DNA of 36,124 bases, from IMG/VR virus record IMGVR_UViG_3300042504_003174, positions 1 through 36,124 of that record; one strand, written 5' to 3'. The notes under the pieces were generated by a model. That model saw nothing but the letters and a program-made list of their open reading frames with translations, was not told the origin of the DNA and made no database searches. Position numbers and translations under genes: made by a program. Numbering within the stretch: position 1 is the first letter of the stretch; every line of letters starts with the position of its first letter. Source of the stretch: a virus. This document shows positions 1 through 36,124 of the stretch, one piece after another.

Positions 1-456
1 AGCACGTTGAATGCCATCGTAGTTTTCGCCATCGCTCGTCACACCAGGAGTGGAATCGTATTCCACTCGATAGCCAGCACTCACTTCCTTGGCATCGCCC
101 CTCATGATCTTTTCAATGGCATTTTTATCAGTGATTGTCATGACTGCACGGACAAATCCGTCGTCGTAAACCACTTCAGTGCCCGAAAAGCCAATTTGAT
201 AGTCCTTTGTATTGGCGCTATCAAGGAGGATTGGAGGATGCTCAAGCGTGATGGCCTTGCCCGCAAATGAAGCGAGGCTTTCAGGAGACGCCACTTCTTC
301 TTTGGGACGATATTCGCGCCTAACACTGCCGTCTGCATCGGAGTACATCTGCACTCCAGTGCGAGCGATAGTGGCCCAAGCACGAAGATAACCCTCGGGG
401 GTCACTTCATACTTTTCAATGGGCGCGACATCGTAGCGGAAAGAAGTTTCGCTCAT
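1..456 (-). CDS. DUF2213-family phage protein, 3' part outside window
   Basis: The frame is open from an ATG at 456 to the edge of the window, so the C-terminus lies outside. The 152 visible residues read as the N-terminal half of a DUF2213 protein: EGYLRAWATIARTGVQMY, then a VRREYRPKEEV segment, a SLASFAGKAITLEHPP segment and a VSAGYRVEYD strand. Members of this family sit beside portal and minor head genes and are thought to be head-maturation proteases or scaffold-like proteins; that role is family knowledge, not seen here. It is the last visible gene of the minus-strand head operon. Family call firm, biochemical role uncertain. Confidence 0.75.
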   Translation of the reverse strand, partial: MSETSFRYDVAPIEKYEVTPEGYLRAWATIARTGVQMYSDADGSVRREYRPKEEVASPESLASFAGKAITLEHPPILLDSANTKDYQIGFSGTEVVYDDGFVRAVMTITDKNAIEKIMRGDAKEVSAGYRVEYDSTPGVTSDGENYDGIQRA

Positions 457-517
457 ATATTAAAAATAACGAAATAAATGTAGTAAACTATGCTTCTTGT
501 TCCACAGGTGAAACACG

Positions 518-820
518 GTGCGTCATTTTCTCAACAGTTCTGTCAATGCGCTACGCATGCCGCACTGGCAACGCAAGTTGGTCGTGGCACGGCGAATGAA
601 GGACGCTCGTCTCAATAGCGGCTTGTCGCAAAGGGACGTGGCTCGCGAACTGCACATTGGTGCTGCCACTTATTGCCGCATGGAACGCGGAGAAAGCGAA
701 CCCTCCGCAGTGCAAATTGCCACTCTTAGCGGGCTTTATGGGCTGTCAGTGCTTTGGCTATTGGGCATGCCAAATTTTGTTGTCAACGCGGCTCAATCTT
801 CGTCGTCATCGTCGTCCTGA
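518..820 (+). CDS. XRE-family helix-turn-helix regulator
   Basis: This is a 100-residue protein with a Cro/CI-type helix-turn-helix from about residue 24 to 75: RMKDARLNSGLSQRDVAREL, then a recognition-helix region with YCRMERGESEPS. It starts at GTG; an AGGTG sequence lies 7 nt upstream and supports this over the ATG at 557. The C-terminus ends in a run of seven serines. It is transcribed divergently from the DUF2213 gene across a 61-bp AT-rich gap and could regulate that promoter. Its 3' end overlaps the convergent gene at 793-1104. Target and lytic or lysogenic role are unknown. Confidence 0.75.
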   Translation: MRHFLNSSVNALRMPHWQRKLVVARRMKDARLNSGLSQRDVARELHIGAATYCRMERGESEPSAVQIATLSGLYGLSVLWLLGMPNFVVNAAQSSSSSSS

Positions 821-1104
821 AGCCCTTCGATTTGTTGTTCAATGCCGGTCATCACATAACTTTTTGCAATAGCCTCAGCTTCAAAGACCAGCATTTTGAC
901 TGGTTCAAAATACTCATGGGGCCTGTCATAGGCATTGCGCACAAAGATGTGGGTTTCATCAAGACGCCCATTCTTGAAGTGCTGCTCTTCGACTAGCCGC
1001 CAGTTGGAAGTGTCACGATGCTCATGCGCGGAAAGAATGCACAGAGCCTTCATGATGCCAATGCCGTCTTCTTCTTCTTCAATGACGCGGACGTATTCGC
1101 TCAC
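793..1104 (-). CDS. hypothetical acidic protein
   Basis: This 103-residue protein starts at GTG. The GTGA at 1101-1104 overlaps the stop codon of the frameshifted head gene by 4 nt, which implies translational coupling. An N-terminal acidic patch (IEEEEDG), a central region rich in H, R and aromatic residues and a C-terminal run DDDDDED are visible. No membrane segment or recognised family is seen. Its position suggests a small head or packaging accessory protein, but this is inference from context only. Confidence 0.55.
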   Translation of the reverse strand: MSEYVRVIEEEEDGIGIMKALCILSAHEHRDTSNWRLVEEQHFKNGRLDETHIFVRNAYDRPHEYFEPVKMLVFEAEAIAKSYVMTGIEQQIEGLQDDDDDED

Positions 1105-1708
1105 GATTGTTCCTTGCGGCTTTCCACCATCTTAATAATCCGATTGGCCCACGCCCTACCAGCATCACCTCCCCATAAGAGCCATGCGTGAAATCCAGCA
1201 TCACCTTCTCCTCCGGCTTTATTCTTTTCATGCCTTGAAAAGAACGCTGCCATGCGCTTAATCGTTTCGTAGCTCACCTTCTCCCCATTGGCCAAGCTTG
1301 TCGCTCTAGCAACGCCACTGCCAATGCCTTGCTTGCCAGCTTCTTGCGTGGTCAGCCCGCCTTTGCCGTGTTTCTTGCGAAGTTCTAGTCCGCGACGTGC
1401 GGCGGATCGAACAGACGATGGAGGGGCGAACGATTCAGCGTCGCCCCTTAAGCCTTTCCCGAATCGCAGCTCTCCTCTTCTTCCATTGCCTCTTCTTCTT
1501 CCAGCACTTGACGAATGAAGGCCCGCATGTAGTCTTCGCTAGCGTCCTTCTTTTTCATGCTCATACCAGCTTCGCTAAGAGCAATGGCAACAGCGCGTCG
1601 ATAATCTGTGATCTTTTCACCGCTACTGCTTTTGAGAGTTCCTGCCTTGAACTCTTTCATGACGCGAGCGATTTTGACCTGCTTGGCCTTTTTAGTCTTG
1701 GGTGTCAT
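1101..1708 (-). CDS. DUF6496-containing head protein made by putative -1 frameshift (202 aa)
   Basis: Frame 0 opens at ATG 1708 and gives 85 residues before the slip: a basic DUF6496-like domain (KIARVMKEFKAGTLKSSSG, then KITDYRRAVAIALSEAG) and an acidic linker (EEEEAMEEEES). Frame 0 ends at 1448. In the -1 frame the sequence continues without a start codon for 117 residues to 1101. That part carries a conserved phage pattern: SFAPPSSVRSAARRGLELRK, ANGEKVSYETIKRMAAFFSR and GFHAWLLWGGDAGRAWANRI. Such C-terminal domains often follow an acidic linker in phage head-gene neighbourhoods, so the parts look like one protein. A slippery heptamer and a stem-loop lie at the junction. A sequencing indel is the alternative. 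Confidence 0.6.
1422..1460 (-). other. putative -1 ribosomal frameshift signal
   Basis: On the minus strand the heptamer GGGAAAG (1460-1454) is in the G GGA AAG phase required for a -1 slip. It is followed by a 5-nt spacer (1453-1449) and then an 8-bp perfect stem, AGGGGCGA pairing with TCGCCCCT (1448-1441 with 1429-1422), closing an 11-nt loop. Frame 0 stops with TAA at 1450-1448 while the -1 frame stays open. Heptamer, spacer and stem fit the classical model for programmed -1 frameshifting. Confidence 0.6.
1448..1708 (-). CDS. DUF6496-like small protein (unshifted product)
   Basis: Ribosomes that do not shift at 1454-1460 would make this 86-residue protein, ending SCDSGKA. The SSSGEKITDYRRAVAIALSEAG region (split at the length limit: SSSGEKITDYRR then AVAIALSEAG) matches the short DUF6496 pattern found in phages and bacteria, whose function is unknown. 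The C-terminal third is an acidic linker. It would share its N-terminus with the 202-residue fusion, so the two forms would be made at a ratio set by frameshift efficiency. Confidence 0.6.
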   Translation of the reverse strand: MTPKTKKAKQVKIARVMKEFKAGTLKSSSGEKITDYRRAVAIALSEAGMSMKKKDASEDYMRAFIRQVLEEEEAMEEEESCDSGKA

Positions 1709-1728
1709 GACTCAGACAGTGCTATAGT
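1698..1728 (+). promoter_or_regulatory. extended -10 promoter for the HNH gene
   Basis: TGCTATAGT at 1720-1728 is an extended -10 element, with a weak TTGGGT 19 bp upstream at 1698-1703. It lies 22 bp before the ATG of the HNH gene and would give this inserted gene its own promoter, as expected for a mobile homing endonuclease. Confidence 0.4.
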
Positions 1729-1750
1729 GACAGGAGCCACTACTTGCGCA

Positions 1751-2266
1751 ATGGATCCTCGTAATTGCCTTAACTGTAGCAACATTTTCAATCCCAGAAG
1801 GACCTCAAATGTATACTGCTCTCGCAGTTGCCAGACATACCACTTGCGAGCGCTAGGAAAGATCACTCCAAGACCTAGGCAAGGAGCCACTTGTCAATGC
1901 TTGTATTGCAAGGAAAATTTTTACGTTCCGTCTTACAGAAGTAAGTCGGCCAAATATTGCTCTCGCAGATGCTCTGCTTTGGACAAGCCCGAGATTGGCC
2001 AAAAAGCGCGGGCAAGTTCACCAATCATGAGAAGGTCAAAAGCGCTAAAAGCTCAAGGATCTACCGCCAAAAAATATAAAACTATTCTTGTAGATGGCAA
2101 GCAAGTCCGCGAGCACAGATGGATTATGGAACAGCATCTTGGGCGACAATTGGAATCCTGGGAGCACGTTCACCACAAAGACGGCAATCATTTGAATAAT
2201 GCCTTGGAAAATTTAGAGGTTTTAAGCAATGCAGACCATCAGCGAAAAGAATTAAGTGAATGGTAA
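1751..2266 (+). CDS. HNH endonuclease with two zinc-finger motifs
   Basis: This 171-residue protein starts at ATG 1751; the frame is open upstream but the extra residues look like the antisense of head genes. Two N-terminal Cys4 clusters are visible: CLNC with YCSRSC, and CLYC with YCSRRC. The C-terminal part is an HNH domain with EHRWIMEQHLGRQL and HVHHKDGNHLNNALENLEVL, in which the HH and N residues form the metal site. Such free-standing endonucleases cut alleles that lack them and spread by recombination. It lies on the opposite strand inside the head operon, consistent with a late insertion. Confidence 0.85.
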   Translation: MDPRNCLNCSNIFNPRRTSNVYCSRSCQTYHLRALGKITPRPRQGATCQCLYCKENFYVPSYRSKSAKYCSRRCSALDKPEIGQKARASSPIMRRSKALKAQGSTAKKYKTILVDGKQVREHRWIMEQHLGRQLESWEHVHHKDGNHLNNALENLEVLSNADHQRKELSEW

Positions 2267-2278
2267 ATTGCGGCCATC

Positions 2279-3004
2279 TTACGGGAAGAAATTGATTGGA
2301 GCTGTTTCAATGCTAAGCCCCGGCCACACCTTTTCACGATGCAAGATCAATGCTGTCATGATGCGTTCTGCCAAAAACGAAATGTATCGACAATTGTAGC
2401 CTTCAATTTGTTTAATTTTTTCTTGACAATTGTCCCAGATTGGCCACATGCAATCCAGCAAAGTTTGCATGACTTCGCAATAATTTACATGGGCTCCTCG
2501 CGCCATGATGTGACCAAAGAAAATATTCTGATTAAATGCAAGCTCTAATTCTTCTTTCGTGATTGGCATTTGTCCACGATCCGCAATCAATAACGCTTGT
2601 TCAATGCCGTCCATACCTGCGTGCCCTTCTCTGTACTGCTTGGCAATGGAAAAGCCAAAATGTTCAGGCTCGGGAATGTACAGCACTGAGGGAGAAGAAG
2701 GAGCCAGTCCCTCGTCTACCCATTGTCTCCTGTACTGAGCATTGCCGATAAACTCTTCCGTGGCGTTGTTGACGAGCCAGTGAATACCAGTCAGTTCGGA
2801 CCACCACTTGTTGTAGGACGAAATATTATGCTCGCCCAAATTGTCCAGGGTCCAGCCCGCATGAAAAAGCTGCAACAGTTCTCCTTGAGGAAGATTTTCT
2901 GCCCCTAATTGCATGCGATGGAGAGAAGCGGAGGATGAATAACGAGGCTCGTTATCGCCATGACACATCACATAGATATGCCAATCTTCAGCTTGCATAG
3001 ACAT
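2279..3004 (-). CDS. DUF4422-family glycosyltransferase
   Basis: This 241-residue protein matches the DUF4422 pattern: an N-terminal beta strand IYVMCHGD, then HNISSYNKWWSELTGIHW followed by EEFIGNAQYRRQW, which corresponds to the family's ELTxxYWxW...YIGxxHYRR core. DUF4422 proteins are putative glycosyltransferases of capsule and exopolysaccharide loci. The start overlaps the end of the upstream glycosyltransferase by 17 nt, so the two are translationally coupled. It is the most distal gene of the glycan block. Acceptor and sugar are not predictable. Confidence 0.7.
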   Translation of the reverse strand: MSMQAEDWHIYVMCHGDNEPRYSSSASLHRMQLGAENLPQGELLQLFHAGWTLDNLGEHNISSYNKWWSELTGIHWLVNNATEEFIGNAQYRRQWVDEGLAPSSPSVLYIPEPEHFGFSIAKQYREGHAGMDGIEQALLIADRGQMPITKEELELAFNQNIFFGHIMARGAHVNYCEVMQTLLDCMWPIWDNCQEKIKQIEGYNCRYISFLAERIMTALILHREKVWPGLSIETAPINFFP

Positions 3005-3698
3005 CTCGCTTGGCCCAAAGTTCGTTGTAATTGTTTACGCCTTTAGCGCCAACGCCAGTAAGATCGCCACCGCCAGAAGGCTTGGACCAAGCCATAATAG
3101 TTCCATCGGGCAGGACGAAAGCCCTGTTCTTCTGCTCATGCGTAGGAGTTAGCTCTAGATAGTCACCATAAACGAAGTCCGAAGCGGGACCGTTCATTGC
3201 CAGTGCCTGACCAAGCAGCGTGGGGCCAGTAGGACACAATGGCGTGATGCCATAAAAGCGCTCATGACAATTGTTTACGATCAATTGAATGGCGGTGGTT
3301 AGCGCGGGATTGTCGGGCTGTGAATATAGAACAGTCGTGGCGCATGCCCAGGAAGTGAAGCTAAAGCGCTGGATGTCCCTAAATGCCAACCATTTGATGC
3401 GAGGCCCCACTTCTACGGGGTTGACCACTCTGATGGCAATATCCAAATACCATCCACCAAGCTTGTTCAGCAAGCAAAAGCGTCCAAGATCAGCCTTGTA
3501 TGAATAGGGCTTCAGACAGTCATAAGCCCACAGCACGTCAGGGTCGTAATTGTCGGCAATAAATTGCCTTAGTGTTTCCTTGGTGTAGATCGTGTGATTT
3601 GCAGAAGGAAACGAAGCTTTAACAGTGCCAGTGGCATATTGGAGAAACGGCGAAAGCTCATCCCCCGCGTCGCTTAGAAAAATTTGAGAGATTTCCAT
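2988..3698 (-). CDS. GT32-like glycosyltransferase with an atypical DxD motif
   Basis: The 236-residue protein (ATG at 3698; a TTG at 3707 is possible) carries the GT32 core YSYKADLGRFCLLNKLGGWY followed by LDIAI. In this family the Asp in KADLGR and the DxD after GGWYL bind the sugar nucleotide and a divalent metal. Here the motif reads D-I-A, so the second Asp is missing. PTGPTLLGQA further on matches the usual C-terminal TGP. It follows the GT4 gene by a few bases. It probably transfers a sugar in the same glycan pathway, with the caveat about the metal site. Confidence 0.7.
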   Translation of the reverse strand: MEISQIFLSDAGDELSPFLQYATGTVKASFPSANHTIYTKETLRQFIADNYDPDVLWAYDCLKPYSYKADLGRFCLLNKLGGWYLDIAIRVVNPVEVGPRIKWLAFRDIQRFSFTSWACATTVLYSQPDNPALTTAIQLIVNNCHERFYGITPLCPTGPTLLGQALAMNGPASDFVYGDYLELTPTHEQKNRAFVLPDGTIMAWSKPSGGGDLTGVGAKGVNNYNELWAKRDVYAS

Positions 3699-3703
3699 GG
3701 TGG

Positions 3704-4924
3704 TCAAACAATTTTTGCGGGAGTGCCGAAGCCTTTGAACTGAGAAGATGCTCCTTGGGCAAGCGTTTCTTCAATGATGCCAAGCATCTGCTTCTGGATG
3801 AAGGGCCAAGTGAATGGCTTCTCATGAATGCGTTTATAGCACCATTCCCCATCGGCGGCCAGGAAGTCACGATTTTCGTAATATCCGCTCAAAAGCTCCG
3901 CCAAACTTTCGGGCGTAGGAATCGGACGCTCGAGGCCATAGTTCCTATCGGTTTCTGAGCCTTGGCATTGAATGCGAGGCACTTCGCCAAAGATCTCTTT
4001 GAGGCTTGTATGGTCAGGCACCAACTGCGCCACGCCAGTCGCTGCATGCTCTGTATTGACCAAGCCCCAGCCCTCTCCAATGCAAGTGTTTACGCCCACG
4101 TCGCAGGCGTTATACACCTTGTTGAGCTGTTCAATGGGAAGGCAGTTGTGAGTGGAAAACTCGGGGCTGGTAAGAATCAGCTTGCCCGTAGGGTCATATC
4201 CCTCGTCTTTGGCCACGCGCTTGAACAAAGGCACCAAATCCCAGCCCATATCTTTCTTGCCCATGTTGAGCCACAATCGAGCGTCTGGCTTGTCCTTGGC
4301 AAACTTGACAAAGCCCTTGATGGTCAGGTCGATGCGCTTGCGCGGTTGATTCCTGTTGCCATTGAAGACAATAAACACATCGTTCGGCACTCCCAAATCC
4401 TTCCTGCATTGCTCTTTGTCCATAGGGAAGAACTTAGTGAAGTCCGTGCCATGCCCCACCACTTCCACGGGCTTGTCGTAGCCCATTTTGCGCAGCTCTT
4501 CCTTGGCAAAGTCTGTGTAGGTGATGAGCGTGTCCCAATGGTTGATGGGCTCGCACAGCTCAGCAAATAAACCATAGGAGTCAATGGGGGTGTACACAAT
4601 GGTTTTGAAACCAATACTTTCCTTAAAAGGCTTGATGCCATTGAACAAATTGATCGCCACCCAAATGTCGTTAAGGATGAAAACGAGATCGGGCTTGATT
4701 TTCTGAACCAGCTCTCCAATGCGATGCTGCCCAAACGGGTCGGAGCCGTAGGCCATGGCGGGATACATTTTGCAATGCTCCTGCATTTCGCTGGGGTCGC
4801 CATGCCAGTTCACAGCCAAGGCATGCACGTCATGCTCTTTGGCCAGTGCTGGAATCAAATGCTCGCTCACGCGCCCAAAACCAGTTTGCACCCCCACGTC
4901 GCCGCAGTAGAGAATAGTTGCCAC
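3704..4924 (-). CDS. GT4-type (GT-B fold) glycosyltransferase
   Basis: This 406-residue protein starts at GTG. The N-terminal Rossmann half opens with ILYCGDVGVQTGFGRVSEHL. The C-terminal half has the nucleotide-sugar site NGNRNQPRKRIDLTIKGF and the family signature GEGWGLVNTEHAATGVAQLV, where the two Glu spaced by seven residues are the usual donor-binding pair. GT4 enzymes are retaining transferases acting on lipid-linked or protein-linked acceptors in the cytoplasm. It heads the run of three glycosyltransferases and is divergent from the FAD oxidoreductase across 42 bp. Confidence 0.8.
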   Translation of the reverse strand: MATILYCGDVGVQTGFGRVSEHLIPALAKEHDVHALAVNWHGDPSEMQEHCKMYPAMAYGSDPFGQHRIGELVQKIKPDLVFILNDIWVAINLFNGIKPFKESIGFKTIVYTPIDSYGLFAELCEPINHWDTLITYTDFAKEELRKMGYDKPVEVVGHGTDFTKFFPMDKEQCRKDLGVPNDVFIVFNGNRNQPRKRIDLTIKGFVKFAKDKPDARLWLNMGKKDMGWDLVPLFKRVAKDEGYDPTGKLILTSPEFSTHNCLPIEQLNKVYNACDVGVNTCIGEGWGLVNTEHAATGVAQLVPDHTSLKEIFGEVPRIQCQGSETDRNYGLERPIPTPESLAELLSGYYENRDFLAADGEWCYKRIHEKPFTWPFIQKQMLGIIEETLAQGASSQFKGFGTPAKIV

Positions 4925-4966
4925 AAGAAAAGGAAAGCTGGCCTCATCTTACAAGGGTTTTAGACT

Positions 4967-5968
4967 ATGGCAGAAGCGGACTGTGGCATGCGCGTAGCGA
5001 TTATCGGAGCTGGATGGGTGGGATGCCACTTGGCTTGTCAACTCAGAGACGAACACCACATCACGCTGTTTGACCGCAAGCCCGAACCGTTTCACGGCGC
5101 TTCGCTGATCAACCAAAATCGGCTTCACCTTGGCTATCACTACGCAAGGAATGCAGCCACTCGTTCGTTGTGCAGATTCACTTTCGATCGTTTCATGCAC
5201 GAATATGGAAGTCTCACTTACACGGTGGAGAATAATTTGTATGCGGTGCCAGAAGATGAAAGCTTGCTAGACGCGGGAACCGTCAGAAGCATCTTCCCTC
5301 CATTGATCTTTCAATATGAAGAAATTGAAACTGACTTTCTTCGCGACACTTCCATGGTTTGGCGCACTCAAGAGCGTTACATTTCCCCCGTCGAAGCCAA
5401 ACAGTTCTTCTCAGGGCAATTGTCTCCAGTGTTCCAGCAAGAGCAAATTACCAGGGAAGACATTAAGCGGCTGAAGCAAGATTTTCATTTGGTGATTGAT
5501 TGCACGAATAATGCGCTGCTAAAGCCATCAAGCAATGAATACTTTGAGGCAGTGGCAATGTTTCTCTATGACATTCAAAAACCTTTGCCTTTTGGTGCGC
5601 TCACTTATATTGACGGACCATTGTTCTCTTTCTATCCGTTCCACGATGGCACTATGTCCCTGAGCCATGTGGTGCATAGCGTTGCCGCCGATTCAGTGTT
5701 GCCCATTGAGGAAGAGCCACCAATGGAAAAGCTAGAACAATTAAGACACAAGGCAGAGCTTCATGCTCGCTCGTACTGGCCAGATTTCTTGGACCATCTT
5801 TCTCGTCATAGCATTGTGCTGTCAATGAAAAGCAAACGAACCAATGCCAGTGCATATCGAGCCCCGCTGTTCAAACAGCAGGACAATCTTCTATCTTGCT
5901 ATACAGGCAAGATTCAGGGCATCTACTTGATCGAGGAAAAGGTGCGCGAAATATTGGAGGGCTTGTAA
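4967..5968 (+). CDS. FAD-dependent oxidoreductase (DAO-like)
   Basis: This 333-residue protein has an N-terminal dinucleotide-binding fold, MRVAIIGAGWVGCHLACQL, with GxGxxG near residues 13-18 and an acidic residue ending strand two (LFDRK). A GASLINQNRLHLGYHY segment fits the FAD-contacting region of DAO/amine-oxidase-like enzymes found in surface-glycan loci. The internal ATG at 4988 gives a start closer to the Rossmann strand and is equally plausible. It lies opposite to the glycosyltransferases and overlaps the isomerase gene tail to tail by 46 bp. It may oxidise a sugar or sugar-linked substrate; the substrate is unknown. Confidence 0.7.
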   Translation: MAEADCGMRVAIIGAGWVGCHLACQLRDEHHITLFDRKPEPFHGASLINQNRLHLGYHYARNAATRSLCRFTFDRFMHEYGSLTYTVENNLYAVPEDESLLDAGTVRSIFPPLIFQYEEIETDFLRDTSMVWRTQERYISPVEAKQFFSGQLSPVFQQEQITREDIKRLKQDFHLVIDCTNNALLKPSSNEYFEAVAMFLYDIQKPLPFGALTYIDGPLFSFYPFHDGTMSLSHVVHSVAADSVLPIEEEPPMEKLEQLRHKAELHARSYWPDFLDHLSRHSIVLSMKSKRTNASAYRAPLFKQQDNLLSCYTGKIQGIYLIEEKVREILEGL

Positions 5969-6666
5969 AGATGAGCGAAATAATGGTACTCACCTGGATA
6001 ATTCTTTGCCTTTAACAGCTCGCGAATGACTGCCCCCTCGTATTCGGCATTGCGCAACGCTTCAGCAAAGCGCTCATGCTTTTCCTGGGAGACAATGGGG
6101 CCAATATTTTGATCGCTAATGTGAACATGCTTGATGTAGGGAAAGTATTGAACAAGCACATCTTCGGGCCATTGACTCTCTAGCCACACGCTATTAGTGT
6201 CGATCATTGTTGCAGTGTGGGACAATGAGTATTCCACAAGGCTTTGCACAATTTCTTCGACTGTGAAGAAATATTCGCCACCATAGGGCTTGGCTACGGG
6301 CTCAATACAAACAGTGCAATCGAGAGCGGCAAGGGCATCATTCACCCTTGCAAGCGCGTCCATCAAATAACGCCTGTCGCCTTTGCGCAGTCCTGGGCTT
6401 CCAAGCACCATTCTCTTCCATCCGTATTCATGCGCCATTGCCACTAAATTGGCTAAGCATGAATCCAGCGCCTGCTCGTCCCAGAAGGCGTCAATGTCCA
6501 TGCCATAGAACAATGATTGTGCCGAATATTTTTGCAAGTAGCCGGAAAAGCGACTGTGCCTCTTGAAAGGCACTGCTTCCAACAGCTCGACACCATCGGG
6601 AAGATGCAGGACAATTTCTGTATGGTCTTCGGCTTCCCAGCCAATTGCACTAACCCCGAGCTTCAT
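5923..6666 (-). CDS. sugar phosphate isomerase/epimerase-like TIM barrel
   Basis: The 247-residue product (ATG 6666, MKLGVSAIGWE) has the layout of the xylose-isomerase-like TIM-barrel superfamily: an early strand KLGVSAIG, a CIEPVAKPYGGEYFFT segment with the metal-binding Glu, then MIDTNSVW and a strand ending HVHISDQN, where Asp and His usually complete the metal site. It overlaps the upstream SDR gene by 17 nt, implying coupled translation and a shared pathway. It probably interconverts a sugar or sugar phosphate for the neighbouring transferases; specificity cannot be told. Confidence 0.65.
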   Translation of the reverse strand: MKLGVSAIGWEAEDHTEIVLHLPDGVELLEAVPFKRHSRFSGYLQKYSAQSLFYGMDIDAFWDEQALDSCLANLVAMAHEYGWKRMVLGSPGLRKGDRRYLMDALARVNDALAALDCTVCIEPVAKPYGGEYFFTVEEIVQSLVEYSLSHTATMIDTNSVWLESQWPEDVLVQYFPYIKHVHISDQNIGPIVSQEKHERFAEALRNAEYEGAVIRELLKAKNYPGEYHYFAHLYKPSNISRTFSSIK

Positions 6667-7402
6667 TAATAAATGCCTCCATTTCATCCATTACTTCCTC
6701 CTTGGAAAGCCAATAACCGCTTTTCGTTGCCATGGTGCGATAATCGTAAGAGATGCGCTCACCTGAAGAGATTTCAGCATTGGGGAAAAACTTGTCAATG
6801 ATTTCCAGGGTTTCAATGGGAGGCGGAAATAAATTGATCACTTCATTGCCTTTTACTTCTTGAATGTCTTGCCACAGTCGCTTGAGCGGATACCACTGAT
6901 AGGCCGAGTTGCCATTGATTTGATCGACATTGTGATCATTCAGCAAATCAAACAAGATATTCTTTTTGATAAGCGGATGGAAGACGGCTGGCAGTCGCAC
7001 GATACAAGTATCAAAGCCAAGCGTGTCTTGGACAAGTGTTTCAAACAAAAGCCTGTTAGAGCCGTAGCTCAATGGTCCAAAATGCGTCCAACAACTTTCA
7101 TTGCCTCCGCAATCGTCGGGCTGATAAATGTCAATGGTGGAAATAAGAATTACTTTCGTTGCCCATACCTCTGTTAGAACATCGACAATAGAGAGAATAT
7201 TGTTGAAGTCTTTTACTGGATCTTTATTGACCAACCATTTTGTTGCAGGCAGGCAAGCAAGGTACAGTTCGTCCACTTGCCCTGGCATATTGGCAATCTC
7301 CGGCAACTCATGAATGTTGCTGGAATTAAAGGTGGCGTCGAAGTTGGCGGATTGCTGCAGAACGCTACCAATCAGACCAGTGTCTCCTACGAGAACTTTC
7401 AT
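6650..7402 (-). CDS. NAD-dependent epimerase/dehydratase-like SDR
   Basis: The 250-residue protein (ATG 7402) starts MKVLVGDTGLIGSVL, a Rossmann GxxGxxG loop typical of extended SDR enzymes. Further features are LISTIDIYQP, corresponding to the catalytic Ser/Thr strand, and YGSNRLLFE, corresponding to the YxxxK motif but with Arg in place of Lys. The protein is shorter than usual extended SDRs (about 310 residues). Neighbouring glycosyltransferases suggest a nucleotide-sugar substrate. The YxxxR change may lower activity or mark a non-catalytic role. The frame is open upstream but overlaps the minor head gene. Confidence 0.7.
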   Translation of the reverse strand: MKVLVGDTGLIGSVLQQSANFDATFNSSNIHELPEIANMPGQVDELYLACLPATKWLVNKDPVKDFNNILSIVDVLTEVWATKVILISTIDIYQPDDCGGNESCWTHFGPLSYGSNRLLFETLVQDTLGFDTCIVRLPAVFHPLIKKNILFDLLNDHNVDQINGNSAYQWYPLKRLWQDIQEVKGNEVINLFPPPIETLEIIDKFFPNAEISSGERISYDYRTMATKSGYWLSKEEVMDEMEAFINEARG

Positions 7403-7422
7403 GGGCTTGAAACTTTGCCCTA

Positions 7423-8100
7423 CTATACTGGCACCGCTTGCGGTTGCTGCCTGAAGTAGCGCACAGAACAGCGGCACCTAGCGCCGCATTCACAACGCTG
7501 TCCCGGCAGTGGCACGCTTCCAATGGGGACAACGCCACGAGCGGCATAGCGCAAGCAATCTTCGCAGTGCTTGGCTTGCTCGTCCAAGATGCGCCGCATT
7601 AAGGAATAGCCTTGTTCTTGCTGTCTGATTTCGGCTCCCAACCAGTAACTGCCACGAACGCTTTGAGCGTATAGGCCAATGCGAGCCAAAGCCATGGGAG
7701 CAGAAACGCGACCGCCAAGCAAATCGGAGGCAAAATTCGCAAGAAAATCATATTCCAAGCGAAGCCTTTGACCCACGCGACCATATTCTGCACTGCCCAT
7801 ACCAGCTTTGCCTCCATGGCCAATAATTGCTGCTTGAATGTGGGCGGCTTTAATAGCTTCTCGCACGCTTCCTTGCCACTGGTCAAGAGTGATTGATCCA
7901 TTGCTGAGCATGCGCGTGAAACGCTTAAGCGAAGCTTCCAGCTTATCAATGCGTCCGTCGACAAGCTTTTGCACAGAAGCTTGGCTCAGGAATTTGCCAC
8001 GTTCGTCCCGATAGCGTCCAGTGTTACGGTCGTAAGACCATGCAGCGTCCATTCTGCTAGACAACACTGCTTCTGCAAATGCGCTGAGGTCATTCAGCAT
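7423..8100 (-). CDS. minor head protein (SPP1 gp7 / Mu gpF-like)
   Basis: The 225-residue product starts at ATG 8100, inside the last codons of the portal gene (11-nt overlap). Its C-terminus shows the Cys-rich pattern of phage head morphogenesis proteins: AKHCEDCLRYAARG, then PLPGQRCECGARCRC. The centre is helical and basic, with WQGSVREAIKAAHIQAAIIG. Proteins of this family attach to the portal and act in DNA injection or head assembly. Order portal then minor head protein is conserved in many phages. The SDR gene that follows begins the inserted glycan block. Confidence 0.75.
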   Translation of the reverse strand: MLNDLSAFAEAVLSSRMDAAWSYDRNTGRYRDERGKFLSQASVQKLVDGRIDKLEASLKRFTRMLSNGSITLDQWQGSVREAIKAAHIQAAIIGHGGKAGMGSAEYGRVGQRLRLEYDFLANFASDLLGGRVSAPMALARIGLYAQSVRGSYWLGAEIRQQEQGYSLMRRILDEQAKHCEDCLRYAARGVVPIGSVPLPGQRCECGARCRCSVRYFRQQPQAVPV

Positions 8101-10165
8101 TGTCGGCTTCCAGGATTTCCTTGAACTTGACAGGAGCTTCCTCCTTCCATTCACTCAAAGCCTTGTCAATGTCAGCCTCCGTAATAAAAGCTTCCTCGTC
8201 AATGTTGCCAAGGATCATGCCTTCTACTTTCATGGGCTCAATGGCATCGACTTTGCTACTGACCATCTTCGCCGGCCCTTTGCGTTCTGGATCGGGATCA
8301 GCTTTGCGCTTGCGAGCAACAATGGTTTGGCGCTCTTCTTTGCTCATGGCTTGAGCCTTCGCTTGAGGGAGGCACTTAGGCTTTCCTTCTTTCTCTTCAC
8401 GAGCACCGCATGGTCCCATGATTTCGCCATTGGCCCCAATTCTCACCCATTTTTCCTTAAACCACTTATCAAGATCATCGGCATAAATTTCTTGACCATC
8501 ACCCTTGAAAGCGCCGCTCATTGAACCGTGCTTTTCTTTGTACATGCGCTTGTACTGCTGCACCACATAGCCACTGGCATAAGCTGATGGCCACACTTTG
8601 AATTTGCTTTTGGCCGCTGCCACAGCTTGACTATGCAGCTCTTTGTCGGTAAAAGTAACATCTCCGCGTCGATGCTCGAGATCCCGAGGCAAGTACAAGC
8701 CGGCAGCATCTTCCACTTCTCGACTTCCGTCCATGGGAAGAGTGCCGTTTTGCTCGTCAAGGGGATCGCGACCACCAGGAGGCACTTTCATGCCACCCCT
8801 TTCTTGAGTGGAACCACCCCCTCCAGGGGCAGGAAGTTCCCGCACCACGGACGGATCGAGAGTGAGTTCCATTGACCACTCAGAGCCGCCGTAACGAGCG
8901 TCAGCCACTTCCTTGGGACTCAGTACTCCCAGTTGGATGTAACGCCCGTCAACGGCTGCCACGCGGGCTCTTACGTCGGCCTTCTCGCGCTCGTTCAGCT
9001 CGAACAAGTCGTTGAAATGAATGCGCCATGACTCAGGCATGCGCCCATTTGTGGGACCAGTGCGGCTGAGCATGATTAGCTCCATCAGCTTCTTGAGAGG
9101 GCGATGGAAAGTGGATTGCTGGTAGTCTGCAAGCGTCTTGGCGAAATCACGCTCTTCGCTTCTGCCGGTGGAACCAAGGCCGCTGGGGCTTTCGCCAAAC
9201 AGCACTGTATGAGGAATCTTGGAGGCTCCAATGATGTCCACACGCATCTTCTCGAGAATTTCTCCCACGCCTCCAAAGTTTCTGCTGATAAAAGCAAGCT
9301 CTTCTTTTTCTGCGTCAATGGCGTAGCCGCGATAAACGCTCTTGCTCATATCATTTAGTACGAGACGATCACGCACGTCTTTTTCTTTCCCAGCAGCCAG
9401 CATTTGAGCCAAGCCCTTAATCTTGTGAACGAAAATGTCAAACTCACACAACAGCGTGGCCGAGGCATTTAGGCCAGTCCAGTAGTGCTTAAAGCTTTCG
9501 TAGACAGTTTGCAAACTGCTCATTCCCCATCCATAGTTCCTTTGCCTAATGCGATAGGGAAGCCAGTCACCGTCAAAACGCAAAATCCTATCTTTATGGA
9601 TGTAGGTGAGTTGTGGCTGGCGAATGAGGTCGCCTGAAATGATTTGATAATATGTTGCCTTGGAGTAGTCGTATAGATTTTCTTCGTTAATCACTGGTGC
9701 AATTTGCCAGCGGTCAAGCACTTCCATGCCTTCAACGGTATAAATGCGGCTCTTGTCTACTGGCTGATCCGCTGGACGCCCATCGTCGATGTAGAGCAGG
9801 ATGACGGACCCCCCATAGAGCCGAGCATTCTTGGAAGCCAGCATGAAATTCTCGAGGATGTGCAGATCCTCAATAGTTTGTTCAATGCCCACCACCTCCT
9901 CGGCAGCGGCACCCTCGCCACCAAACAGCACTTTGAAGCCTTTGCGGGTGGCCTGCTCGGCATAAATGTCTACAATGCGGCGTGGAAGCCATTCGCCGTA
10001 CAGAGCTTCCAGCTCTTCTTGAGCCAAGAAGACGATGGGCTGGGCAGTGGTTTGCAGGCTTTTGTCACGGCCTTTAATGCCCATGCCCGTGAGCGCATTG
10101 GCAAGGCCGTCCGCTCGCAGACCAGCTTCGTTCGCATGGCCAAGATCTACTGCTTCTTCCGACAT
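8090..10165 (-). CDS. portal protein (DUF1073-like) with C-terminal DUF5872-like extension
   Basis: This 691-residue protein (ATG 10165) has a portal core over about residues 30-450: EWLPRRIVDIYAEQATRKGF, NARLYGGSVILLYIDDG, HKDRILRFDGDWLPYRIRQR and HTVLFGESPSGLGSTGRSEE are typical of the DUF1073 portal group. The last 200 residues are a separate module: VWPSAYASGYVVQQYKRMYK, then DDLDKWFKEKWVRIGANGE, PCGAREEKEGKPKCLP and KQ-like SKEERQTIVARKRKADP. That module resembles DUF6321/DUF5872 domains often seen as separate small phage proteins. A portal ring forms the DNA channel at one head vertex. The weak -10 CATAAT lies just upstream. Confidence 0.8.
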   Translation of the reverse strand: MSEEAVDLGHANEAGLRADGLANALTGMGIKGRDKSLQTTAQPIVFLAQEELEALYGEWLPRRIVDIYAEQATRKGFKVLFGGEGAAAEEVVGIEQTIEDLHILENFMLASKNARLYGGSVILLYIDDGRPADQPVDKSRIYTVEGMEVLDRWQIAPVINEENLYDYSKATYYQIISGDLIRQPQLTYIHKDRILRFDGDWLPYRIRQRNYGWGMSSLQTVYESFKHYWTGLNASATLLCEFDIFVHKIKGLAQMLAAGKEKDVRDRLVLNDMSKSVYRGYAIDAEKEELAFISRNFGGVGEILEKMRVDIIGASKIPHTVLFGESPSGLGSTGRSEERDFAKTLADYQQSTFHRPLKKLMELIMLSRTGPTNGRMPESWRIHFNDLFELNEREKADVRARVAAVDGRYIQLGVLSPKEVADARYGGSEWSMELTLDPSVVRELPAPGGGGSTQERGGMKVPPGGRDPLDEQNGTLPMDGSREVEDAAGLYLPRDLEHRRGDVTFTDKELHSQAVAAAKSKFKVWPSAYASGYVVQQYKRMYKEKHGSMSGAFKGDGQEIYADDLDKWFKEKWVRIGANGEIMGPCGAREEKEGKPKCLPQAKAQAMSKEERQTIVARKRKADPDPERKGPAKMVSSKVDAIEPMKVEGMILGNIDEEAFITEADIDKALSEWKEEAPVKFKEILEADNAE

Positions 10166-10181
10166 TGTTCACATTATGGGC

Positions 10182-10209
10182 TTGCTTCCATTCTAAAGAT
10201 GTGTATGAT
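10182..10209 (+). promoter_or_regulatory. promoter for the nuclease-terminase operon
   Basis: TTGCTT at 10182-10187 and TATGAT at 10204-10209 are separated by 16 bp. The predicted start near 10216 lies 15 nt before the ATG at 10231. It lies in the divergent region between portal and nuclease genes, so head genes and terminase genes are transcribed away from each other. Confidence 0.5.
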
Positions 10210-10230
10210 GGCCATGACGTGCGTCTTGCT

Positions 10231-10725
10231 ATGCCCACTCCCATTGAATTTGTCTTTTCCGAAGAGGAACGAAAGCAGGCAATGGAGGAAGGAAAGCGGA
10301 GGCAGTCCGTGAATGAAGCAAAAGGGCTTCGTGGTCGTAATCGTGGCGCCGCTCGTGGCGACAAAGCCTTGGAAATCCACTTGCTTGGCGCAGCGGGCGA
10401 AATGGCCGTGGGTTCCTACTTGGGGCTCAAGCATTTGCTTTACAAAGAAAGCGAAGCCAAGCGGGGCTCAGATGATCTGCCCGGCATGGATGTGAAAACG
10501 CGTTCAAAACATGCTTACGATTTAATTGTGCAAAAAAATGAAGATTCCAGTAAAAAATTTGTTCTAGTGACCATAGAATGTCAAAAAACATTCATTCATG
10601 GCTGGTGCTATGGCCATGAAGCAATGCAAGGGCAATACTGGGCGGATCCCGCCCGTGGACGCCCAGCGTTTTTCGTGCCACAATCAGCACTAAGGACAAT
10701 GGAGAGCTTGAATGAGCAAGAATGA
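10231..10725 (+). CDS. putative PD-(D/E)XK-like nuclease
   Basis: The 164-residue protein from ATG 10231 (chosen because a promoter precedes it; the frame extends to TTG 10165) contains HLLGAAGEMAVGSYLGL, then GSDDLPGMDVKTRSKHAYDL. The spacing Glu ... Asp-Asp ... D-V-K-T-R is like the catalytic core of restriction-endonuclease-fold nucleases. A conserved-looking aromatic segment GWCYGHEAMQGQYW and FFVPQSALR follow. It ends within the start of the GIY-YIG gene (14-nt overlap). It could be a packaging-linked or DNA-repair nuclease; fold assignment is by motif only. Confidence 0.45.
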   Translation: MPTPIEFVFSEEERKQAMEEGKRRQSVNEAKGLRGRNRGAARGDKALEIHLLGAAGEMAVGSYLGLKHLLYKESEAKRGSDDLPGMDVKTRSKHAYDLIVQKNEDSSKKFVLVTIECQKTFIHGWCYGHEAMQGQYWADPARGRPAFFVPQSALRTMESLNEQE

Positions 10726-11458
10726 GCGGCGATTTTATATCTACGCTTTTCTCAGAAGCGTGGACTCTCAGCACGGCAAGAAAGGAAGCCCATATTACAT
10801 CGGCAAGGGAAGCGGGAAAAGAGCGTGGTCTAAAAACAGAAGAATACAGCTTCCAGTTGATAGAAGCAAAATTGTATTTTTACGCACTCAGTTAACAGAG
10901 CAAGAGGCTTTTGACTGGGAATGTATCTACATTGCGCATTATGGGCGTATTGATTTAGGCACAGGAATTCTTCGCAATCAAAGCAATGGGGGCGAGGGCG
11001 CATCTGGAATGATTCACTCAGAAGAGGCTCGCCTCAAAATTTCCAAGGCGAACAAGGGAAAAATTGTGAGTATGGAGACCAAGGAGAAAATTCGCAAACA
11101 ACGCCAAAAAGAGGGCCGCTGGAAAGGGCATCTTAATCCCACCGCTGGCGGCGACTTAATACGAGGAGAAAGGAATCCCATGTGGGGCAAAAATCATTCT
11201 CCCGAGGCGAGGTCTAAAATCTCCGAGAAACAACGCGCCTATCGCGCCACATCTAAGGGCAGGGCCATGAGCAAATTAAAAAGCCAAAAATATCTTTACG
11301 AACTTATCGACCCAAACGGTGAAGTGTACATGACGGAAAACTTATTTGATTTTTCTAAGCAATACAAGCTAACAAATTCATGCTTGGACAGGGTAGTGAA
11401 TGGAAGTGCTAAACAACATAAAGGTTGGACGGGGCGAATTGTCCAGCAGTTGCAATGA
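10712..11458 (+). CDS. GIY-YIG homing endonuclease with NUMOD3 repeats
   Basis: The 248-residue protein has an N-terminal GIY-YIG-type domain: FYIYAFLRSV, then SPYYIGKGSGKRAW, and a downstream Glu region EAFDWECIYIAHYG. The middle holds two NUMOD3-like DNA-binding repeats, HSEEARLKISKANKGK and HSPEARSKISEKQRA. The C-terminal LYELIDPNGEVYMTENL segment resembles NUMOD-type helix-turn-helix modules. Its stop overlaps the terminase start in ATGA, so it is fused transcriptionally and translationally to that gene. It is probably a free-standing homing endonuclease targeting a terminase allele. Confidence 0.8.
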   Translation: MSKNERRFYIYAFLRSVDSQHGKKGSPYYIGKGSGKRAWSKNRRIQLPVDRSKIVFLRTQLTEQEAFDWECIYIAHYGRIDLGTGILRNQSNGGEGASGMIHSEEARLKISKANKGKIVSMETKEKIRKQRQKEGRWKGHLNPTAGGDLIRGERNPMWGKNHSPEARSKISEKQRAYRATSKGRAMSKLKSQKYLYELIDPNGEVYMTENLFDFSKQYKLTNSCLDRVVNGSAKQHKGWTGRIVQQLQ

Positions 11459-12834
11459 CTCAACTTCGCTGTTCGGAATTCGCAGAGCACGCACTTGGCG
11501 TGGAGCTATGGCCCAAGCAACAAGAAATCCTCAATAATCTATTTGAAAAAAATATCAATCATGCTATCTGGGCGCTCGGCAGGCGTAGTGGGAAAACTTT
11601 TTGTGCGGCAGTTGCAGCACTGTACATGTGTTTCGCCCAAGATGAGTATTTTACGCGCAAGGTAAGAAAGGGTGAAAAATGGTATGTTATTGCCGTAGCT
11701 AATGACCTCGGCCAGTCTAAAATTGCCCTTGACAATATACGCCAACTAATTCTTAATAGCCCATTTGAGCAAGAAATAATAAGGGAAACAAGCTTGGAAA
11801 TTGAGATCAAAAATGGTTGTGTTTTCCAGGCTATTCCTGCATCGGCTCGCGCATCTCGTGGCAAAGCAGTTGTAGCCTTGATCCAAGATGAGCTGGCATT
11901 TTCTATAGAAGGAGACGCAAATAGAGGTGCAGAAGCAATGTACACGGCACTCGCGCCTTCCATTGCTCAGTTTGGCAAACACGGAAAAATTATCGAGCTT
12001 TCTTCACCTTATCTTACGTCAGGTGTCTTTTTTGACCATTTCAAGCAAGCGCAAAGTGGTGAGTTTCCAGGTATGCAAGCCCTGCAAATTCCTACTTGGG
12101 AAATTAACCCGTCGCTTCCCTTTGATTGCGACTTTCTTACTAGAGCAAGAAAGAAAGATGAAGAGACTTTTTATGTAGAATTTGGCGCTCAATTTAGAGC
12201 CAACAACTCAGTGCTGCTTGCCCCTGAAGTGGTGGATATTGCCGTCAACAAAGATCGATCTGTCTTGCCTCCCAAAAGAGAGCTTATGGGCACCTACTTT
12301 CTTTCTCTAGACCCTGCGCGTGGTGGCGTGGGCAGAGATGAATACATTGCCTGCATCATCCACTACGAAGGGCAGCGATTAATCCTGGACAAGCTACATA
12401 CGTTCGAAGCTGATTTTGAAATTGGCGGAAAGAAGGAAGTAAGCATCGCGAAGGTGGAGGAATGGATTAAGGAGCACCATCGCCTTTACGAATTTCAGAG
12501 CATTACGCTTGACCAATTTAATAGCTCCGCCATCATTCAAGACCTATCAAAAGACTTTCCAATTTCAGAGCTCGCTTGGTCGGTCTCGACAAAAATGAAG
12601 GCATTCAGCAAGGTTCGAGAATTGTTTAACGCGGGATTGATTGAACTCTACCCGCATAAGAAACTTATTTGGCAGCTTAAAAACCTCAGCGTGCTGTATC
12701 GAGCAAGTGGTCAATGGGCCGTAACTGGTGGTAAAGAATCAGGCGTTGACGATTATTGCTTTGCGCTTGCGGCAGCAGTGCTTGATGCTTCCAAGGACGA
12801 TAATATCGATTGGATCAATAGCTTAGTCCGTTAA
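11455..12834 (+). CDS. terL: large terminase subunit
   Basis: The 459-residue protein (ATG 11455) has an N-terminal ATPase with Walker A GRRSGKT at residues 42-48 and a Walker B region VALIQDE ending in D145-E146. The C-terminal RNase H-like nuclease shows the first metal-binding Asp in YFLSLDPARGG (D286), a second in SITLDQFNSS and a third in GVDDYCFALAAAV. It packages DNA into the prohead through the portal ring. The putative small subunit lies 16 kb away (28594-29343), which is unusual. The GIY-YIG gene overlaps its start by 4 nt. Confidence 0.9.
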   Translation: MTQLRCSEFAEHALGVELWPKQQEILNNLFEKNINHAIWALGRRSGKTFCAAVAALYMCFAQDEYFTRKVRKGEKWYVIAVANDLGQSKIALDNIRQLILNSPFEQEIIRETSLEIEIKNGCVFQAIPASARASRGKAVVALIQDELAFSIEGDANRGAEAMYTALAPSIAQFGKHGKIIELSSPYLTSGVFFDHFKQAQSGEFPGMQALQIPTWEINPSLPFDCDFLTRARKKDEETFYVEFGAQFRANNSVLLAPEVVDIAVNKDRSVLPPKRELMGTYFLSLDPARGGVGRDEYIACIIHYEGQRLILDKLHTFEADFEIGGKKEVSIAKVEEWIKEHHRLYEFQSITLDQFNSSAIIQDLSKDFPISELAWSVSTKMKAFSKVRELFNAGLIELYPHKKLIWQLKNLSVLYRASGQWAVTGGKESGVDDYCFALAAAVLDASKDDNIDWINSLVR

Positions 12835-12883
12835 TTGCCTTTAGAATTTTCACCAATCACACTGTTTTCACTGTTGTTGAAAA

Positions 12884-13060
12884 ATGATTGGCGTTGAACT
12901 TTCCAGCAAGGAACTGGCTTTTATCCTTGCCCTGCTTGAAGCCGACAGGCAAACGGCTTTGCAGCTTCTTGCGGCAGAACACGCCTATAAGCCTACGCTT
13001 TTGCCCAAACTTAGGGAAGCCGAGAAAGTGGTGAAAGCAATGAAAAACTTGCAAGGCTAA
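12884..13060 (+). CDS. hypothetical small helical protein
   Basis: This 58-residue protein begins MIGVELSSKELAFILALLEA and ends with a lysine-rich helix KVVKAMKNLQG. Predicted structure is two or three amphipathic helices without Cys or membrane segment. It follows terL by 49 bp in the same direction. No family recognised; codon use and absence of a longer frame on the other strand support it being real. Confidence 0.55.
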   Translation: MIGVELSSKELAFILALLEADRQTALQLLAAEHAYKPTLLPKLREAEKVVKAMKNLQG

Positions 13061-13086
13061 ACTAATGACAACCCTCCTTCTTCTCC

Positions 13087-13263
13087 ATGGCCCTGTTACG
13101 CGCTGCGGAAGAAGCCTGGGAGTTCGCCATGGAAGCCTCTAGAGCCGTTGAAGAGAGCGGCAGGCTATATGGCCCCAATAGCGAAGAAGCGAGGCTTGCA
13201 AGGGCAGCAATGAGGCAATGGGAAGAGGAATACAGGGAACTCACCGCTGCAACTGCTGATTGA
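13087..13263 (+). CDS. hypothetical small helical protein
   Basis: This 58-residue protein is rich in Ala, Glu and Arg (MALLRAAEEAWEFAMEASRA, then RLARAAMRQWEEEYREL) and should form a charged helical hairpin. It lies 26 bp after the preceding small gene and is probably in the terminase transcript. No function is suggested by sequence. The 112 bp that follow, up to 13375, hold nothing recognisable except a possible 16-codon frame from 13290. Confidence 0.5.
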   Translation: MALLRAAEEAWEFAMEASRAVEESGRLYGPNSEEARLARAAMRQWEEEYRELTAATAD

Positions 13264-13375
13264 TCGTGGTACGTTTGTTCTTTTCTCGCCATGGAAAGCG
13301 GGAAACATGGGAAGTGCCATTCCACGAAGCTCGGCATGTAAATAGGCGATTGTTCCTAGAAGGAGCCGCCGTGTA

Positions 13376-13621
13376 TTGGACGGAAGTCTGCTAAGCTTTG
13401 CAAGCTTCCTGCAGGAGCCCACTAGGCGCCTAGTGGTATTCATACCAAGGGAGGGCTCAGGCTCTCCCCGCTCCAACATCCTCGTCACTGTTGGCTTTGG
13501 GGATTCCGTGAGTGAGTTGAAGCACTCACAACAAGGCAGAGCATGGGCCGCACCCATTGATTCCCTAATGCGGGAAAACTCTGCCTCACCCTTCTTCTTT
13601 TTTCTTCACCCAGTTTTTTAG
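13376..13621 (+). CDS. hypothetical protein with TTG start
   Basis: The 81-residue frame starts at TTG 13376, 10 nt after an AGGAG. It contains EPTRRLVVFIPREGSGSP then NILVTVGFGDSVSELKHSQQ, a strand-loop-strand pattern with a GFGDSV turn that looks like a real folded protein. The C-terminal tail FFFFLHPVF overlaps the convergent gene at 13586. The family is not recognised. The weak start codon makes the 5' end uncertain. Confidence 0.4.
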   Translation: MDGSLLSFASFLQEPTRRLVVFIPREGSGSPRSNILVTVGFGDSVSELKHSQQGRAWAAPIDSLMRENSASPFFFFLHPVF

Positions 13622-13786
13622 TTCTCTCACATAGCTTCGCAAGCTTTCCGCTTTTTCCAAGTGCCAAGGATCATGATCCTCGAAATAGCGGGAATTGTGC
13701 CAATCAATGGCTTGAAGAAGACGATGGATGATGGGATTGAGAGGCTCACGCAACGGCGTGTTAAAAGTTCGCCGCTCCTCGGACAT
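13586..13786 (-). CDS. hypothetical small charged protein
   Basis: This 66-residue protein (ATG 13786) has a helical, charged C-terminus (HLEKAESLRSYVRELKNWVK). Its start lies inside the 3' end of the metallophosphoesterase gene (26-nt overlap), so it is probably co-translated with it. It contains NPIIHRLLQAIDWHNSRYFE with several His and aromatic residues. No family recognised. Confidence 0.5.
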   Translation of the reverse strand: MSEERRTFNTPLREPLNPIIHRLLQAIDWHNSRYFEDHDPWHLEKAESLRSYVRELKNWVKKKEEG

Positions 13787-14321
13787 TGGTGCGGAAGTGA
13801 TCGACGATCAAATCCAATGCTACAGGAGTGAAATCGTTCCTCTCAACGCAGGCATTGAAAAATCGTTGATCAACTTGCCCATCTTTTATCACTAGATGGC
13901 AGTGAAGGTGTCCGTGAACATTACCTAGATAGTGCCCACGAAGATTGTCGGGATGCACTGGAATGTGCGTGAAAATAAGACCACCTGGCAATGCCTTGCC
14001 TGCATGGTGAAACATGGCCCCGCGAATGTCTTCAAAATACTCGGCGTAGTCTTTGAGCTTGAACGTGTCGTGATTGCCGCGAATAAGAATCTTTCTCCCA
14101 TTGCATCTGGCTAAGTTTTTTAGCCCACTACGCGGAATTGCTACGTCGCCAAGATGGTAAACAGTGTCCTTGTCCTTGACCACTGCATTCCACCGCTCCA
14201 CCATTGTCTCATCCATCTCTTCGCACGAAGAAAAAGGACGCAATGGGGAGCCATCGGGCTGGACAAAAGACAAGCTTTTGGCGTGTCCCCAGTGGCTATC
14301 TCCAATAACGAAGGCGCTCAT
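13761..14321 (-). CDS. calcineurin-like metallophosphoesterase
   Basis: The 186-residue protein (ATG 14321) shows the full metallophosphoesterase signature: D8-x-H10 in GDSHWGH, GD at 58-59 (YHLGDVA), GNHD at 82-85, THIPVH around 118-123 and GHLH at 137-140. These residues bind two metals and hydrolyse phosphomono- or diesters. Small phage enzymes of this type have been linked to nucleotide or RNA end processing, but the substrate here is unknown. The start at MSAFVIGD is preferred because upstream frame sequence overlaps the tRNA-like element. Confidence 0.85.
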   Translation of the reverse strand: MSAFVIGDSHWGHAKSLSFVQPDGSPLRPFSSCEEMDETMVERWNAVVKDKDTVYHLGDVAIPRSGLKNLARCNGRKILIRGNHDTFKLKDYAEYFEDIRGAMFHHAGKALPGGLIFTHIPVHPDNLRGHYLGNVHGHLHCHLVIKDGQVDQRFFNACVERNDFTPVALDLIVDHFRTNVRGAANF

Positions 14322-14336
14322 AGGGATTAACGAAAA

Positions 14337-14404
14337 GGGCGCTGCCGGGAATCGAACCCAGTATTCCATGCTATCTGCATGACGTGTGCCAACACTTCAG
14401 GGCC
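14337..14404 (-). tRNA. degenerate or minimal tRNA-like element
   Basis: A T-arm is clear: CTGGG TTCGATT CCCGG. Reading back, a 4-nt variable loop, an anticodon arm TCATG-CAGATAG-CATGG, a D-arm GTGT-TGGC-ACAC with only a 4-nt loop, and an acceptor GGCCCTG pairing with CAGCGCC (one C-C mismatch) complete a cloverleaf of 67 nt plus discriminator. The formal anticodon is GAT (Ile), but position 33 is A instead of the near-invariant U and the D-loop is too short for a normal tRNA. No CCA is encoded. It may be a decaying tRNA, a tRNA mimic, or an integration-type site. Confidence 0.45.
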
Positions 14405-14418
14405 AGTGACCCCCAAAT

Positions 14419-14610
14419 TTAAGCATTGTTAAGAGGCTTAGGGGGAGGACTGCAGGAGGCGATCAACTCTCCCGGCCTGCAAGCAGGACTTAGTTTACAA
14501 ACGCAACGACCAGAAATTTCCAGTCCGTGCGCTGCTTGACAATCGTAGCAAGAGATGGGCCAAGCGTGAACAGCCGCAAGCGGCTCAAACAGGGGCTTGG
14601 CCTCTGTCAC
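14419..14610 (-). CDS. hypothetical Cys-rich small protein
   Basis: This 63-residue frame starts at GTG 14610. It has a CYDC pair, then CVC and two later Cys (SPACRPGEL, IASC), a pattern that could bind zinc. It lies between nrdB and the tRNA-like element. There is no recognised family and the start codon is weak, so the gene is tentative. Confidence 0.35.
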   Translation of the reverse strand: MTEAKPLFEPLAAVHAWPISCYDCQAAHGLEISGRCVCKLSPACRPGELIASCSPPPKPLNNA

Positions 14611-14646
14611 AGACTACTGTAGAGCAGATAAGTCGGAAAAGCCCAC

Positions 14647-15372
14647 TCAACCATAGGACGGTAAATTCAGCGCATTCGTTTCAAAAAACGCTGGCACTGT
14701 ACTGGCACGAGTTTCTTGCAATTCTGGGGCTTTACCGCTGAGAAAAAGGCTATCACTTTGGCGAAGCCAAAAATCTTTGTCCAAGTATTTATTGGACGAA
14801 GAATCAAGCTTATCGTAAATCCACAGCGCCGTCATTTTTCTGAGCTTGTTCAGACTGCTGCTGTATTCCTCCCCAGACTCCTCCGCAATCTTGGTATTGC
14901 AAAACGAGTGGCATATTTCATCGCGAGAAATGTCACTAGCAACAGTCCTCAACCCTTTGTCGCCATTGAAACGAAAGAACGGCAAAATTGTAAAAAACAA
15001 ACTGCGTTCAATTGTTGCCACCTTGAGAATTGGATGGGCTGGATGGTCGATCCATGCTTGGCGAATCCGAAAAGCTTCTTTTTCCGATTGCTCATTTGTG
15101 CCATGAGCAGCAGCAACGTAATTGAGAGCTTCGTCATGACGCTCTTCGTCGGCCATATTGCTATGAATGGATTCAATAAGCCCAGGACTGTTAGGAAGTT
15201 CCCGCTCTAGGCCCTCGAGAAGCATGTCCTTCACAGGCAGTTCAAGGTGACGAATGGCAAGGGCGCGGAAAATCGTTTCCTCGGAGCCTTCCACAAAATC
15301 ACCTTTAGTAACAGGCACTGCTTGCCAAGGACGCTTGCGGGCAACTGCAGAAAAATAATCAAGAACTGCCAT
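14647..15372 (-). CDS. nrdB: ribonucleotide reductase class I beta subunit, radical Tyr absent
   Basis: The 241-residue protein (ATG 15372) is a ferritin-like beta subunit. Probable metal ligands, from start MAVLDYFS, are E44 (IRHLE), E76 and H79 (ADEERHD), E122 (ATIERS), and E152 and H155 (RDEICH), spaced as in NrdB. The residue four after the first His, which carries the stable tyrosyl radical in class Ia enzymes, is Leu83. This suggests a different radical or metal chemistry, as reported for a cyanophage class I clade. At 241 residues it is shorter than E. coli NrdB (about 375). It follows nrdA after a 77-bp gap with a terminator-like hairpin. Confidence 0.75.
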   Translation of the reverse strand: MAVLDYFSAVARKRPWQAVPVTKGDFVEGSEETIFRALAIRHLELPVKDMLLEGLERELPNSPGLIESIHSNMADEERHDEALNYVAAAHGTNEQSEKEAFRIRQAWIDHPAHPILKVATIERSLFFTILPFFRFNGDKGLRTVASDISRDEICHSFCNTKIAEESGEEYSSSLNKLRKMTALWIYDKLDSSSNKYLDKDFWLRQSDSLFLSGKAPELQETRASTVPAFFETNALNLPSYG

Positions 15373-15403
15373 GTGAAAAGAAGCAATGGTAAAAAACAAA
15401 GGA

Positions 15404-15431
15404 CGACAAACAAGGGCAGCTACTGCTGCCC
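15404..15431 (-). terminator. hairpin between nrdA and nrdB
   Basis: On the minus strand GGGCAGC, loop AGTA, GCTGCCC (15431-15414) is followed by TTGTTTGTC. It lies after the nrdA stop and before the nrdB start and may attenuate nrdB expression rather than end the transcript fully. Confidence 0.5.
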
Positions 15432-15449
15432 CATTGTCTTAAACGTGGC

Positions 15450-16880
15450 TCACTCTGCGCAGGCGCTACAGAAGCCAGCTTCCAAAGAACAAGCCTCAGG
15501 CTCGTCCAAGCTAAAGAAGTCGGCCAGACTCTCTCCCAAGTCTACTCCAACATCGTCCTTTGCTTGTGTGCCTGATTGCACTTGCAGCGCATAGTAAATA
15601 GACGATTGAGGACTGGCAAGCCATTCGCGAAGAAAAGCTTCATCACAAACGGTCATATCAGACCACCAGTTCATGGAATAGCCATGGAAAAGACCAGTGC
15701 GGCGCATCAGCTCAACAATGCCATCGGCTACTTTCTTAAATGCTTCCCAGCCCACTTGCTCTGCAATTTCCACTGGCCCATATTCAAATCTTTCCACACC
15801 CATCGTCTCGCTATCACGGTCAATAATTTGGTCAATGGGAGGAGCGATTTCAGGAGCAGTCGTAAAGCCTCTAGAGTCCAAATACCTATAAGAGCATGAA
15901 GCAGTGGGGGCAATGGTAAAGGCACGTTCCATGCCATGCTGCCTGGCAATGTCCGCAGCACCAAGCAAGCCCAATTGAATGGCGGCTACGGCGTCGCCAG
16001 CACGCTGATCAGTCCAATGATGGCACCAAGGATGAGGATCCTCATCAAGATAAGCTTCCAAAGCTTTGCCAAAATCTTCGTAGGAGATGTCATGAATGGA
16101 AAGGAAATTAGCTAAACCAAGAATGCCAAGCCCCACTTGCTTGTCAATGGAAGGCGAAAGGTATTCGCCAGTGTCGCCCACGCCAGTGGAAGGATGAAGC
16201 TCACACAGTTGCTTCATGCCATCCTTGAAAGCTTGCTCTACATCATTGATGCCACAAGCACCGAGATTGACATGCTGTAAAAGGCAAGTGCCACGATGAG
16301 GAAGATAAATCTCGAGGCAGACATTTCCACGCAAGCGTTCTCCTCTTTCGTTATAGCGAATCTTATTGAGCCAAATATCTCCGCTGGAAATGCCTTGGCA
16401 TAATGCTTTGATAAATTCAGGCGAAGATTTATCAAGAAATTGCTCATCCACATCAATGCAGCGCTTTGCCCATGGAAATTCTGATCGCGGAGCAGTGATC
16501 AAATCAATGGCATCGGGATGGTCGTAGTCAAGATGTAAAACAACAGCGCCATTTTTGTACTTGCCACCACGACGCAGAATTTCATTGAGCGTGGAATAGA
16601 TTTTGCCAAAGCTGAGTGGACCACTCGCAACAAGCCCTTTGCCATTTTCTTGGCCTTTGGGACGCAAGTTGGAAAGATGCACTGCCACGCCAGCGCCATT
16701 ACGAAGGCCATGGGAAACAAAGCGCCACGATTGCTCAATGCCATCTGGCCCTTCCATTGAATCTTCCACGACGAACACCGTGCAACTCACGGCCAAGCGC
16801 CCCTCAGGATCATTTAACCAGCTCTCCACTCGTCCAGTTCGAGCAATCTTTTCGCACTTTGCGCTTTCTTTGAGCTTCAT
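15450..16880 (-). CDS. nrdA: ribonucleotide reductase class I alpha subunit
   Basis: The 476-residue protein (ATG 16880) lacks an ATP-cone. Catalytic features are visible: active-site Cys in RLAVSCTVF (C33), N186-V-C188-L-E190 (the N-x-C-x-E motif), the partner Cys in TCLLQHVNLG (C199), IAPTASCSYRY, the radical-path pair Y429-Y430 in SSIYYALQVQSG, and C-terminal redox cysteines GFCSACAE. The YY pair marks it as class I rather than class II. It makes deoxynucleotides for phage DNA. The frame extends upstream to GTG 16919, but those residues are encoded by a terminator hairpin and are unlikely to be translated. Confidence 0.85.
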   Translation of the reverse strand: MKLKESAKCEKIARTGRVESWLNDPEGRLAVSCTVFVVEDSMEGPDGIEQSWRFVSHGLRNGAGVAVHLSNLRPKGQENGKGLVASGPLSFGKIYSTLNEILRRGGKYKNGAVVLHLDYDHPDAIDLITAPRSEFPWAKRCIDVDEQFLDKSSPEFIKALCQGISSGDIWLNKIRYNERGERLRGNVCLEIYLPHRGTCLLQHVNLGACGINDVEQAFKDGMKQLCELHPSTGVGDTGEYLSPSIDKQVGLGILGLANFLSIHDISYEDFGKALEAYLDEDPHPWCHHWTDQRAGDAVAAIQLGLLGAADIARQHGMERAFTIAPTASCSYRYLDSRGFTTAPEIAPPIDQIIDRDSETMGVERFEYGPVEIAEQVGWEAFKKVADGIVELMRRTGLFHGYSMNWWSDMTVCDEAFLREWLASPQSSIYYALQVQSGTQAKDDVGVDLGESLADFFSLDEPEACSLEAGFCSACAE

Positions 16881-16883
16881 GAG

Positions 16884-16908
16884 ACAACAAAGCCCGCTTT
16901 GCGCGGGC
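16884..16908 (-). terminator. intrinsic terminator upstream of nrdA
   Basis: GCCCGC, loop GCAAA, GCGGGC on the minus strand (16908-16892) is followed by TTTGTTGT. It ends the gene at 16933-17121 and lies 4 nt before the nrdA start codon, so nrdA expression may depend on readthrough or on a promoter within this area. Confidence 0.6.
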
Positions 16909-16932
16909 CGAACGAACACTCCTTACTGTAGC

Positions 16933-17121
16933 TCAGTCGCAAAGCCCTTCAGGATCACTTCCACTTTGCTGATCCCTAGCAAAAAGCAACGCTTCGCTTT
17001 TTGCACGGAAATAATACGGCTTACCTCCGTAAGCAATGAACCATTGATAGCCAGGGCGACTGTGAACGGGCCAAAGCTTAATCGCTCCAGCCATGAAAGG
17101 CATTGGCAGATCATCTAGCAT
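16933..17121 (-). CDS. hypothetical small protein
   Basis: The 62-residue product from ATG 17121 (a GTG at 17145 is the alternative) reads MLDDLPMPFMAGAIKLWPVH, then PGYQWFIAYGGKPYYFRAKS and EALLFARDQ. The aromatic, compact sequence resembles small cyanophage hypothetical proteins. A terminator follows directly. It lies upstream of nrdA and may share a promoter region with it. Function unknown. Confidence 0.5.
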   Translation of the reverse strand: MLDDLPMPFMAGAIKLWPVHSRPGYQWFIAYGGKPYYFRAKSEALLFARDQQSGSDPEGLCD

Positions 17122-17212
17122 GGCACCAAAGCTTAATCCTTCCACGCTATCAAAAGAAACAATGGGGGGAGAGTAGGATTGGCTACAAAGCTAGAAAATT
17201 AACAATCGCACA

Positions 17213-18181
17213 ATGTACATTGCCCTGTTGTTTTCTGGCCATAAGCGTAGCTTTATGAAGCATGCAGGACGATGGCGAGAACTAATTGATGCGCTCGAGG
17301 CTGATGGCGCCATTGTCAACTGCTTTTTCCATTCTTGGACGGTGGATTGTCAAGTGGAGCAACGAGGAAAGCAGCGCATTGAAGGCTCCTATGTGAAGGT
17401 GCCTTTGGAAGGCAAGCAAGAAATGATTAACGCGCTTCCTTTTAAGAACTATTGCTTTGAGGATGAAGATAAAACGGAGGCTCAATTAGTGCTGCCTGAA
17501 CGAGCTTTTCTATTGGACAAACAAGCCGCAAAGAAGCACATTGGCATGCAGCTCTATTCCATGCAGCGCAGCTATGAGCAAATGGTTCAATGGGAAAAAG
17601 AAAATGACATAGAGCATTCCACCATTGTTAAGCTTCGTTTTGATATAGAGCCTAAGCGCTGGGACAAAAGAGAATTTTTTCTTTCCGAAGACCCTCGCTT
17701 TGCTCGTTTGCTCATTGCCTCTAACGAAGCAGTGCATAAGCATCCAGGAGGCGGAGGAGGTTGTTTAGCTTGCTGCGAGCAGCATCGTAAATGGTGGGAA
17801 CAGGGCTGGCGAGACAAAAGAAGCGAGGGGCCAGAGCCCGAAGATGAGCTATGGCAACATGAAGGGCCTCATGGCAACGACATTTGTGACCTTTATGCCA
17901 TTGGCAATCGTTTGACAATGGAAAGGTATATGACAGTGTATAGCCGAGCAACAAAGCTCTATTCGCCAGAATTGTTTGAGAGCACCTTTAATTTTGTAAA
18001 AACCATTCTCAAAAAGCCCTTCAGCGCTTGCAACATGGATGATCGTGATTTGCGCTTGGCATTGCGCAACAAAGACATGGAAGATCATCGCCTTGCTTGC
18101 TTCTATCCCGAACGTCTTCAGAGGCTCAATCTAGAAGGCTTTAGCGTGCTACATGCTGCTTCAATGTTTTATAGAGACTAA
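17213..18181 (+). CDS. putative glycosyltransferase-like protein
   Basis: This 322-residue protein begins with a beta strand MYIALLFSGHKRSFMKHAGR, followed by a region ending CFFHSWTVD, as in viral and bacterial surface-carbohydrate proteins that start with a sGqxRsf motif. A later STIVKLRFDIEP segment resembles the R-x-D strand of GT-A-like folds. A Gly-rich, Cys-containing insert (HPGGGGGCLACCEQH) near residue 180 is unusual. It lies alone on the plus strand, divergent from the preceding gene. Assignment is by weak pattern resemblance. Confidence 0.4.
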   Translation: MYIALLFSGHKRSFMKHAGRWRELIDALEADGAIVNCFFHSWTVDCQVEQRGKQRIEGSYVKVPLEGKQEMINALPFKNYCFEDEDKTEAQLVLPERAFLLDKQAAKKHIGMQLYSMQRSYEQMVQWEKENDIEHSTIVKLRFDIEPKRWDKREFFLSEDPRFARLLIASNEAVHKHPGGGGGCLACCEQHRKWWEQGWRDKRSEGPEPEDELWQHEGPHGNDICDLYAIGNRLTMERYMTVYSRATKLYSPELFESTFNFVKTILKKPFSACNMDDRDLRLALRNKDMEDHRLACFYPERLQRLNLEGFSVLHAASMFYRD

Positions 18182-18582
18182 TCTTGTTGATATTTCTCGA
18201 CAAAATCTCTGCTGATCAAAAAGGGGTCAAACAGGAGATCAAGCTGCTCTAGTTCTTCTTCGTCTTCCATCATTTCTTCGCAAAGCCAGCAATGTACAAG
18301 AGTGAGAATTCTGTCCGTAGCTTCTAGCGAATCAATTTTCCCTTCTATCGCCTCTTCCACTACTGACGAGCATTGCTCATGAATGCCTTTTGTAATAGTC
18401 TTCTTACCATTGGCTTCTTCCATGGCGGCGTAATAACCAAAAGCAGCGGCAGTGGCTTTATCGGCGCACCATTCAAAACCAGCAAAGCGCTTCTTTAGCT
18501 CAGAAAGGGAAGGTTCAGACATTTCAGGACACAGGGCGTATTTAGTGGCGAGGCGACAAAGCTCCTCAAGAGAATAAGCCAT
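18178..18582 (-). CDS. hypothetical helical protein
   Basis: This 134-residue, mostly helical acidic protein starts at ATG 18582, sharing one base with the upstream TGA (TGATG), so it is coupled to the 87-residue gene before it. Features are SLEELCRLATKYALCPEMSE at the N-terminus and a charged run MMEDEEELEQLD near the C-terminus. Its end overlaps the convergent gene by 4 bp. No family recognised. Confidence 0.55.
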   Translation of the reverse strand: MAYSLEELCRLATKYALCPEMSEPSLSELKKRFAGFEWCADKATAAAFGYYAAMEEANGKKTITKGIHEQCSSVVEEAIEGKIDSLEATDRILTLVHCWLCEEMMEDEEELEQLDLLFDPFLISRDFVEKYQQD

Positions 18583-18845
18583 CACCAATCAGGGTAAAAA
18601 GAAGACAAGCTTTCTTCTCCATGATCAATGGAAAAGGAAAGGAGGTCAAATTGATAACCATCGTATCTTGGAAAGCTGGTTTTGTAAAAGCTGGCTTTGG
18701 GCAGTTGCATGAGCTTCTCAAACATTGCTAGCACTTTGTTCTTATAGCGCCTGCTGGGCGTGTGGATGCGCCATACGGAACGTACTTCCGAAACCGTTTC
18801 AAAGGGGTCGTGGTAGCTCATGGCTTCTCGGGCAGGCTTCAGCAT
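18582..18845 (-). CDS. hypothetical small protein
   Basis: The 87-residue protein starts at ATG 18845 (or MSYHDP at 18821). It has a basic centre, VWRIHTPSRRYKNKVLAMFE, and an aromatic C-terminus FPRYDGYQFDLLSF. It is the first gene leftwards of the anomalous island and is followed by the coupled gene at 18178. Function unknown. Confidence 0.5.
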   Translation of the reverse strand: MLKPAREAMSYHDPFETVSEVRSVWRIHTPSRRYKNKVLAMFEKLMQLPKASFYKTSFPRYDGYQFDLLSFSIDHGEESLSSFYPDW

Positions 18846-18988
18846 AGCCGCTTTATTCCCAATTGAATTGTTAAGAAATTCTTTAATTTTTAAGCTTCAT
18901 TGCCCAAAACCCTAGTAAAACCGTCGCAGAAGACCCACAGGCCGATATATGATAGGCATAGGCGCAGCAGCCGCCTGAAATAGTTAAC

Positions 18989-19165
18989 GATGGTTGTTAA
19001 CGCTGCAAGGAAGGTCGCCTCGCGAAGAAAGCCCTCAAGGCGATTGTTTCAAGCGACCTTCCTCCTGGCCCTCTCGAAAAGCTTTCATAAGCTCCCTTCG
19101 CAGAGGCCCGATACGCGCAGAAGCCCCCAAGGCGATTGTTCCAAGGGCCTCTTCTAACAACCATC
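18989..19165 (+). ncRNA. multibranch structured element with two homologous stem-loops
   Basis: An 11-bp outer helix (GATGGTTGTTA 18989-18999 with TAACAACCATC 19155-19165) encloses two related stem-loops and a small hairpin (19080-19093). Stem-loop A pairs 19008-19018 with 19053-19063 (11 bp); stem-loop B pairs 19102-19109 with 19145-19152 (8 bp). Their stems differ (GGTCGC/GCGACC against GGCCC/GGGCC) yet both close the same core: GAA(A)-GCC, loop CYCAA, GGC, bulge GATTG, (T)TTC, then CAA. Stem changes that preserve pairing around a conserved loop and bulge are the mark of a selected RNA or single-stranded DNA structure. Strand of transcription is not proven. Confidence 0.6.
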
Positions 19166-19267
19166 TCCTAAACGACTTTCTTCTTCTGCTTAAATGCTCG
19201 TAAATAGCCTCGAGCCGCTGAAAGTGTGCGCAGCAGCAATAGAAAAATGAAAATTAAGCAATAATTT

Positions 19268-19456
19268 ATGCCATAACGGCATTACTAAGAAAAATCTATG
19301 GGAAAGGCATTAATCTACGCCGCTTTGGGCGGCTTCTTCTCGTAAGCCTTTCCTTGGTGCGAACAATCTTAATGCGCTCACTCCAATGCATTGCAGACTA
19401 GATCGTTCGCGCAGTGCGCACTAGCTTTATAAGCACGTGCGTAAATTGTTGGAGTG
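19268..19456. ncRNA. second set of nested helices with possible pseudoknot
   Basis: ATGCC/GGCAT forms a hairpin at 19268-19282. GGAAAGGC 19301-19308 pairs with GCCTTTCC 19346-19353 around an inner GCCGC/GCGGC hairpin (19319-19333). GCGAAC-x-ATC 19359-19368 pairs with GAT-x-GTTCGC 19401-19410, and CACTCCAA 19379-19386 pairs with TTGGAGTG 19449-19456; these last two helices interleave as in a pseudoknot. Palindromes AGTGCGCACT (19413-19422) and GCACGTGC (19433-19440) lie inside. Confidence 0.45.
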
Positions 19457-19673
19457 GGTGTAAATATTGGGCAGAAAAAGTCGTTTGAAAATATCCCGTC
19501 ATCAATTTTGGGATACCCCGCACCCCCGTAAAACTTTTTGCCGTGCTACTGCGCTGCAGCCAATCTACCACCAATCCGTCGCCAATTCTGTAGCCGTTGA
19601 TACCATTTTATGGTTTGCAATAATTAAGAACGCTGATCAACCGATAAAATTAAAGATTCTCCCTCCTTCGCAT

Positions 19674-19704
19674 GAGAAAGGCCTCCCCATATGAAGGAGA
19701 GGCC
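19674..19704 (-). terminator. intrinsic terminator of the island operon
   Basis: Minus-strand GGCCTCTCC, a 7-nt loop and GGGGAGGCC (19704-19680) form a 9-bp stem with one G-U pair, followed by TTTCTC. It lies 26 bp after the last gene of the GP88 operon and is itself written in the island's AG/CT-rich style. Confidence 0.6.
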
Positions 19705-19730
19705 TCGGAACAGGACCAGCCTGAGAGCTC

Positions 19731-19919
19731 TCAGGAGCCTCGCAGGAGGCGCGCGCGAGCTTCTCGAGAGGAGGAGAAGGGGAGGCGAGGAGAGGAGCGC
19801 TCGAGCCTTTCGAGAAGGCCTTCGAGAAGCTCCTCCTCGAGCATGCTCTCAGGCTCGAAAGCTTCGAGAGCGAGGAGAAGGAGAAGGAGCTCGAGCGAGG
19901 AGAAGGAGGAGGAGCTCAT
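19731..19919 (-). CDS. 62-aa low-complexity protein, third gene of island operon
   Basis: The start ATG overlaps the GP88 stop codon in ATGA, indicating coupled translation. The protein uses only nine amino acids (M, S, F, L, E, A, P, G, R). It has a serine-rich N-terminus SSSSFSSLE, a leucine stretch LELLLLLLALEAF and an amphipathic acidic helix ESMLEEELLEGLLERLER, and ends with an Arg-rich tail. The whole gene contains no AC, GT or TA dinucleotide. It could be a small membrane or coiled-coil partner of the GP88 protein. No family is recognised. Confidence 0.5.
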   Translation of the reverse strand: MSSSSFSSLELLLLLLALEAFEPESMLEEELLEGLLERLERSSPRLPFSSSREARARLLRGS

Positions 19920-21031
19920 GAGCATTCCCCCAAGCCCGAGAAGCGCGCGAGGCCTCCTCCTGCGAGCTCCTGCCAGTCAGCATGCGGAGCGAGCGCGAAG
20001 GCCTTCGCGCTCTCAGGCTTCGAGCCTCTCGAGCGCTTAAGGCGAAGCAATACCGCGAGGCCTGAGAAGCCAGCTCGAGGCGCTCGATCGAGCATGCGCA
20101 GGTCGTTAAGGTCCCCATCGATGCAATCAAGGCGCGCAAGGCCTCCTCCGGGAGCCGTGAGCATGAGCTCACCAGGGAGAGGCTCGCCCTTTGCAAGCAA
20201 TATTGGTACGGCAATCGAGAAGCCATGCCTCGAGGCCTCGAGCGCGCGAAGTGCTCCCCCTGGTGCGTCAGCCGCAAGGCTCGCAGTGGTGTGAATTCCG
20301 GCTTCTCTCATGGCGAGGAGGCGCGCGAGAGGCGCCTTTGCGTAGTCATAAAGATGGACGCCTCGAGCATCGCGCAAGGCCTCGGGGATTGTGAGCCTAC
20401 CGGAAGGGATTGTGCTCCCATAAAGGCGAGAAAGGCCTCGAGCCTCCTCGGGAGAAAGGCGCGCGCTCATGCTCCGCTCATGCCATGGAAGTTCTTGTGT
20501 GCCATTCAGGCGCAAGGCGAAGGGGAGGCGAAGCTTGCGCGCCTTTCGCGCTGCGAGGCCTCCGGACCACAGGAGCGCCTTTATAAAGGCCTCTGAGTCC
20601 CATAGAAAGGCGAGCATTCTTCGAGCCCTGCAGGAGGCACAGTTGGTCGAGATCCCGCCATGGCCTGAGAAGGCGAGACACAGATCCCTGCAAGCATCGC
20701 TCGAGAAGGCGCAAGCGTTAAGCGCGAGCGCGCGCTCGAGGAGCCCGAAACGAATCGCGAGCTCGCGAAGGCCGGGGAGCTCGCTCCTTACGTTGCAAGC
20801 ATGCGAGTCCGGAGTGAGCGCGCGCGCGAGGCCTTTCGCGGGGAGCATATGAAGGAGCGAGGAGAAGGCGAGGCCTTCGCCTTTCGCGAGCTTCGCGTTC
20901 GCAGCTCCTGAAGTGAGAAGGCCGGGGATTGTCAGGCCAAACTGCGCGAGGTTCGAGGAGTGCTCGCGAGGAGAGCGAGGCGCCTTCGAGCGAACCGCAG
21001 GAGGAGCGAGGAGGAGAGAAGGAGAAGCCAT
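19916..21031 (-). CDS. GP88-family protein in restricted nucleotide code
   Basis: The 371-residue protein shows the GP88 family pattern in order: GLLTSGAANAKLAKGEG (about 37-53), CRDLCLAFSGHGG (114-126), ARRMLAFLWDSEAF (136-149), LRLNGTQELPWHE (173-185), GVHLYDYAK (224-232) and DGDLNDLRMLD (305-315). GP88 proteins occur in phages and plasmids and have no established function. Leu, Ala, Ser and Arg are strongly over-used, while Val is near 1 percent and Tyr and Thr are rare. Leu is nearly always CTC or CTT, Arg CGC, Glu GAG. It lies 33 bp after the 191-residue gene and overlaps the next. Family call rests on motif order. Confidence 0.7.
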   Translation of the reverse strand: MASPSLLLAPPAVRSKAPRSPREHSSNLAQFGLTIPGLLTSGAANAKLAKGEGLAFSSLLHMLPAKGLARALTPDSHACNVRSELPGLRELAIRFGLLERALALNACAFSSDACRDLCLAFSGHGGISTNCASCRARRMLAFLWDSEAFIKALLWSGGLAARKARKLRLPFALRLNGTQELPWHERSMSARLSPEEARGLSRLYGSTIPSGRLTIPEALRDARGVHLYDYAKAPLARLLAMREAGIHTTASLAADAPGGALRALEASRHGFSIAVPILLAKGEPLPGELMLTAPGGGLARLDCIDGDLNDLRMLDRAPRAGFSGLAVLLRLKRSRGSKPESAKAFALAPHADWQELAGGGLARFSGLGECS

Positions 21032-21064
21032 GGGAGAGAAGGAGAAAGGAGAAGGAGAAGGAGC

Positions 21065-21640
21065 TCAGCGAGCGAGGAGAGGCCAGCGCAGATCAGCCAT
21101 GAGCGCTTCGAGCTCCTCGAGGCTCTCCTCGAGCTGAGCCTGCAGAGCCTCTCGCCTGTCGGCGATTGTGCGGAGCTCTGCTGCGCGCTCGCGCAATTGC
21201 AAGGCTCCCATCTGCAGATCCTTCGCGCTTAAGCACAGGCGAGGCTCACGCTCGAGAGCTGAGAGAAAGGAGGCGGCTTCGAGCTCGAGCTCCTCCGCAT
21301 CGGCGCGCAAGGAGAAAGGCGAGGAGCGCTCCTCGAGGAGCGCGAGGTTCTTCTCGAGCATGAGCGCGAAGGCCTCCGCCTCCTCAAGCGAGGAGAAGGA
21401 GAGCACTGGCCATGAGAGCTCACCCGGGAGAACGGGCGAAGGCGAAAGGCGAGGCGCGCGAGGAGCGCGCTTCTCGCCCGGGAGGAGAGGAGAGGCCATG
21501 AGAGAGAAAGGCGAAGACCTCCCCATATAAAGGCCTCGAGCGCCTTTCGAGAAGGAGCGATCAGGAGCGCTCATAAGAGGAGCGCCTTTCGCCTCCTTTC
21601 GAGAAGCTACGCTGATCAGATAAGGAGAAAGGCCATGCAT
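21065..21640 (-). CDS. island protein with long acidic coiled-coil region
   Basis: The 191-residue protein (ATG 21640; internal ATGs at 21575 and 21530 are alternatives) starts with a Pro/Arg/Ser-rich region and then becomes a helical, Leu-Glu-Ala-rich segment: SSLEEAEAFALMLEKNLALL, then LRERAAELRTIADRREALQA and QLEESLEELEALMADL. The heptad-like spacing of Leu suggests a coiled coil. Val is almost absent. It is the first gene of the three-gene island operon and uses the same codons as its neighbours. No recognised family; perhaps a partner of the GP88 protein. Confidence 0.5.
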   Translation of the reverse strand: MHGLSPYLISVASRKEAKGAPLMSAPDRSFSKGARGLYMGRSSPFSLMASPLLPGEKRAPRAPRLSPSPVLPGELSWPVLSFSSLEEAEAFALMLEKNLALLEERSSPFSLRADAEELELEAASFLSALEREPRLCLSAKDLQMGALQLRERAAELRTIADRREALQAQLEESLEELEALMADLRWPLLAR

Positions 21641-21786
21641 CCCAGGAATGCCTCGATTGCCATAAGCCAGGCTGATCAGTCAGCGAAAGGAGCGCGAGCC
21701 TTTACCAGGAGAAAGGCGAAGCGCTCGATACCTGCAACATTCCGTCACACTGACCCATGCCAAACGAAACGCACGCACCGCGCATT

Positions 21787-21924
21787 AACGACACGCAACG
21801 ACGCCCAACGCGCAGAAACGGCACGCAACGACGCCCACAAGCCCCCACAAGCCCCCACAAGCCCCCACAAGCCCCCACAAGCACCAACGACGCCCAACGA
21901 CGCCCAACGACGCCCACAAGCCCG
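21787..21924. repeat. T-free AC-rich block with 10-bp tandem repeats
   Basis: The plus strand has no T for 138 nt. It holds four perfect tandem copies of GCCCCCACAA (21841-21880), copies of CGCCCAACGA in tandem (21891-21910) and two copies of ACGCAACGACGCCCA further left. On the minus strand the first array becomes GGGGG runs separated by CTTGT, a clear G-quadruplex motif that would be in the leader of the GP88 operon transcript if its promoter is to the right. The 10-bp unit length matches one turn of the DNA helix. Confidence 0.8.
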
Positions 21925-21934
21925 TCACAGCTCA

Positions 21935-22054
21935 GCGTGCGCGCGTGCGCGCGCGTGCGCGCGTGGGTGCGCGTGCGCGCGTGGGCGCGCGTGCGCGCGT
22001 GGGTGCGCGTGCGCGCGTGGGCGCGCGTGCGCGCGTGGGTGCGCGTGCGCGCGT
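21935..22054. repeat. A-free Z-DNA-prone 18-bp tandem repeats
   Basis: For 120 nt the plus strand has no A and is nearly pure alternating purine-pyrimidine. Five tandem 18-bp units GTGGGYGCGCGTGCGCGC run from 21963 to 22052, with T and C alternating at unit position 6 (T, C, T, C, T), so the higher-order period is 36 bp. Alternating GC/GT tracts of this kind favour left-handed Z-DNA under negative supercoiling. Confidence 0.8.
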
Positions 22055-22080
22055 ATAGGCGCGCAGCCGGGCCCGCGCGC

Positions 22081-22225
22081 GTTACACAGCACTAGCCGGA
22101 CCTCAGTTACACTCGCAGCCGGACCCTAAATACAACCTTGGCCGGGACATTTGCCCACAATTTACTATACCGAGCTGGCGAGTTCCATTTTTTTTTAGTA
22201 ATTACAACACTGGCCAGTTCTCACC
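22081..22225. repeat. iteron-like degenerate repeats
   Basis: Two clear units of 25 bp, GTTACAC...AGCCGGACC, lie at 22081-22105 and 22106-22130. A third related unit starts at 22131 (TACAACCTTGGCCGGGAC), and weaker copies lie near 22164 and 22201 (ATTACAACACTGGCC). A related core AGCCGGGCCC precedes them at 22067-22076. A run of nine T and an AT-rich ACTATA box separate the last two. Spaced direct repeats next to AT-rich DNA are typical of replication origins or of arrays bound by one protein. Confidence 0.5.
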
Positions 22226-22376
22226 AGCCTTTCCCATTGTTTGCCGCTTCAATCGCCTGTTCTTGATCTTCATACGGCCCTCCCACTTCTTCCCCATCGT
22301 CTTCATACCAATACCAGCCTTCCACGAGTTCAGTGCCCTTGCAGCAGGCTTCAGAGAAATAATCAACCAGTATCAC
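22221..22376 (-). CDS. hypothetical acidic small protein
   Basis: This 51-residue protein starts at GTG 22376, overlapping the upstream stop in GTGA. It has a Cys pair (YFSEACCKG), an aromatic patch EGWYWYEDDGEE and ends with EQAIEAANNGKGW. Such short W/Y-rich acidic proteins are common in cyanophage early regions. Its stop lies at the edge of the iteron-like array. Function unknown. Confidence 0.5.
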   Translation of the reverse strand: MILVDYFSEACCKGTELVEGWYWYEDDGEEVGGPYEDQEQAIEAANNGKGW

Positions 22377-22786
22377 GAGAATTCTCCAATAATGTAGTCA
22401 AAAGGGCCGTCGCCACCATGGCCAATGCAATGGCCAGGATACAAGGCATGCCTGGCAAGCCCACAAGGGCCAATCGTAGCGTGATTGGCTGCTAACCATT
22501 TCTTGTCGAAAAGCTTTTCTGACCGTCCTTTTCTATCCCAAACAATGGAAAAGAAAAGAGCAGGATCAATGGAATCTCCATACTCGTTTCTGATTTCATA
22601 ATCTTTTTCTTCCACCCTGTAATGAATATGGCTCCATATATCGCCCCAATTGTGTAAATCTTTTTCGGGGTACACGTGCAAGCCAAAGCACCATCCTGCC
22701 GAGCTTTTGCCAAGGTGCAGGGGCTCTTCCGGCTCTTTGCCGCAATGCTCGCAAGCAGGAGCATGCAAGAAATAGTTAGTGCCCAT
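22373..22786 (-). CDS. hypothetical zinc-ribbon-like phage protein
   Basis: The 137-residue protein begins MGTNYFLHAPACEHCGKEPE and continues LHLGKSSAGWCFGLHVYPE. This MGTNYF...CxxCG...LHxGKSSAGW pattern recurs in phage proteins of unknown function. CEHCG and further Cys and His near the C-terminus (GPCGLARHALYPGHCIGHGG) could bind zinc. Its start overlaps the stop of the upstream gene in TAATG. It is probably a cytoplasmic accessory protein. Confidence 0.65.
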   Translation of the reverse strand: MGTNYFLHAPACEHCGKEPEEPLHLGKSSAGWCFGLHVYPEKDLHNWGDIWSHIHYRVEEKDYEIRNEYGDSIDPALFFSIVWDRKGRSEKLFDKKWLAANHATIGPCGLARHALYPGHCIGHGGDGPFDYIIGEFS

Positions 22787-23112
22787 TATTTAACTTCCTC
22801 CACAAGCTTGTTCCACATCCATTGCTCCTTCGTATCAGGGCGCATCAGCTCGTAGCCTTCGTGGTCGACAATGCTATCACCAGCGCTGTCCACATGCCCT
22901 TCTGTGGAAAGCTTCCAGAGGCCCTTGCAAGAGCCTTCTGCATCAAAGATGGCAATGGTATCTTCCCGGTCTTCCATAGCCAGTCTGGTGTGGAACAGAA
23001 GCTCTTTAAGGCTCGTTGCTTGGTAGCAGCCCTTCGTTGCAGGAAAGTAGGGGCTGTTGTCTTGAAAGGTGCGGACGGTCGCTCTTGCCTTGGGGCGCAT
23101 AGTGGTTTTCAT
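22786..23112 (-). CDS. hypothetical protein
   Basis: The 108-residue protein starts at ATG 23112. It has a basic N-terminus MKTTMRPKARATVRTFQ and a central alternating region DTIAIFDAEGSCKGLWKLS, which suggests a small beta-rich domain. It lies 3 bp after the gene at 23116 and overlaps the next by one base, so it is part of a tightly packed operon. No family recognised. Confidence 0.5.
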   Translation of the reverse strand: MKTTMRPKARATVRTFQDNSPYFPATKGCYQATSLKELLFHTRLAMEDREDTIAIFDAEGSCKGLWKLSTEGHVDSAGDSIVDHEGYELMRPDTKEQWMWNKLVEEVK

Positions 23113-23115
23113 GGT

Positions 23116-23289
23116 TTAGAAAGGTTCGTAAAGGGGCTCGTCGTCTTCTTCGTCGCTTGGCAGTTCCTTGATGATGAACGAGGTGCCAGCAGCTTCGTAG
23201 ATGGTCTTTAGCTGATCACGCTCTTCAATGGTGAGGGCATAATCTTCGTAGCCATCTTCAGAAGCAAAATAAAACACTGAACGAATCAT
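23116..23289 (-). CDS. hypothetical acidic small protein
   Basis: This 57-residue protein (ATG 23289) reads MIRSVFYFASEDGYEDYALT, then a helix ERDQLKTIYEAAGTSFIIKE and an acidic tail DEEDDEP. It overlaps the upstream stop in TAATG. Compact early-gene type; function unknown. Confidence 0.5.
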   Translation of the reverse strand: MIRSVFYFASEDGYEDYALTIEERDQLKTIYEAAGTSFIIKELPSDEEDDEPLYEPF

Positions 23290-23477
23290 TAGTCTTCTCC
23301 GATAATGCGAAAATCAGGATCGTTTGTTTTCTTTATCCATCGACATTGATTAAACTGCGGCAGCACGATGAAAAGCTTGTCGTGATGATTTTGTTCGACA
23401 ATGGCAGTGGTGATGGTGGTGCCAATGCGGCTACGGCCTCTGTTGCTGATGGCCAGGATGTTGATTGCGTCTTGCAT
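23289..23477 (-). CDS. hypothetical small protein
   Basis: The 62-residue product (ATG 23477) contains NILAISNRGRSRIGTTITTA then HDKLFIVLPQFNQCRWIKKT, alternating strands and turns typical of a small beta-fold. It begins inside the 3' end of the gene at 23431-23592 in another frame (47-nt overlap). The chain of overlaps through 23755 implies one operon. Confidence 0.45.
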   Translation of the reverse strand: MQDAINILAISNRGRSRIGTTITTAIVEQNHHDKLFIVLPQFNQCRWIKKTNDPDFRIIGED

Positions 23478-23592
23478 GATGGAGCTGGTTGAGAAGGGCT
23501 TGTCTGCGGGCTTTAGCGGCCCTGAGGGCTTGCGGCTTAAGCCTCCGCTTGGGAGGCTTGCCGCTGTTGTGCTGGTGATTAGGCACCTGCAT
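23431..23592 (-). CDS. hypothetical basic peptide
   Basis: This 53-residue frame (ATG 23592) is very basic and rich in His, Gln and Arg: MQVPNHQHNSGKPPKRRLKP, then RRQALLNQLHHARRNQHPGH. The composition suggests nucleic-acid binding or ribosome-associated behaviour, but it could be a non-translated shadow, since both ends overlap better supported genes. Confidence 0.3.
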   Translation of the reverse strand: MQVPNHQHNSGKPPKRRLKPQALRAAKARRQALLNQLHHARRNQHPGHQQQRP

Positions 23593-23755
23593 GATTGAAC
23601 ACTGGTCGTATCCAGTGGCGATTGGCCGGGAAACACTGCTGCATTTCCTTTTGCCAGAGCAGGGCTTCTTCATGGTCTGGGCCAGTGAAGCCACACTGGC
23701 GAATGGCCCCATCGGGGGTTTGTTCAAAGAGCCGGAAGAGAGCGACGGTTTGCAT
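23579..23755 (-). CDS. hypothetical small protein with GNRA-hairpin leader
   Basis: The 58-residue protein (ATG 23755) reads MQTVALFRLFEQTPDGAIRQ, then CGFTGPDHEEALLWQKEMQQ and CFPANRHWIRPVF. It heads the operon running left to 22221. Its leader carries the TATTGT-like hexamer and hairpin GAGCC-GAGA-GGCTC. No family recognised, but its composition is coherent. Confidence 0.5.
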   Translation of the reverse strand: MQTVALFRLFEQTPDGAIRQCGFTGPDHEEALLWQKEMQQCFPANRHWIRPVFNHAGA

Positions 23756-23775
23756 GATCTTGAGAACGTGGTAGT

Positions 23776-23834
23776 GAGCCTCTCGGCTCGTTGAAAGAAC
23801 AATAGAGCAAGAGAGGCCTCTGGGAAAGGGGCCT
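23776..23834 (-). promoter_or_regulatory. leader cassette 1: terminator stem, TATTGT, GNRA hairpin
   Basis: Minus strand in order: stem AGGCC/GGCCT (23834-23814) ending the gene at 23846, 9 nt, TATTGT (23804-23799), 9 nt, hairpin GAGCC-GAGA-GGCTC (23789-23776), then 20 nt to the ATG at 23755. The hexamer is a plausible -10 box; transcription would start a few bases before the hairpin. Confidence 0.5.
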
Positions 23835-23845
23835 GTAACAATGCT

Positions 23846-24373
23846 TCACACTTTAGATTTGATGCGACGCTTCACTTGGCTGCGCTCTACATAGGGAGCT
23901 GGATCCACCCAGCCCTTCCTACGGAAGACGCTGTTAGTGGAGGCCTCCACCCGCTCACCATCGTCAAAGGTGATGATGATGGTCCAGCAAGTGGGAGTGC
24001 GCAGTTCGGTGCCATCAGGAGCGCGAGTGATGCTCCAGCCACATTCTTGGTCGGTGATTTCAATAGAAGCAATGGAATGCCAGCCAACCACTTTGGTACT
24101 CATCACTCCTATAGCCTCAAGGATGGCCAGTTCATCACCCACTTGCAAAGAATGGCCAATGGCTTCACGCTGGCGCTTAAGGGCATAAGCCCAATCTTGA
24201 AATTCCTTGTGGGCCTTCTTGGTGTGGCGCACGCCGTGGCCATCACAGCCGTAGCAAACGCTGCCATGGAGCTGGTTGTAGCTGTGCTCGCCAGAGCCGC
24301 CGCAACGTCCGCACACTTGCAAGGGAAAGCCGTAGCGATCAACAGAGGGGAAGGAATCAAGGGTGATGGTCAT
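23846..24373 (-). CDS. DnaJ-type zinc-finger protein
   Basis: The 175-residue protein (ATG 24373) has an N-terminal DnaJ-like zinc site CGRCGGSGEHSYNQLHGSVC then YGCDGHG, i.e. two CxxCxGxG-like halves. The rest contains EFQDWAYALKRQREAIGHSL and a beta-rich C-terminus with GWSITRAPDG and CWTIIITFDDGERVEA. It could bind unfolded protein or nucleic acid. A GNRA leader and a terminator precede it, so it is a separate transcription unit. Substrate unknown. Confidence 0.6.
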   Translation of the reverse strand: MTITLDSFPSVDRYGFPLQVCGRCGGSGEHSYNQLHGSVCYGCDGHGVRHTKKAHKEFQDWAYALKRQREAIGHSLQVGDELAILEAIGVMSTKVVGWHSIASIEITDQECGWSITRAPDGTELRTPTCWTIIITFDDGERVEASTNSVFRRKGWVDPAPYVERSQVKRRIKSKV

Positions 24374-24380
24374 GAGAGGA

Positions 24381-24436
24381 GGCATCGCTGCCCGACTGAG
24401 AGAACAATACGACAAAAAGGGGCTGTTGCCAGCCCC
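24381..24436 (-). promoter_or_regulatory. leader cassette 2: terminator, TATTGT, GNRA hairpin
   Basis: GGGGCTG-GCAA-CAGCCCC followed by TTTTTG (24436-24414) terminates the gene at 24466. Exactly 9 nt after its stem comes TATTGT (24409-24404), then 11 nt and the hairpin GGCA-GCGA-TGCC (24392-24381), 7 nt before the ATG at 24373. Confidence 0.6.
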
Positions 24437-24465
24437 TGAACGATCACTGTTGCTTATCGTCACAA

Positions 24466-24726
24466 TCAGCGCCGCTGATCACAAATGCCAGCGAGCATCT
24501 CGCCCACATAAGACTGAACAGCGCGAAGCTGGTCAAAGGCATCGTCGCGTTCAGCACGAGCCTGGTAGTAGGCGCCAGGGGCCTGCGGATAAAAATCCCT
24601 TCCGTTAAGTTCCGCCTTCGCCAAGGCGTCAATGGCCTTGTCAATGGCGTCGTAAGCAGCGGCGTAACCGTCGCGCAGCTCAGTGAAGCCAGTGCCGTTG
24701 AGATGGACAGTAGGAATGGTTGCCAT
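24466..24726 (-). CDS. hypothetical helical small protein
   Basis: The 86-residue protein (ATG 24726) begins MATIPTVHLNGTGFTELRDG and continues with a helix rich in Ala and Asp, AYDAIDKAIDALAKAELNGR, and PQAPGAYYQARAERDDAFDQ. Its NGTGFTEL...YxxAxDAI pattern recurs in cyanophage and phage hypothetical proteins. Preceded by a GNRA leader and followed by a strong terminator, it is a monocistronic unit. Confidence 0.6.
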   Translation of the reverse strand: MATIPTVHLNGTGFTELRDGYAAAYDAIDKAIDALAKAELNGRDFYPQAPGAYYQARAERDDAFDQLRAVQSYVGEMLAGICDQRR

Positions 24727-24741
24727 GGGAGAAGAGGAAAG

Positions 24742-24792
24742 GGCGTCGCCGCCGGACAAAGGAACAATACAGGCGAGAGGGGCCGAAGCCCC
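24742..24792 (-). promoter_or_regulatory. leader cassette 3: terminator stem, TATTGT, GNRA hairpin
   Basis: Stem GGGGC-TTCG-GCCCC (24792-24779) ends the gene at 24799. It is followed by 9 nt, TATTGT (24769-24764), 10 nt and hairpin GGCG-GCGA-CGCC (24753-24742), 15 nt before the ATG at 24726. Confidence 0.6.
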
Positions 24793-24798
24793 TGCTTG

Positions 24799-25089
24799 TC
24801 ACAAAGCTTCACAAACGGCATCGACCAGCTTCTTCTGTGCCACTCGCTTGCCATTGACCTTCCAGAGCGTGGTGCTGCTCCAGCGACCGCCGCCCATGCA
24901 CCGAGGAACAATCCAGCAGCTTACTTCCTTTCCATTGAACTCCCCAGAGGCAAAGCCGCCAGCGCTGCTGCCATTGCGGCAGCTTTGAGAAAAGGCTTGA
25001 TCATAAAGCTTGCCAGTGAAAACAGTGGCATCGGCCCAAGAGGGTGAAGCGCCTACGGCCAAGAGTTCTTCGCGAGAAATATATTTCAT
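24799..25089 (-). CDS. hypothetical protein
   Basis: The 96-residue protein (ATG 25089) starts MKYISREELLAVGASPSWAD and has a Gly/Ser-rich centre GSSAGGFASGEFNGKEVSCW, then RWSSTTLWKVNGKRVAQKKL. The strand-turn pattern suggests a small beta domain. It starts 3 nt after the stop of the gene at 25092 and shares its promoter. Function unknown. Confidence 0.55.
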   Translation of the reverse strand: MKYISREELLAVGASPSWADATVFTGKLYDQAFSQSCRNGSSAGGFASGEFNGKEVSCWIVPRCMGGGRWSSTTLWKVNGKRVAQKKLVDAVCEAL

Positions 25090-25091
25090 GA

Positions 25092-25310
25092 TCAATGAAC
25101 GATGGAGTTGAAATAGTATTCAGCTTCCCACTTGTGGTCGAACAAGCCGTAGGAGGTGTCGTGCGTAGAAAGCTCGGTCAGGCGCTCCCAGCCATAGGCT
25201 TCCCATTTGATGGTGCCGTCAGCGCAATGGAACTTCCTGATGCCATAGCCAGAATGCTGGGCTTGCCGGTCGGCTTCTAGGCGAGCCTCGTAAGAGGGAT
25301 AATGCTTCAT
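25092..25310 (-). CDS. hypothetical small protein
   Basis: The 72-residue protein (ATG 25310) reads MKHYPSYEARLEADRQAQHS, then GIRKFHCADGTIKWEAYGWE and SYGLFDHKWEAEYYFN. The CADGTIKWEAYG strand pair looks like a small beta-sheet. It begins a two-gene unit with 24799. Function unknown. Confidence 0.55.
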   Translation of the reverse strand: MKHYPSYEARLEADRQAQHSGYGIRKFHCADGTIKWEAYGWERLTELSTHDTSYGLFDHKWEAEYYFNSIVH

Positions 25311-25326
25311 GATTCTGAGGAATGGT

Positions 25327-25381
25327 GGACCTCGCGGCCCGTTGCAAGTAATGTACAGGCAGGAGGGGCCTGGTCAGCCCC
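25327..25381 (-). promoter_or_regulatory. leader cassette 4: terminator stem, TACATT, GNRA hairpin
   Basis: Stem GGGGC...GCCCC (25381-25365) within a longer GGAGGGGC hairpin ends the gene at 25396. It is followed by 9 nt, TACATT (25355-25350), 9 nt and hairpin GGGCC-GCGA-GGTCC (25340-25327), 16 nt before the ATG at 25310. Spacing is the same as in cassettes 1-3 although the sequence differs. Confidence 0.55.
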
Positions 25382-25395
25382 TCCGCAACAATTGT

Positions 25396-25578
25396 TTACA
25401 AACGCCCTGGGCTCTGTGTGCCCTGCACCACCATGAAGGTCTTGGTGGCAAACACGGCCTGCAGGCTTCGGGCTTGGCGCTCGAGGGCATTACGATCGGC
25501 GCCGGAATCAAGAATGTTCCAACGGCCGTCAGTCAAGGCCCACAGGCTCCAGCAGTTGTCGCGCTCAAGAACTGCCAT
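25396..25578 (-). CDS. hypothetical small protein
   Basis: The 60-residue protein (ATG 25578) reads MAVLERDNCWSLWALTDGRW, then NILDSGADRNALERQARSLQ and AVFATKTFMVVQG. It begins 2 nt after the stop of the upstream gene. An AACAATTGTT palindrome spans its stop codon. No family recognised. Confidence 0.5.
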   Translation of the reverse strand: MAVLERDNCWSLWALTDGRWNILDSGADRNALERQARSLQAVFATKTFMVVQGTQSPGRL

Positions 25579-25580
25579 GG

Positions 25581-25859
25581 TCAGAACACCAGCTCTTTGC
25601 CATTGCTTTTGATGCTCACCACACGCTCGCAATCAAACGAGCGCCAAGCGCCTTGGCCTTTGTTGCGGGCAATGGTGAAGTCGCGGCAGCGAACGATGCC
25701 GGGCTTCTTGAGGGCATGGCCAGTACCCTTGATTTCGCAGGAGTCGAGAGGATTGAACTGCAGTTTGCGCAGGGTGCCATCAGCCTTAACGAACTGCACG
25801 GAGACGATTGCTGCGCCTGCATCGCGGATAAAAGCTTTAACGGAAGCGGTTTTGTCCAT
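25581..25859 (-). CDS. hypothetical protein
   Basis: The 92-residue protein (ATG 25859) contains MDKTASVKAFIRDAGAAIVS, VQFVKADGTLRKLQFNPL and TIARNKGQGAWRSFDCERVV. The segment FVKADGTLRKLQFNP resembles small phage proteins proposed to be SH3- or WYL-like beta domains, a weak likeness. It is followed closely by the gene at 25396, so the two share a transcript led by leader 5. Confidence 0.5.
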   Translation of the reverse strand: MDKTASVKAFIRDAGAAIVSVQFVKADGTLRKLQFNPLDSCEIKGTGHALKKPGIVRCRDFTIARNKGQGAWRSFDCERVVSIKSNGKELVF

Positions 25860-25878
25860 GGGAGGGAAGATGAATGGT

Positions 25879-25904
25879 GAGGCTCGCGCCCCGTTGAAAC
25901 TATG
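25879..25904 (-). promoter_or_regulatory. leader 5: GNRA hairpin
   Basis: GGGGC-GCGA-GCCTC (25892-25879, one G-U pair) lies 19 nt before the ATG at 25859 and follows a CATAGT box (25904-25899) and TTTCAAC shared with leader 1. The box-to-hairpin distance is shorter (6 nt) than in the other leaders, so the -10 assignment is weak. Confidence 0.4.
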
Positions 25905-25952
25905 ATTGCCCATCGAGAGCCTTTTGGGAAGCCCTTTACCTATTAGCGTTGC

Positions 25953-26117
25953 TTATGGTGCAACTGTACTAGGGGCATGCGTGAGCCTGCAGTAGCGTTC
26001 GGGGTGGAGTGCCATGCACTTGCGGAGGGCGGTGAGGTCGTCTTGCTGCTGCACGGGTAGCGTGGCTAAGGCCAGCAGGCTTGCGAGCGTGAGCAGCGGC
26101 AGCATGATGCTTTGCAT
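25953..26117 (-). CDS. small secreted or membrane-anchored protein
   Basis: The 54-residue protein (ATG 26117) has an N-terminal hydrophobic segment MQSIMLPLLTLASLLALATL that could be a signal peptide or anchor, followed by RKCMALHPERYCRLTHAPST with two Cys. Similar short CMxxHPERYCRL proteins are, as far as I recall, found in marine picocyanobacteria and their phages. It lies downstream of the RlpA-like gene on the same strand, after a terminator. Confidence 0.55.
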   Translation of the reverse strand: MQSIMLPLLTLASLLALATLPVQQQDDLTALRKCMALHPERYCRLTHAPSTVAP

Positions 26118-26209
26118 GGTTAAGAGGCGATGCCTGCGCACGATAACGAGCCAGCCGGATCTCGCAAGAGCTCAGTTGCTTTTCGTTACAAAGCTGGCTA
26201 GGCCCAAAG

Positions 26210-26236
26210 AAAAAGGCGCCCCATGCGAAGCGCCCT
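26210..26236 (-). terminator. intrinsic terminator after the RlpA-like gene
   Basis: Minus-strand GGCGC...GCGCC (26234-26215) is followed by five T (26214-26210). It lies 39 bp after the stop of the gene at 26273. Confidence 0.6.
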
Positions 26237-26272
26237 TGGTTTCCTCCATTGTCCCTTAGGCCACCTTGGTGC

Positions 26273-26629
26273 CTACACCACCTGATAACAGACCGTTGCC
26301 AGGCCGCTACCAGGGTGAGCGATGCGAGCAAAAGCGCCATAGCTCAGGTCGAGAATCCTACCACCGTACCAAGGGCCTCTATCAGTCACCTTGACGATTA
26401 CGCTCCGACCATTGCGCACCACTCTCAAGCGGGTGCCGAGCGGAAGCGATGGGTGGGCAGTGATCATGGCTCGCGGGTTCATTGGCTGACCATTGGCCAT
26501 TGTCTGGCCTGCAAAGCCGTCACCGTGCCCGTAGAAGCTGGCTTCGCCGCAGCGAGACTTAGCCTCCGCAGCAGCAGGCACCAGAGCGCCTAAGGCAACG
26601 GAAACTGAAAGAAGAAAACGAAAAAGCAT
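26273..26629 (-). CDS. RlpA-like double-psi beta-barrel protein, secreted
   Basis: The 118-residue protein (ATG 26629) starts with a signal peptide (MLFRFLLSVSVALGALVPAA ending AEA). The mature part is an RlpA-type double-psi beta barrel: CGEASFYGHGDGFAGQTMAN, then PLGT-RLRVVRN and KVTDRGPWYGGRILDLSYGA, including the conserved TDRGP. Bacterial RlpA proteins bind or cut peptidoglycan in the periplasm. A phage copy could act in cell-wall remodelling or lysis. It has its own promoter and GNRA leader, and a palindrome overlaps the promoter. Confidence 0.8.
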   Translation of the reverse strand: MLFRFLLSVSVALGALVPAAAEAKSRCGEASFYGHGDGFAGQTMANGQPMNPRAMITAHPSLPLGTRLRVVRNGRSVIVKVTDRGPWYGGRILDLSYGAFARIAHPGSGLATVCYQVV

Positions 26630-26660
26630 CAGGAAAGAAAAAGAAGAAGTGAGACTACGG

Positions 26661-26691
26661 AGGGTCGCCCCTACCAAGGTTTACCGTATCA
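26661..26691 (-). promoter_or_regulatory. leader 6: extended -10 promoter and GNRA hairpin
   Basis: The minus strand has TGATACGGT (26691-26683), an extended -10, then 10 nt and the hairpin AGGG-GCGA-CCCT (26672-26661). The RlpA-like ATG is 31 nt downstream. No terminator stem precedes it; the palindrome at 26689-26700 does. Confidence 0.5.
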
Positions 26692-26700
26692 CAATTGTGA
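26689..26700. promoter_or_regulatory. 12-bp perfect palindrome between divergent promoters
   Basis: TCACAATTGTGA is a perfect palindrome that overlaps the extended -10 of the RlpA-like gene (minus) and lies 29 bp upstream of the -10 of the plus-strand RNA. It is a good operator candidate that could control both. Confidence 0.45.
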
Positions 26701-26728
26701 GGCTTGCTGCCGTGGCTGGTAGTGGTGC

Positions 26729-26933
26729 TATGATTTGCAAGCTTGAGTTGGTCCTGGCCGAAAGGCCCGTCGCTGACGCCGCAAGGGTGGACGCTGCTGA
26801 GCACTCTGGACTTTCCGCGAGGACTGTCCCTAGCATTGCATGGGCTAGTGAGAGGAGTGCTCCCCTTTGGGAGGGAGGCTGTGGCATCGGAAGCTCAAGC
26901 AAAGGAAGAAGGGCCGCAAGGCCCTTCTTTTTT
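26729..26933 (+). ncRNA. structured small RNA with promoter and terminator
   Basis: An extended -10, TGC-TATGAT (hexamer 26729-26734), predicts a start at 26741. From there GCTTGAG (26741-26747) pairs with CTCAAGC (26894-26900) and closes a multibranch fold: GGCC-GAAA-GGCC (26756-26767), CGCC-GCAAG-GGTG (26777-26789), GAGCACTC 26799-26806 with GAGTGCTC 26855-26862 enclosing GGAC-TT-TCC-GCGA-GGA-CT-GTCC (26808-26829) and CTAGC/GCTAG (26830-26848). A terminator GAAGGGCC-GCAA-GGCCCTTC with six T ends at 26933. No convincing gene is seen on either strand. The RNA would be about 193 nt. No known family is recognised by eye. Confidence 0.65.
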
Positions 26934-26982
26934 GCCTATAGGAAGCCAGCTAGACTCGCAATAGAAAGCTGTCCAGTTTCTA

Positions 26983-27153
26983 ATGACTGAACAAGAACGC
27001 GAGCGTGAGCGTTTGGCACGATGGCTGAGGAATGATCCAGAATATGATGATTGGGCTTATGCCACAGAGCCCATTCCTGGTGATCATTCATGGGCAAAGA
27101 AAAAGGCTCCCGAAGGAGCCAGTGATCACGATGCGTCGTCCCAGTCGGGCTGA
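26983..27153 (+). CDS. possible small charged protein
   Basis: This 56-residue frame reads MTEQERERERLARWLRNDPE, then YDDWAYATEPIPGDHSWAKK. The composition looks protein-like, but its 3' part runs through the minus-strand terminator at 27098-27120 and overlaps the convergent gene by 28 bp. It would have to be read past the terminator at 26933 or have its own promoter. Tentative. Confidence 0.35.
   Translation: MTEQERERERLARWLRNDPEYDDWAYATEPIPGDHSWAKKKAPEGASDHDASSQSG
27098..27120 (-). terminator. intrinsic terminator
   Basis: GGCTCC-TTCG-GGAGCC on the minus strand (27120-27105) is followed by TTTTTCTTT. It ends the unit running from 28530 to 27126. Confidence 0.75.
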
Positions 27154-27302
27154 AGCTGGATGTCGTAGTGACTATGAGGGTAAAGCTCTTCTGCAATGAT
27201 GCGAGCTTTTTCCCTAGTGGGAGCGAGGATGGACAATATATTCACATTGCCATCGTTCTTGATTGTCACCTCCCAGGGCATGCAAACAGGCAGGGAAATC
27301 AT
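27126..27302 (-). CDS. hypothetical small protein
   Basis: The 58-residue product (ATG 27302, overlapping the upstream stop in ATGA) contains MISLPVCMPWEVTIKNDGNV, then ILAPTREKARIIAEELYPHS and HYDIQLQPDWDD. This is the layout of a small beta-alpha-beta domain. It is the last gene before the terminator. Function unknown. Confidence 0.55.
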   Translation of the reverse strand: MISLPVCMPWEVTIKNDGNVNILSILAPTREKARIIAEELYPHSHYDIQLQPDWDDAS

Positions 27303-27640
27303 TTCCTCCCTTCCATTGCTTCCCAAGTCATTGCGGCAGCATAAGAAGTGAGATAAGCCATGAGGTCGTCGTCAGTAGGGGCTTCGCTGATCACTGCTTC
27401 ATGCTCCTGCAGGTGGCGCTTGTGTGCTGCCTTGAGGGAAAAATAAAGCGTTTCAATGGAGCGACTATGGCAAACAGGCATCACTGACATGGCCTCTTCA
27501 AGCGTGATGAGCCATTCTTCAAGGCTTTTCACGGAGAATCCCCATGCAACGTGAGGGTTGCCAAAGTTCATGACGAGCTTGCCGTCAGTAGTGAAGGCAG
27601 TGGTTTCGCCAGACGATTCGGTTTTAATGCGGGAAGACAT
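27299..27640 (-). CDS. hypothetical protein
   Basis: The 113-residue protein (ATG 27640) starts MSSRIKTESSGETTAFTTDG, has a strand NPHVAWGFSVKSLEEWLITL and a helical C-terminus with EAPTDDDLMAYLTSYAAAMT. The pattern of a beta-hairpin followed by helices is compatible with a small regulatory or anti-defence protein, but no family is recognised. Its leader carries the triple GGGCAGAGT repeat. Confidence 0.5.
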   Translation of the reverse strand: MSSRIKTESSGETTAFTTDGKLVMNFGNPHVAWGFSVKSLEEWLITLEEAMSVMPVCHSRSIETLYFSLKAAHKRHLQEHEAVISEAPTDDDLMAYLTSYAAAMTWEAMEGRK

Positions 27641-27673
27641 GGAGGGAATGAGAAGGAACTTGCCCATCATCAA

Positions 27674-27705
27674 GGGCAGAGTGGGGCAGAGTCAAGGGGC
27701 AGAGT
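27674..27705. repeat. three copies of GGGCAGAGT
   Basis: Direct copies lie at 27674-27682, 27684-27692 and 27697-27705, across the stop codon of the gene at 27692 and the leader of the gene at 27640. GCCC-TTGATGAT-GGGC next to it (27664-27679 region) can form a hairpin in the mRNA. Confidence 0.55.
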
Positions 27706-28054
27706 TATTAGTCTTGCTTATAGTCTTTGGCGGCTTCCAGCCAGTTGCAAGGAAATGCCCCTTGCCAATGGGCTTCAGAAAAACGTGACGGCCTGCTCTG
27801 GCGATGATGCTTTGAAAAGCTTGTCGCTTGGTCTTGTCCAAGGGCATACCAGGCTCCATTAACCAGCTATAGGCCCAGTCGGCTAGTTCTTCAAGGTCTT
27901 CAATGGAGGATGTGCGAAGAGAATAATGACGGCCACGCTGCGCCACTTTCTGCCAGGCAGGATGCACGGGAGGGTTTTCGGCCACTAAATCTTCTGCTTC
28001 CTTCCGCAGCACTGGCGGAATGCAAATGGTGACCATGGGCGGGAGGGAGTCCAT
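27692..28054 (-). CDS. hypothetical protein
   Basis: The 120-residue protein (ATG 28054) contains MVTICIPPVLRKEAEDLVAE, VAQRGRHYSLRTSSIEDLEE and ARAGRHVFLKPIGKGHFLAT. It starts 2 nt after the stop of the upstream gene, so both are in one unit. The alternation of helix and short strands gives no clear family. Confidence 0.5.
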   Translation of the reverse strand: MDSLPPMVTICIPPVLRKEAEDLVAENPPVHPAWQKVAQRGRHYSLRTSSIEDLEELADWAYSWLMEPGMPLDKTKRQAFQSIIARAGRHVFLKPIGKGHFLATGWKPPKTISKTNNSAP

Positions 28055-28056
28055 GA

Positions 28057-28530
28057 TCAAAGCAACGGGTCGGTGTAAGGGTCGAAGATGTCAGAAGGCT
28101 CTTTACCAGCTTCCTCAAGCCCTTCCAGCACGGCCTGATTGATTTGCTGACGCATGGCTGCCCTGTAGTCGTCGTCCCCTCCAAAGCTTCCCACGTCCTC
28201 CATGAGCCTGACGGCTTGCGTGAGTTTGTTCATGTCGCAGGCAGTCAATACGGCTTCTTGGATGGCGCCGTTGAGCATGTGCTGCTCGAGCCAAGTGCCA
28301 TGCAGCTCCACCCACTTGCCAAGGGCCACAATGGCCATTGCCTTGAGAGCTTCGTCCCCATAGCGTTCTAGGCTTTTCTCGAGCAGGTCAGCAGCGTCAG
28401 GAGCAATGGCGAAGGTGGAAGGGTCGGTGAGCAATGGAAAAAGCCCTTCGTCAATTGCTGCTCGCTTGCTGGCTTTTGCTTCCTTTGCTTTACGAAGGAA
28501 GTTGCCCACAGAATCAAACGAAAAATTCAT
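28057..28530 (-). CDS. hypothetical helical protein
   Basis: The 157-residue protein (ATG 28530) is predicted all-helical: MNFSFDSVGNFLRKAKEAKA, then DAADLLEKSLERYGDEALKA, WLEQHMLNGAIQEAVLTACD and RQQINQAVLEGLEEAGKEPS. Repeats of about 35-40 residues hint at a HEAT- or TPR-like solenoid, not certain. A promoter TTGACA-18-TACGCT lies directly upstream. Confidence 0.55.
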   Translation of the reverse strand: MNFSFDSVGNFLRKAKEAKASKRAAIDEGLFPLLTDPSTFAIAPDAADLLEKSLERYGDEALKAMAIVALGKWVELHGTWLEQHMLNGAIQEAVLTACDMNKLTQAVRLMEDVGSFGGDDDYRAAMRQQINQAVLEGLEEAGKEPSDIFDPYTDPLL

Positions 28531-28551
28531 CAAGACAAAGCAGTCCCATCA

Positions 28552-28581
28552 AGCGTAGCGATGCGCGGGAGGGCCTGTCAA
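28552..28581 (-). promoter_or_regulatory. promoter TTGACA-18-TACGCT
   Basis: On the minus strand a perfect -35 TTGACA (28581-28576) is 18 bp from TACGCT (28557-28552), 21 bp before the ATG at 28530. It should drive the operon 28530-27126. Confidence 0.5.
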
Positions 28582-28593
28582 GCTAAGAAATAA

Positions 28594-29343
28594 TTAACTT
28601 TCCTCTCCATCGTCCTGTTCGCTATTCGCGAATAGCAAAGGCTTGCTGGGACCAGTGGGCTCTCCTTGTTCGTCGAAATAAGCCTCAGCATCAATGGCAG
28701 TGGCTCTAACTTCACTATTGCTTTCAGCTTCTTTTATTTTGCGAACTTCCTTGCTTAAATTATCAAGGAATGCTTTGTAGCCGCTCTTCTCTTCCGTTTG
28801 TGGCTTCACATCAAACAGGCCAATTAGCTTTGCCTGCTGCTCCAGACAGCTACGGGCAATGCCAAGGAAGCCGCTTTCGCCAGCACTTTCTTCCATACGC
28901 ACAATGGTTTCGCCAGGGCCGTCAGGCCCTTCCTTGTAAGTGGTGACTTTCTTGCGCTTGCTGTGTTCAAAGCTTTCGAGGGCTTTGTCTTTGAGTTCGC
29001 CTTGTTCTTTGATTAGCCGTGCCCGCCAAGTGTCTTGGCTCTTAAGGATTTCAGCAGTCCATAAGTTGCGATTGTGATGACGATCGGCGCTAACAGTTTC
29101 TTTGCTTAGCTTCAAGATGTCGGCAATTTGCCTGTTGCTTAAACTTGCCGCTAAAAGCTCCTGCACCATATACCGGCGCAATCCAGTGAGTTCTTTGGTG
29201 TAGGGAATCTTGCCCGGACCTGCTCCCACTCTGTCGCGAATGTGCTCAATTTGCTGAGGCGTCATTCCAGCTTCCAGAAGCACCTTCACGCCATATTTCA
29301 ATTGCTGCTCCTTGTCCGGGAAGTCAATTTCAGGAAGGGGCAT
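28594..29343 (-). CDS. putative small terminase subunit (HTH protein)
   Basis: The 249-residue protein (ATG 29343) has a helix-turn-helix in SNRQIADILKLSKETVSADR and a preceding helical region LTGLRRYMVQELLAASL. The part after residue 150, with RMEESAGESGFLGIARSCLE then QQAKLIGLFDV, is like the oligomerisation region of small terminases (…LEQxxKLIGL). The acidic C-terminus (SEQDDGEES) fits too. TerS recognises packaging sites and stimulates TerL. It lies far from terL, which lowers confidence; another DNA-binding regulator is possible. Confidence 0.5.
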   Translation of the reverse strand: MPLPEIDFPDKEQQLKYGVKVLLEAGMTPQQIEHIRDRVGAGPGKIPYTKELTGLRRYMVQELLAASLSNRQIADILKLSKETVSADRHHNRNLWTAEILKSQDTWRARLIKEQGELKDKALESFEHSKRKKVTTYKEGPDGPGETIVRMEESAGESGFLGIARSCLEQQAKLIGLFDVKPQTEEKSGYKAFLDNLSKEVRKIKEAESNSEVRATAIDAEAYFDEQGEPTGPSKPLLFANSEQDDGEES

Positions 29344-29361
29344 GGTCAATGGGCAGTAAAA

Positions 29362-29538
29362 TCATTTTAAAGGCTTGTCGCCTTTACCAAGCAAGCTTCT
29401 AGCGAACAATGCAGCAAAACGCTCTTGCTGCTCTGGCACCACCGCTGAAGGGCTGTCGCTAATGGCTTTGCGCAACACATTTAGCTCTTTCCACTCTCTG
29501 TCAGAGAGCAATGGTAAAGGAATAAATGGGGCGCTCAT
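29362..29538 (-). CDS. hypothetical small protein
   Basis: The 58-residue protein reads MSAPFIPLPLLSDREWKELN, then VLRKAISDSPSAVVPEQQER and FAALFARSLLGKGDK. Its start overlaps the upstream stop in ATGA. Placed between a membrane protein and the putative TerS. Function unknown. Confidence 0.5.
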   Translation of the reverse strand: MSAPFIPLPLLSDREWKELNVLRKAISDSPSAVVPEQQERFAALFARSLLGKGDKPLK

Positions 29539-29696
29539 CTGATGGTAGCAAGGTAAACAATGGAAAGGAAATAAGAGAGTCCTGCGATAAACAAGACTCC
29601 CGCAAGGCCGCTAATCACGCCAATGCGAATTTCATGCTCTCTTATCTTTTGATCAATAAGAGCAGTGACTTCCGCTTTGGTTAATGGTGCGGTCAA
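29535..29696 (-). CDS. small single-span membrane protein
   Basis: The 53-residue protein starts at TTG 29696, overlapping the upstream TGA as TTGA. A charged N-terminal helix (TKAEVTALIDQKIREHEI) is followed by one membrane segment, GVISGLAGVLFIAGLSYFLS plus IVYLATI. This N-in or N-out one-span layout with a basic segment before the span fits pinholin- or spanin-like proteins and also many small phage membrane proteins. No lysis enzyme lies next to it. Confidence 0.5.
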   Translation of the reverse strand: MTAPLTKAEVTALIDQKIREHEIRIGVISGLAGVLFIAGLSYFLSIVYLATIR

Positions 29697-30010
29697 AACA
29701 GCTCAACTGGGGGAGTGTAAACAAGGCTTTCTTTGTAGCCTTTAATTTGATAGTCGCCCATGTCATCAGCCAGTTTTTTGGCTTCTTTCAATTGGCGCTC
29801 TAGCATTTTAATGGCTTCACCATAGTCCTTTTCTGCTCTACGCTGCAGGCGAATGTTGCCATAGTTGCTTTTCTCTTGGTCAATGCCAAGGTCTTGCATG
29901 AGAGCAAAAATATCTTCGCGGCATTGCTGTTCCTTTTCGGACAATGCGCGTTGATTTGCTTTGATAGCTTCCATTTCCTTTAGGAGGCTGATCAGCTCTT
30001 CATTGTCCAT
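29693..30010 (-). CDS. coiled-coil protein
   Basis: The 105-residue protein (ATG 30010, TGATG overlap with the upstream stop) is a charged coiled coil: MDNEELISLLKEMEAIKANQ, ALSEKEQQCREDIFALMQDL and AIKMLERQLKEAKKLADDMG, ending SLVYTPPVELF. The layout is like Gp157-type or other phage-encoded coiled-coil proteins. Function unknown. Confidence 0.55.
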   Translation of the reverse strand: MDNEELISLLKEMEAIKANQRALSEKEQQCREDIFALMQDLGIDQEKSNYGNIRLQRRAEKDYGEAIKMLERQLKEAKKLADDMGDYQIKGYKESLVYTPPVELF

Positions 30011-30252
30011 CACAGACTGCCTCCGCTAATCGTTGCCACGACAAAGCCTCGGTCAATCAAGCTTTCGATTTCATCAAGGCTTCCTCTCCAATGGCGCTCG
30101 TTATTTTGATCACGAGCAGCGTAAAGGATTCTGCTGGGAGGCAGGGGGCCTCTGTCGGGCCTGGAATAACCATGGTGCTGGTACACCTCGATCGTTGTTC
30201 CATTGTGCTCGAGCAGAGGGAGTCTGTCTGGAGCGAGAGGAGCTGTGGGCAT
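30010..30252 (-). CDS. hypothetical small protein
   Basis: The 80-residue protein (ATG 30252) contains LPLLEHNGTTIEVYQHHGYS, PPSRILYAARDQNNERHWRG and LDEIESLIDRGFVVATISGG. It begins the operon leading to the putative TerS. Its mRNA leader can form the GC-rich hairpin at 30274-30317. Function unknown. Confidence 0.5.
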   Translation of the reverse strand: MPTAPLAPDRLPLLEHNGTTIEVYQHHGYSRPDRGPLPPSRILYAARDQNNERHWRGSLDEIESLIDRGFVVATISGGSL

Positions 30253-30430
30253 TGATCAAGAAGATTAACTACAGGCCGCTTGAACAAGCTCGCTAGGGCT
30301 CGCCTGCGCGAGCGGCCTTCCCACAATAGTCATTTTTCAGAAGAAGTCAATGGAAAGGAAATTAAAGCGCCATGAACAAGGTCGGCCTGGGGGCCTCCCG
30401 CGCGATGGCGCTTGCGAAGGATACTTGCAT

Positions 30431-30455
30431 TCTCAATAACAGACGGTTATTAAGA
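30431..30455. promoter_or_regulatory. operator-like inverted repeat
   Basis: TCTCAATAAC and GTTATTAAGA are inverted arms (10 bp, one mismatch) around a 5-bp spacer AGACG. This has the size and symmetry of a site for a dimeric repressor and lies between two divergent operons. Confidence 0.45.
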
Positions 30456-30640
30456 ATCCAACTAAATTTTCCTCCCATTGATCTCCTTGGCCAGAAGCGC
30501 CGCAGGGACTGAAACGGGCTGGTGTCCCCAGGCGCGTAGATGCCGGAGAGCAGCCACGGGACGATTGTAATACTTAAGTCAAGCGGGCTTGTGACAGTTG
30601 TTTAATTGGCACAGCGTTCGAGAGGATGTTGACGCGGGTG

Positions 30641-30646
30641 TACAAT
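30641..30646 (+). promoter_or_regulatory. -10 box of the plus-strand small-gene operon
   Basis: TACAAT preceded by GTG lies 21 bp before the ATG at 30668. No good -35 is seen at normal spacing, so an activator or phage-modified polymerase may be needed. Confidence 0.4.
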
Positions 30647-30667
30647 GAGCGAGCCTCTCAACCAACC

Positions 30668-30802
30668 ATGCCTGAACCTCGTTTGATCAAGCTTCCTCGT
30701 AACGGCCCGAAGCCCGGCCAGAGCACTGCCGCATGGCTCTATGGCAAAGACAAGAACTGCCAAACTGAGCGTGATGCTGCCAAGTGGAAGGAGGGCAAGT
30801 GA
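30668..30802 (+). CDS. hypothetical basic small protein
   Basis: The 44-residue protein reads MPEPRLIKLPRNGPKPGQST, then AAWLYGKDKNCQTERDAAKW. It is basic, without a hydrophobic segment. It is the first gene of a tightly packed operon; its stop overlaps the next start in TGATG. Function unknown. Confidence 0.5.
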   Translation: MPEPRLIKLPRNGPKPGQSTAAWLYGKDKNCQTERDAAKWKEGK

Positions 30803-30873
30803 TGGGACCCTGGGAAGCCTTGGTCATTATTGTCCTTTTCATCTGCATCACCTATATCATCGCCACTGCTTAG
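30802..30873 (+). CDS. 23-aa membrane microprotein
   Basis: MGPWEALVIIVLFICITYII plus ATA is almost entirely one membrane segment. Its start overlaps the preceding stop (TGATG). Such single-span phage microproteins may inhibit host membrane complexes or help form lesions, but no function can be assigned. Confidence 0.45.
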   Translation: MGPWEALVIIVLFICITYIIATA

Positions 30874-30885
30874 AGAAAGAGACTA

Positions 30886-31173
30886 ATGACTGACCAACTC
30901 ACCAACTGCATCACGTTCAACTCTCCACCAACGGAAGAAGTGCTTCGCCTCGACAAAGAAGGCTTCCACTATCGGGGCCAGTTTATTGCTGACGCTGGTG
31001 AAGCCCATCGCTTGATGGTGGAGTTCCTGAAGCAGAACACCAAGCCCGAGCCGCAGGGGCCGACGGATGAGGAAATTGACCAACTATGGGACGATGTGGG
31101 CGAGTATTTCGCGTTGTATTCTGAAGTAAGAGACACAATCCGCGCAGCCTTGCGCCGCTGGGGGTGCCAATGA
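30886..31173 (+). CDS. hypothetical protein, paralogue A1
   Basis: The 95-residue protein starts MTDQLTNCITFNSPPTEEVL and has a C-terminal helical module KPEPQGPTDEEIDQLWDDVG then ALYSEVRDTIRAALRRW. The PEPQxPTDEE...ARxxLxxW module recurs in the gene at 31384, giving an A-B-A-B duplication with the genes at 31170 and 31626. The module is common in cyanophage small proteins, by my recollection. Function unknown. Confidence 0.6.
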   Translation: MTDQLTNCITFNSPPTEEVLRLDKEGFHYRGQFIADAGEAHRLMVEFLKQNTKPEPQGPTDEEIDQLWDDVGEYFALYSEVRDTIRAALRRWGCQ

Positions 31174-31391
31174 CTAACGATTCATTGTCCCCCGCTGCAC
31201 AGGCGGTGCTGGATGCCTGCTCGAAAGCTCGTGACGCCGCGCTTGACGGAGAAGACCTATACGGTCTCTCCGCCGCCCTTAGAGTTGTTGCGGATCAATT
31301 AATCAACGTTAAGTGGAGCGTTGAAATGTGGGAGCTTCATCGTGATATTCACGCCATCGCCGCTGAACTGGAGGCTCTGCCCAATGACTGA
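31170..31391 (+). CDS. hypothetical protein, paralogue B1
   Basis: The 73-residue protein begins MTNDSLSPAAQAVLDACSKA and continues LYGLSAALRVVADQLINVKW and AIAAELEAL. It is a paralogue of the gene at 31626 (MTNLSPAAQAVLAACG). It overlaps its neighbours by 4 nt upstream and 8 nt downstream. All-helical; function unknown. Confidence 0.6.
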   Translation: MTNDSLSPAAQAVLDACSKARDAALDGEDLYGLSAALRVVADQLINVKWSVEMWELHRDIHAIAAELEALPND

Positions 31392-31629
31392 CTTTCGAGC
31401 GCTGTGCGCTGAGTTGCTACAAGAGCTTTGTTGCCATTACAGGTCCTGGGAGTTGAAGGAAGGGTACTGTTCGGATGCAATGACCCGCGCTCAAGCCGCC
31501 CTGGTTCAGCCCGAGCCGCAGAAACCGACGGATGAAGAGCTAGTTGAACTCTTTAACAAAAGCAACTGGAACTACCTTAGTCCAGAAACTTTTCTTGACA
31601 TTGCTCGTTCTGTACTGGAGTTACGATGA
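31384..31629 (+). CDS. hypothetical protein, paralogue A2
   Basis: The 81-residue protein has MTDFRALCAELLQELCCHYR at the N-terminus and VQPEPQKPTDEELVELFNKS followed by PETFLDIARSVLELR, matching the C-terminal module of the gene at 30886. It overlaps the next gene by 4 nt (ATGA). Function unknown. Confidence 0.6.
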   Translation: MTDFRALCAELLQELCCHYRSWELKEGYCSDAMTRAQAALVQPEPQKPTDEELVELFNKSNWNYLSPETFLDIARSVLELR

Positions 31630-31868
31630 CTAACCTCTCCCCCGCCGCGCAGGCGGTGCTGGCCGCCTGTGGCTGCCCCGACCCAGACTCTCCGTTTCGG
31701 CTAGTAGCACGAGGCTTTGCCGCCGCCGCCCTGCGAGCTGCTGCGGATCAGGTGGTGCCCGAAAACTTAAGCGAGTACGAGACCTATACCAATGAGGCAA
31801 TCCGTCTCAATTTACAGGCCGTTCGCCGCAAGTTCCTTGCCATCGCTGACGAGCTTGAAGCCCAGTAA
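31626..31868 (+). CDS. hypothetical protein, paralogue B2
   Basis: The 80-residue protein reads MTNLSPAAQAVLAACGCPDP, then FAAAALRAAADQVVPENLSE and NLQAVRRKFLAIADELEAQ. It is a divergent copy of the 31170 gene, sharing SPAAQAVLxAC, ALRxxADQ and AxADELEA. Function unknown. Confidence 0.6.
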   Translation: MTNLSPAAQAVLAACGCPDPDSPFRLVARGFAAAALRAAADQVVPENLSEYETYTNEAIRLNLQAVRRKFLAIADELEAQ

Positions 31869-31888
31869 TCAACATCACTACCTTCCTC

Positions 31889-32122
31889 ATGGAAAACAAC
31901 AAGAAGATCTTTCTGGTCACGCTTCAGTATCGCGGTTACGTCGTAGCCGATGATGATTACGATGCTGAAGACATTGGTTTATCTATCGCTCAAGACGAAC
32001 GACCATCGATTGAAGTCGAAGAGGTTCGATCAAATGTCCTGCGTTGGCCCAGTCACGCCTGCGTTTACCACGCGGATCAAATGGATCGAGACATCACAGT
32101 TGCAGAATGTTTTCCTGACTAG
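31889..32122 (+). CDS. hypothetical acidic protein
   Basis: The 77-residue protein (ATG 31889) contains KIFLVTLQYRGYVVADDDYD, then AEDIGLSIAQDERPSIEVEE and RDITVAECFPD. The alternating strand pattern suggests a small beta-rich fold. It follows the A-B-A-B genes by 20 bp. Function unknown. Confidence 0.55.
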   Translation: MENNKKIFLVTLQYRGYVVADDDYDAEDIGLSIAQDERPSIEVEEVRSNVLRWPSHACVYHADQMDRDITVAECFPD

Positions 32123-32137
32123 TAGTCCGATCAACTT

Positions 32138-32245
32138 ATGAAAAACCATTTTGTTGACATCACCAAAAAGGTGGCATCCGCGCTGTTTCTAGCGTTCTGT
32201 CTCTATCAGGCTCTTTTTAGTCACACAGGCTATTGCTATCCGTAG
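32138..32245 (+). CDS. 35-aa membrane microprotein
   Basis: The frame encodes MKNHFVDITKKVASALFLAF then CLYQALFSHTGYCYP, with one hydrophobic segment after a basic N-terminus. It is the last gene of the plus-strand operon, before a terminator. Tentative because of its size. Confidence 0.4.
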   Translation: MKNHFVDITKKVASALFLAFCLYQALFSHTGYCYP

Positions 32246-32256
32246 GCAATAAACAA

Positions 32257-32439
32257 TCAACCGAATCCTTTTGGCTCCTTCCAGGAGCTTTTTTCTTGGG
32301 CGGCTTCTTCCGTGATTTCCGATGGGGAAGATTCTTTGGCCTTTGCTGCTTCAGCCTTTGTTTCTTCCCAAGAGGGCTCATCCCAAGCAGGGTTAGAAAC
32401 CCCCCAAGAAGGATCGTGGTCCGCCCAAATGATTTTCAT
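32257..32439 (-). CDS. hypothetical acidic small protein
   Basis: The 60-residue frame (ATG 32439) reads MKIIWADHDPSWGVSNPAWD, then EPSWEETKAEAAKAKESSPS. Repeated PSW/PAW units and a charged helical tail are visible. Its C-terminal codons coincide with the plus-strand terminator. It lies just downstream of the primase gene and is probably co-transcribed with it. Confidence 0.45.
   Translation of the reverse strand: MKIIWADHDPSWGVSNPAWDEPSWEETKAEAAKAKESSPSEITEEAAQEKSSWKEPKGFG
32274..32294 (+). terminator. intrinsic terminator of the plus-strand small-gene operon
   Basis: GCTCC (32274-32278), a 5-nt loop, GGAGC (32284-32288) and six T (32289-32294) follow the last gene at 32245 by 28 bp. Confidence 0.7.
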
Positions 32440-32487
32440 TATTGCCAACTATGAACTAGCCATAATTATAGGCCAGCCACGATCTCC

Positions 32488-34470
32488 TCAAAAGAATTCG
32501 TCGTCAAGGGAGTTGTCGCTCTCTTTTGCAGGGGCGGCAGGGGAGTGATTGCTCTCGAAATCAAGGTCGGGCTCTTGGTATTCCCAGGAATGGTACACTC
32601 GCTGCTTTTCTCCATTGGGACCATTTTCAAAACTGCTGGTGATCAAGCCTTGCCTTCTGGCCACTTCCAGCATCTTGCTCGTGCCAGCAATGTCAAATGC
32701 TCCTGCCATTGCTGCTGCTTGTTGCTTGGTGAAGCGTTCGTGCTTGCGCATGTTGATGGTGTTGACCACGCGATCAAGCTCTTCCAGGCTTCCACCGAGA
32801 GGGCCAGCATATTCCCAGCCATAGTTCAATGCATCCCTGCGAAGCATGTGCTTGCCAGTGAGGCCGCTCCTGCTCTTAAGCCATTCAAGATGGAACTGGC
32901 TGCCATCAAAATTATTTTCAGGCTTGGTAAGTTTCACCACTTCACTAACGTTGTCAACAAAGCTCGTCGAGTCACGAAGTCCTCCGCTTTTGTTCAAATG
33001 GTGAAGGATGAGGATGGAACATTTGTAGGTGTTGGCAATATCGCGCAGGCCATAAATAACGTCGCCAGCATTACTCTTAATCAAATCCACGTCCATGCCA
33101 GCAAGGCAAGCAGTAAGGGAGTCAATGGTGATAAACAAAGGGCGATGCTTGCGAACGTAATCTTCCAACTGTCGCATGTGAGCAAAGCGCCAAGTTTCCC
33201 AAAATGCAATGGTGCCAGGATCCAGGCCAGCATCTTCGTAGCCAATCACGCCAAGCTTCTCGCTGGTATCCACCAGAGGCTCATCGCTTTGAATGATGAG
33301 GCTCTTGCCCTTCATGCACCGTCGTCCTGACCATGGAGTGCCGAGAGCAATGTGCAGTGCCCAGTTGTAGGCGACAGTGCTCTTGCCGGTGCCGCCAGAA
33401 GCTGCTAGCAGCATCACAGTGCCGAGCGGCATGATGCCAGCAATCAGCCAGTCGCGAGCTTTGTCAGAGTTGGCAATGGTCAGGGCATCAATGGTTTCAA
33501 TTTCCTCCCTGCCATATATGCGTCCTTTTGCTTCTTCAATGATCTTGTCAATGTTTTGCTGATTCATCTTCACTGCACGCTGCTCCAACCATGAGCTGGT
33601 TTCGTAAGCAATGCGAGCATCATTGGCGTAGAGGCCAACAAAATTTTCTACCGTGGAGATAATCTCCTCGTAAGAGGGCTTGCCGTCTTGATTCTTGTGG
33701 CGGCTCTTGGTGACAATGGAAGAAAGCAGTTCATCTTTTGTGGCGCCTTCTTCAATGTAATCAGCTAAGTCATAGCCATTTCCGGGCGGGAGATTGTCCC
33801 ATTCCCACGAACGCGGATCGGCATACAGCCACGATGCTCCAGGATTGTCATTGGCGATTTCTGCCATGAAGGCCACGCCTTGTTCATCCCTGTCGGGAGC
33901 CAGGACAATCTTCTGTCCCTTGAAAAGCTGGCTGTAGTCGCCGTTGGTGCGATATTGTTTCGATCCGCCAAGGAAGGTGACAGCAGGCAGGCCAATAGCC
34001 CAGCAGGCTTCGCAGGTGAGTTCACCTTCAACGACAACGATGGGCAGGCCAGTCTTCTGACTCTCCTCAACGGCTTCCGAATATTTGTACGGCAAAATGC
34101 CGGCTTTCATCTCCTGCAAGAGCGCCTTTTGGTTGGTGGCGTCCGATGGGATGGTGGGAAATTCTTGCCAGATGCGTTTTGAGCCGCTCGAATCGTCTCG
34201 ATGCACCCGAACGATTTCTTCGCGCTGTTTGTTGTAGTAAGGGAAGTGATGCGAGCCAGTCTCCCTGTAGGGCTTTTCCCATCGCACCATTGGAGCCAGC
34301 ACATTGCGGATGTCGGCCCTGTGAGCGGAGCTGGGGTCGTGCCAGCAGTTGTAGCCGCCTGTGGTCTTGTTCACCGTGAAGTCGTTGCCGCCGCATGCGG
34401 GGCAGACAAACTTGCCCTTCTCGTTGCTGGGCTCGAGTTGCTCGAGGAAGTCGAGGATGTTAAAGGCCAT
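32488..34470 (-). CDS. TOPRIM primase-helicase (RepA-like ATPase)
   Basis: The 660-residue protein fuses a primase half to a RecA-like helicase. Zinc-site residues are CPAC at 23-26 with C42 and H44. The TOPRIM domain shows VVVEGELTC (E148) and LAPDRDEQG (D193, D195). The ATPase has Walker A GGTGKST near 359-365, then LIIQSDEP and a Walker B strand PLFITIDSLTACLAGMD, and LILHHLNKSGG. The C-terminus is an acidic tail (SDNSLDDEFF) like those that bind partner proteins. It primes and unwinds DNA at phage forks. It is divergent from the RHH gene across 139 bp. Confidence 0.85.
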   Translation of the reverse strand: MAFNILDFLEQLEPSNEKGKFVCPACGGNDFTVNKTTGGYNCWHDPSSAHRADIRNVLAPMVRWEKPYRETGSHHFPYYNKQREEIVRVHRDDSSGSKRIWQEFPTIPSDATNQKALLQEMKAGILPYKYSEAVEESQKTGLPIVVVEGELTCEACWAIGLPAVTFLGGSKQYRTNGDYSQLFKGQKIVLAPDRDEQGVAFMAEIANDNPGASWLYADPRSWEWDNLPPGNGYDLADYIEEGATKDELLSSIVTKSRHKNQDGKPSYEEIISTVENFVGLYANDARIAYETSSWLEQRAVKMNQQNIDKIIEEAKGRIYGREEIETIDALTIANSDKARDWLIAGIMPLGTVMLLAASGGTGKSTVAYNWALHIALGTPWSGRRCMKGKSLIIQSDEPLVDTSEKLGVIGYEDAGLDPGTIAFWETWRFAHMRQLEDYVRKHRPLFITIDSLTACLAGMDVDLIKSNAGDVIYGLRDIANTYKCSILILHHLNKSGGLRDSTSFVDNVSEVVKLTKPENNFDGSQFHLEWLKSRSGLTGKHMLRRDALNYGWEYAGPLGGSLEELDRVVNTINMRKHERFTKQQAAAMAGAFDIAGTSKMLEVARRQGLITSSFENGPNGEKQRVYHSWEYQEPDLDFESNHSPAAPAKESDNSLDDEFF

Positions 34471-34566
34471 GCAGCATGGGAGGAATCAGACCATCATGCC
34501 ATCGCGAGCCTGCTGCCGCAAGGCTTGTGGGCCATAAGAAAAGCTAATGGTTGAAAGGGCTTGCAG

Positions 34567-34600
34567 GAGGGCTTTGTGGGCCTATGCTCGGGAAGCCCTC
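34567..34600 (+). promoter_or_regulatory. leader hairpin before the RHH gene
   Basis: GAGGGCTT (34567-34574) pairs perfectly with AAGCCCTC (34593-34600), an 8-bp stem ending 9 nt before the ATG at 34610. It would cover the ribosome-loading area and could control translation of the RHH protein, perhaps as an autoregulatory target. Confidence 0.4.
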
Positions 34601-34609
34601 GACAAAACC

Positions 34610-34834
34610 ATGCCCATCAGCCTTTATGAAGGCGGCAAGCGCCGCCGCCACCTTACCCTCTCTGACCAAGCCTATGCCCACCTTTCGGCCATTTCAAGCG
34701 CCGCCCAACTTAGCAAGTCCGAAGCCGTGGAGCGGATTCTTCGGGGCTTCAGCTTCTACGAGGCGGACATCCTTAAAGACGAAGTGTGGCCCAGCATCAT
34801 CGACCATTCCATTCCCGGAGACCATGGAAACTAA
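34610..34834 (+). CDS. ribbon-helix-helix-like DNA-binding protein
   Basis: The 74-residue protein (ATG 34610) has the RHH layout: a basic strand SLYEGGKRRRHLTLS followed by helix DQAYAHLSAISSAAQ and helix SKSEAVERILRGF. Dimers of this fold place the strand in the major groove of an operator. The frame is open upstream, but MPISLYEGG follows the leader hairpin. It is the first gene of the annealing-protein operon and a good candidate for its repressor or a regulator of the primase promoter. Confidence 0.6.
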   Translation: MPISLYEGGKRRRHLTLSDQAYAHLSAISSAAQLSKSEAVERILRGFSFYEADILKDEVWPSIIDHSIPGDHGN

Positions 34835-35090
34835 AACTCTCTTTGTTTCGGAGATGATTCTCCTGCTAGAGCAATGCGTTGCAGAATTTGGCGACATGCC
34901 TGTTGGGGCGTATTCTGCTGAATACTGCTACGAACTGGGCAGAGCTGAAGACCTCATGAGCGTGTCCTTGCGAGTGATGAGTTCTTACGCAGGTTCATCA
35001 GCGGAGAACTTGCCTGGCATCGATCTCTCAAGCGATCGCTCTTCCACCCTCGACGACAAATTCCTTACCATCTTTTATAACGACAAATGA
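34824..35090 (+). CDS. hypothetical protein
   Basis: The 88-residue protein (ATG 34824) begins METKTLFVSEMILLLEQCVA and contains GAYSAEYCYELGRAEDLMSV and SSTLDDKFLTIFYND. It overlaps the RHH gene by 11 nt and the next gene by 4 nt (ATGA). Similar in size to its neighbour; function unknown. Confidence 0.5.
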   Translation: METKTLFVSEMILLLEQCVAEFGDMPVGAYSAEYCYELGRAEDLMSVSLRVMSSYAGSSAENLPGIDLSSDRSSTLDDKFLTIFYNDK

Positions 35091-35350
35091 ATGTTTCCGA
35101 ACTGCGCGAAATCCTTGCCAAGGCTGAGGCCCAGCATGGCCCCGACATGCCCATTCTTCTCTGCTTTGAAGAAACGGCTATTGATGAGGGTTATGAAGAG
35201 GCTTCCACTGAAGGCATTAGCGATGTGCGAATTGTGGAAGATTGGCCTCTTCCTGGTACGAGCCTGACCACTTATGAAGGCGAAAAGCCCAAGAAGCTTG
35301 TCATTTTCTATGACAATCATTACAAGCTCGACTCGTCCATTGTCAAATGA
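35087..35350 (+). CDS. hypothetical acidic protein
   Basis: The 87-residue protein (ATG 35087) starts MNVSELREILAKAEAQHGPD, then MPILLCFEETAIDEGYEEAS and TTYEGEKPKKLVIFYDNHYK. The SELREILAKAxxxxGPDMPI beginning is typical of small phage and bacterial proteins of unknown function in which a helix leads into a beta sheet. Stop overlaps the annealing-protein start in ATGA. Confidence 0.55.
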   Translation: MNVSELREILAKAEAQHGPDMPILLCFEETAIDEGYEEASTEGISDVRIVEDWPLPGTSLTTYEGEKPKKLVIFYDNHYKLDSSIVK

Positions 35351-36124
35351 ACCACTCCTTCCTCACCTACGACCCTGCTAGTTTTGCTTCCATGACTCTT
35401 CCCGTGACTGCCGTGAACGAAGCCATGCTCACTGAGCGCATGCTTGGCCATTTTTCGCCCCTTGACATTTCTCCTGAAGCCTTTAAGAAAGCTTACGAGC
35501 TTCCCATTGGCGATCACGTTGAGAAGAACTACAAAGGGCTCTCCTATCTGTCTTGGCCTTTTGCCTTCCGCTACCTTAACGAACAATTTCCTGGCGTGTT
35601 CGTAGCCTTTGAAGAAAAGGAAGCTGGCTGGCCAGTGTTTGGCCGAGAGGGCTGCTGGCTGCTGCGTCCTTATTTGACGGACGGCATTAGACGCACTCCT
35701 GCGTTGGTGTTCCCCGTGATGGACAACAAACACAACGCAGTGAAGGAGCTGGATGCTCGTCAAGTGAGCGACAACATCCAACGTGCCAGCGTTAAATGCA
35801 TTGCCACTTTCACTGGTCTTGGTCTGAAGCTCTACGCAGGGGAGGATGTTCCCAAGGCAGATGACGCCCCATCACTGCCTCTTCAACAAGAAGCCCCAAA
35901 GCCTGCCCCTGCGGCCAAAACGGCTGCACCTTCGCCCAAGGAGGATATTGGTGGCATTTCTGAAGGAGGGTTCAATGGTAAAGAGGCATTGCTGACTTTC
36001 TGCAAAGCCAATCCTCTCGGCAAAGCTGATGAGCGTGCAAGCCTGATGCTGGGCAAGAATGCGCTGCAGGCCCTTGGCTTGGCAAAAGGCGAAGACATTC
36101 AGGATGCTGAAATGTTTGCCAATG
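35347..36124 (+). CDS. DUF1071/Sak3-like single-strand annealing protein, 3' part outside window
   Basis: The 259 visible residues open MNHSFLTYDPASFASMTLPV. The core matches the Sak3/DUF1071 group of single-strand annealing proteins: NYKGLSYLSWPFAFRYLNEQ, GREGCWLLRPYLTDGIRRTP, PVMDNKHNAVKELDARQVSD and NIQRASVKCIATFTGLGLKL. Such proteins coat and anneal complementary strands during phage recombination. A Pro/Ala-rich linker follows, then the start of a second domain (FNGKEALLTFCKANPLGKAD) that continues past the window. It lies opposite and near the primase-helicase. Confidence 0.75.
   Translation, partial: MNHSFLTYDPASFASMTLPVTAVNEAMLTERMLGHFSPLDISPEAFKKAYELPIGDHVEKNYKGLSYLSWPFAFRYLNEQFPGVFVAFEEKEAGWPVFGREGCWLLRPYLTDGIRRTPALVFPVMDNKHNAVKELDARQVSDNIQRASVKCIATFTGLGLKLYAGEDVPKADDAPSLPLQQEAPKPAPAAKTAAPSPKEDIGGISEGGFNGKEALLTFCKANPLGKADERASLMLGKNALQALGLAKGEDIQDAEMFAN

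Follow-up and report, generated by a model that had tools for sequence, protein, structure and literature searches.

The 36,124-nt stretch of viral DNA analysed here (the window) contains, at 19658-21727 on the minus strand, a cassette of GP88 and small genes written in a composition in which the dinucleotides AC, GT and TA are strongly depleted. This composition ends with the cassette, is intrinsic to the cassette lineage, acts at the level of nucleotides rather than of codons or protein, and covers non-coding DNA. Near-identical phage backbones carry different cargo at this one site, which identifies the block as an exchangeable phage cassette. We favor, with a probability of roughly 0.45, the reading that it is an accessory cassette, probably functioning early or in host takeover, whose nucleotide-level composition is kept by weak selection. 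The phage comes from a lineage of freshwater cyanophages that is related to Synechococcus phage S-CBS4, the relationship being apparent over the reductase region; the S-CBS4 stretches 1-14000 and 50000-69420 contain no restricted segment. The sharp boundaries of the segment, the swapping of the cassette, the other compositions found in sister phages and the non-coding extent of the bias all go beyond a preliminary description of this DNA.

Extent and nature of the restricted composition

The preliminary description had reported that AC, GT and TA do not occur in 19717-19975 (259 nt) and 20996-21157 (162 nt), and recounting gives 0, 0 and 0 in both, as against 36 expected from base composition (48 under uniform use) in the former and 21 in the latter. 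The maximal runs free of these steps span 19716-19976 (261 nt) and 20995-21158 (164 nt). When the segment is shuffled 2,000 times, such runs reach at most 79 nt, the longest per shuffle averaging 39 nt, which, together with the same bias in related loci, rejects chance as an explanation. Over the whole of 19674-21640, the extent originally proposed, the three steps are rare rather than absent (AC 23 against 124 expected, GT 34 against 100, TA 22 against 64), and within the GP88 gene they number 60 against 165; the notion of a restricted alphabet thus holds in the strict sense for the two stretches and as a depletion elsewhere. Markov/Viterbi segmentation with two states, for which related loci provided the training data, corrects the extent itself to 19658-21727 (score 312.9) and recovers this as the sole segment of such composition in the window. 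About 230 nt of the biased DNA is non-coding, namely the 5' part of the cassette at 21500-21727 on the minus strand (228 nt), where the three steps total 11 against 37.5 expected. The coding strands of the cassette are C-rich and A-poor, and the near equality of the observed/expected ratios of AC and GT (0.32 and 0.28) indicates that the avoidance is strand-symmetric. Misassembly is very unlikely, given that contigs from many metagenomes agree.

Close relatives of the GP88 gene were recovered from 28 viral loci (including a few near-duplicates) at 60-82% identity, with the length of the protein kept and few indels. All 28 show strong depletion of AC, GT and TA, in answer to whether related phages share the alphabet, and their GC content is 0.58-0.66 as against about 0.5 in the flanks. 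Each contig has one main restricted segment, and wherever enough sequence is available the loci share a single syntenic position upstream of the ribonucleotide reductase gene. Past the terminator in L011, a small convergent ORF (7763-7915, minus strand) is mildly restricted (segment 7771-7956), and weak restricted segments likewise follow the cassette in L008, L021 and L025.

Genes of the cassette and the GP88 protein

Three minus-strand ORFs make up the operon, as had been proposed, though the start originally assigned to the first of them, 21640, is most likely to be replaced by 21499. The homologue in L005 (5163-5597) begins at the equivalent Met, which supports a protein of 144 aa (21065-21499) rather than of 191 aa, the longer reading being without support. 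This gene is under purifying selection (dN 0.23, dS 0.78, omega 0.29); its product is 71% Leu, Ala, Ser, Arg and Glu, and a family search with it gave no match. The third gene (19731-19925, 64 aa) is entirely devoid of the three steps (0 against 26.6 expected) and has a homologue in L003 (1330-1521); it is short, and at a dN/dS of 0.50 its coding support is weak. On the opposite strand, an ORF at 19672-20040, with no family match above the cut-off, looks like a by-product of the scarcity of TA.

The central gene (19916-21031, minus strand) encodes a true GP88 protein of 371 aa under purifying selection. It matches PF17338 above the cut-off (E 2e-6; 28.3 bits against 24.4) and phrog_1617 at E 5e-20, with an omega of 0.21 against L003 and of 0.08-0.27 between relatives, in line with the earlier view that this is real coding DNA and not random low complexity. 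The reported avoidance of Val, Thr and Tyr is equally evident, these residues comprising 1.3, 2.7 and 0.8% of the protein. A core that is invariant across subfamilies consists of three Cys and the motifs R-L-x-G-T, Y-x-Y-x-K and D-G-D-x-x-D-x-R; the 371-aa protein has this core of the ordinary-composition members of the family (Gene product 88), sharing Cys107, Cys114 and Cys118 along with RLNGT, YDYxK and DGDxxDxR with the GP88 of the sister phage L043, which matches PF17338 at E 1e-23. GP88 members of Pelagibacter, Xanthomonas, Mycobacterium and Mesorhizobium phages are, unlike that of the window, without the AC/GT/TA bias.

An AlphaFold model of the protein is alpha/beta and fairly confident (pTM 0.82). 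No PDB entry matched at E<=1e-3 by sequence or by fold, and the viral matches are other GP88 proteins and a Gp37/Gp68-like protein. GP88 is probably a cysteine-containing alpha/beta enzyme. The cysteines are spaced CX6CX3C in the window and CX5CX3C in L043, as opposed to the CX3CX2C motif of radical SAM proteins, and a radical SAM identity is only a lead. In T7-like phages, distantly related GP88 genes occupy the left end of the genome record. By analogy with this left, early position, and given the behavior of the locus as an accessory island, the cassette probably comprises early genes of host takeover or counter-defence.

Boundaries and exchange of the cassette

Upstream, the cassette is bounded by a conserved promoter-like element, AGTGTGACGGAATGTTGCAGG (21731-21751, minus strand), with the composition changing just 3' of it and the restricted stretch beginning within about 3 nt. 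Approximately 37 nt including the element are 92-97% conserved in four sister phages while the sequences on both sides differ. The element could be positioned close to the start of the segment in 18 aligned loci, and in all 18 the score is negative over the last 20 nt up to the element's end and positive over the 20 nt that follow; the element was located by its AT-rich pattern, which biases its own 20 nt toward a negative score, and of the 20-nt stretches directly upstream of these only 11% score positive. The element is suggestive of an RpaB/HLR1-like box, the HLR1 box being bound by RpaB in cyanobacteria (PMC9241938, which gives the box definition). The candidate resemblance lies in roughly two GTTACA-like direct repeats 10 bp apart, upstream of an operon, but the window element differs from the box by several mismatches. 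At the 3' end of the cassette, a terminator scan detected an intrinsic terminator, AGGCCTCTCC..GGGGAGGCCT TTCTC (19682-19708, minus strand), L003 having a related stem-loop in the equivalent position, and in many loci the segment ends at or shortly past such a terminator-like stem-loop.

A search with the reductase uncovered phages that are 99-100% identical in this protein and carry other genes at the GP88 locus. Against these phages the flanks are mostly 92-98% identical, and homology is lost at about 19644-21730 of the window (W 14395-16481 in coding-strand coordinates), so that the breakpoints of the cassette and the change in composition lie no more than about 15 nt apart. The cargo of L043, at the same site and behind the same element, includes a GP88 of ordinary composition, and that of L044 and L059 a GP88 with a different bias (TC 0.47-0.68, CG 0.45-0.51). 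More distant relatives have DUF7227 or DUF7178 genes at the locus, and in L066 the bias is kept in the small genes while GP88 is replaced by a DUF7227 gene of ordinary composition. Since cargo of other composition occupies this site downstream of the same element, the bias belongs to the cassette and not to the site, the promoter or the phage. Furthermore, L008 and L011 are similar in GP88 (dN 0.06) and divergent in the reductase (dN 0.32), which implies that the cassette moves horizontally. Exchangeable loci are familiar in tailed phages, for example in the early region of T7-like phages, and the present locus resembles such accessory or hypervariable loci in that near-identical backbones hold divergent or unrelated cargo between fixed flanking genes. 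It differs from them in that its cargo is recognizable by its own nucleotide vocabulary; we know of no described case of cargo marked in this manner, and a limited literature search found none.

Several further features were observed at these loci. In L044 (2532-4382), GP88 is fused to an Ala/Pro-rich N-terminal part within an ORF of 616 aa, which uses a GCC/CTG/CCC vocabulary low in TC and CG. The region 3960-6200 of L066 is a mosaic of CTC-vocabulary small genes, the ordinary DUF7227 gene, and then partly vocabulary-rich DNA. Non-coding short-repeat arrays precede each cassette. In the window a tandem repeat scan places the array at 21757-22060, upstream of the element, with the units CCCACAAGCC, CCAACGACGC and GCGTGCGCGCGTGGGCGC, and its sequence varies among sister phages, W 13866-14357 being without homology in L043 and L046. 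The others are at L018 3640-3860, L020 4190-4340 and L005 4570-5000, with further upstream arrays at L028 2570-2790, L054 4640-4880 and L067 5790-6110. The repeat unit is phage-specific (CCCACAAGCC, GATCATGATCAC, TTAACC, CGCTCCTCC, CTACTCGTTACC, ACATTTCTTA and GGGCATAT). Two to three copies of GGGACTtGCnnAAACGCGGTA-like repeats stand before the array in L011 (3300-3400), L066 (3530-3630) and L028 (2410-2510). Perfect or near-perfect palindromes, GAGAATCATTCTC, which resemble Fur-type operators, occur upstream of the cassettes in L011 (3430-3550), L020 (4350-4420) and L014 (upstream of 4365). Between the cassette and the reductase genes, window 18990-19200 contains repeated stem-loop-like units around CCAAGGCGATTGTTCCAAGGGCC that are conserved in sister phages, and a tRNA-Ile (GAT) gene lies at 14337-14404 on the minus strand.

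Maintenance of the bias and its possible causes

Between the window and L011, third bases at shared four-fold sites agree at 0.40 as against 0.36 for independent draws, which means that silent sites have turned over almost fully with the bias retained in both. Among the most similar pairs (dS about 0.2-0.4), substitutions affecting AC, GT or TA steps occur at about the context-free rate (ratios 1.03-1.11), and the ratio drops to 0.54-0.81 in the most divergent pairs that can still be aligned; in L020, L024 and L027, purging of amino-acid change is already apparent (omega 0.08-0.09). Steps found in one versus two of three relatives show patterns resembling those of the flanks, which are noisy controls as some align poorly, and this points to no clear net decay. 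Parsimony polarisation of four-fold changes was set aside, as it misreads rare states as gains. On the whole, we read the bias as a weak steady state, which weak selection fits best.

Under the favored reading, the GP88 gene and the small genes between the promoter-like element and the terminator, which are swapped as a unit among related freshwater cyanophages, would act early in infection, in host takeover or counter-defence. The composition of the cassette would be kept by weak selection acting on its nucleic acid itself, the AC, GT and TA steps perhaps being read by a hypothetical sequence-specific agent that the cassette meets and possibly itself encodes. The closest pairs, with no visible purging of AC/GT/TA changes, speak against this reading, as does L066, with biased small genes despite an ordinary DUF7227 gene in place of GP88.

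A donor replicon of extreme composition might instead load the cassette repeatedly into phages, where it would decay slowly to the phage composition. The coincidence of the breakpoints with the composition boundary, the horizontal movement of the cassette and the context-free rate of change in close pairs are all compatible with such a source. However, none was found in genomes, plasmids or phage records: close GP88 relatives are missing from 84,980 species genomes and from plasmids, the cassette GP88 occurs among viral contigs at this one locus only, and none of 79 other viral loci with a shared vocabulary 15-mer comes near the bias except another contig of the same island, the lowest value among the rest being 0.44 against 0.24. 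Gain and loss of the three steps also look balanced. Hence, of the transfer from an unusual replicon suggested earlier, the exchange among phages is borne out and the unusual replicon is not, and we regard this origin as possible but on balance unlikely.

The low-entropy vocabulary might also have a mutational origin, either in slippage and short-motif turnover ("cryptic simplicity") or in a self-caused mutation bias. Words are indeed enriched beyond the dinucleotide level, CTCGAG, previously put at about 20 copies, being counted 19 times against 4.7 expected from dinucleotides and six-base palindromes 124 times against 66 under a second-order model, and phage-specific short-repeat arrays lie upstream of the cassettes. 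This origin is nonetheless doubtful in view of the conserved length and scarce indels of GP88 at 60-82% identity, the single short tandem array within the cassette, and the ordinary sister cassettes at the same site and element. A mutator linked to the site or to transcription, one of the causes first considered, is ruled out by the ordinary GP88 cassettes found behind the same element in near-identical backbones.

It is improbable, though conceivable, that each cassette lineage is invisible to a sequence-specific activity that it encodes: GP88-A cassettes would avoid AC, GT and TA, and GP88-B cassettes (L044, L059) TC and CG, so that the activity would attack or modify host nucleic acid and leave the encoding operon untouched. 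Less probable still is ordinary restriction avoidance, i.e. evasion of a sequence-specific nuclease made by the host or by competing phages, another of the causes first considered. GTAC is composed of precisely the steps GT, TA and AC and is found once in the segment against 6.7 expected, but the flanks are also poor in it (37 against 131), ruling out GTAC avoidance as the cause. Restriction-site avoidance in phage genomes likewise produces regions with skewed short words, whereas six-base palindromes are here enriched rather than depleted (124 against 52 expected; flank 30 against 38), which contradicts escape from a palindrome-cutting enzyme. This enrichment is about two-fold in the branch of the window phage, with other branches near or modestly above expectation and the phage backbone showing mild palindrome depletion. 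Selection on codons, tRNA supply or amino-acid content, in spite of strong preferences (Leu CTC 0.71, Glu GAG 0.83) and proteins rich in Leu, Ala, Ser, Arg and Glu, is largely contradicted, as all three codon phases are depleted on both strands alike (lowest for AC over codon boundaries, 0.18), the three steps are fewer than after shuffling of the gene's own codons with the protein unchanged, CTCGAG appears in all three reading frames, 228 nt of non-coding DNA is biased, and a GP88 with ordinary codons serves sister phages.

The composition thus belongs to a block of genes, rather than to a phage, a site or a promoter, and persists through near-total silent turnover, which makes testable the general question of whether, and against what, selection at the nucleotide level can uphold a dialect in a mobile gene block. 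Sister phages, whose GP88 genes at this site are of ordinary composition or have another bias, provide a natural comparison set. As GP88 is a widespread phage family, the cargo is worth assaying.

Follow-up and report, generated by a model that had tools for sequence, protein, structure and literature searches.

Many short genes in a large group of picocyanobacterial viruses are driven from near-identical cassettes that carry a hairpin at the predicted 5' end of the message. The cassettes follow one order, i.e., terminator of the previous gene, a -10-like box (TATTGT, more generally TANNNT), predicted start, two to four unpaired nucleotides, hairpin, leader, and ATG. Sequence comparison establishes the element itself, the pairing of its arms, the near-constant loop, the strand and location, and the fixed spacing to the box. 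It is not local to the stretch in which it was noticed, as more than 110 distinct copies are spread over dozens of contigs of IMG/VR and also occur in the isolate S-CBS4.

The analyzed stretch, referred to here as the window, is the 36,124-base IMG/VR virus record IMGVR_UViG_3300042504_003174. A megablast search of the window against phage records yielded no DNA match. Its helicase/primase-type protein (32488-34470, minus strand) matches an S-CBS4 protein over the full length with 56.7% identity, and its ribonucleotide reductase domain protein (15450-16919) and RlpA-like protein (26273-26629) represent gene types that are also annotated in S-CBS4; the window is therefore derived from a relative of this phage. 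The nearest isolate is S-CBS4, which infects Synechococcus sp. CB0101 and carries siphovirus-like tail genes. The relevant features of the window are as follows:

23579..26629, minus strand: short-gene cluster that the cassettes serve, with genes 23579-23755, 23846-24373, and 24466-24726
23579..26629, minus strand: further members of this cluster, genes 25092-25310, 25581-25862, and the RlpA-like gene 26273-26629
23776..23789, minus strand: leader hairpin GAGCC-GAGA-GGCTC; box TATTGT; ATG at 23755; 43.2 bits, E 1.8e-8
24380..24393, minus strand: leader hairpin GGGCA-GCGA-TGCCT; box TATTGT; ATG at 24373, 6 nt on; 41.8 bits
24418..24437, minus strand: intrinsic terminator belonging to the preceding gene, AGGGGCTGGCAACAGCCCCTTTTT, immediately upstream of the 24.4-kb leader
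24742..24753, minus strand: leader hairpin GGCG-GCGA-CGCC; box TATTGT; ATG at 24726; 39.5 bits
25327..25340, minus strand: leader hairpin GGGCC-GCGA-GGTCC; box TACATT; ATG at 25310; 37.1 bits
25879..25892, minus strand: leader hairpin GGGGC-GCGA-GCCTC; weak box AATCAT; ATG at 25862, gene of the phrog_2267 family; 31.5 bits
26661..26672, minus strand: leader hairpin AGGG-GCGA-CCCT; box TACGGT with a spacer of 10; 17.8 bits

All six minus-strand hairpins of the original prediction are present at these coordinates. The claimed distance of 9 to 11 nt from a TATTGT-like box to the hairpin also holds, but for six leaders instead of five, the box at 25.9 kb (AATCAT) being poor. The proposed genome-wide scan recovered box-preceded G(C/A)GA hairpins with a stem of at least 4 bp only at these six sites in the 36 kb; other G(C/A)GA hairpins of this stem length exist in the window (five on the plus strand and three on the minus strand), none of them with a box in register. 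A covariance model built from 62 leaders likewise matched only the six leaders in the window, and while their scores are partly given by construction, since the six are among the 62, the absence of other matches is not. Terminator-like repeats similar to the one at 24418..24437 also precede the 23.8-, 24.7-, and 25.3-kb leaders. The leader hairpins of the window are not themselves terminators, because they follow a -10 box, lie at most about 30 nt upstream of a start codon, and have no T tract.

Outside the window, 28 related loci, which were the yield of two homology searches, contained the combination of box, GNRA hairpin, and ATG 94 times on the gene strand and not once on the opposite strand. 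When any loop of 3 to 7 nt was allowed after the box, the tetraloops of the gene strand comprised GCGA (36), GAGA (10), and eight singletons, and neither GCGA nor GAGA was found on the opposite strand. The fairest test is based on 102 nonredundant upstream regions of 75 nt for which homology of the downstream gene was the sole criterion of choice: 70 of them contained a G(C/A)GA hairpin compared to 0.1 in shuffled sequences, with the provisos that stems of terminators or coding sequence account for a few of these hairpins and that the set includes loci fetched with one leader pattern, which most of the counted leaders do not match. Fourteen of 15 large contigs had one to five significant copies each, mostly a few kilobases apart. 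In S-CBS4, the model detects at least four copies clearly (E from 4.5e-8 to 0.0014) and others more weakly, and the leaders of this phage use a different stem family, GGCCG/CGGTC. The element was not found in the cyanosiphoviruses S-CBS1, S-CBS2, and KBS-S-2A. A sigma factor is annotated in these three phages and not in S-CBS4, which is a correlation only. One exact version of the pattern occurred in 75 stretches in IMG/VR versus three matches in 257 Gb of genomes, none of them in a cyanobacterium, and a cellular origin was rejected on these counts.

The pairing is maintained while the sequence of the arms changes. An alignment of 62 leaders shows two-sided changes that preserve pairing at each of the five stem pairs (95.4% of the cells are paired; the covariation score is 0.90 versus 0.29 in shuffles), pair counts that are overstated because this set was mostly picked for having a stem; the orthologous leaders and the homology-chosen regions provide the fair tests. 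The original prediction had deduced covariation from the paralogous leaders of a single window; orthologous leaders provide the proper comparison, and this agrees with it. Orthologues of the gene starting at 25862, which were found regardless of pairing, have the stems GGGGC/GCCTC, GGGC/GCCC, CCTG/CAGG, GGCA/TGCC, and GCCA/TGGC around G(C/A)GA, and in the orthologous leaders of the RlpA-like gene AGGG/CCCT, GGAG/CTCC, and other stems enclose the same loop.

This loop is nearly constant: among about 117 distinct leaders judged genuine, 114 have G(C/A)GA (GCGA 78, GAGA 36), and the remaining 3 have GCAA. The hairpins are thus capped by GCGA or GAGA as predicted, but their description as generic GNRA hairpins has to be narrowed, since GAAA, GUAA, GGAA, and GUGA are essentially absent from leaders and GCAA is rare. 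Terminators of the same phages use the loops TTCG, GCAA, and GAAA. Generic GNRA stability was discarded as the reason for the loop, because the computed stability is equal for all GNRA loops. Single-sequence folding z-scores were also unremarkable, individual leaders being little more stable than shuffled sequence, and for these two reasons the case rests on comparison.

The anatomy of the cassettes connects the hairpin with a putative promoter. Of 90 leaders, 76% have a pyrimidine-purine step, usually CA, at 7 nt after the box, and the base at this position is an A in 72% and a G in 17% of the leaders; this is the spacing normally seen between a -10 box and the start and places the predicted mRNA 5' end there. 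Between this predicted start and the hairpin, 75 of the 90 leaders have 2 to 4 unpaired nucleotides. The distance from box to hairpin has a standard deviation of 1.6 nt in a search confined to a 6-nt range, compared to 4.9 for the distance from hairpin to ATG, and in the leader of the RlpA-like gene, e.g., the hairpin at 26661..26672 still lies near its box, about 31 nt before the ATG. Of 114 leaders, 80 contain a terminator-like inverted repeat within the 45 nt that precede the box, compared to 13.5 for shuffled sequences. The stretch between hairpin and ATG is C/U-rich (C+T 73%), and Shine-Dalgarno-like words precede only 3 of 114 leader genes versus 10 of 38 genes in the half of the S-CBS4 genome that holds the structural genes. 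Operon-internal orthologues of the gene starting at 24726 lack the hairpin (L013, L062, L057, and L104), which therefore travels with the transcription start rather than the gene. A minority of the cassettes has the promoter without the hairpin (L020, L059, L042, and L045); the hairpin is thus not needed for the promoter and represents an optional mRNA element. With the fixed box spacing, the pyrimidine-purine start signature, and the kept pairing in more than 110 leaders, the proposal of a common 5'-end element across separate transcripts is supported, and the functions suggested for it (mRNA protection, processing, or binding of a factor) are hypotheses.

Repeated units of promoter and stem-loop are known from other viruses, e.g., the promoter early stem-loops (PeSLs) of T4-type phages (Arbiol et al. 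2010; Comeau et al. 2014; as cited in PMC4503421). PeSLs and the present cassettes are alike in being terminator and host-type promoter units between short, shuffled genes. The stem-loops of PeSLs are the terminators of these units. A counterpart of the sigma-70-type promoter is present here in the TANNNT box with the pyrimidine-purine step 7 nt on (putative promoter), and the joined terminator stem-loop in the inverted repeats counted above. No T4-type myovirus with PeSL homology is involved, as S-CBS4 is siphovirus-like and the window has no DNA match among phage records. In contrast to PeSLs, the cassettes of the S-CBS4-related phages add a leader hairpin, predicted to be transcribed, with the near-fixed G(C/A)GA loop. 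Intergenic repeats of halovirus HF2 resemble the cassettes as repeated viral units carrying promoters, but these promoters are archaeal, and the abstract of the study describes no transcribed fixed-loop hairpin (PMC8707807). The 5' stem-loops of ompA and papA, which were appended to bla, are located a few nucleotides from a bacterial mRNA 5' end (PMC3997798), as is predicted for the phage hairpins. They belong to single genes, and a stabilization by the phage hairpins is a prediction. To our knowledge, stabilizing stem-loops of the ompA/papA type share no fixed loop. Searches with the Rfam 15 covariance models (gathering threshold and E up to 5) of the window and four related loci gave no relevant match, and no description of the element was found in the literature searched, mostly papers available without subscription. 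The element is apparently undescribed, with the fixed-loop transcribed hairpin as the new part of the cassette.

The explanation that we favor, albeit tentatively, is that the 5'-terminal stem-loop shields phage mRNA from 5'-end-dependent decay and that its loop is probably read by a factor. Each leader would be part of an insulated expression cassette behind the terminator of the previous gene, in which host RNA polymerase would read the -10 promoter and start 7 nt after the box. The mRNA would begin with 5'-A(A)C-hairpin or 5'-GUUC-hairpin, i.e., a purine, one to three more free nucleotides, and a stem of 4 to 6 bp. A hairpin only 2 to 4 nt from the predicted 5' end would hinder the entry of RppH and RNase E, whereas the C/U-rich, unstructured, and Shine-Dalgarno-free stretch behind it would be left for the ribosome; the G(C/A)GA loop would probably also be contacted by a host or phage factor. 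In Escherichia coli, a 5' hairpin stabilizes bla mRNA, impedes RppH, and slows 5'-end-dependent decay (PMC3997798), and in infected Prochlorococcus the host RNase E is increased by a transcription factor of the cyanophage (PMC9692554). Protection alone does not explain the near-exclusive use of GCGA and GAGA, as other GNRA loops are computed to be equally stable and occur in terminators of the same phages, and some cassettes of the same type lack the hairpin (L020, L059, and L042). Furthermore, a cyanobacterial pyrophosphohydrolase may still be able to act on 2 to 4 unpaired 5' nucleotides, given that the enzyme of Bacillus subtilis needs only two (PMC3997798). The marginal stability of single leaders relative to shuffled sequence also counts against protection.

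Because protection leaves the loop unexplained, a loop-reading factor is the main rival, although both functions could coexist. The hairpin would then chiefly be a recognition site, at which a phage or host RNA-binding protein reads G(C/A)GA and coordinates how a regulon of small phage genes is translated or turned over. The near-invariant loop (114 of about 117) amid freely varying stems and the equal computed stability of GNRA variants speak for recognition, as does the agreement of loop type within contigs beyond that in permutations (P = 0.0016), a result confounded by the kinship of copies in one phage. Both loop types are, however, mixed in single phages, which argues against strict coevolution, and no candidate protein emerged. 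S-CRES2 encodes a WYL_2/Sm-like relative of the 25581-25862 protein yet has no convincing leader in the stretch examined, so that this protein is not an obvious dedicated reader. As the chief role of the hairpin, recognition is rather unlikely. An improbable alternative is that the hairpin places the unstructured C/U-rich stretch beside the start codon in lieu of a Shine-Dalgarno sequence. The scarcity of Shine-Dalgarno-like words (3 of 114 versus 10 of 38) and the C+T content of 73% would fit such a translational element, but the distance from hairpin to ATG ranges from about 4 to more than 30 nt, and some cassettes as well as the operon-internal orthologues manage without the hairpin.

Antitermination is just as improbable. 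A nascent hairpin could let RNA polymerase pass downstream terminators, comparable to a nut-like boxA/boxB or a put-like RNA, and a GNRA-like hairpin near the predicted transcript start, terminators between the genes, and the word TGTTCTTT in some spacers are consistent with this. The boxB of lambda nut is a small stem-loop with a purine-rich GNRA-type loop near the phage transcript start, and we take the combination of a GNRA-like hairpin and TGTTCTTT to resemble lambda boxB and rrn boxA. Yet the boxA-like word varies (TATATTGGTTTCAAC, TACATTACTTGCAAC, TAACTTTTATTTTGTC), whereas the TANNNT box is conserved, and a search for a nut-type boxA 5' of the hairpin revealed a variable spacer and no common word among the leaders. 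The phage element also differs from nut in having a copy per short gene and a tetraloop instead of a pentaloop, and with an own promoter and hairpin per short gene, little would be gained from readthrough. A role at the DNA level, be it as an operator, an N4-like hairpin promoter, or mere recombination homology between cassettes, is very improbable. Genes and leaders are reassorted between phages and the units probably also provide homology for recombination, but neither a double-stranded operator nor a homology tract needs arms that change in sequence yet stay complementary, and the loop is strand specific, with none on the opposite strand. A double-stranded DNA operator was rejected on account of these two properties. 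An N4-type hairpin promoter, whose hairpin is indispensable and is recognized by a virion RNA polymerase, is disfavored by the promoter copies without a hairpin and by the lack of an annotated RNA polymerase in S-CBS4.

The cassettes represent a compact mRNA 5'-end design that is repeated and strongly conserved in viruses of picocyanobacteria, which have received little study. The isolate S-CBS4 on Synechococcus CB0101 allows direct testing, and loop swaps versus stem swaps offer a handle to separate protection from recognition. The cassettes may be exchange points for small phage genes and may serve as insulated expression parts in cyanobacterial engineering. Conceivably, though we consider it somewhat doubtful, they carry a new class of phage leader RNA on exchangeable units in a broad group of picocyanobacterial phages, with a shared G(C/A)GA identity tag that would be read by an RNA-binding factor and would protect or prioritize messages during the decay of host mRNA. 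The wider question to which the finding relates is how lytic cyanophages preserve their own transcripts.

The RlpA-like gene is preceded by roughly 200 nt (window 26690-26900, minus strand) that are conserved in the Synechococcus phage S-CBS4 and in other relatives, with conserved words that include TCCGAT, GTCCACCCT-NN-CGGC, CAGGACC and ATAGCACC. Across the nine sequences compared, the consensus fold of this region shows two-sided changes at 23 of its 43 pairs, and a comparison of the region with Rfam returned no match; it is possibly an unrecognised structured phage RNA. A known RNA family is matched elsewhere in the window, directly upstream of a tRNA gene on the same strand, at 52.6 bits against a gathering threshold of 37:

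14337-14445, minus strand: tRNA-Ile (GAT) and the abiF RNA family match

The stretch at 19700-21700, which covers ORFs of 371 and 191 aa, has a strikingly limited vocabulary (ctcgag, gcgctc, gcctttctc, aggcctc) and differs in composition from the remaining window. At 21900-22080, ACGCGC-like units alternate in GC-rich tandem repeats, beside which lie GTTGGGCGTC and TTGTGGGGGC repeats.

In six related loci (L020, L059, L042, L045, L058, and L074), the cassettes upstream of genes homologous to those with an ATG at 24726 or 25310 lack the hairpin; their terminator and TATTGT promoter are the same as in the hairpin cassettes, and their leader is very short (TTGTTCGC...ACC-ATG). These hairpin-less cassettes represent a natural control for the hairpin.

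Follow-up and report, generated by a model that had tools for sequence, protein, structure and literature searches.

The window analysed here is the whole of a 36,124-base IMG/VR virus record. Its only close isolated relative is Synechococcus phage S-CBS4, with which it shares 57% identity in the terminase. The original prediction concerned an intergenic region of the record, flanked by a divergent rlpA-like gene on one side and a convergent three-gene block on the other, and took it for a phage small RNA, so far unannotated, about 193 nt long and with a promoter and terminator of its own. The features of this locus, in window coordinates, are the following.

26273 to 26629, minus strand: rlpA-like gene, divergent, encoding a double-psi beta-barrel (PF03330, Pfam E 1.3e-22)
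26726 to 26734, plus strand: putative extended -10 promoter TG-C-TATGAT, read from the sequence (TG 26726-26727, hexamer 26729-26734)
26741 to 26933, plus strand: RNA gene, about 193 nt including the terminator, of which 26741-26900 is spanned by the covariance model match
26902 to 26933, plus strand: predicted intrinsic terminator directly after the closing helix, with its stem at 26906-26929 and a T run to about 26933
26983 to 27153, plus strand: small downstream ORF of 56 aa, on the opposite strand in some relatives
27299 to 27673, 27692 to 28060 and 28057 to 28533, minus strand: convergent block of three conserved genes, syntenic in relatives

The position of the hexamer places the transcription start near 26741, which is the first base of the closing helix, as had been predicted. 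Among the relatives, the extended -10 sequence TGNTANNNT occurs in the same register in 67 of 69 (shuffle mean 4.3), its hexamer ending 3 to 7 nt 5' of the first model position, and a terminator-like hairpin with a T run lies directly 3' of the closing helix in all 68 with enough sequence. Conservation of the promoter suggests that the RNA is transcribed on the plus strand from this short extended -10 element. In a subgroup of relatives (L067, L082, L110, L119 and others), TGCCGANCGGAC is found just upstream of the extended -10 and is possibly an operator.

Open reading frames do overlap the RNA site in the window, but no frame is conserved across the 69 relatives. Any plus frame is stop-free in just 2-4 of the 69 and the minus frames in at most 22, and the lengths are not multiples of three; a coding explanation of the region was rejected for lack of a conserved frame. 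As judged from conserved sequence signals, the locus thus has its own promoter, its own terminator and no conserved ORF, and compensatory base changes support its fold, as expected of a stand-alone noncoding RNA gene. We regard the existence of this gene as nearly certain.

The first relatives were viral contigs obtained through their neighbouring rlpA-like genes, in which the RNA region was recognisable by BLASTN or by eye, and further ones were added by a pattern scan for the P2 motif described below. An initial alignment made with MAFFT and RNAalifold was misaligned and gave a poor consensus. It was replaced by a covariance model seeded on two sequences only, the window copy and L021, which found 82 copies over 91 sources. 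A second model, R2, recovered most copies at E <1e-20; its weakest accepted copies scored 34.7-70 bits and chance matches 17 bits or less. By a hand count over the covariance-model searches, more than 100 distinct viral contigs carry the RNA. The search for homologues in cyanophage genomes, proposed as a check on the original prediction, was thus amply rewarded, also by a cultured virus: Synechococcus phage S-CBS4 carries the RNA at 64539-64729 on its minus strand (E 1e-31 over the whole genome), and its record has no annotated feature under the match. BLASTN against isolated phages found S-CBS4 with the relative L047, gave terminator matches only with the window copy, and returned no match with L059 or L082.

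The RNA was absent from the rlpA-bearing T4-like cyanophages S-CREM1, S-PM2, DSL-LC03, S-CRM01 and S-SZBM1, and from S-CBWM1 and the podovirus S-CBP4, both with rlpA-like sequence. A pattern scan of a genome collection (84,980 species) gave 63 matches, of which a single one, a viral contig in a Rhodobiaceae MAG, scored above chance with the model; the pattern was strict, and the lack of a cyanobacterial copy among these species argues weakly against a host homologue. The exceptional contig (L159, NYTN01000042.1, identical with our locus L113) is a 20.5-kb cyanophage-like sequence, and its place in that MAG is probably a binning error. Judged by these sequence matches, the RNA is a core feature of S-CBS4-like cyanosiphoviruses.

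In nearly every locus the RNA lies between the divergent rlpA-like gene and the convergent three-gene block. Its neighbours in the window, read by the original prediction as a putative early-gene cluster, are the rlpA-like gene, small ORFs and, further on, a helicase-primase. The rlpA-like gene adjoins the RNA in 68 of 70 loci, the exceptions being L111, where the locus is cut short, and L113. When loci were chosen instead by the protein encoded at 27692-28060, the RNA was present in 65 of 80; the other 15 have no detectable rlpA, 14 of them stopping short and one (L250) lying on a contig with the RNA elsewhere. That 106.7-kb contig (IMGVR_UViG_3300027151_000002, also the source of L087), which places the RNA about 68 kb from the gene usually found downstream of it, is probably a permuted or chimeric assembly. 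Two further conserved elements were noticed by eye in the window and its relatives. The leader of the rlpA-like gene (about 26655-26690, minus strand) apparently includes a small hairpin, conserved and with a GGCGAC or GGAGAC loop, possibly a second RNA element, and a TAGACTCG-like motif between the RNA terminator and the small ORF (26934-26982) is probably the promoter of that ORF. Beyond the three-gene block, the gene at 28594-29349 (minus strand) has as its counterpart S-CBS4 gp086, which, like a PHROG, is labelled RNase E; Pfam gives a weak helix-turn-helix only, and the RNase E label looks doubtful.

Comparison of the relatives yielded the following elements of the fold, all on the plus strand.

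26741 to 26749: 5' strand of the closing helix P1 (partner 26892-26900), 9 pairs, each showing changes on both sides
26751 to 26754: 5' strand of P2, GUCC (partner GGAC 26789-26792), 99.6-100% paired with changes on both sides; P2 was partly the retrieval motif in the pattern scan, but not in the set chosen by neighbouring protein
26756 to 26767: hairpin P2a, with a GAAA loop in the window and a CUUAAU-type loop in many relatives
26768 to 26778: hairpin P2b, 99-100% paired with changes on both sides
26779 to 26786: CC-GNRA-GG element P2c, in which CC and GG never vary and the first G and last A of GNRA are invariant
26793 to 26797: 5' strand of P4 (partner 26881-26885), about 99% paired, with double changes at each of the 5 pairs
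26799 to 26806: 5' strand of P3 (partner 26855-26862), 99.5% paired, with double changes at each of the 8 pairs
26808 to 26829: hairpin P3a with a GCGA tip, from the covariation alignments
26830 to 26848: hairpin P3b with the loop AUUGCAUGG, C 26839 and U 26841 being more than 90% conserved
26863 to 26875: hairpin P5, 95-96% paired with changes on both sides
26886 to 26891: unpaired junction strand AUCGGA between P4 and P1, each base 97% conserved over an effective 33 sequences

P1 thus closes a structure in which P2 carries P2a, P2b and the CC-GNRA-GG element, P4 follows directly after P2 and encloses P3 with its hairpins P3a and P3b, and P5 and the unpaired AUCGGA strand come last. The inner six pairs of P1 are nearly always formed and the outer three often are not. 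At least five internal helices and two GNRA-like loops had been predicted; the former estimate was borne out by at least eight helices, and the latter was one too few, as the window copy has three GNRA loops (GAAA 26760-63, GCAA 26781-84, GCGA 26817-20). Because its two pairs never vary, the P2c hairpin is unproven by covariation, and the element may form a tertiary contact instead. The minimum free energy fold of the window copy agrees with the conserved fold in P1, P3, P3a and P3b; P2 and P4 come from covariation. Peripheral hairpins have been lost or replaced in four relatives (L008, L023, L113 and L294) that retain P1, P2 and P4, so that the P1/P2/P4 junction constitutes the core. One of them, L294, deviates from AUCGGA even in the junction strand.

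Folding of the single window sequence gave -90 kcal/mol; shuffles averaged -78.5 +/- 4.5 (z -2.58), and 2 in 200 did equally well. This result is suggestive, not proof; it is the covariation seen in sequence comparison among relatives that proves the RNA where folding alone cannot. In one alignment (A5), 94.4% of cells were in standard pairs as opposed to 67.7% in shuffles, 49 of 51 pairs changed on both sides, and the covariation score reached 0.660 against 0.205. A second alignment (A8), whose loci were picked by the neighbouring protein and not by RNA sequence, albeit with many contigs common to both, had 93.5% of its cells paired and a covariation score of 0.725 against 0.220, and two-sided changes again affected 49 of 51 pairs. 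For neither alignment did any of 500 shuffles reach the observed values. When partners were slid by one to three columns, pairing fell to 37-47% (37-46% for A5 alone). The pairing counts lean towards the structure, since both alignments were fitted to it; given the effect size and the slid controls, an artefact is implausible. A mutual-information scan of all column pairs in alignment A6 returned predicted pairs for all of its top 24 and added one further P3 pair, 26807-26854. G-U pairs made up 10.4% of cells and A-C 0.6%, and from this excess it follows that the functional RNA is the plus strand.

The RNA matches no family in Rfam 15. In the whole window only abiF reached the gathering threshold, at a place other than the RNA site, and relaxed searches with the window copy and three relatives gave sub-threshold matches only, the best at the terminator and the others by chance. 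The abiF RNA (RF03085, 52.6 bits) at 14409-14445 (minus strand) is adjacent to a tRNA-Ile(gat), an ARAGORN prediction at 14337-14404 (minus strand) that overlaps the start of an ORF. Likenesses between P2c and 23S rRNA CCGUGAGGG and between the P2a loop and tmRNA were rejected as too short or not conserved. Phage-encoded structured transcripts that act as RNA include phi29 pRNA, HK022 put RNA, the lambda 6S/PR' leader and GOLLD. Compared via Rfam only, and where Rfam holds them, these show no similarity to the present RNA, and their contexts (packaging motor, antitermination leader, tRNA arrays) were not seen at its locus. CfrI of the T4-like phage S-PM2 is also a cyanophage RNA gene, of about 225 nt, but it is antisense and linked to psbA (PMC12197685), whereas the present RNA is intergenic and conserved in structure; the model of the present RNA found nothing in S-PM2. 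The wcaG, manA, PhotoRC-II and glnA motifs are likewise structured cyanophage RNAs found by comparative work, but they are cis-regulatory and were described in 5' UTRs (PMC2864571, PMC9964418); the RNA studied here is free-standing, with its own terminator and no family match. Searches of the open-access literature found no earlier description. The RNA is apparently new, and the proposal of a previously unannotated phage small RNA has strong comparative support.

What might such an RNA do? The original prediction considered a regulator of phage or host, which it may be, or a 6S-like RNA polymerase decoy. The present RNA does resemble 6S RNA in its stability, its length near 190 nt, its closing helix, and its own promoter and terminator. 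However, 6S RNA is a rod-like duplex with a large central promoter-like bubble and this one a branched three-way junction with side hairpins, and the 6S model RF00013 found no match in the window record while detecting the E. coli, B. subtilis and Synechococcus elongatus controls. Membership in the 6S family was therefore rejected, the comparison with Rfam families urged along with that idea matched none, and a decoy of the 6S type is very improbable. Equally hard to credit is a role in cis, as leader, attenuator or antitermination element of the downstream gene, even though the structured RNA ends in a terminator after about 193 nt and a small sense ORF follows it in the window as well as in many relatives. 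No relative lacks the terminator, and the RNA does not consistently precede a conserved, regulated gene in the sense orientation: downstream orientation varies and is often convergent. Because the small ORF lies on either strand among relatives, the RNA is not its leader, and in relatives whose downstream genes are convergent (L024, L121, L007 and L022, for example, which have no recognised sense gene downstream) a leader role is excluded. We give least credence to a DNA-level element, such as an origin or a packaging or recombination site, whose inverted repeats would mimic RNA helices. An intergenic site between divergent and convergent units would suit it, but the G-U excess over A-C reflects selection on a one-strand RNA, and promoter and terminator are in register.

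We tentatively favour, at a probability of about 0.45, a trans-acting structured RNA of S-CBS4-like cyanosiphoviruses that serves as a protein-binding decoy, inhibitor or scaffold. This reading is the most likely because the helices change in sequence yet preserve the structure, and because the RNA showed no detectable pairing with neighbouring mRNAs; protein binding itself is reached by elimination. Transcription of the plus strand would start from the extended -10 promoter and end at the intrinsic terminator directly 3' of the closing helix. The transcript would fold into a three-way junction of P1, the P2 domain and the P4/P3 domain that includes a GNRA-type element and an AUCGGA strand almost free of variation, and would bind a phage or host protein during infection without long base-pairing to messenger RNA. 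From the closed stable fold, the fixed core and the drifting helices, we infer that the RNA works through its shape. Ranking second after protein binding, but on balance unlikely, is a trans-encoded antisense RNA whose exposed P3b loop around CAUGG, AUCGGA strand and P5 loop would be seeds for distant phage or host mRNAs. Many phage sRNAs act by antisense pairing (reviewed in PMC12197685), and AUCGGA and part of the CAUGG loop are both exposed and conserved. Against this, the conserved unpaired stretches are short (6-9 nt, the longest strongly conserved one being 6 nt), and the three-way junction exceeds what such RNAs need. With the unpaired segments, cognate pairing at the start regions of five neighbour genes was no better than non-cognate, which disfavours action on these genes; a full-length pairing test was uninformative, its energies being dominated by long loose duplexes. 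An RNA acting alone, by binding a ligand, by catalysis or by self-assembly with the conserved junction as its core, seems less probable still. Nearly invariant junction residues and drifting peripheral helices, together with the altered peripheral hairpins of the four relatives named above, speak for it, but the RNA matches no Rfam ribozyme and, controlling no downstream gene, is not a classical riboswitch.

One may speculate further that the RNA represents a new class of phage structured RNA, itself a core feature of an entire cyanosiphovirus clade, disarming or redirecting a central host machine (RNA polymerase, the ribosome or RNase E, for instance) via a novel three-way-junction shape. To our knowledge, free-standing structured phage RNAs are rarely found. 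Almost all related phages with sequence at the locus carry this one, which suggests that it is needed, and it would add an RNA-based layer to the viral takeover of abundant aquatic photosynthesisers. With a cultured carrier and host available (S-CBS4 on Synechococcus CB0101), its expression, partner and knock-out phenotype are directly testable, and the covariance model offers annotators a gene now missed in these genomes. Elsewhere in the window, the region at about 20000-22000 differs from the rest of the record in having a GC content of up to 63% and low-complexity ORFs.
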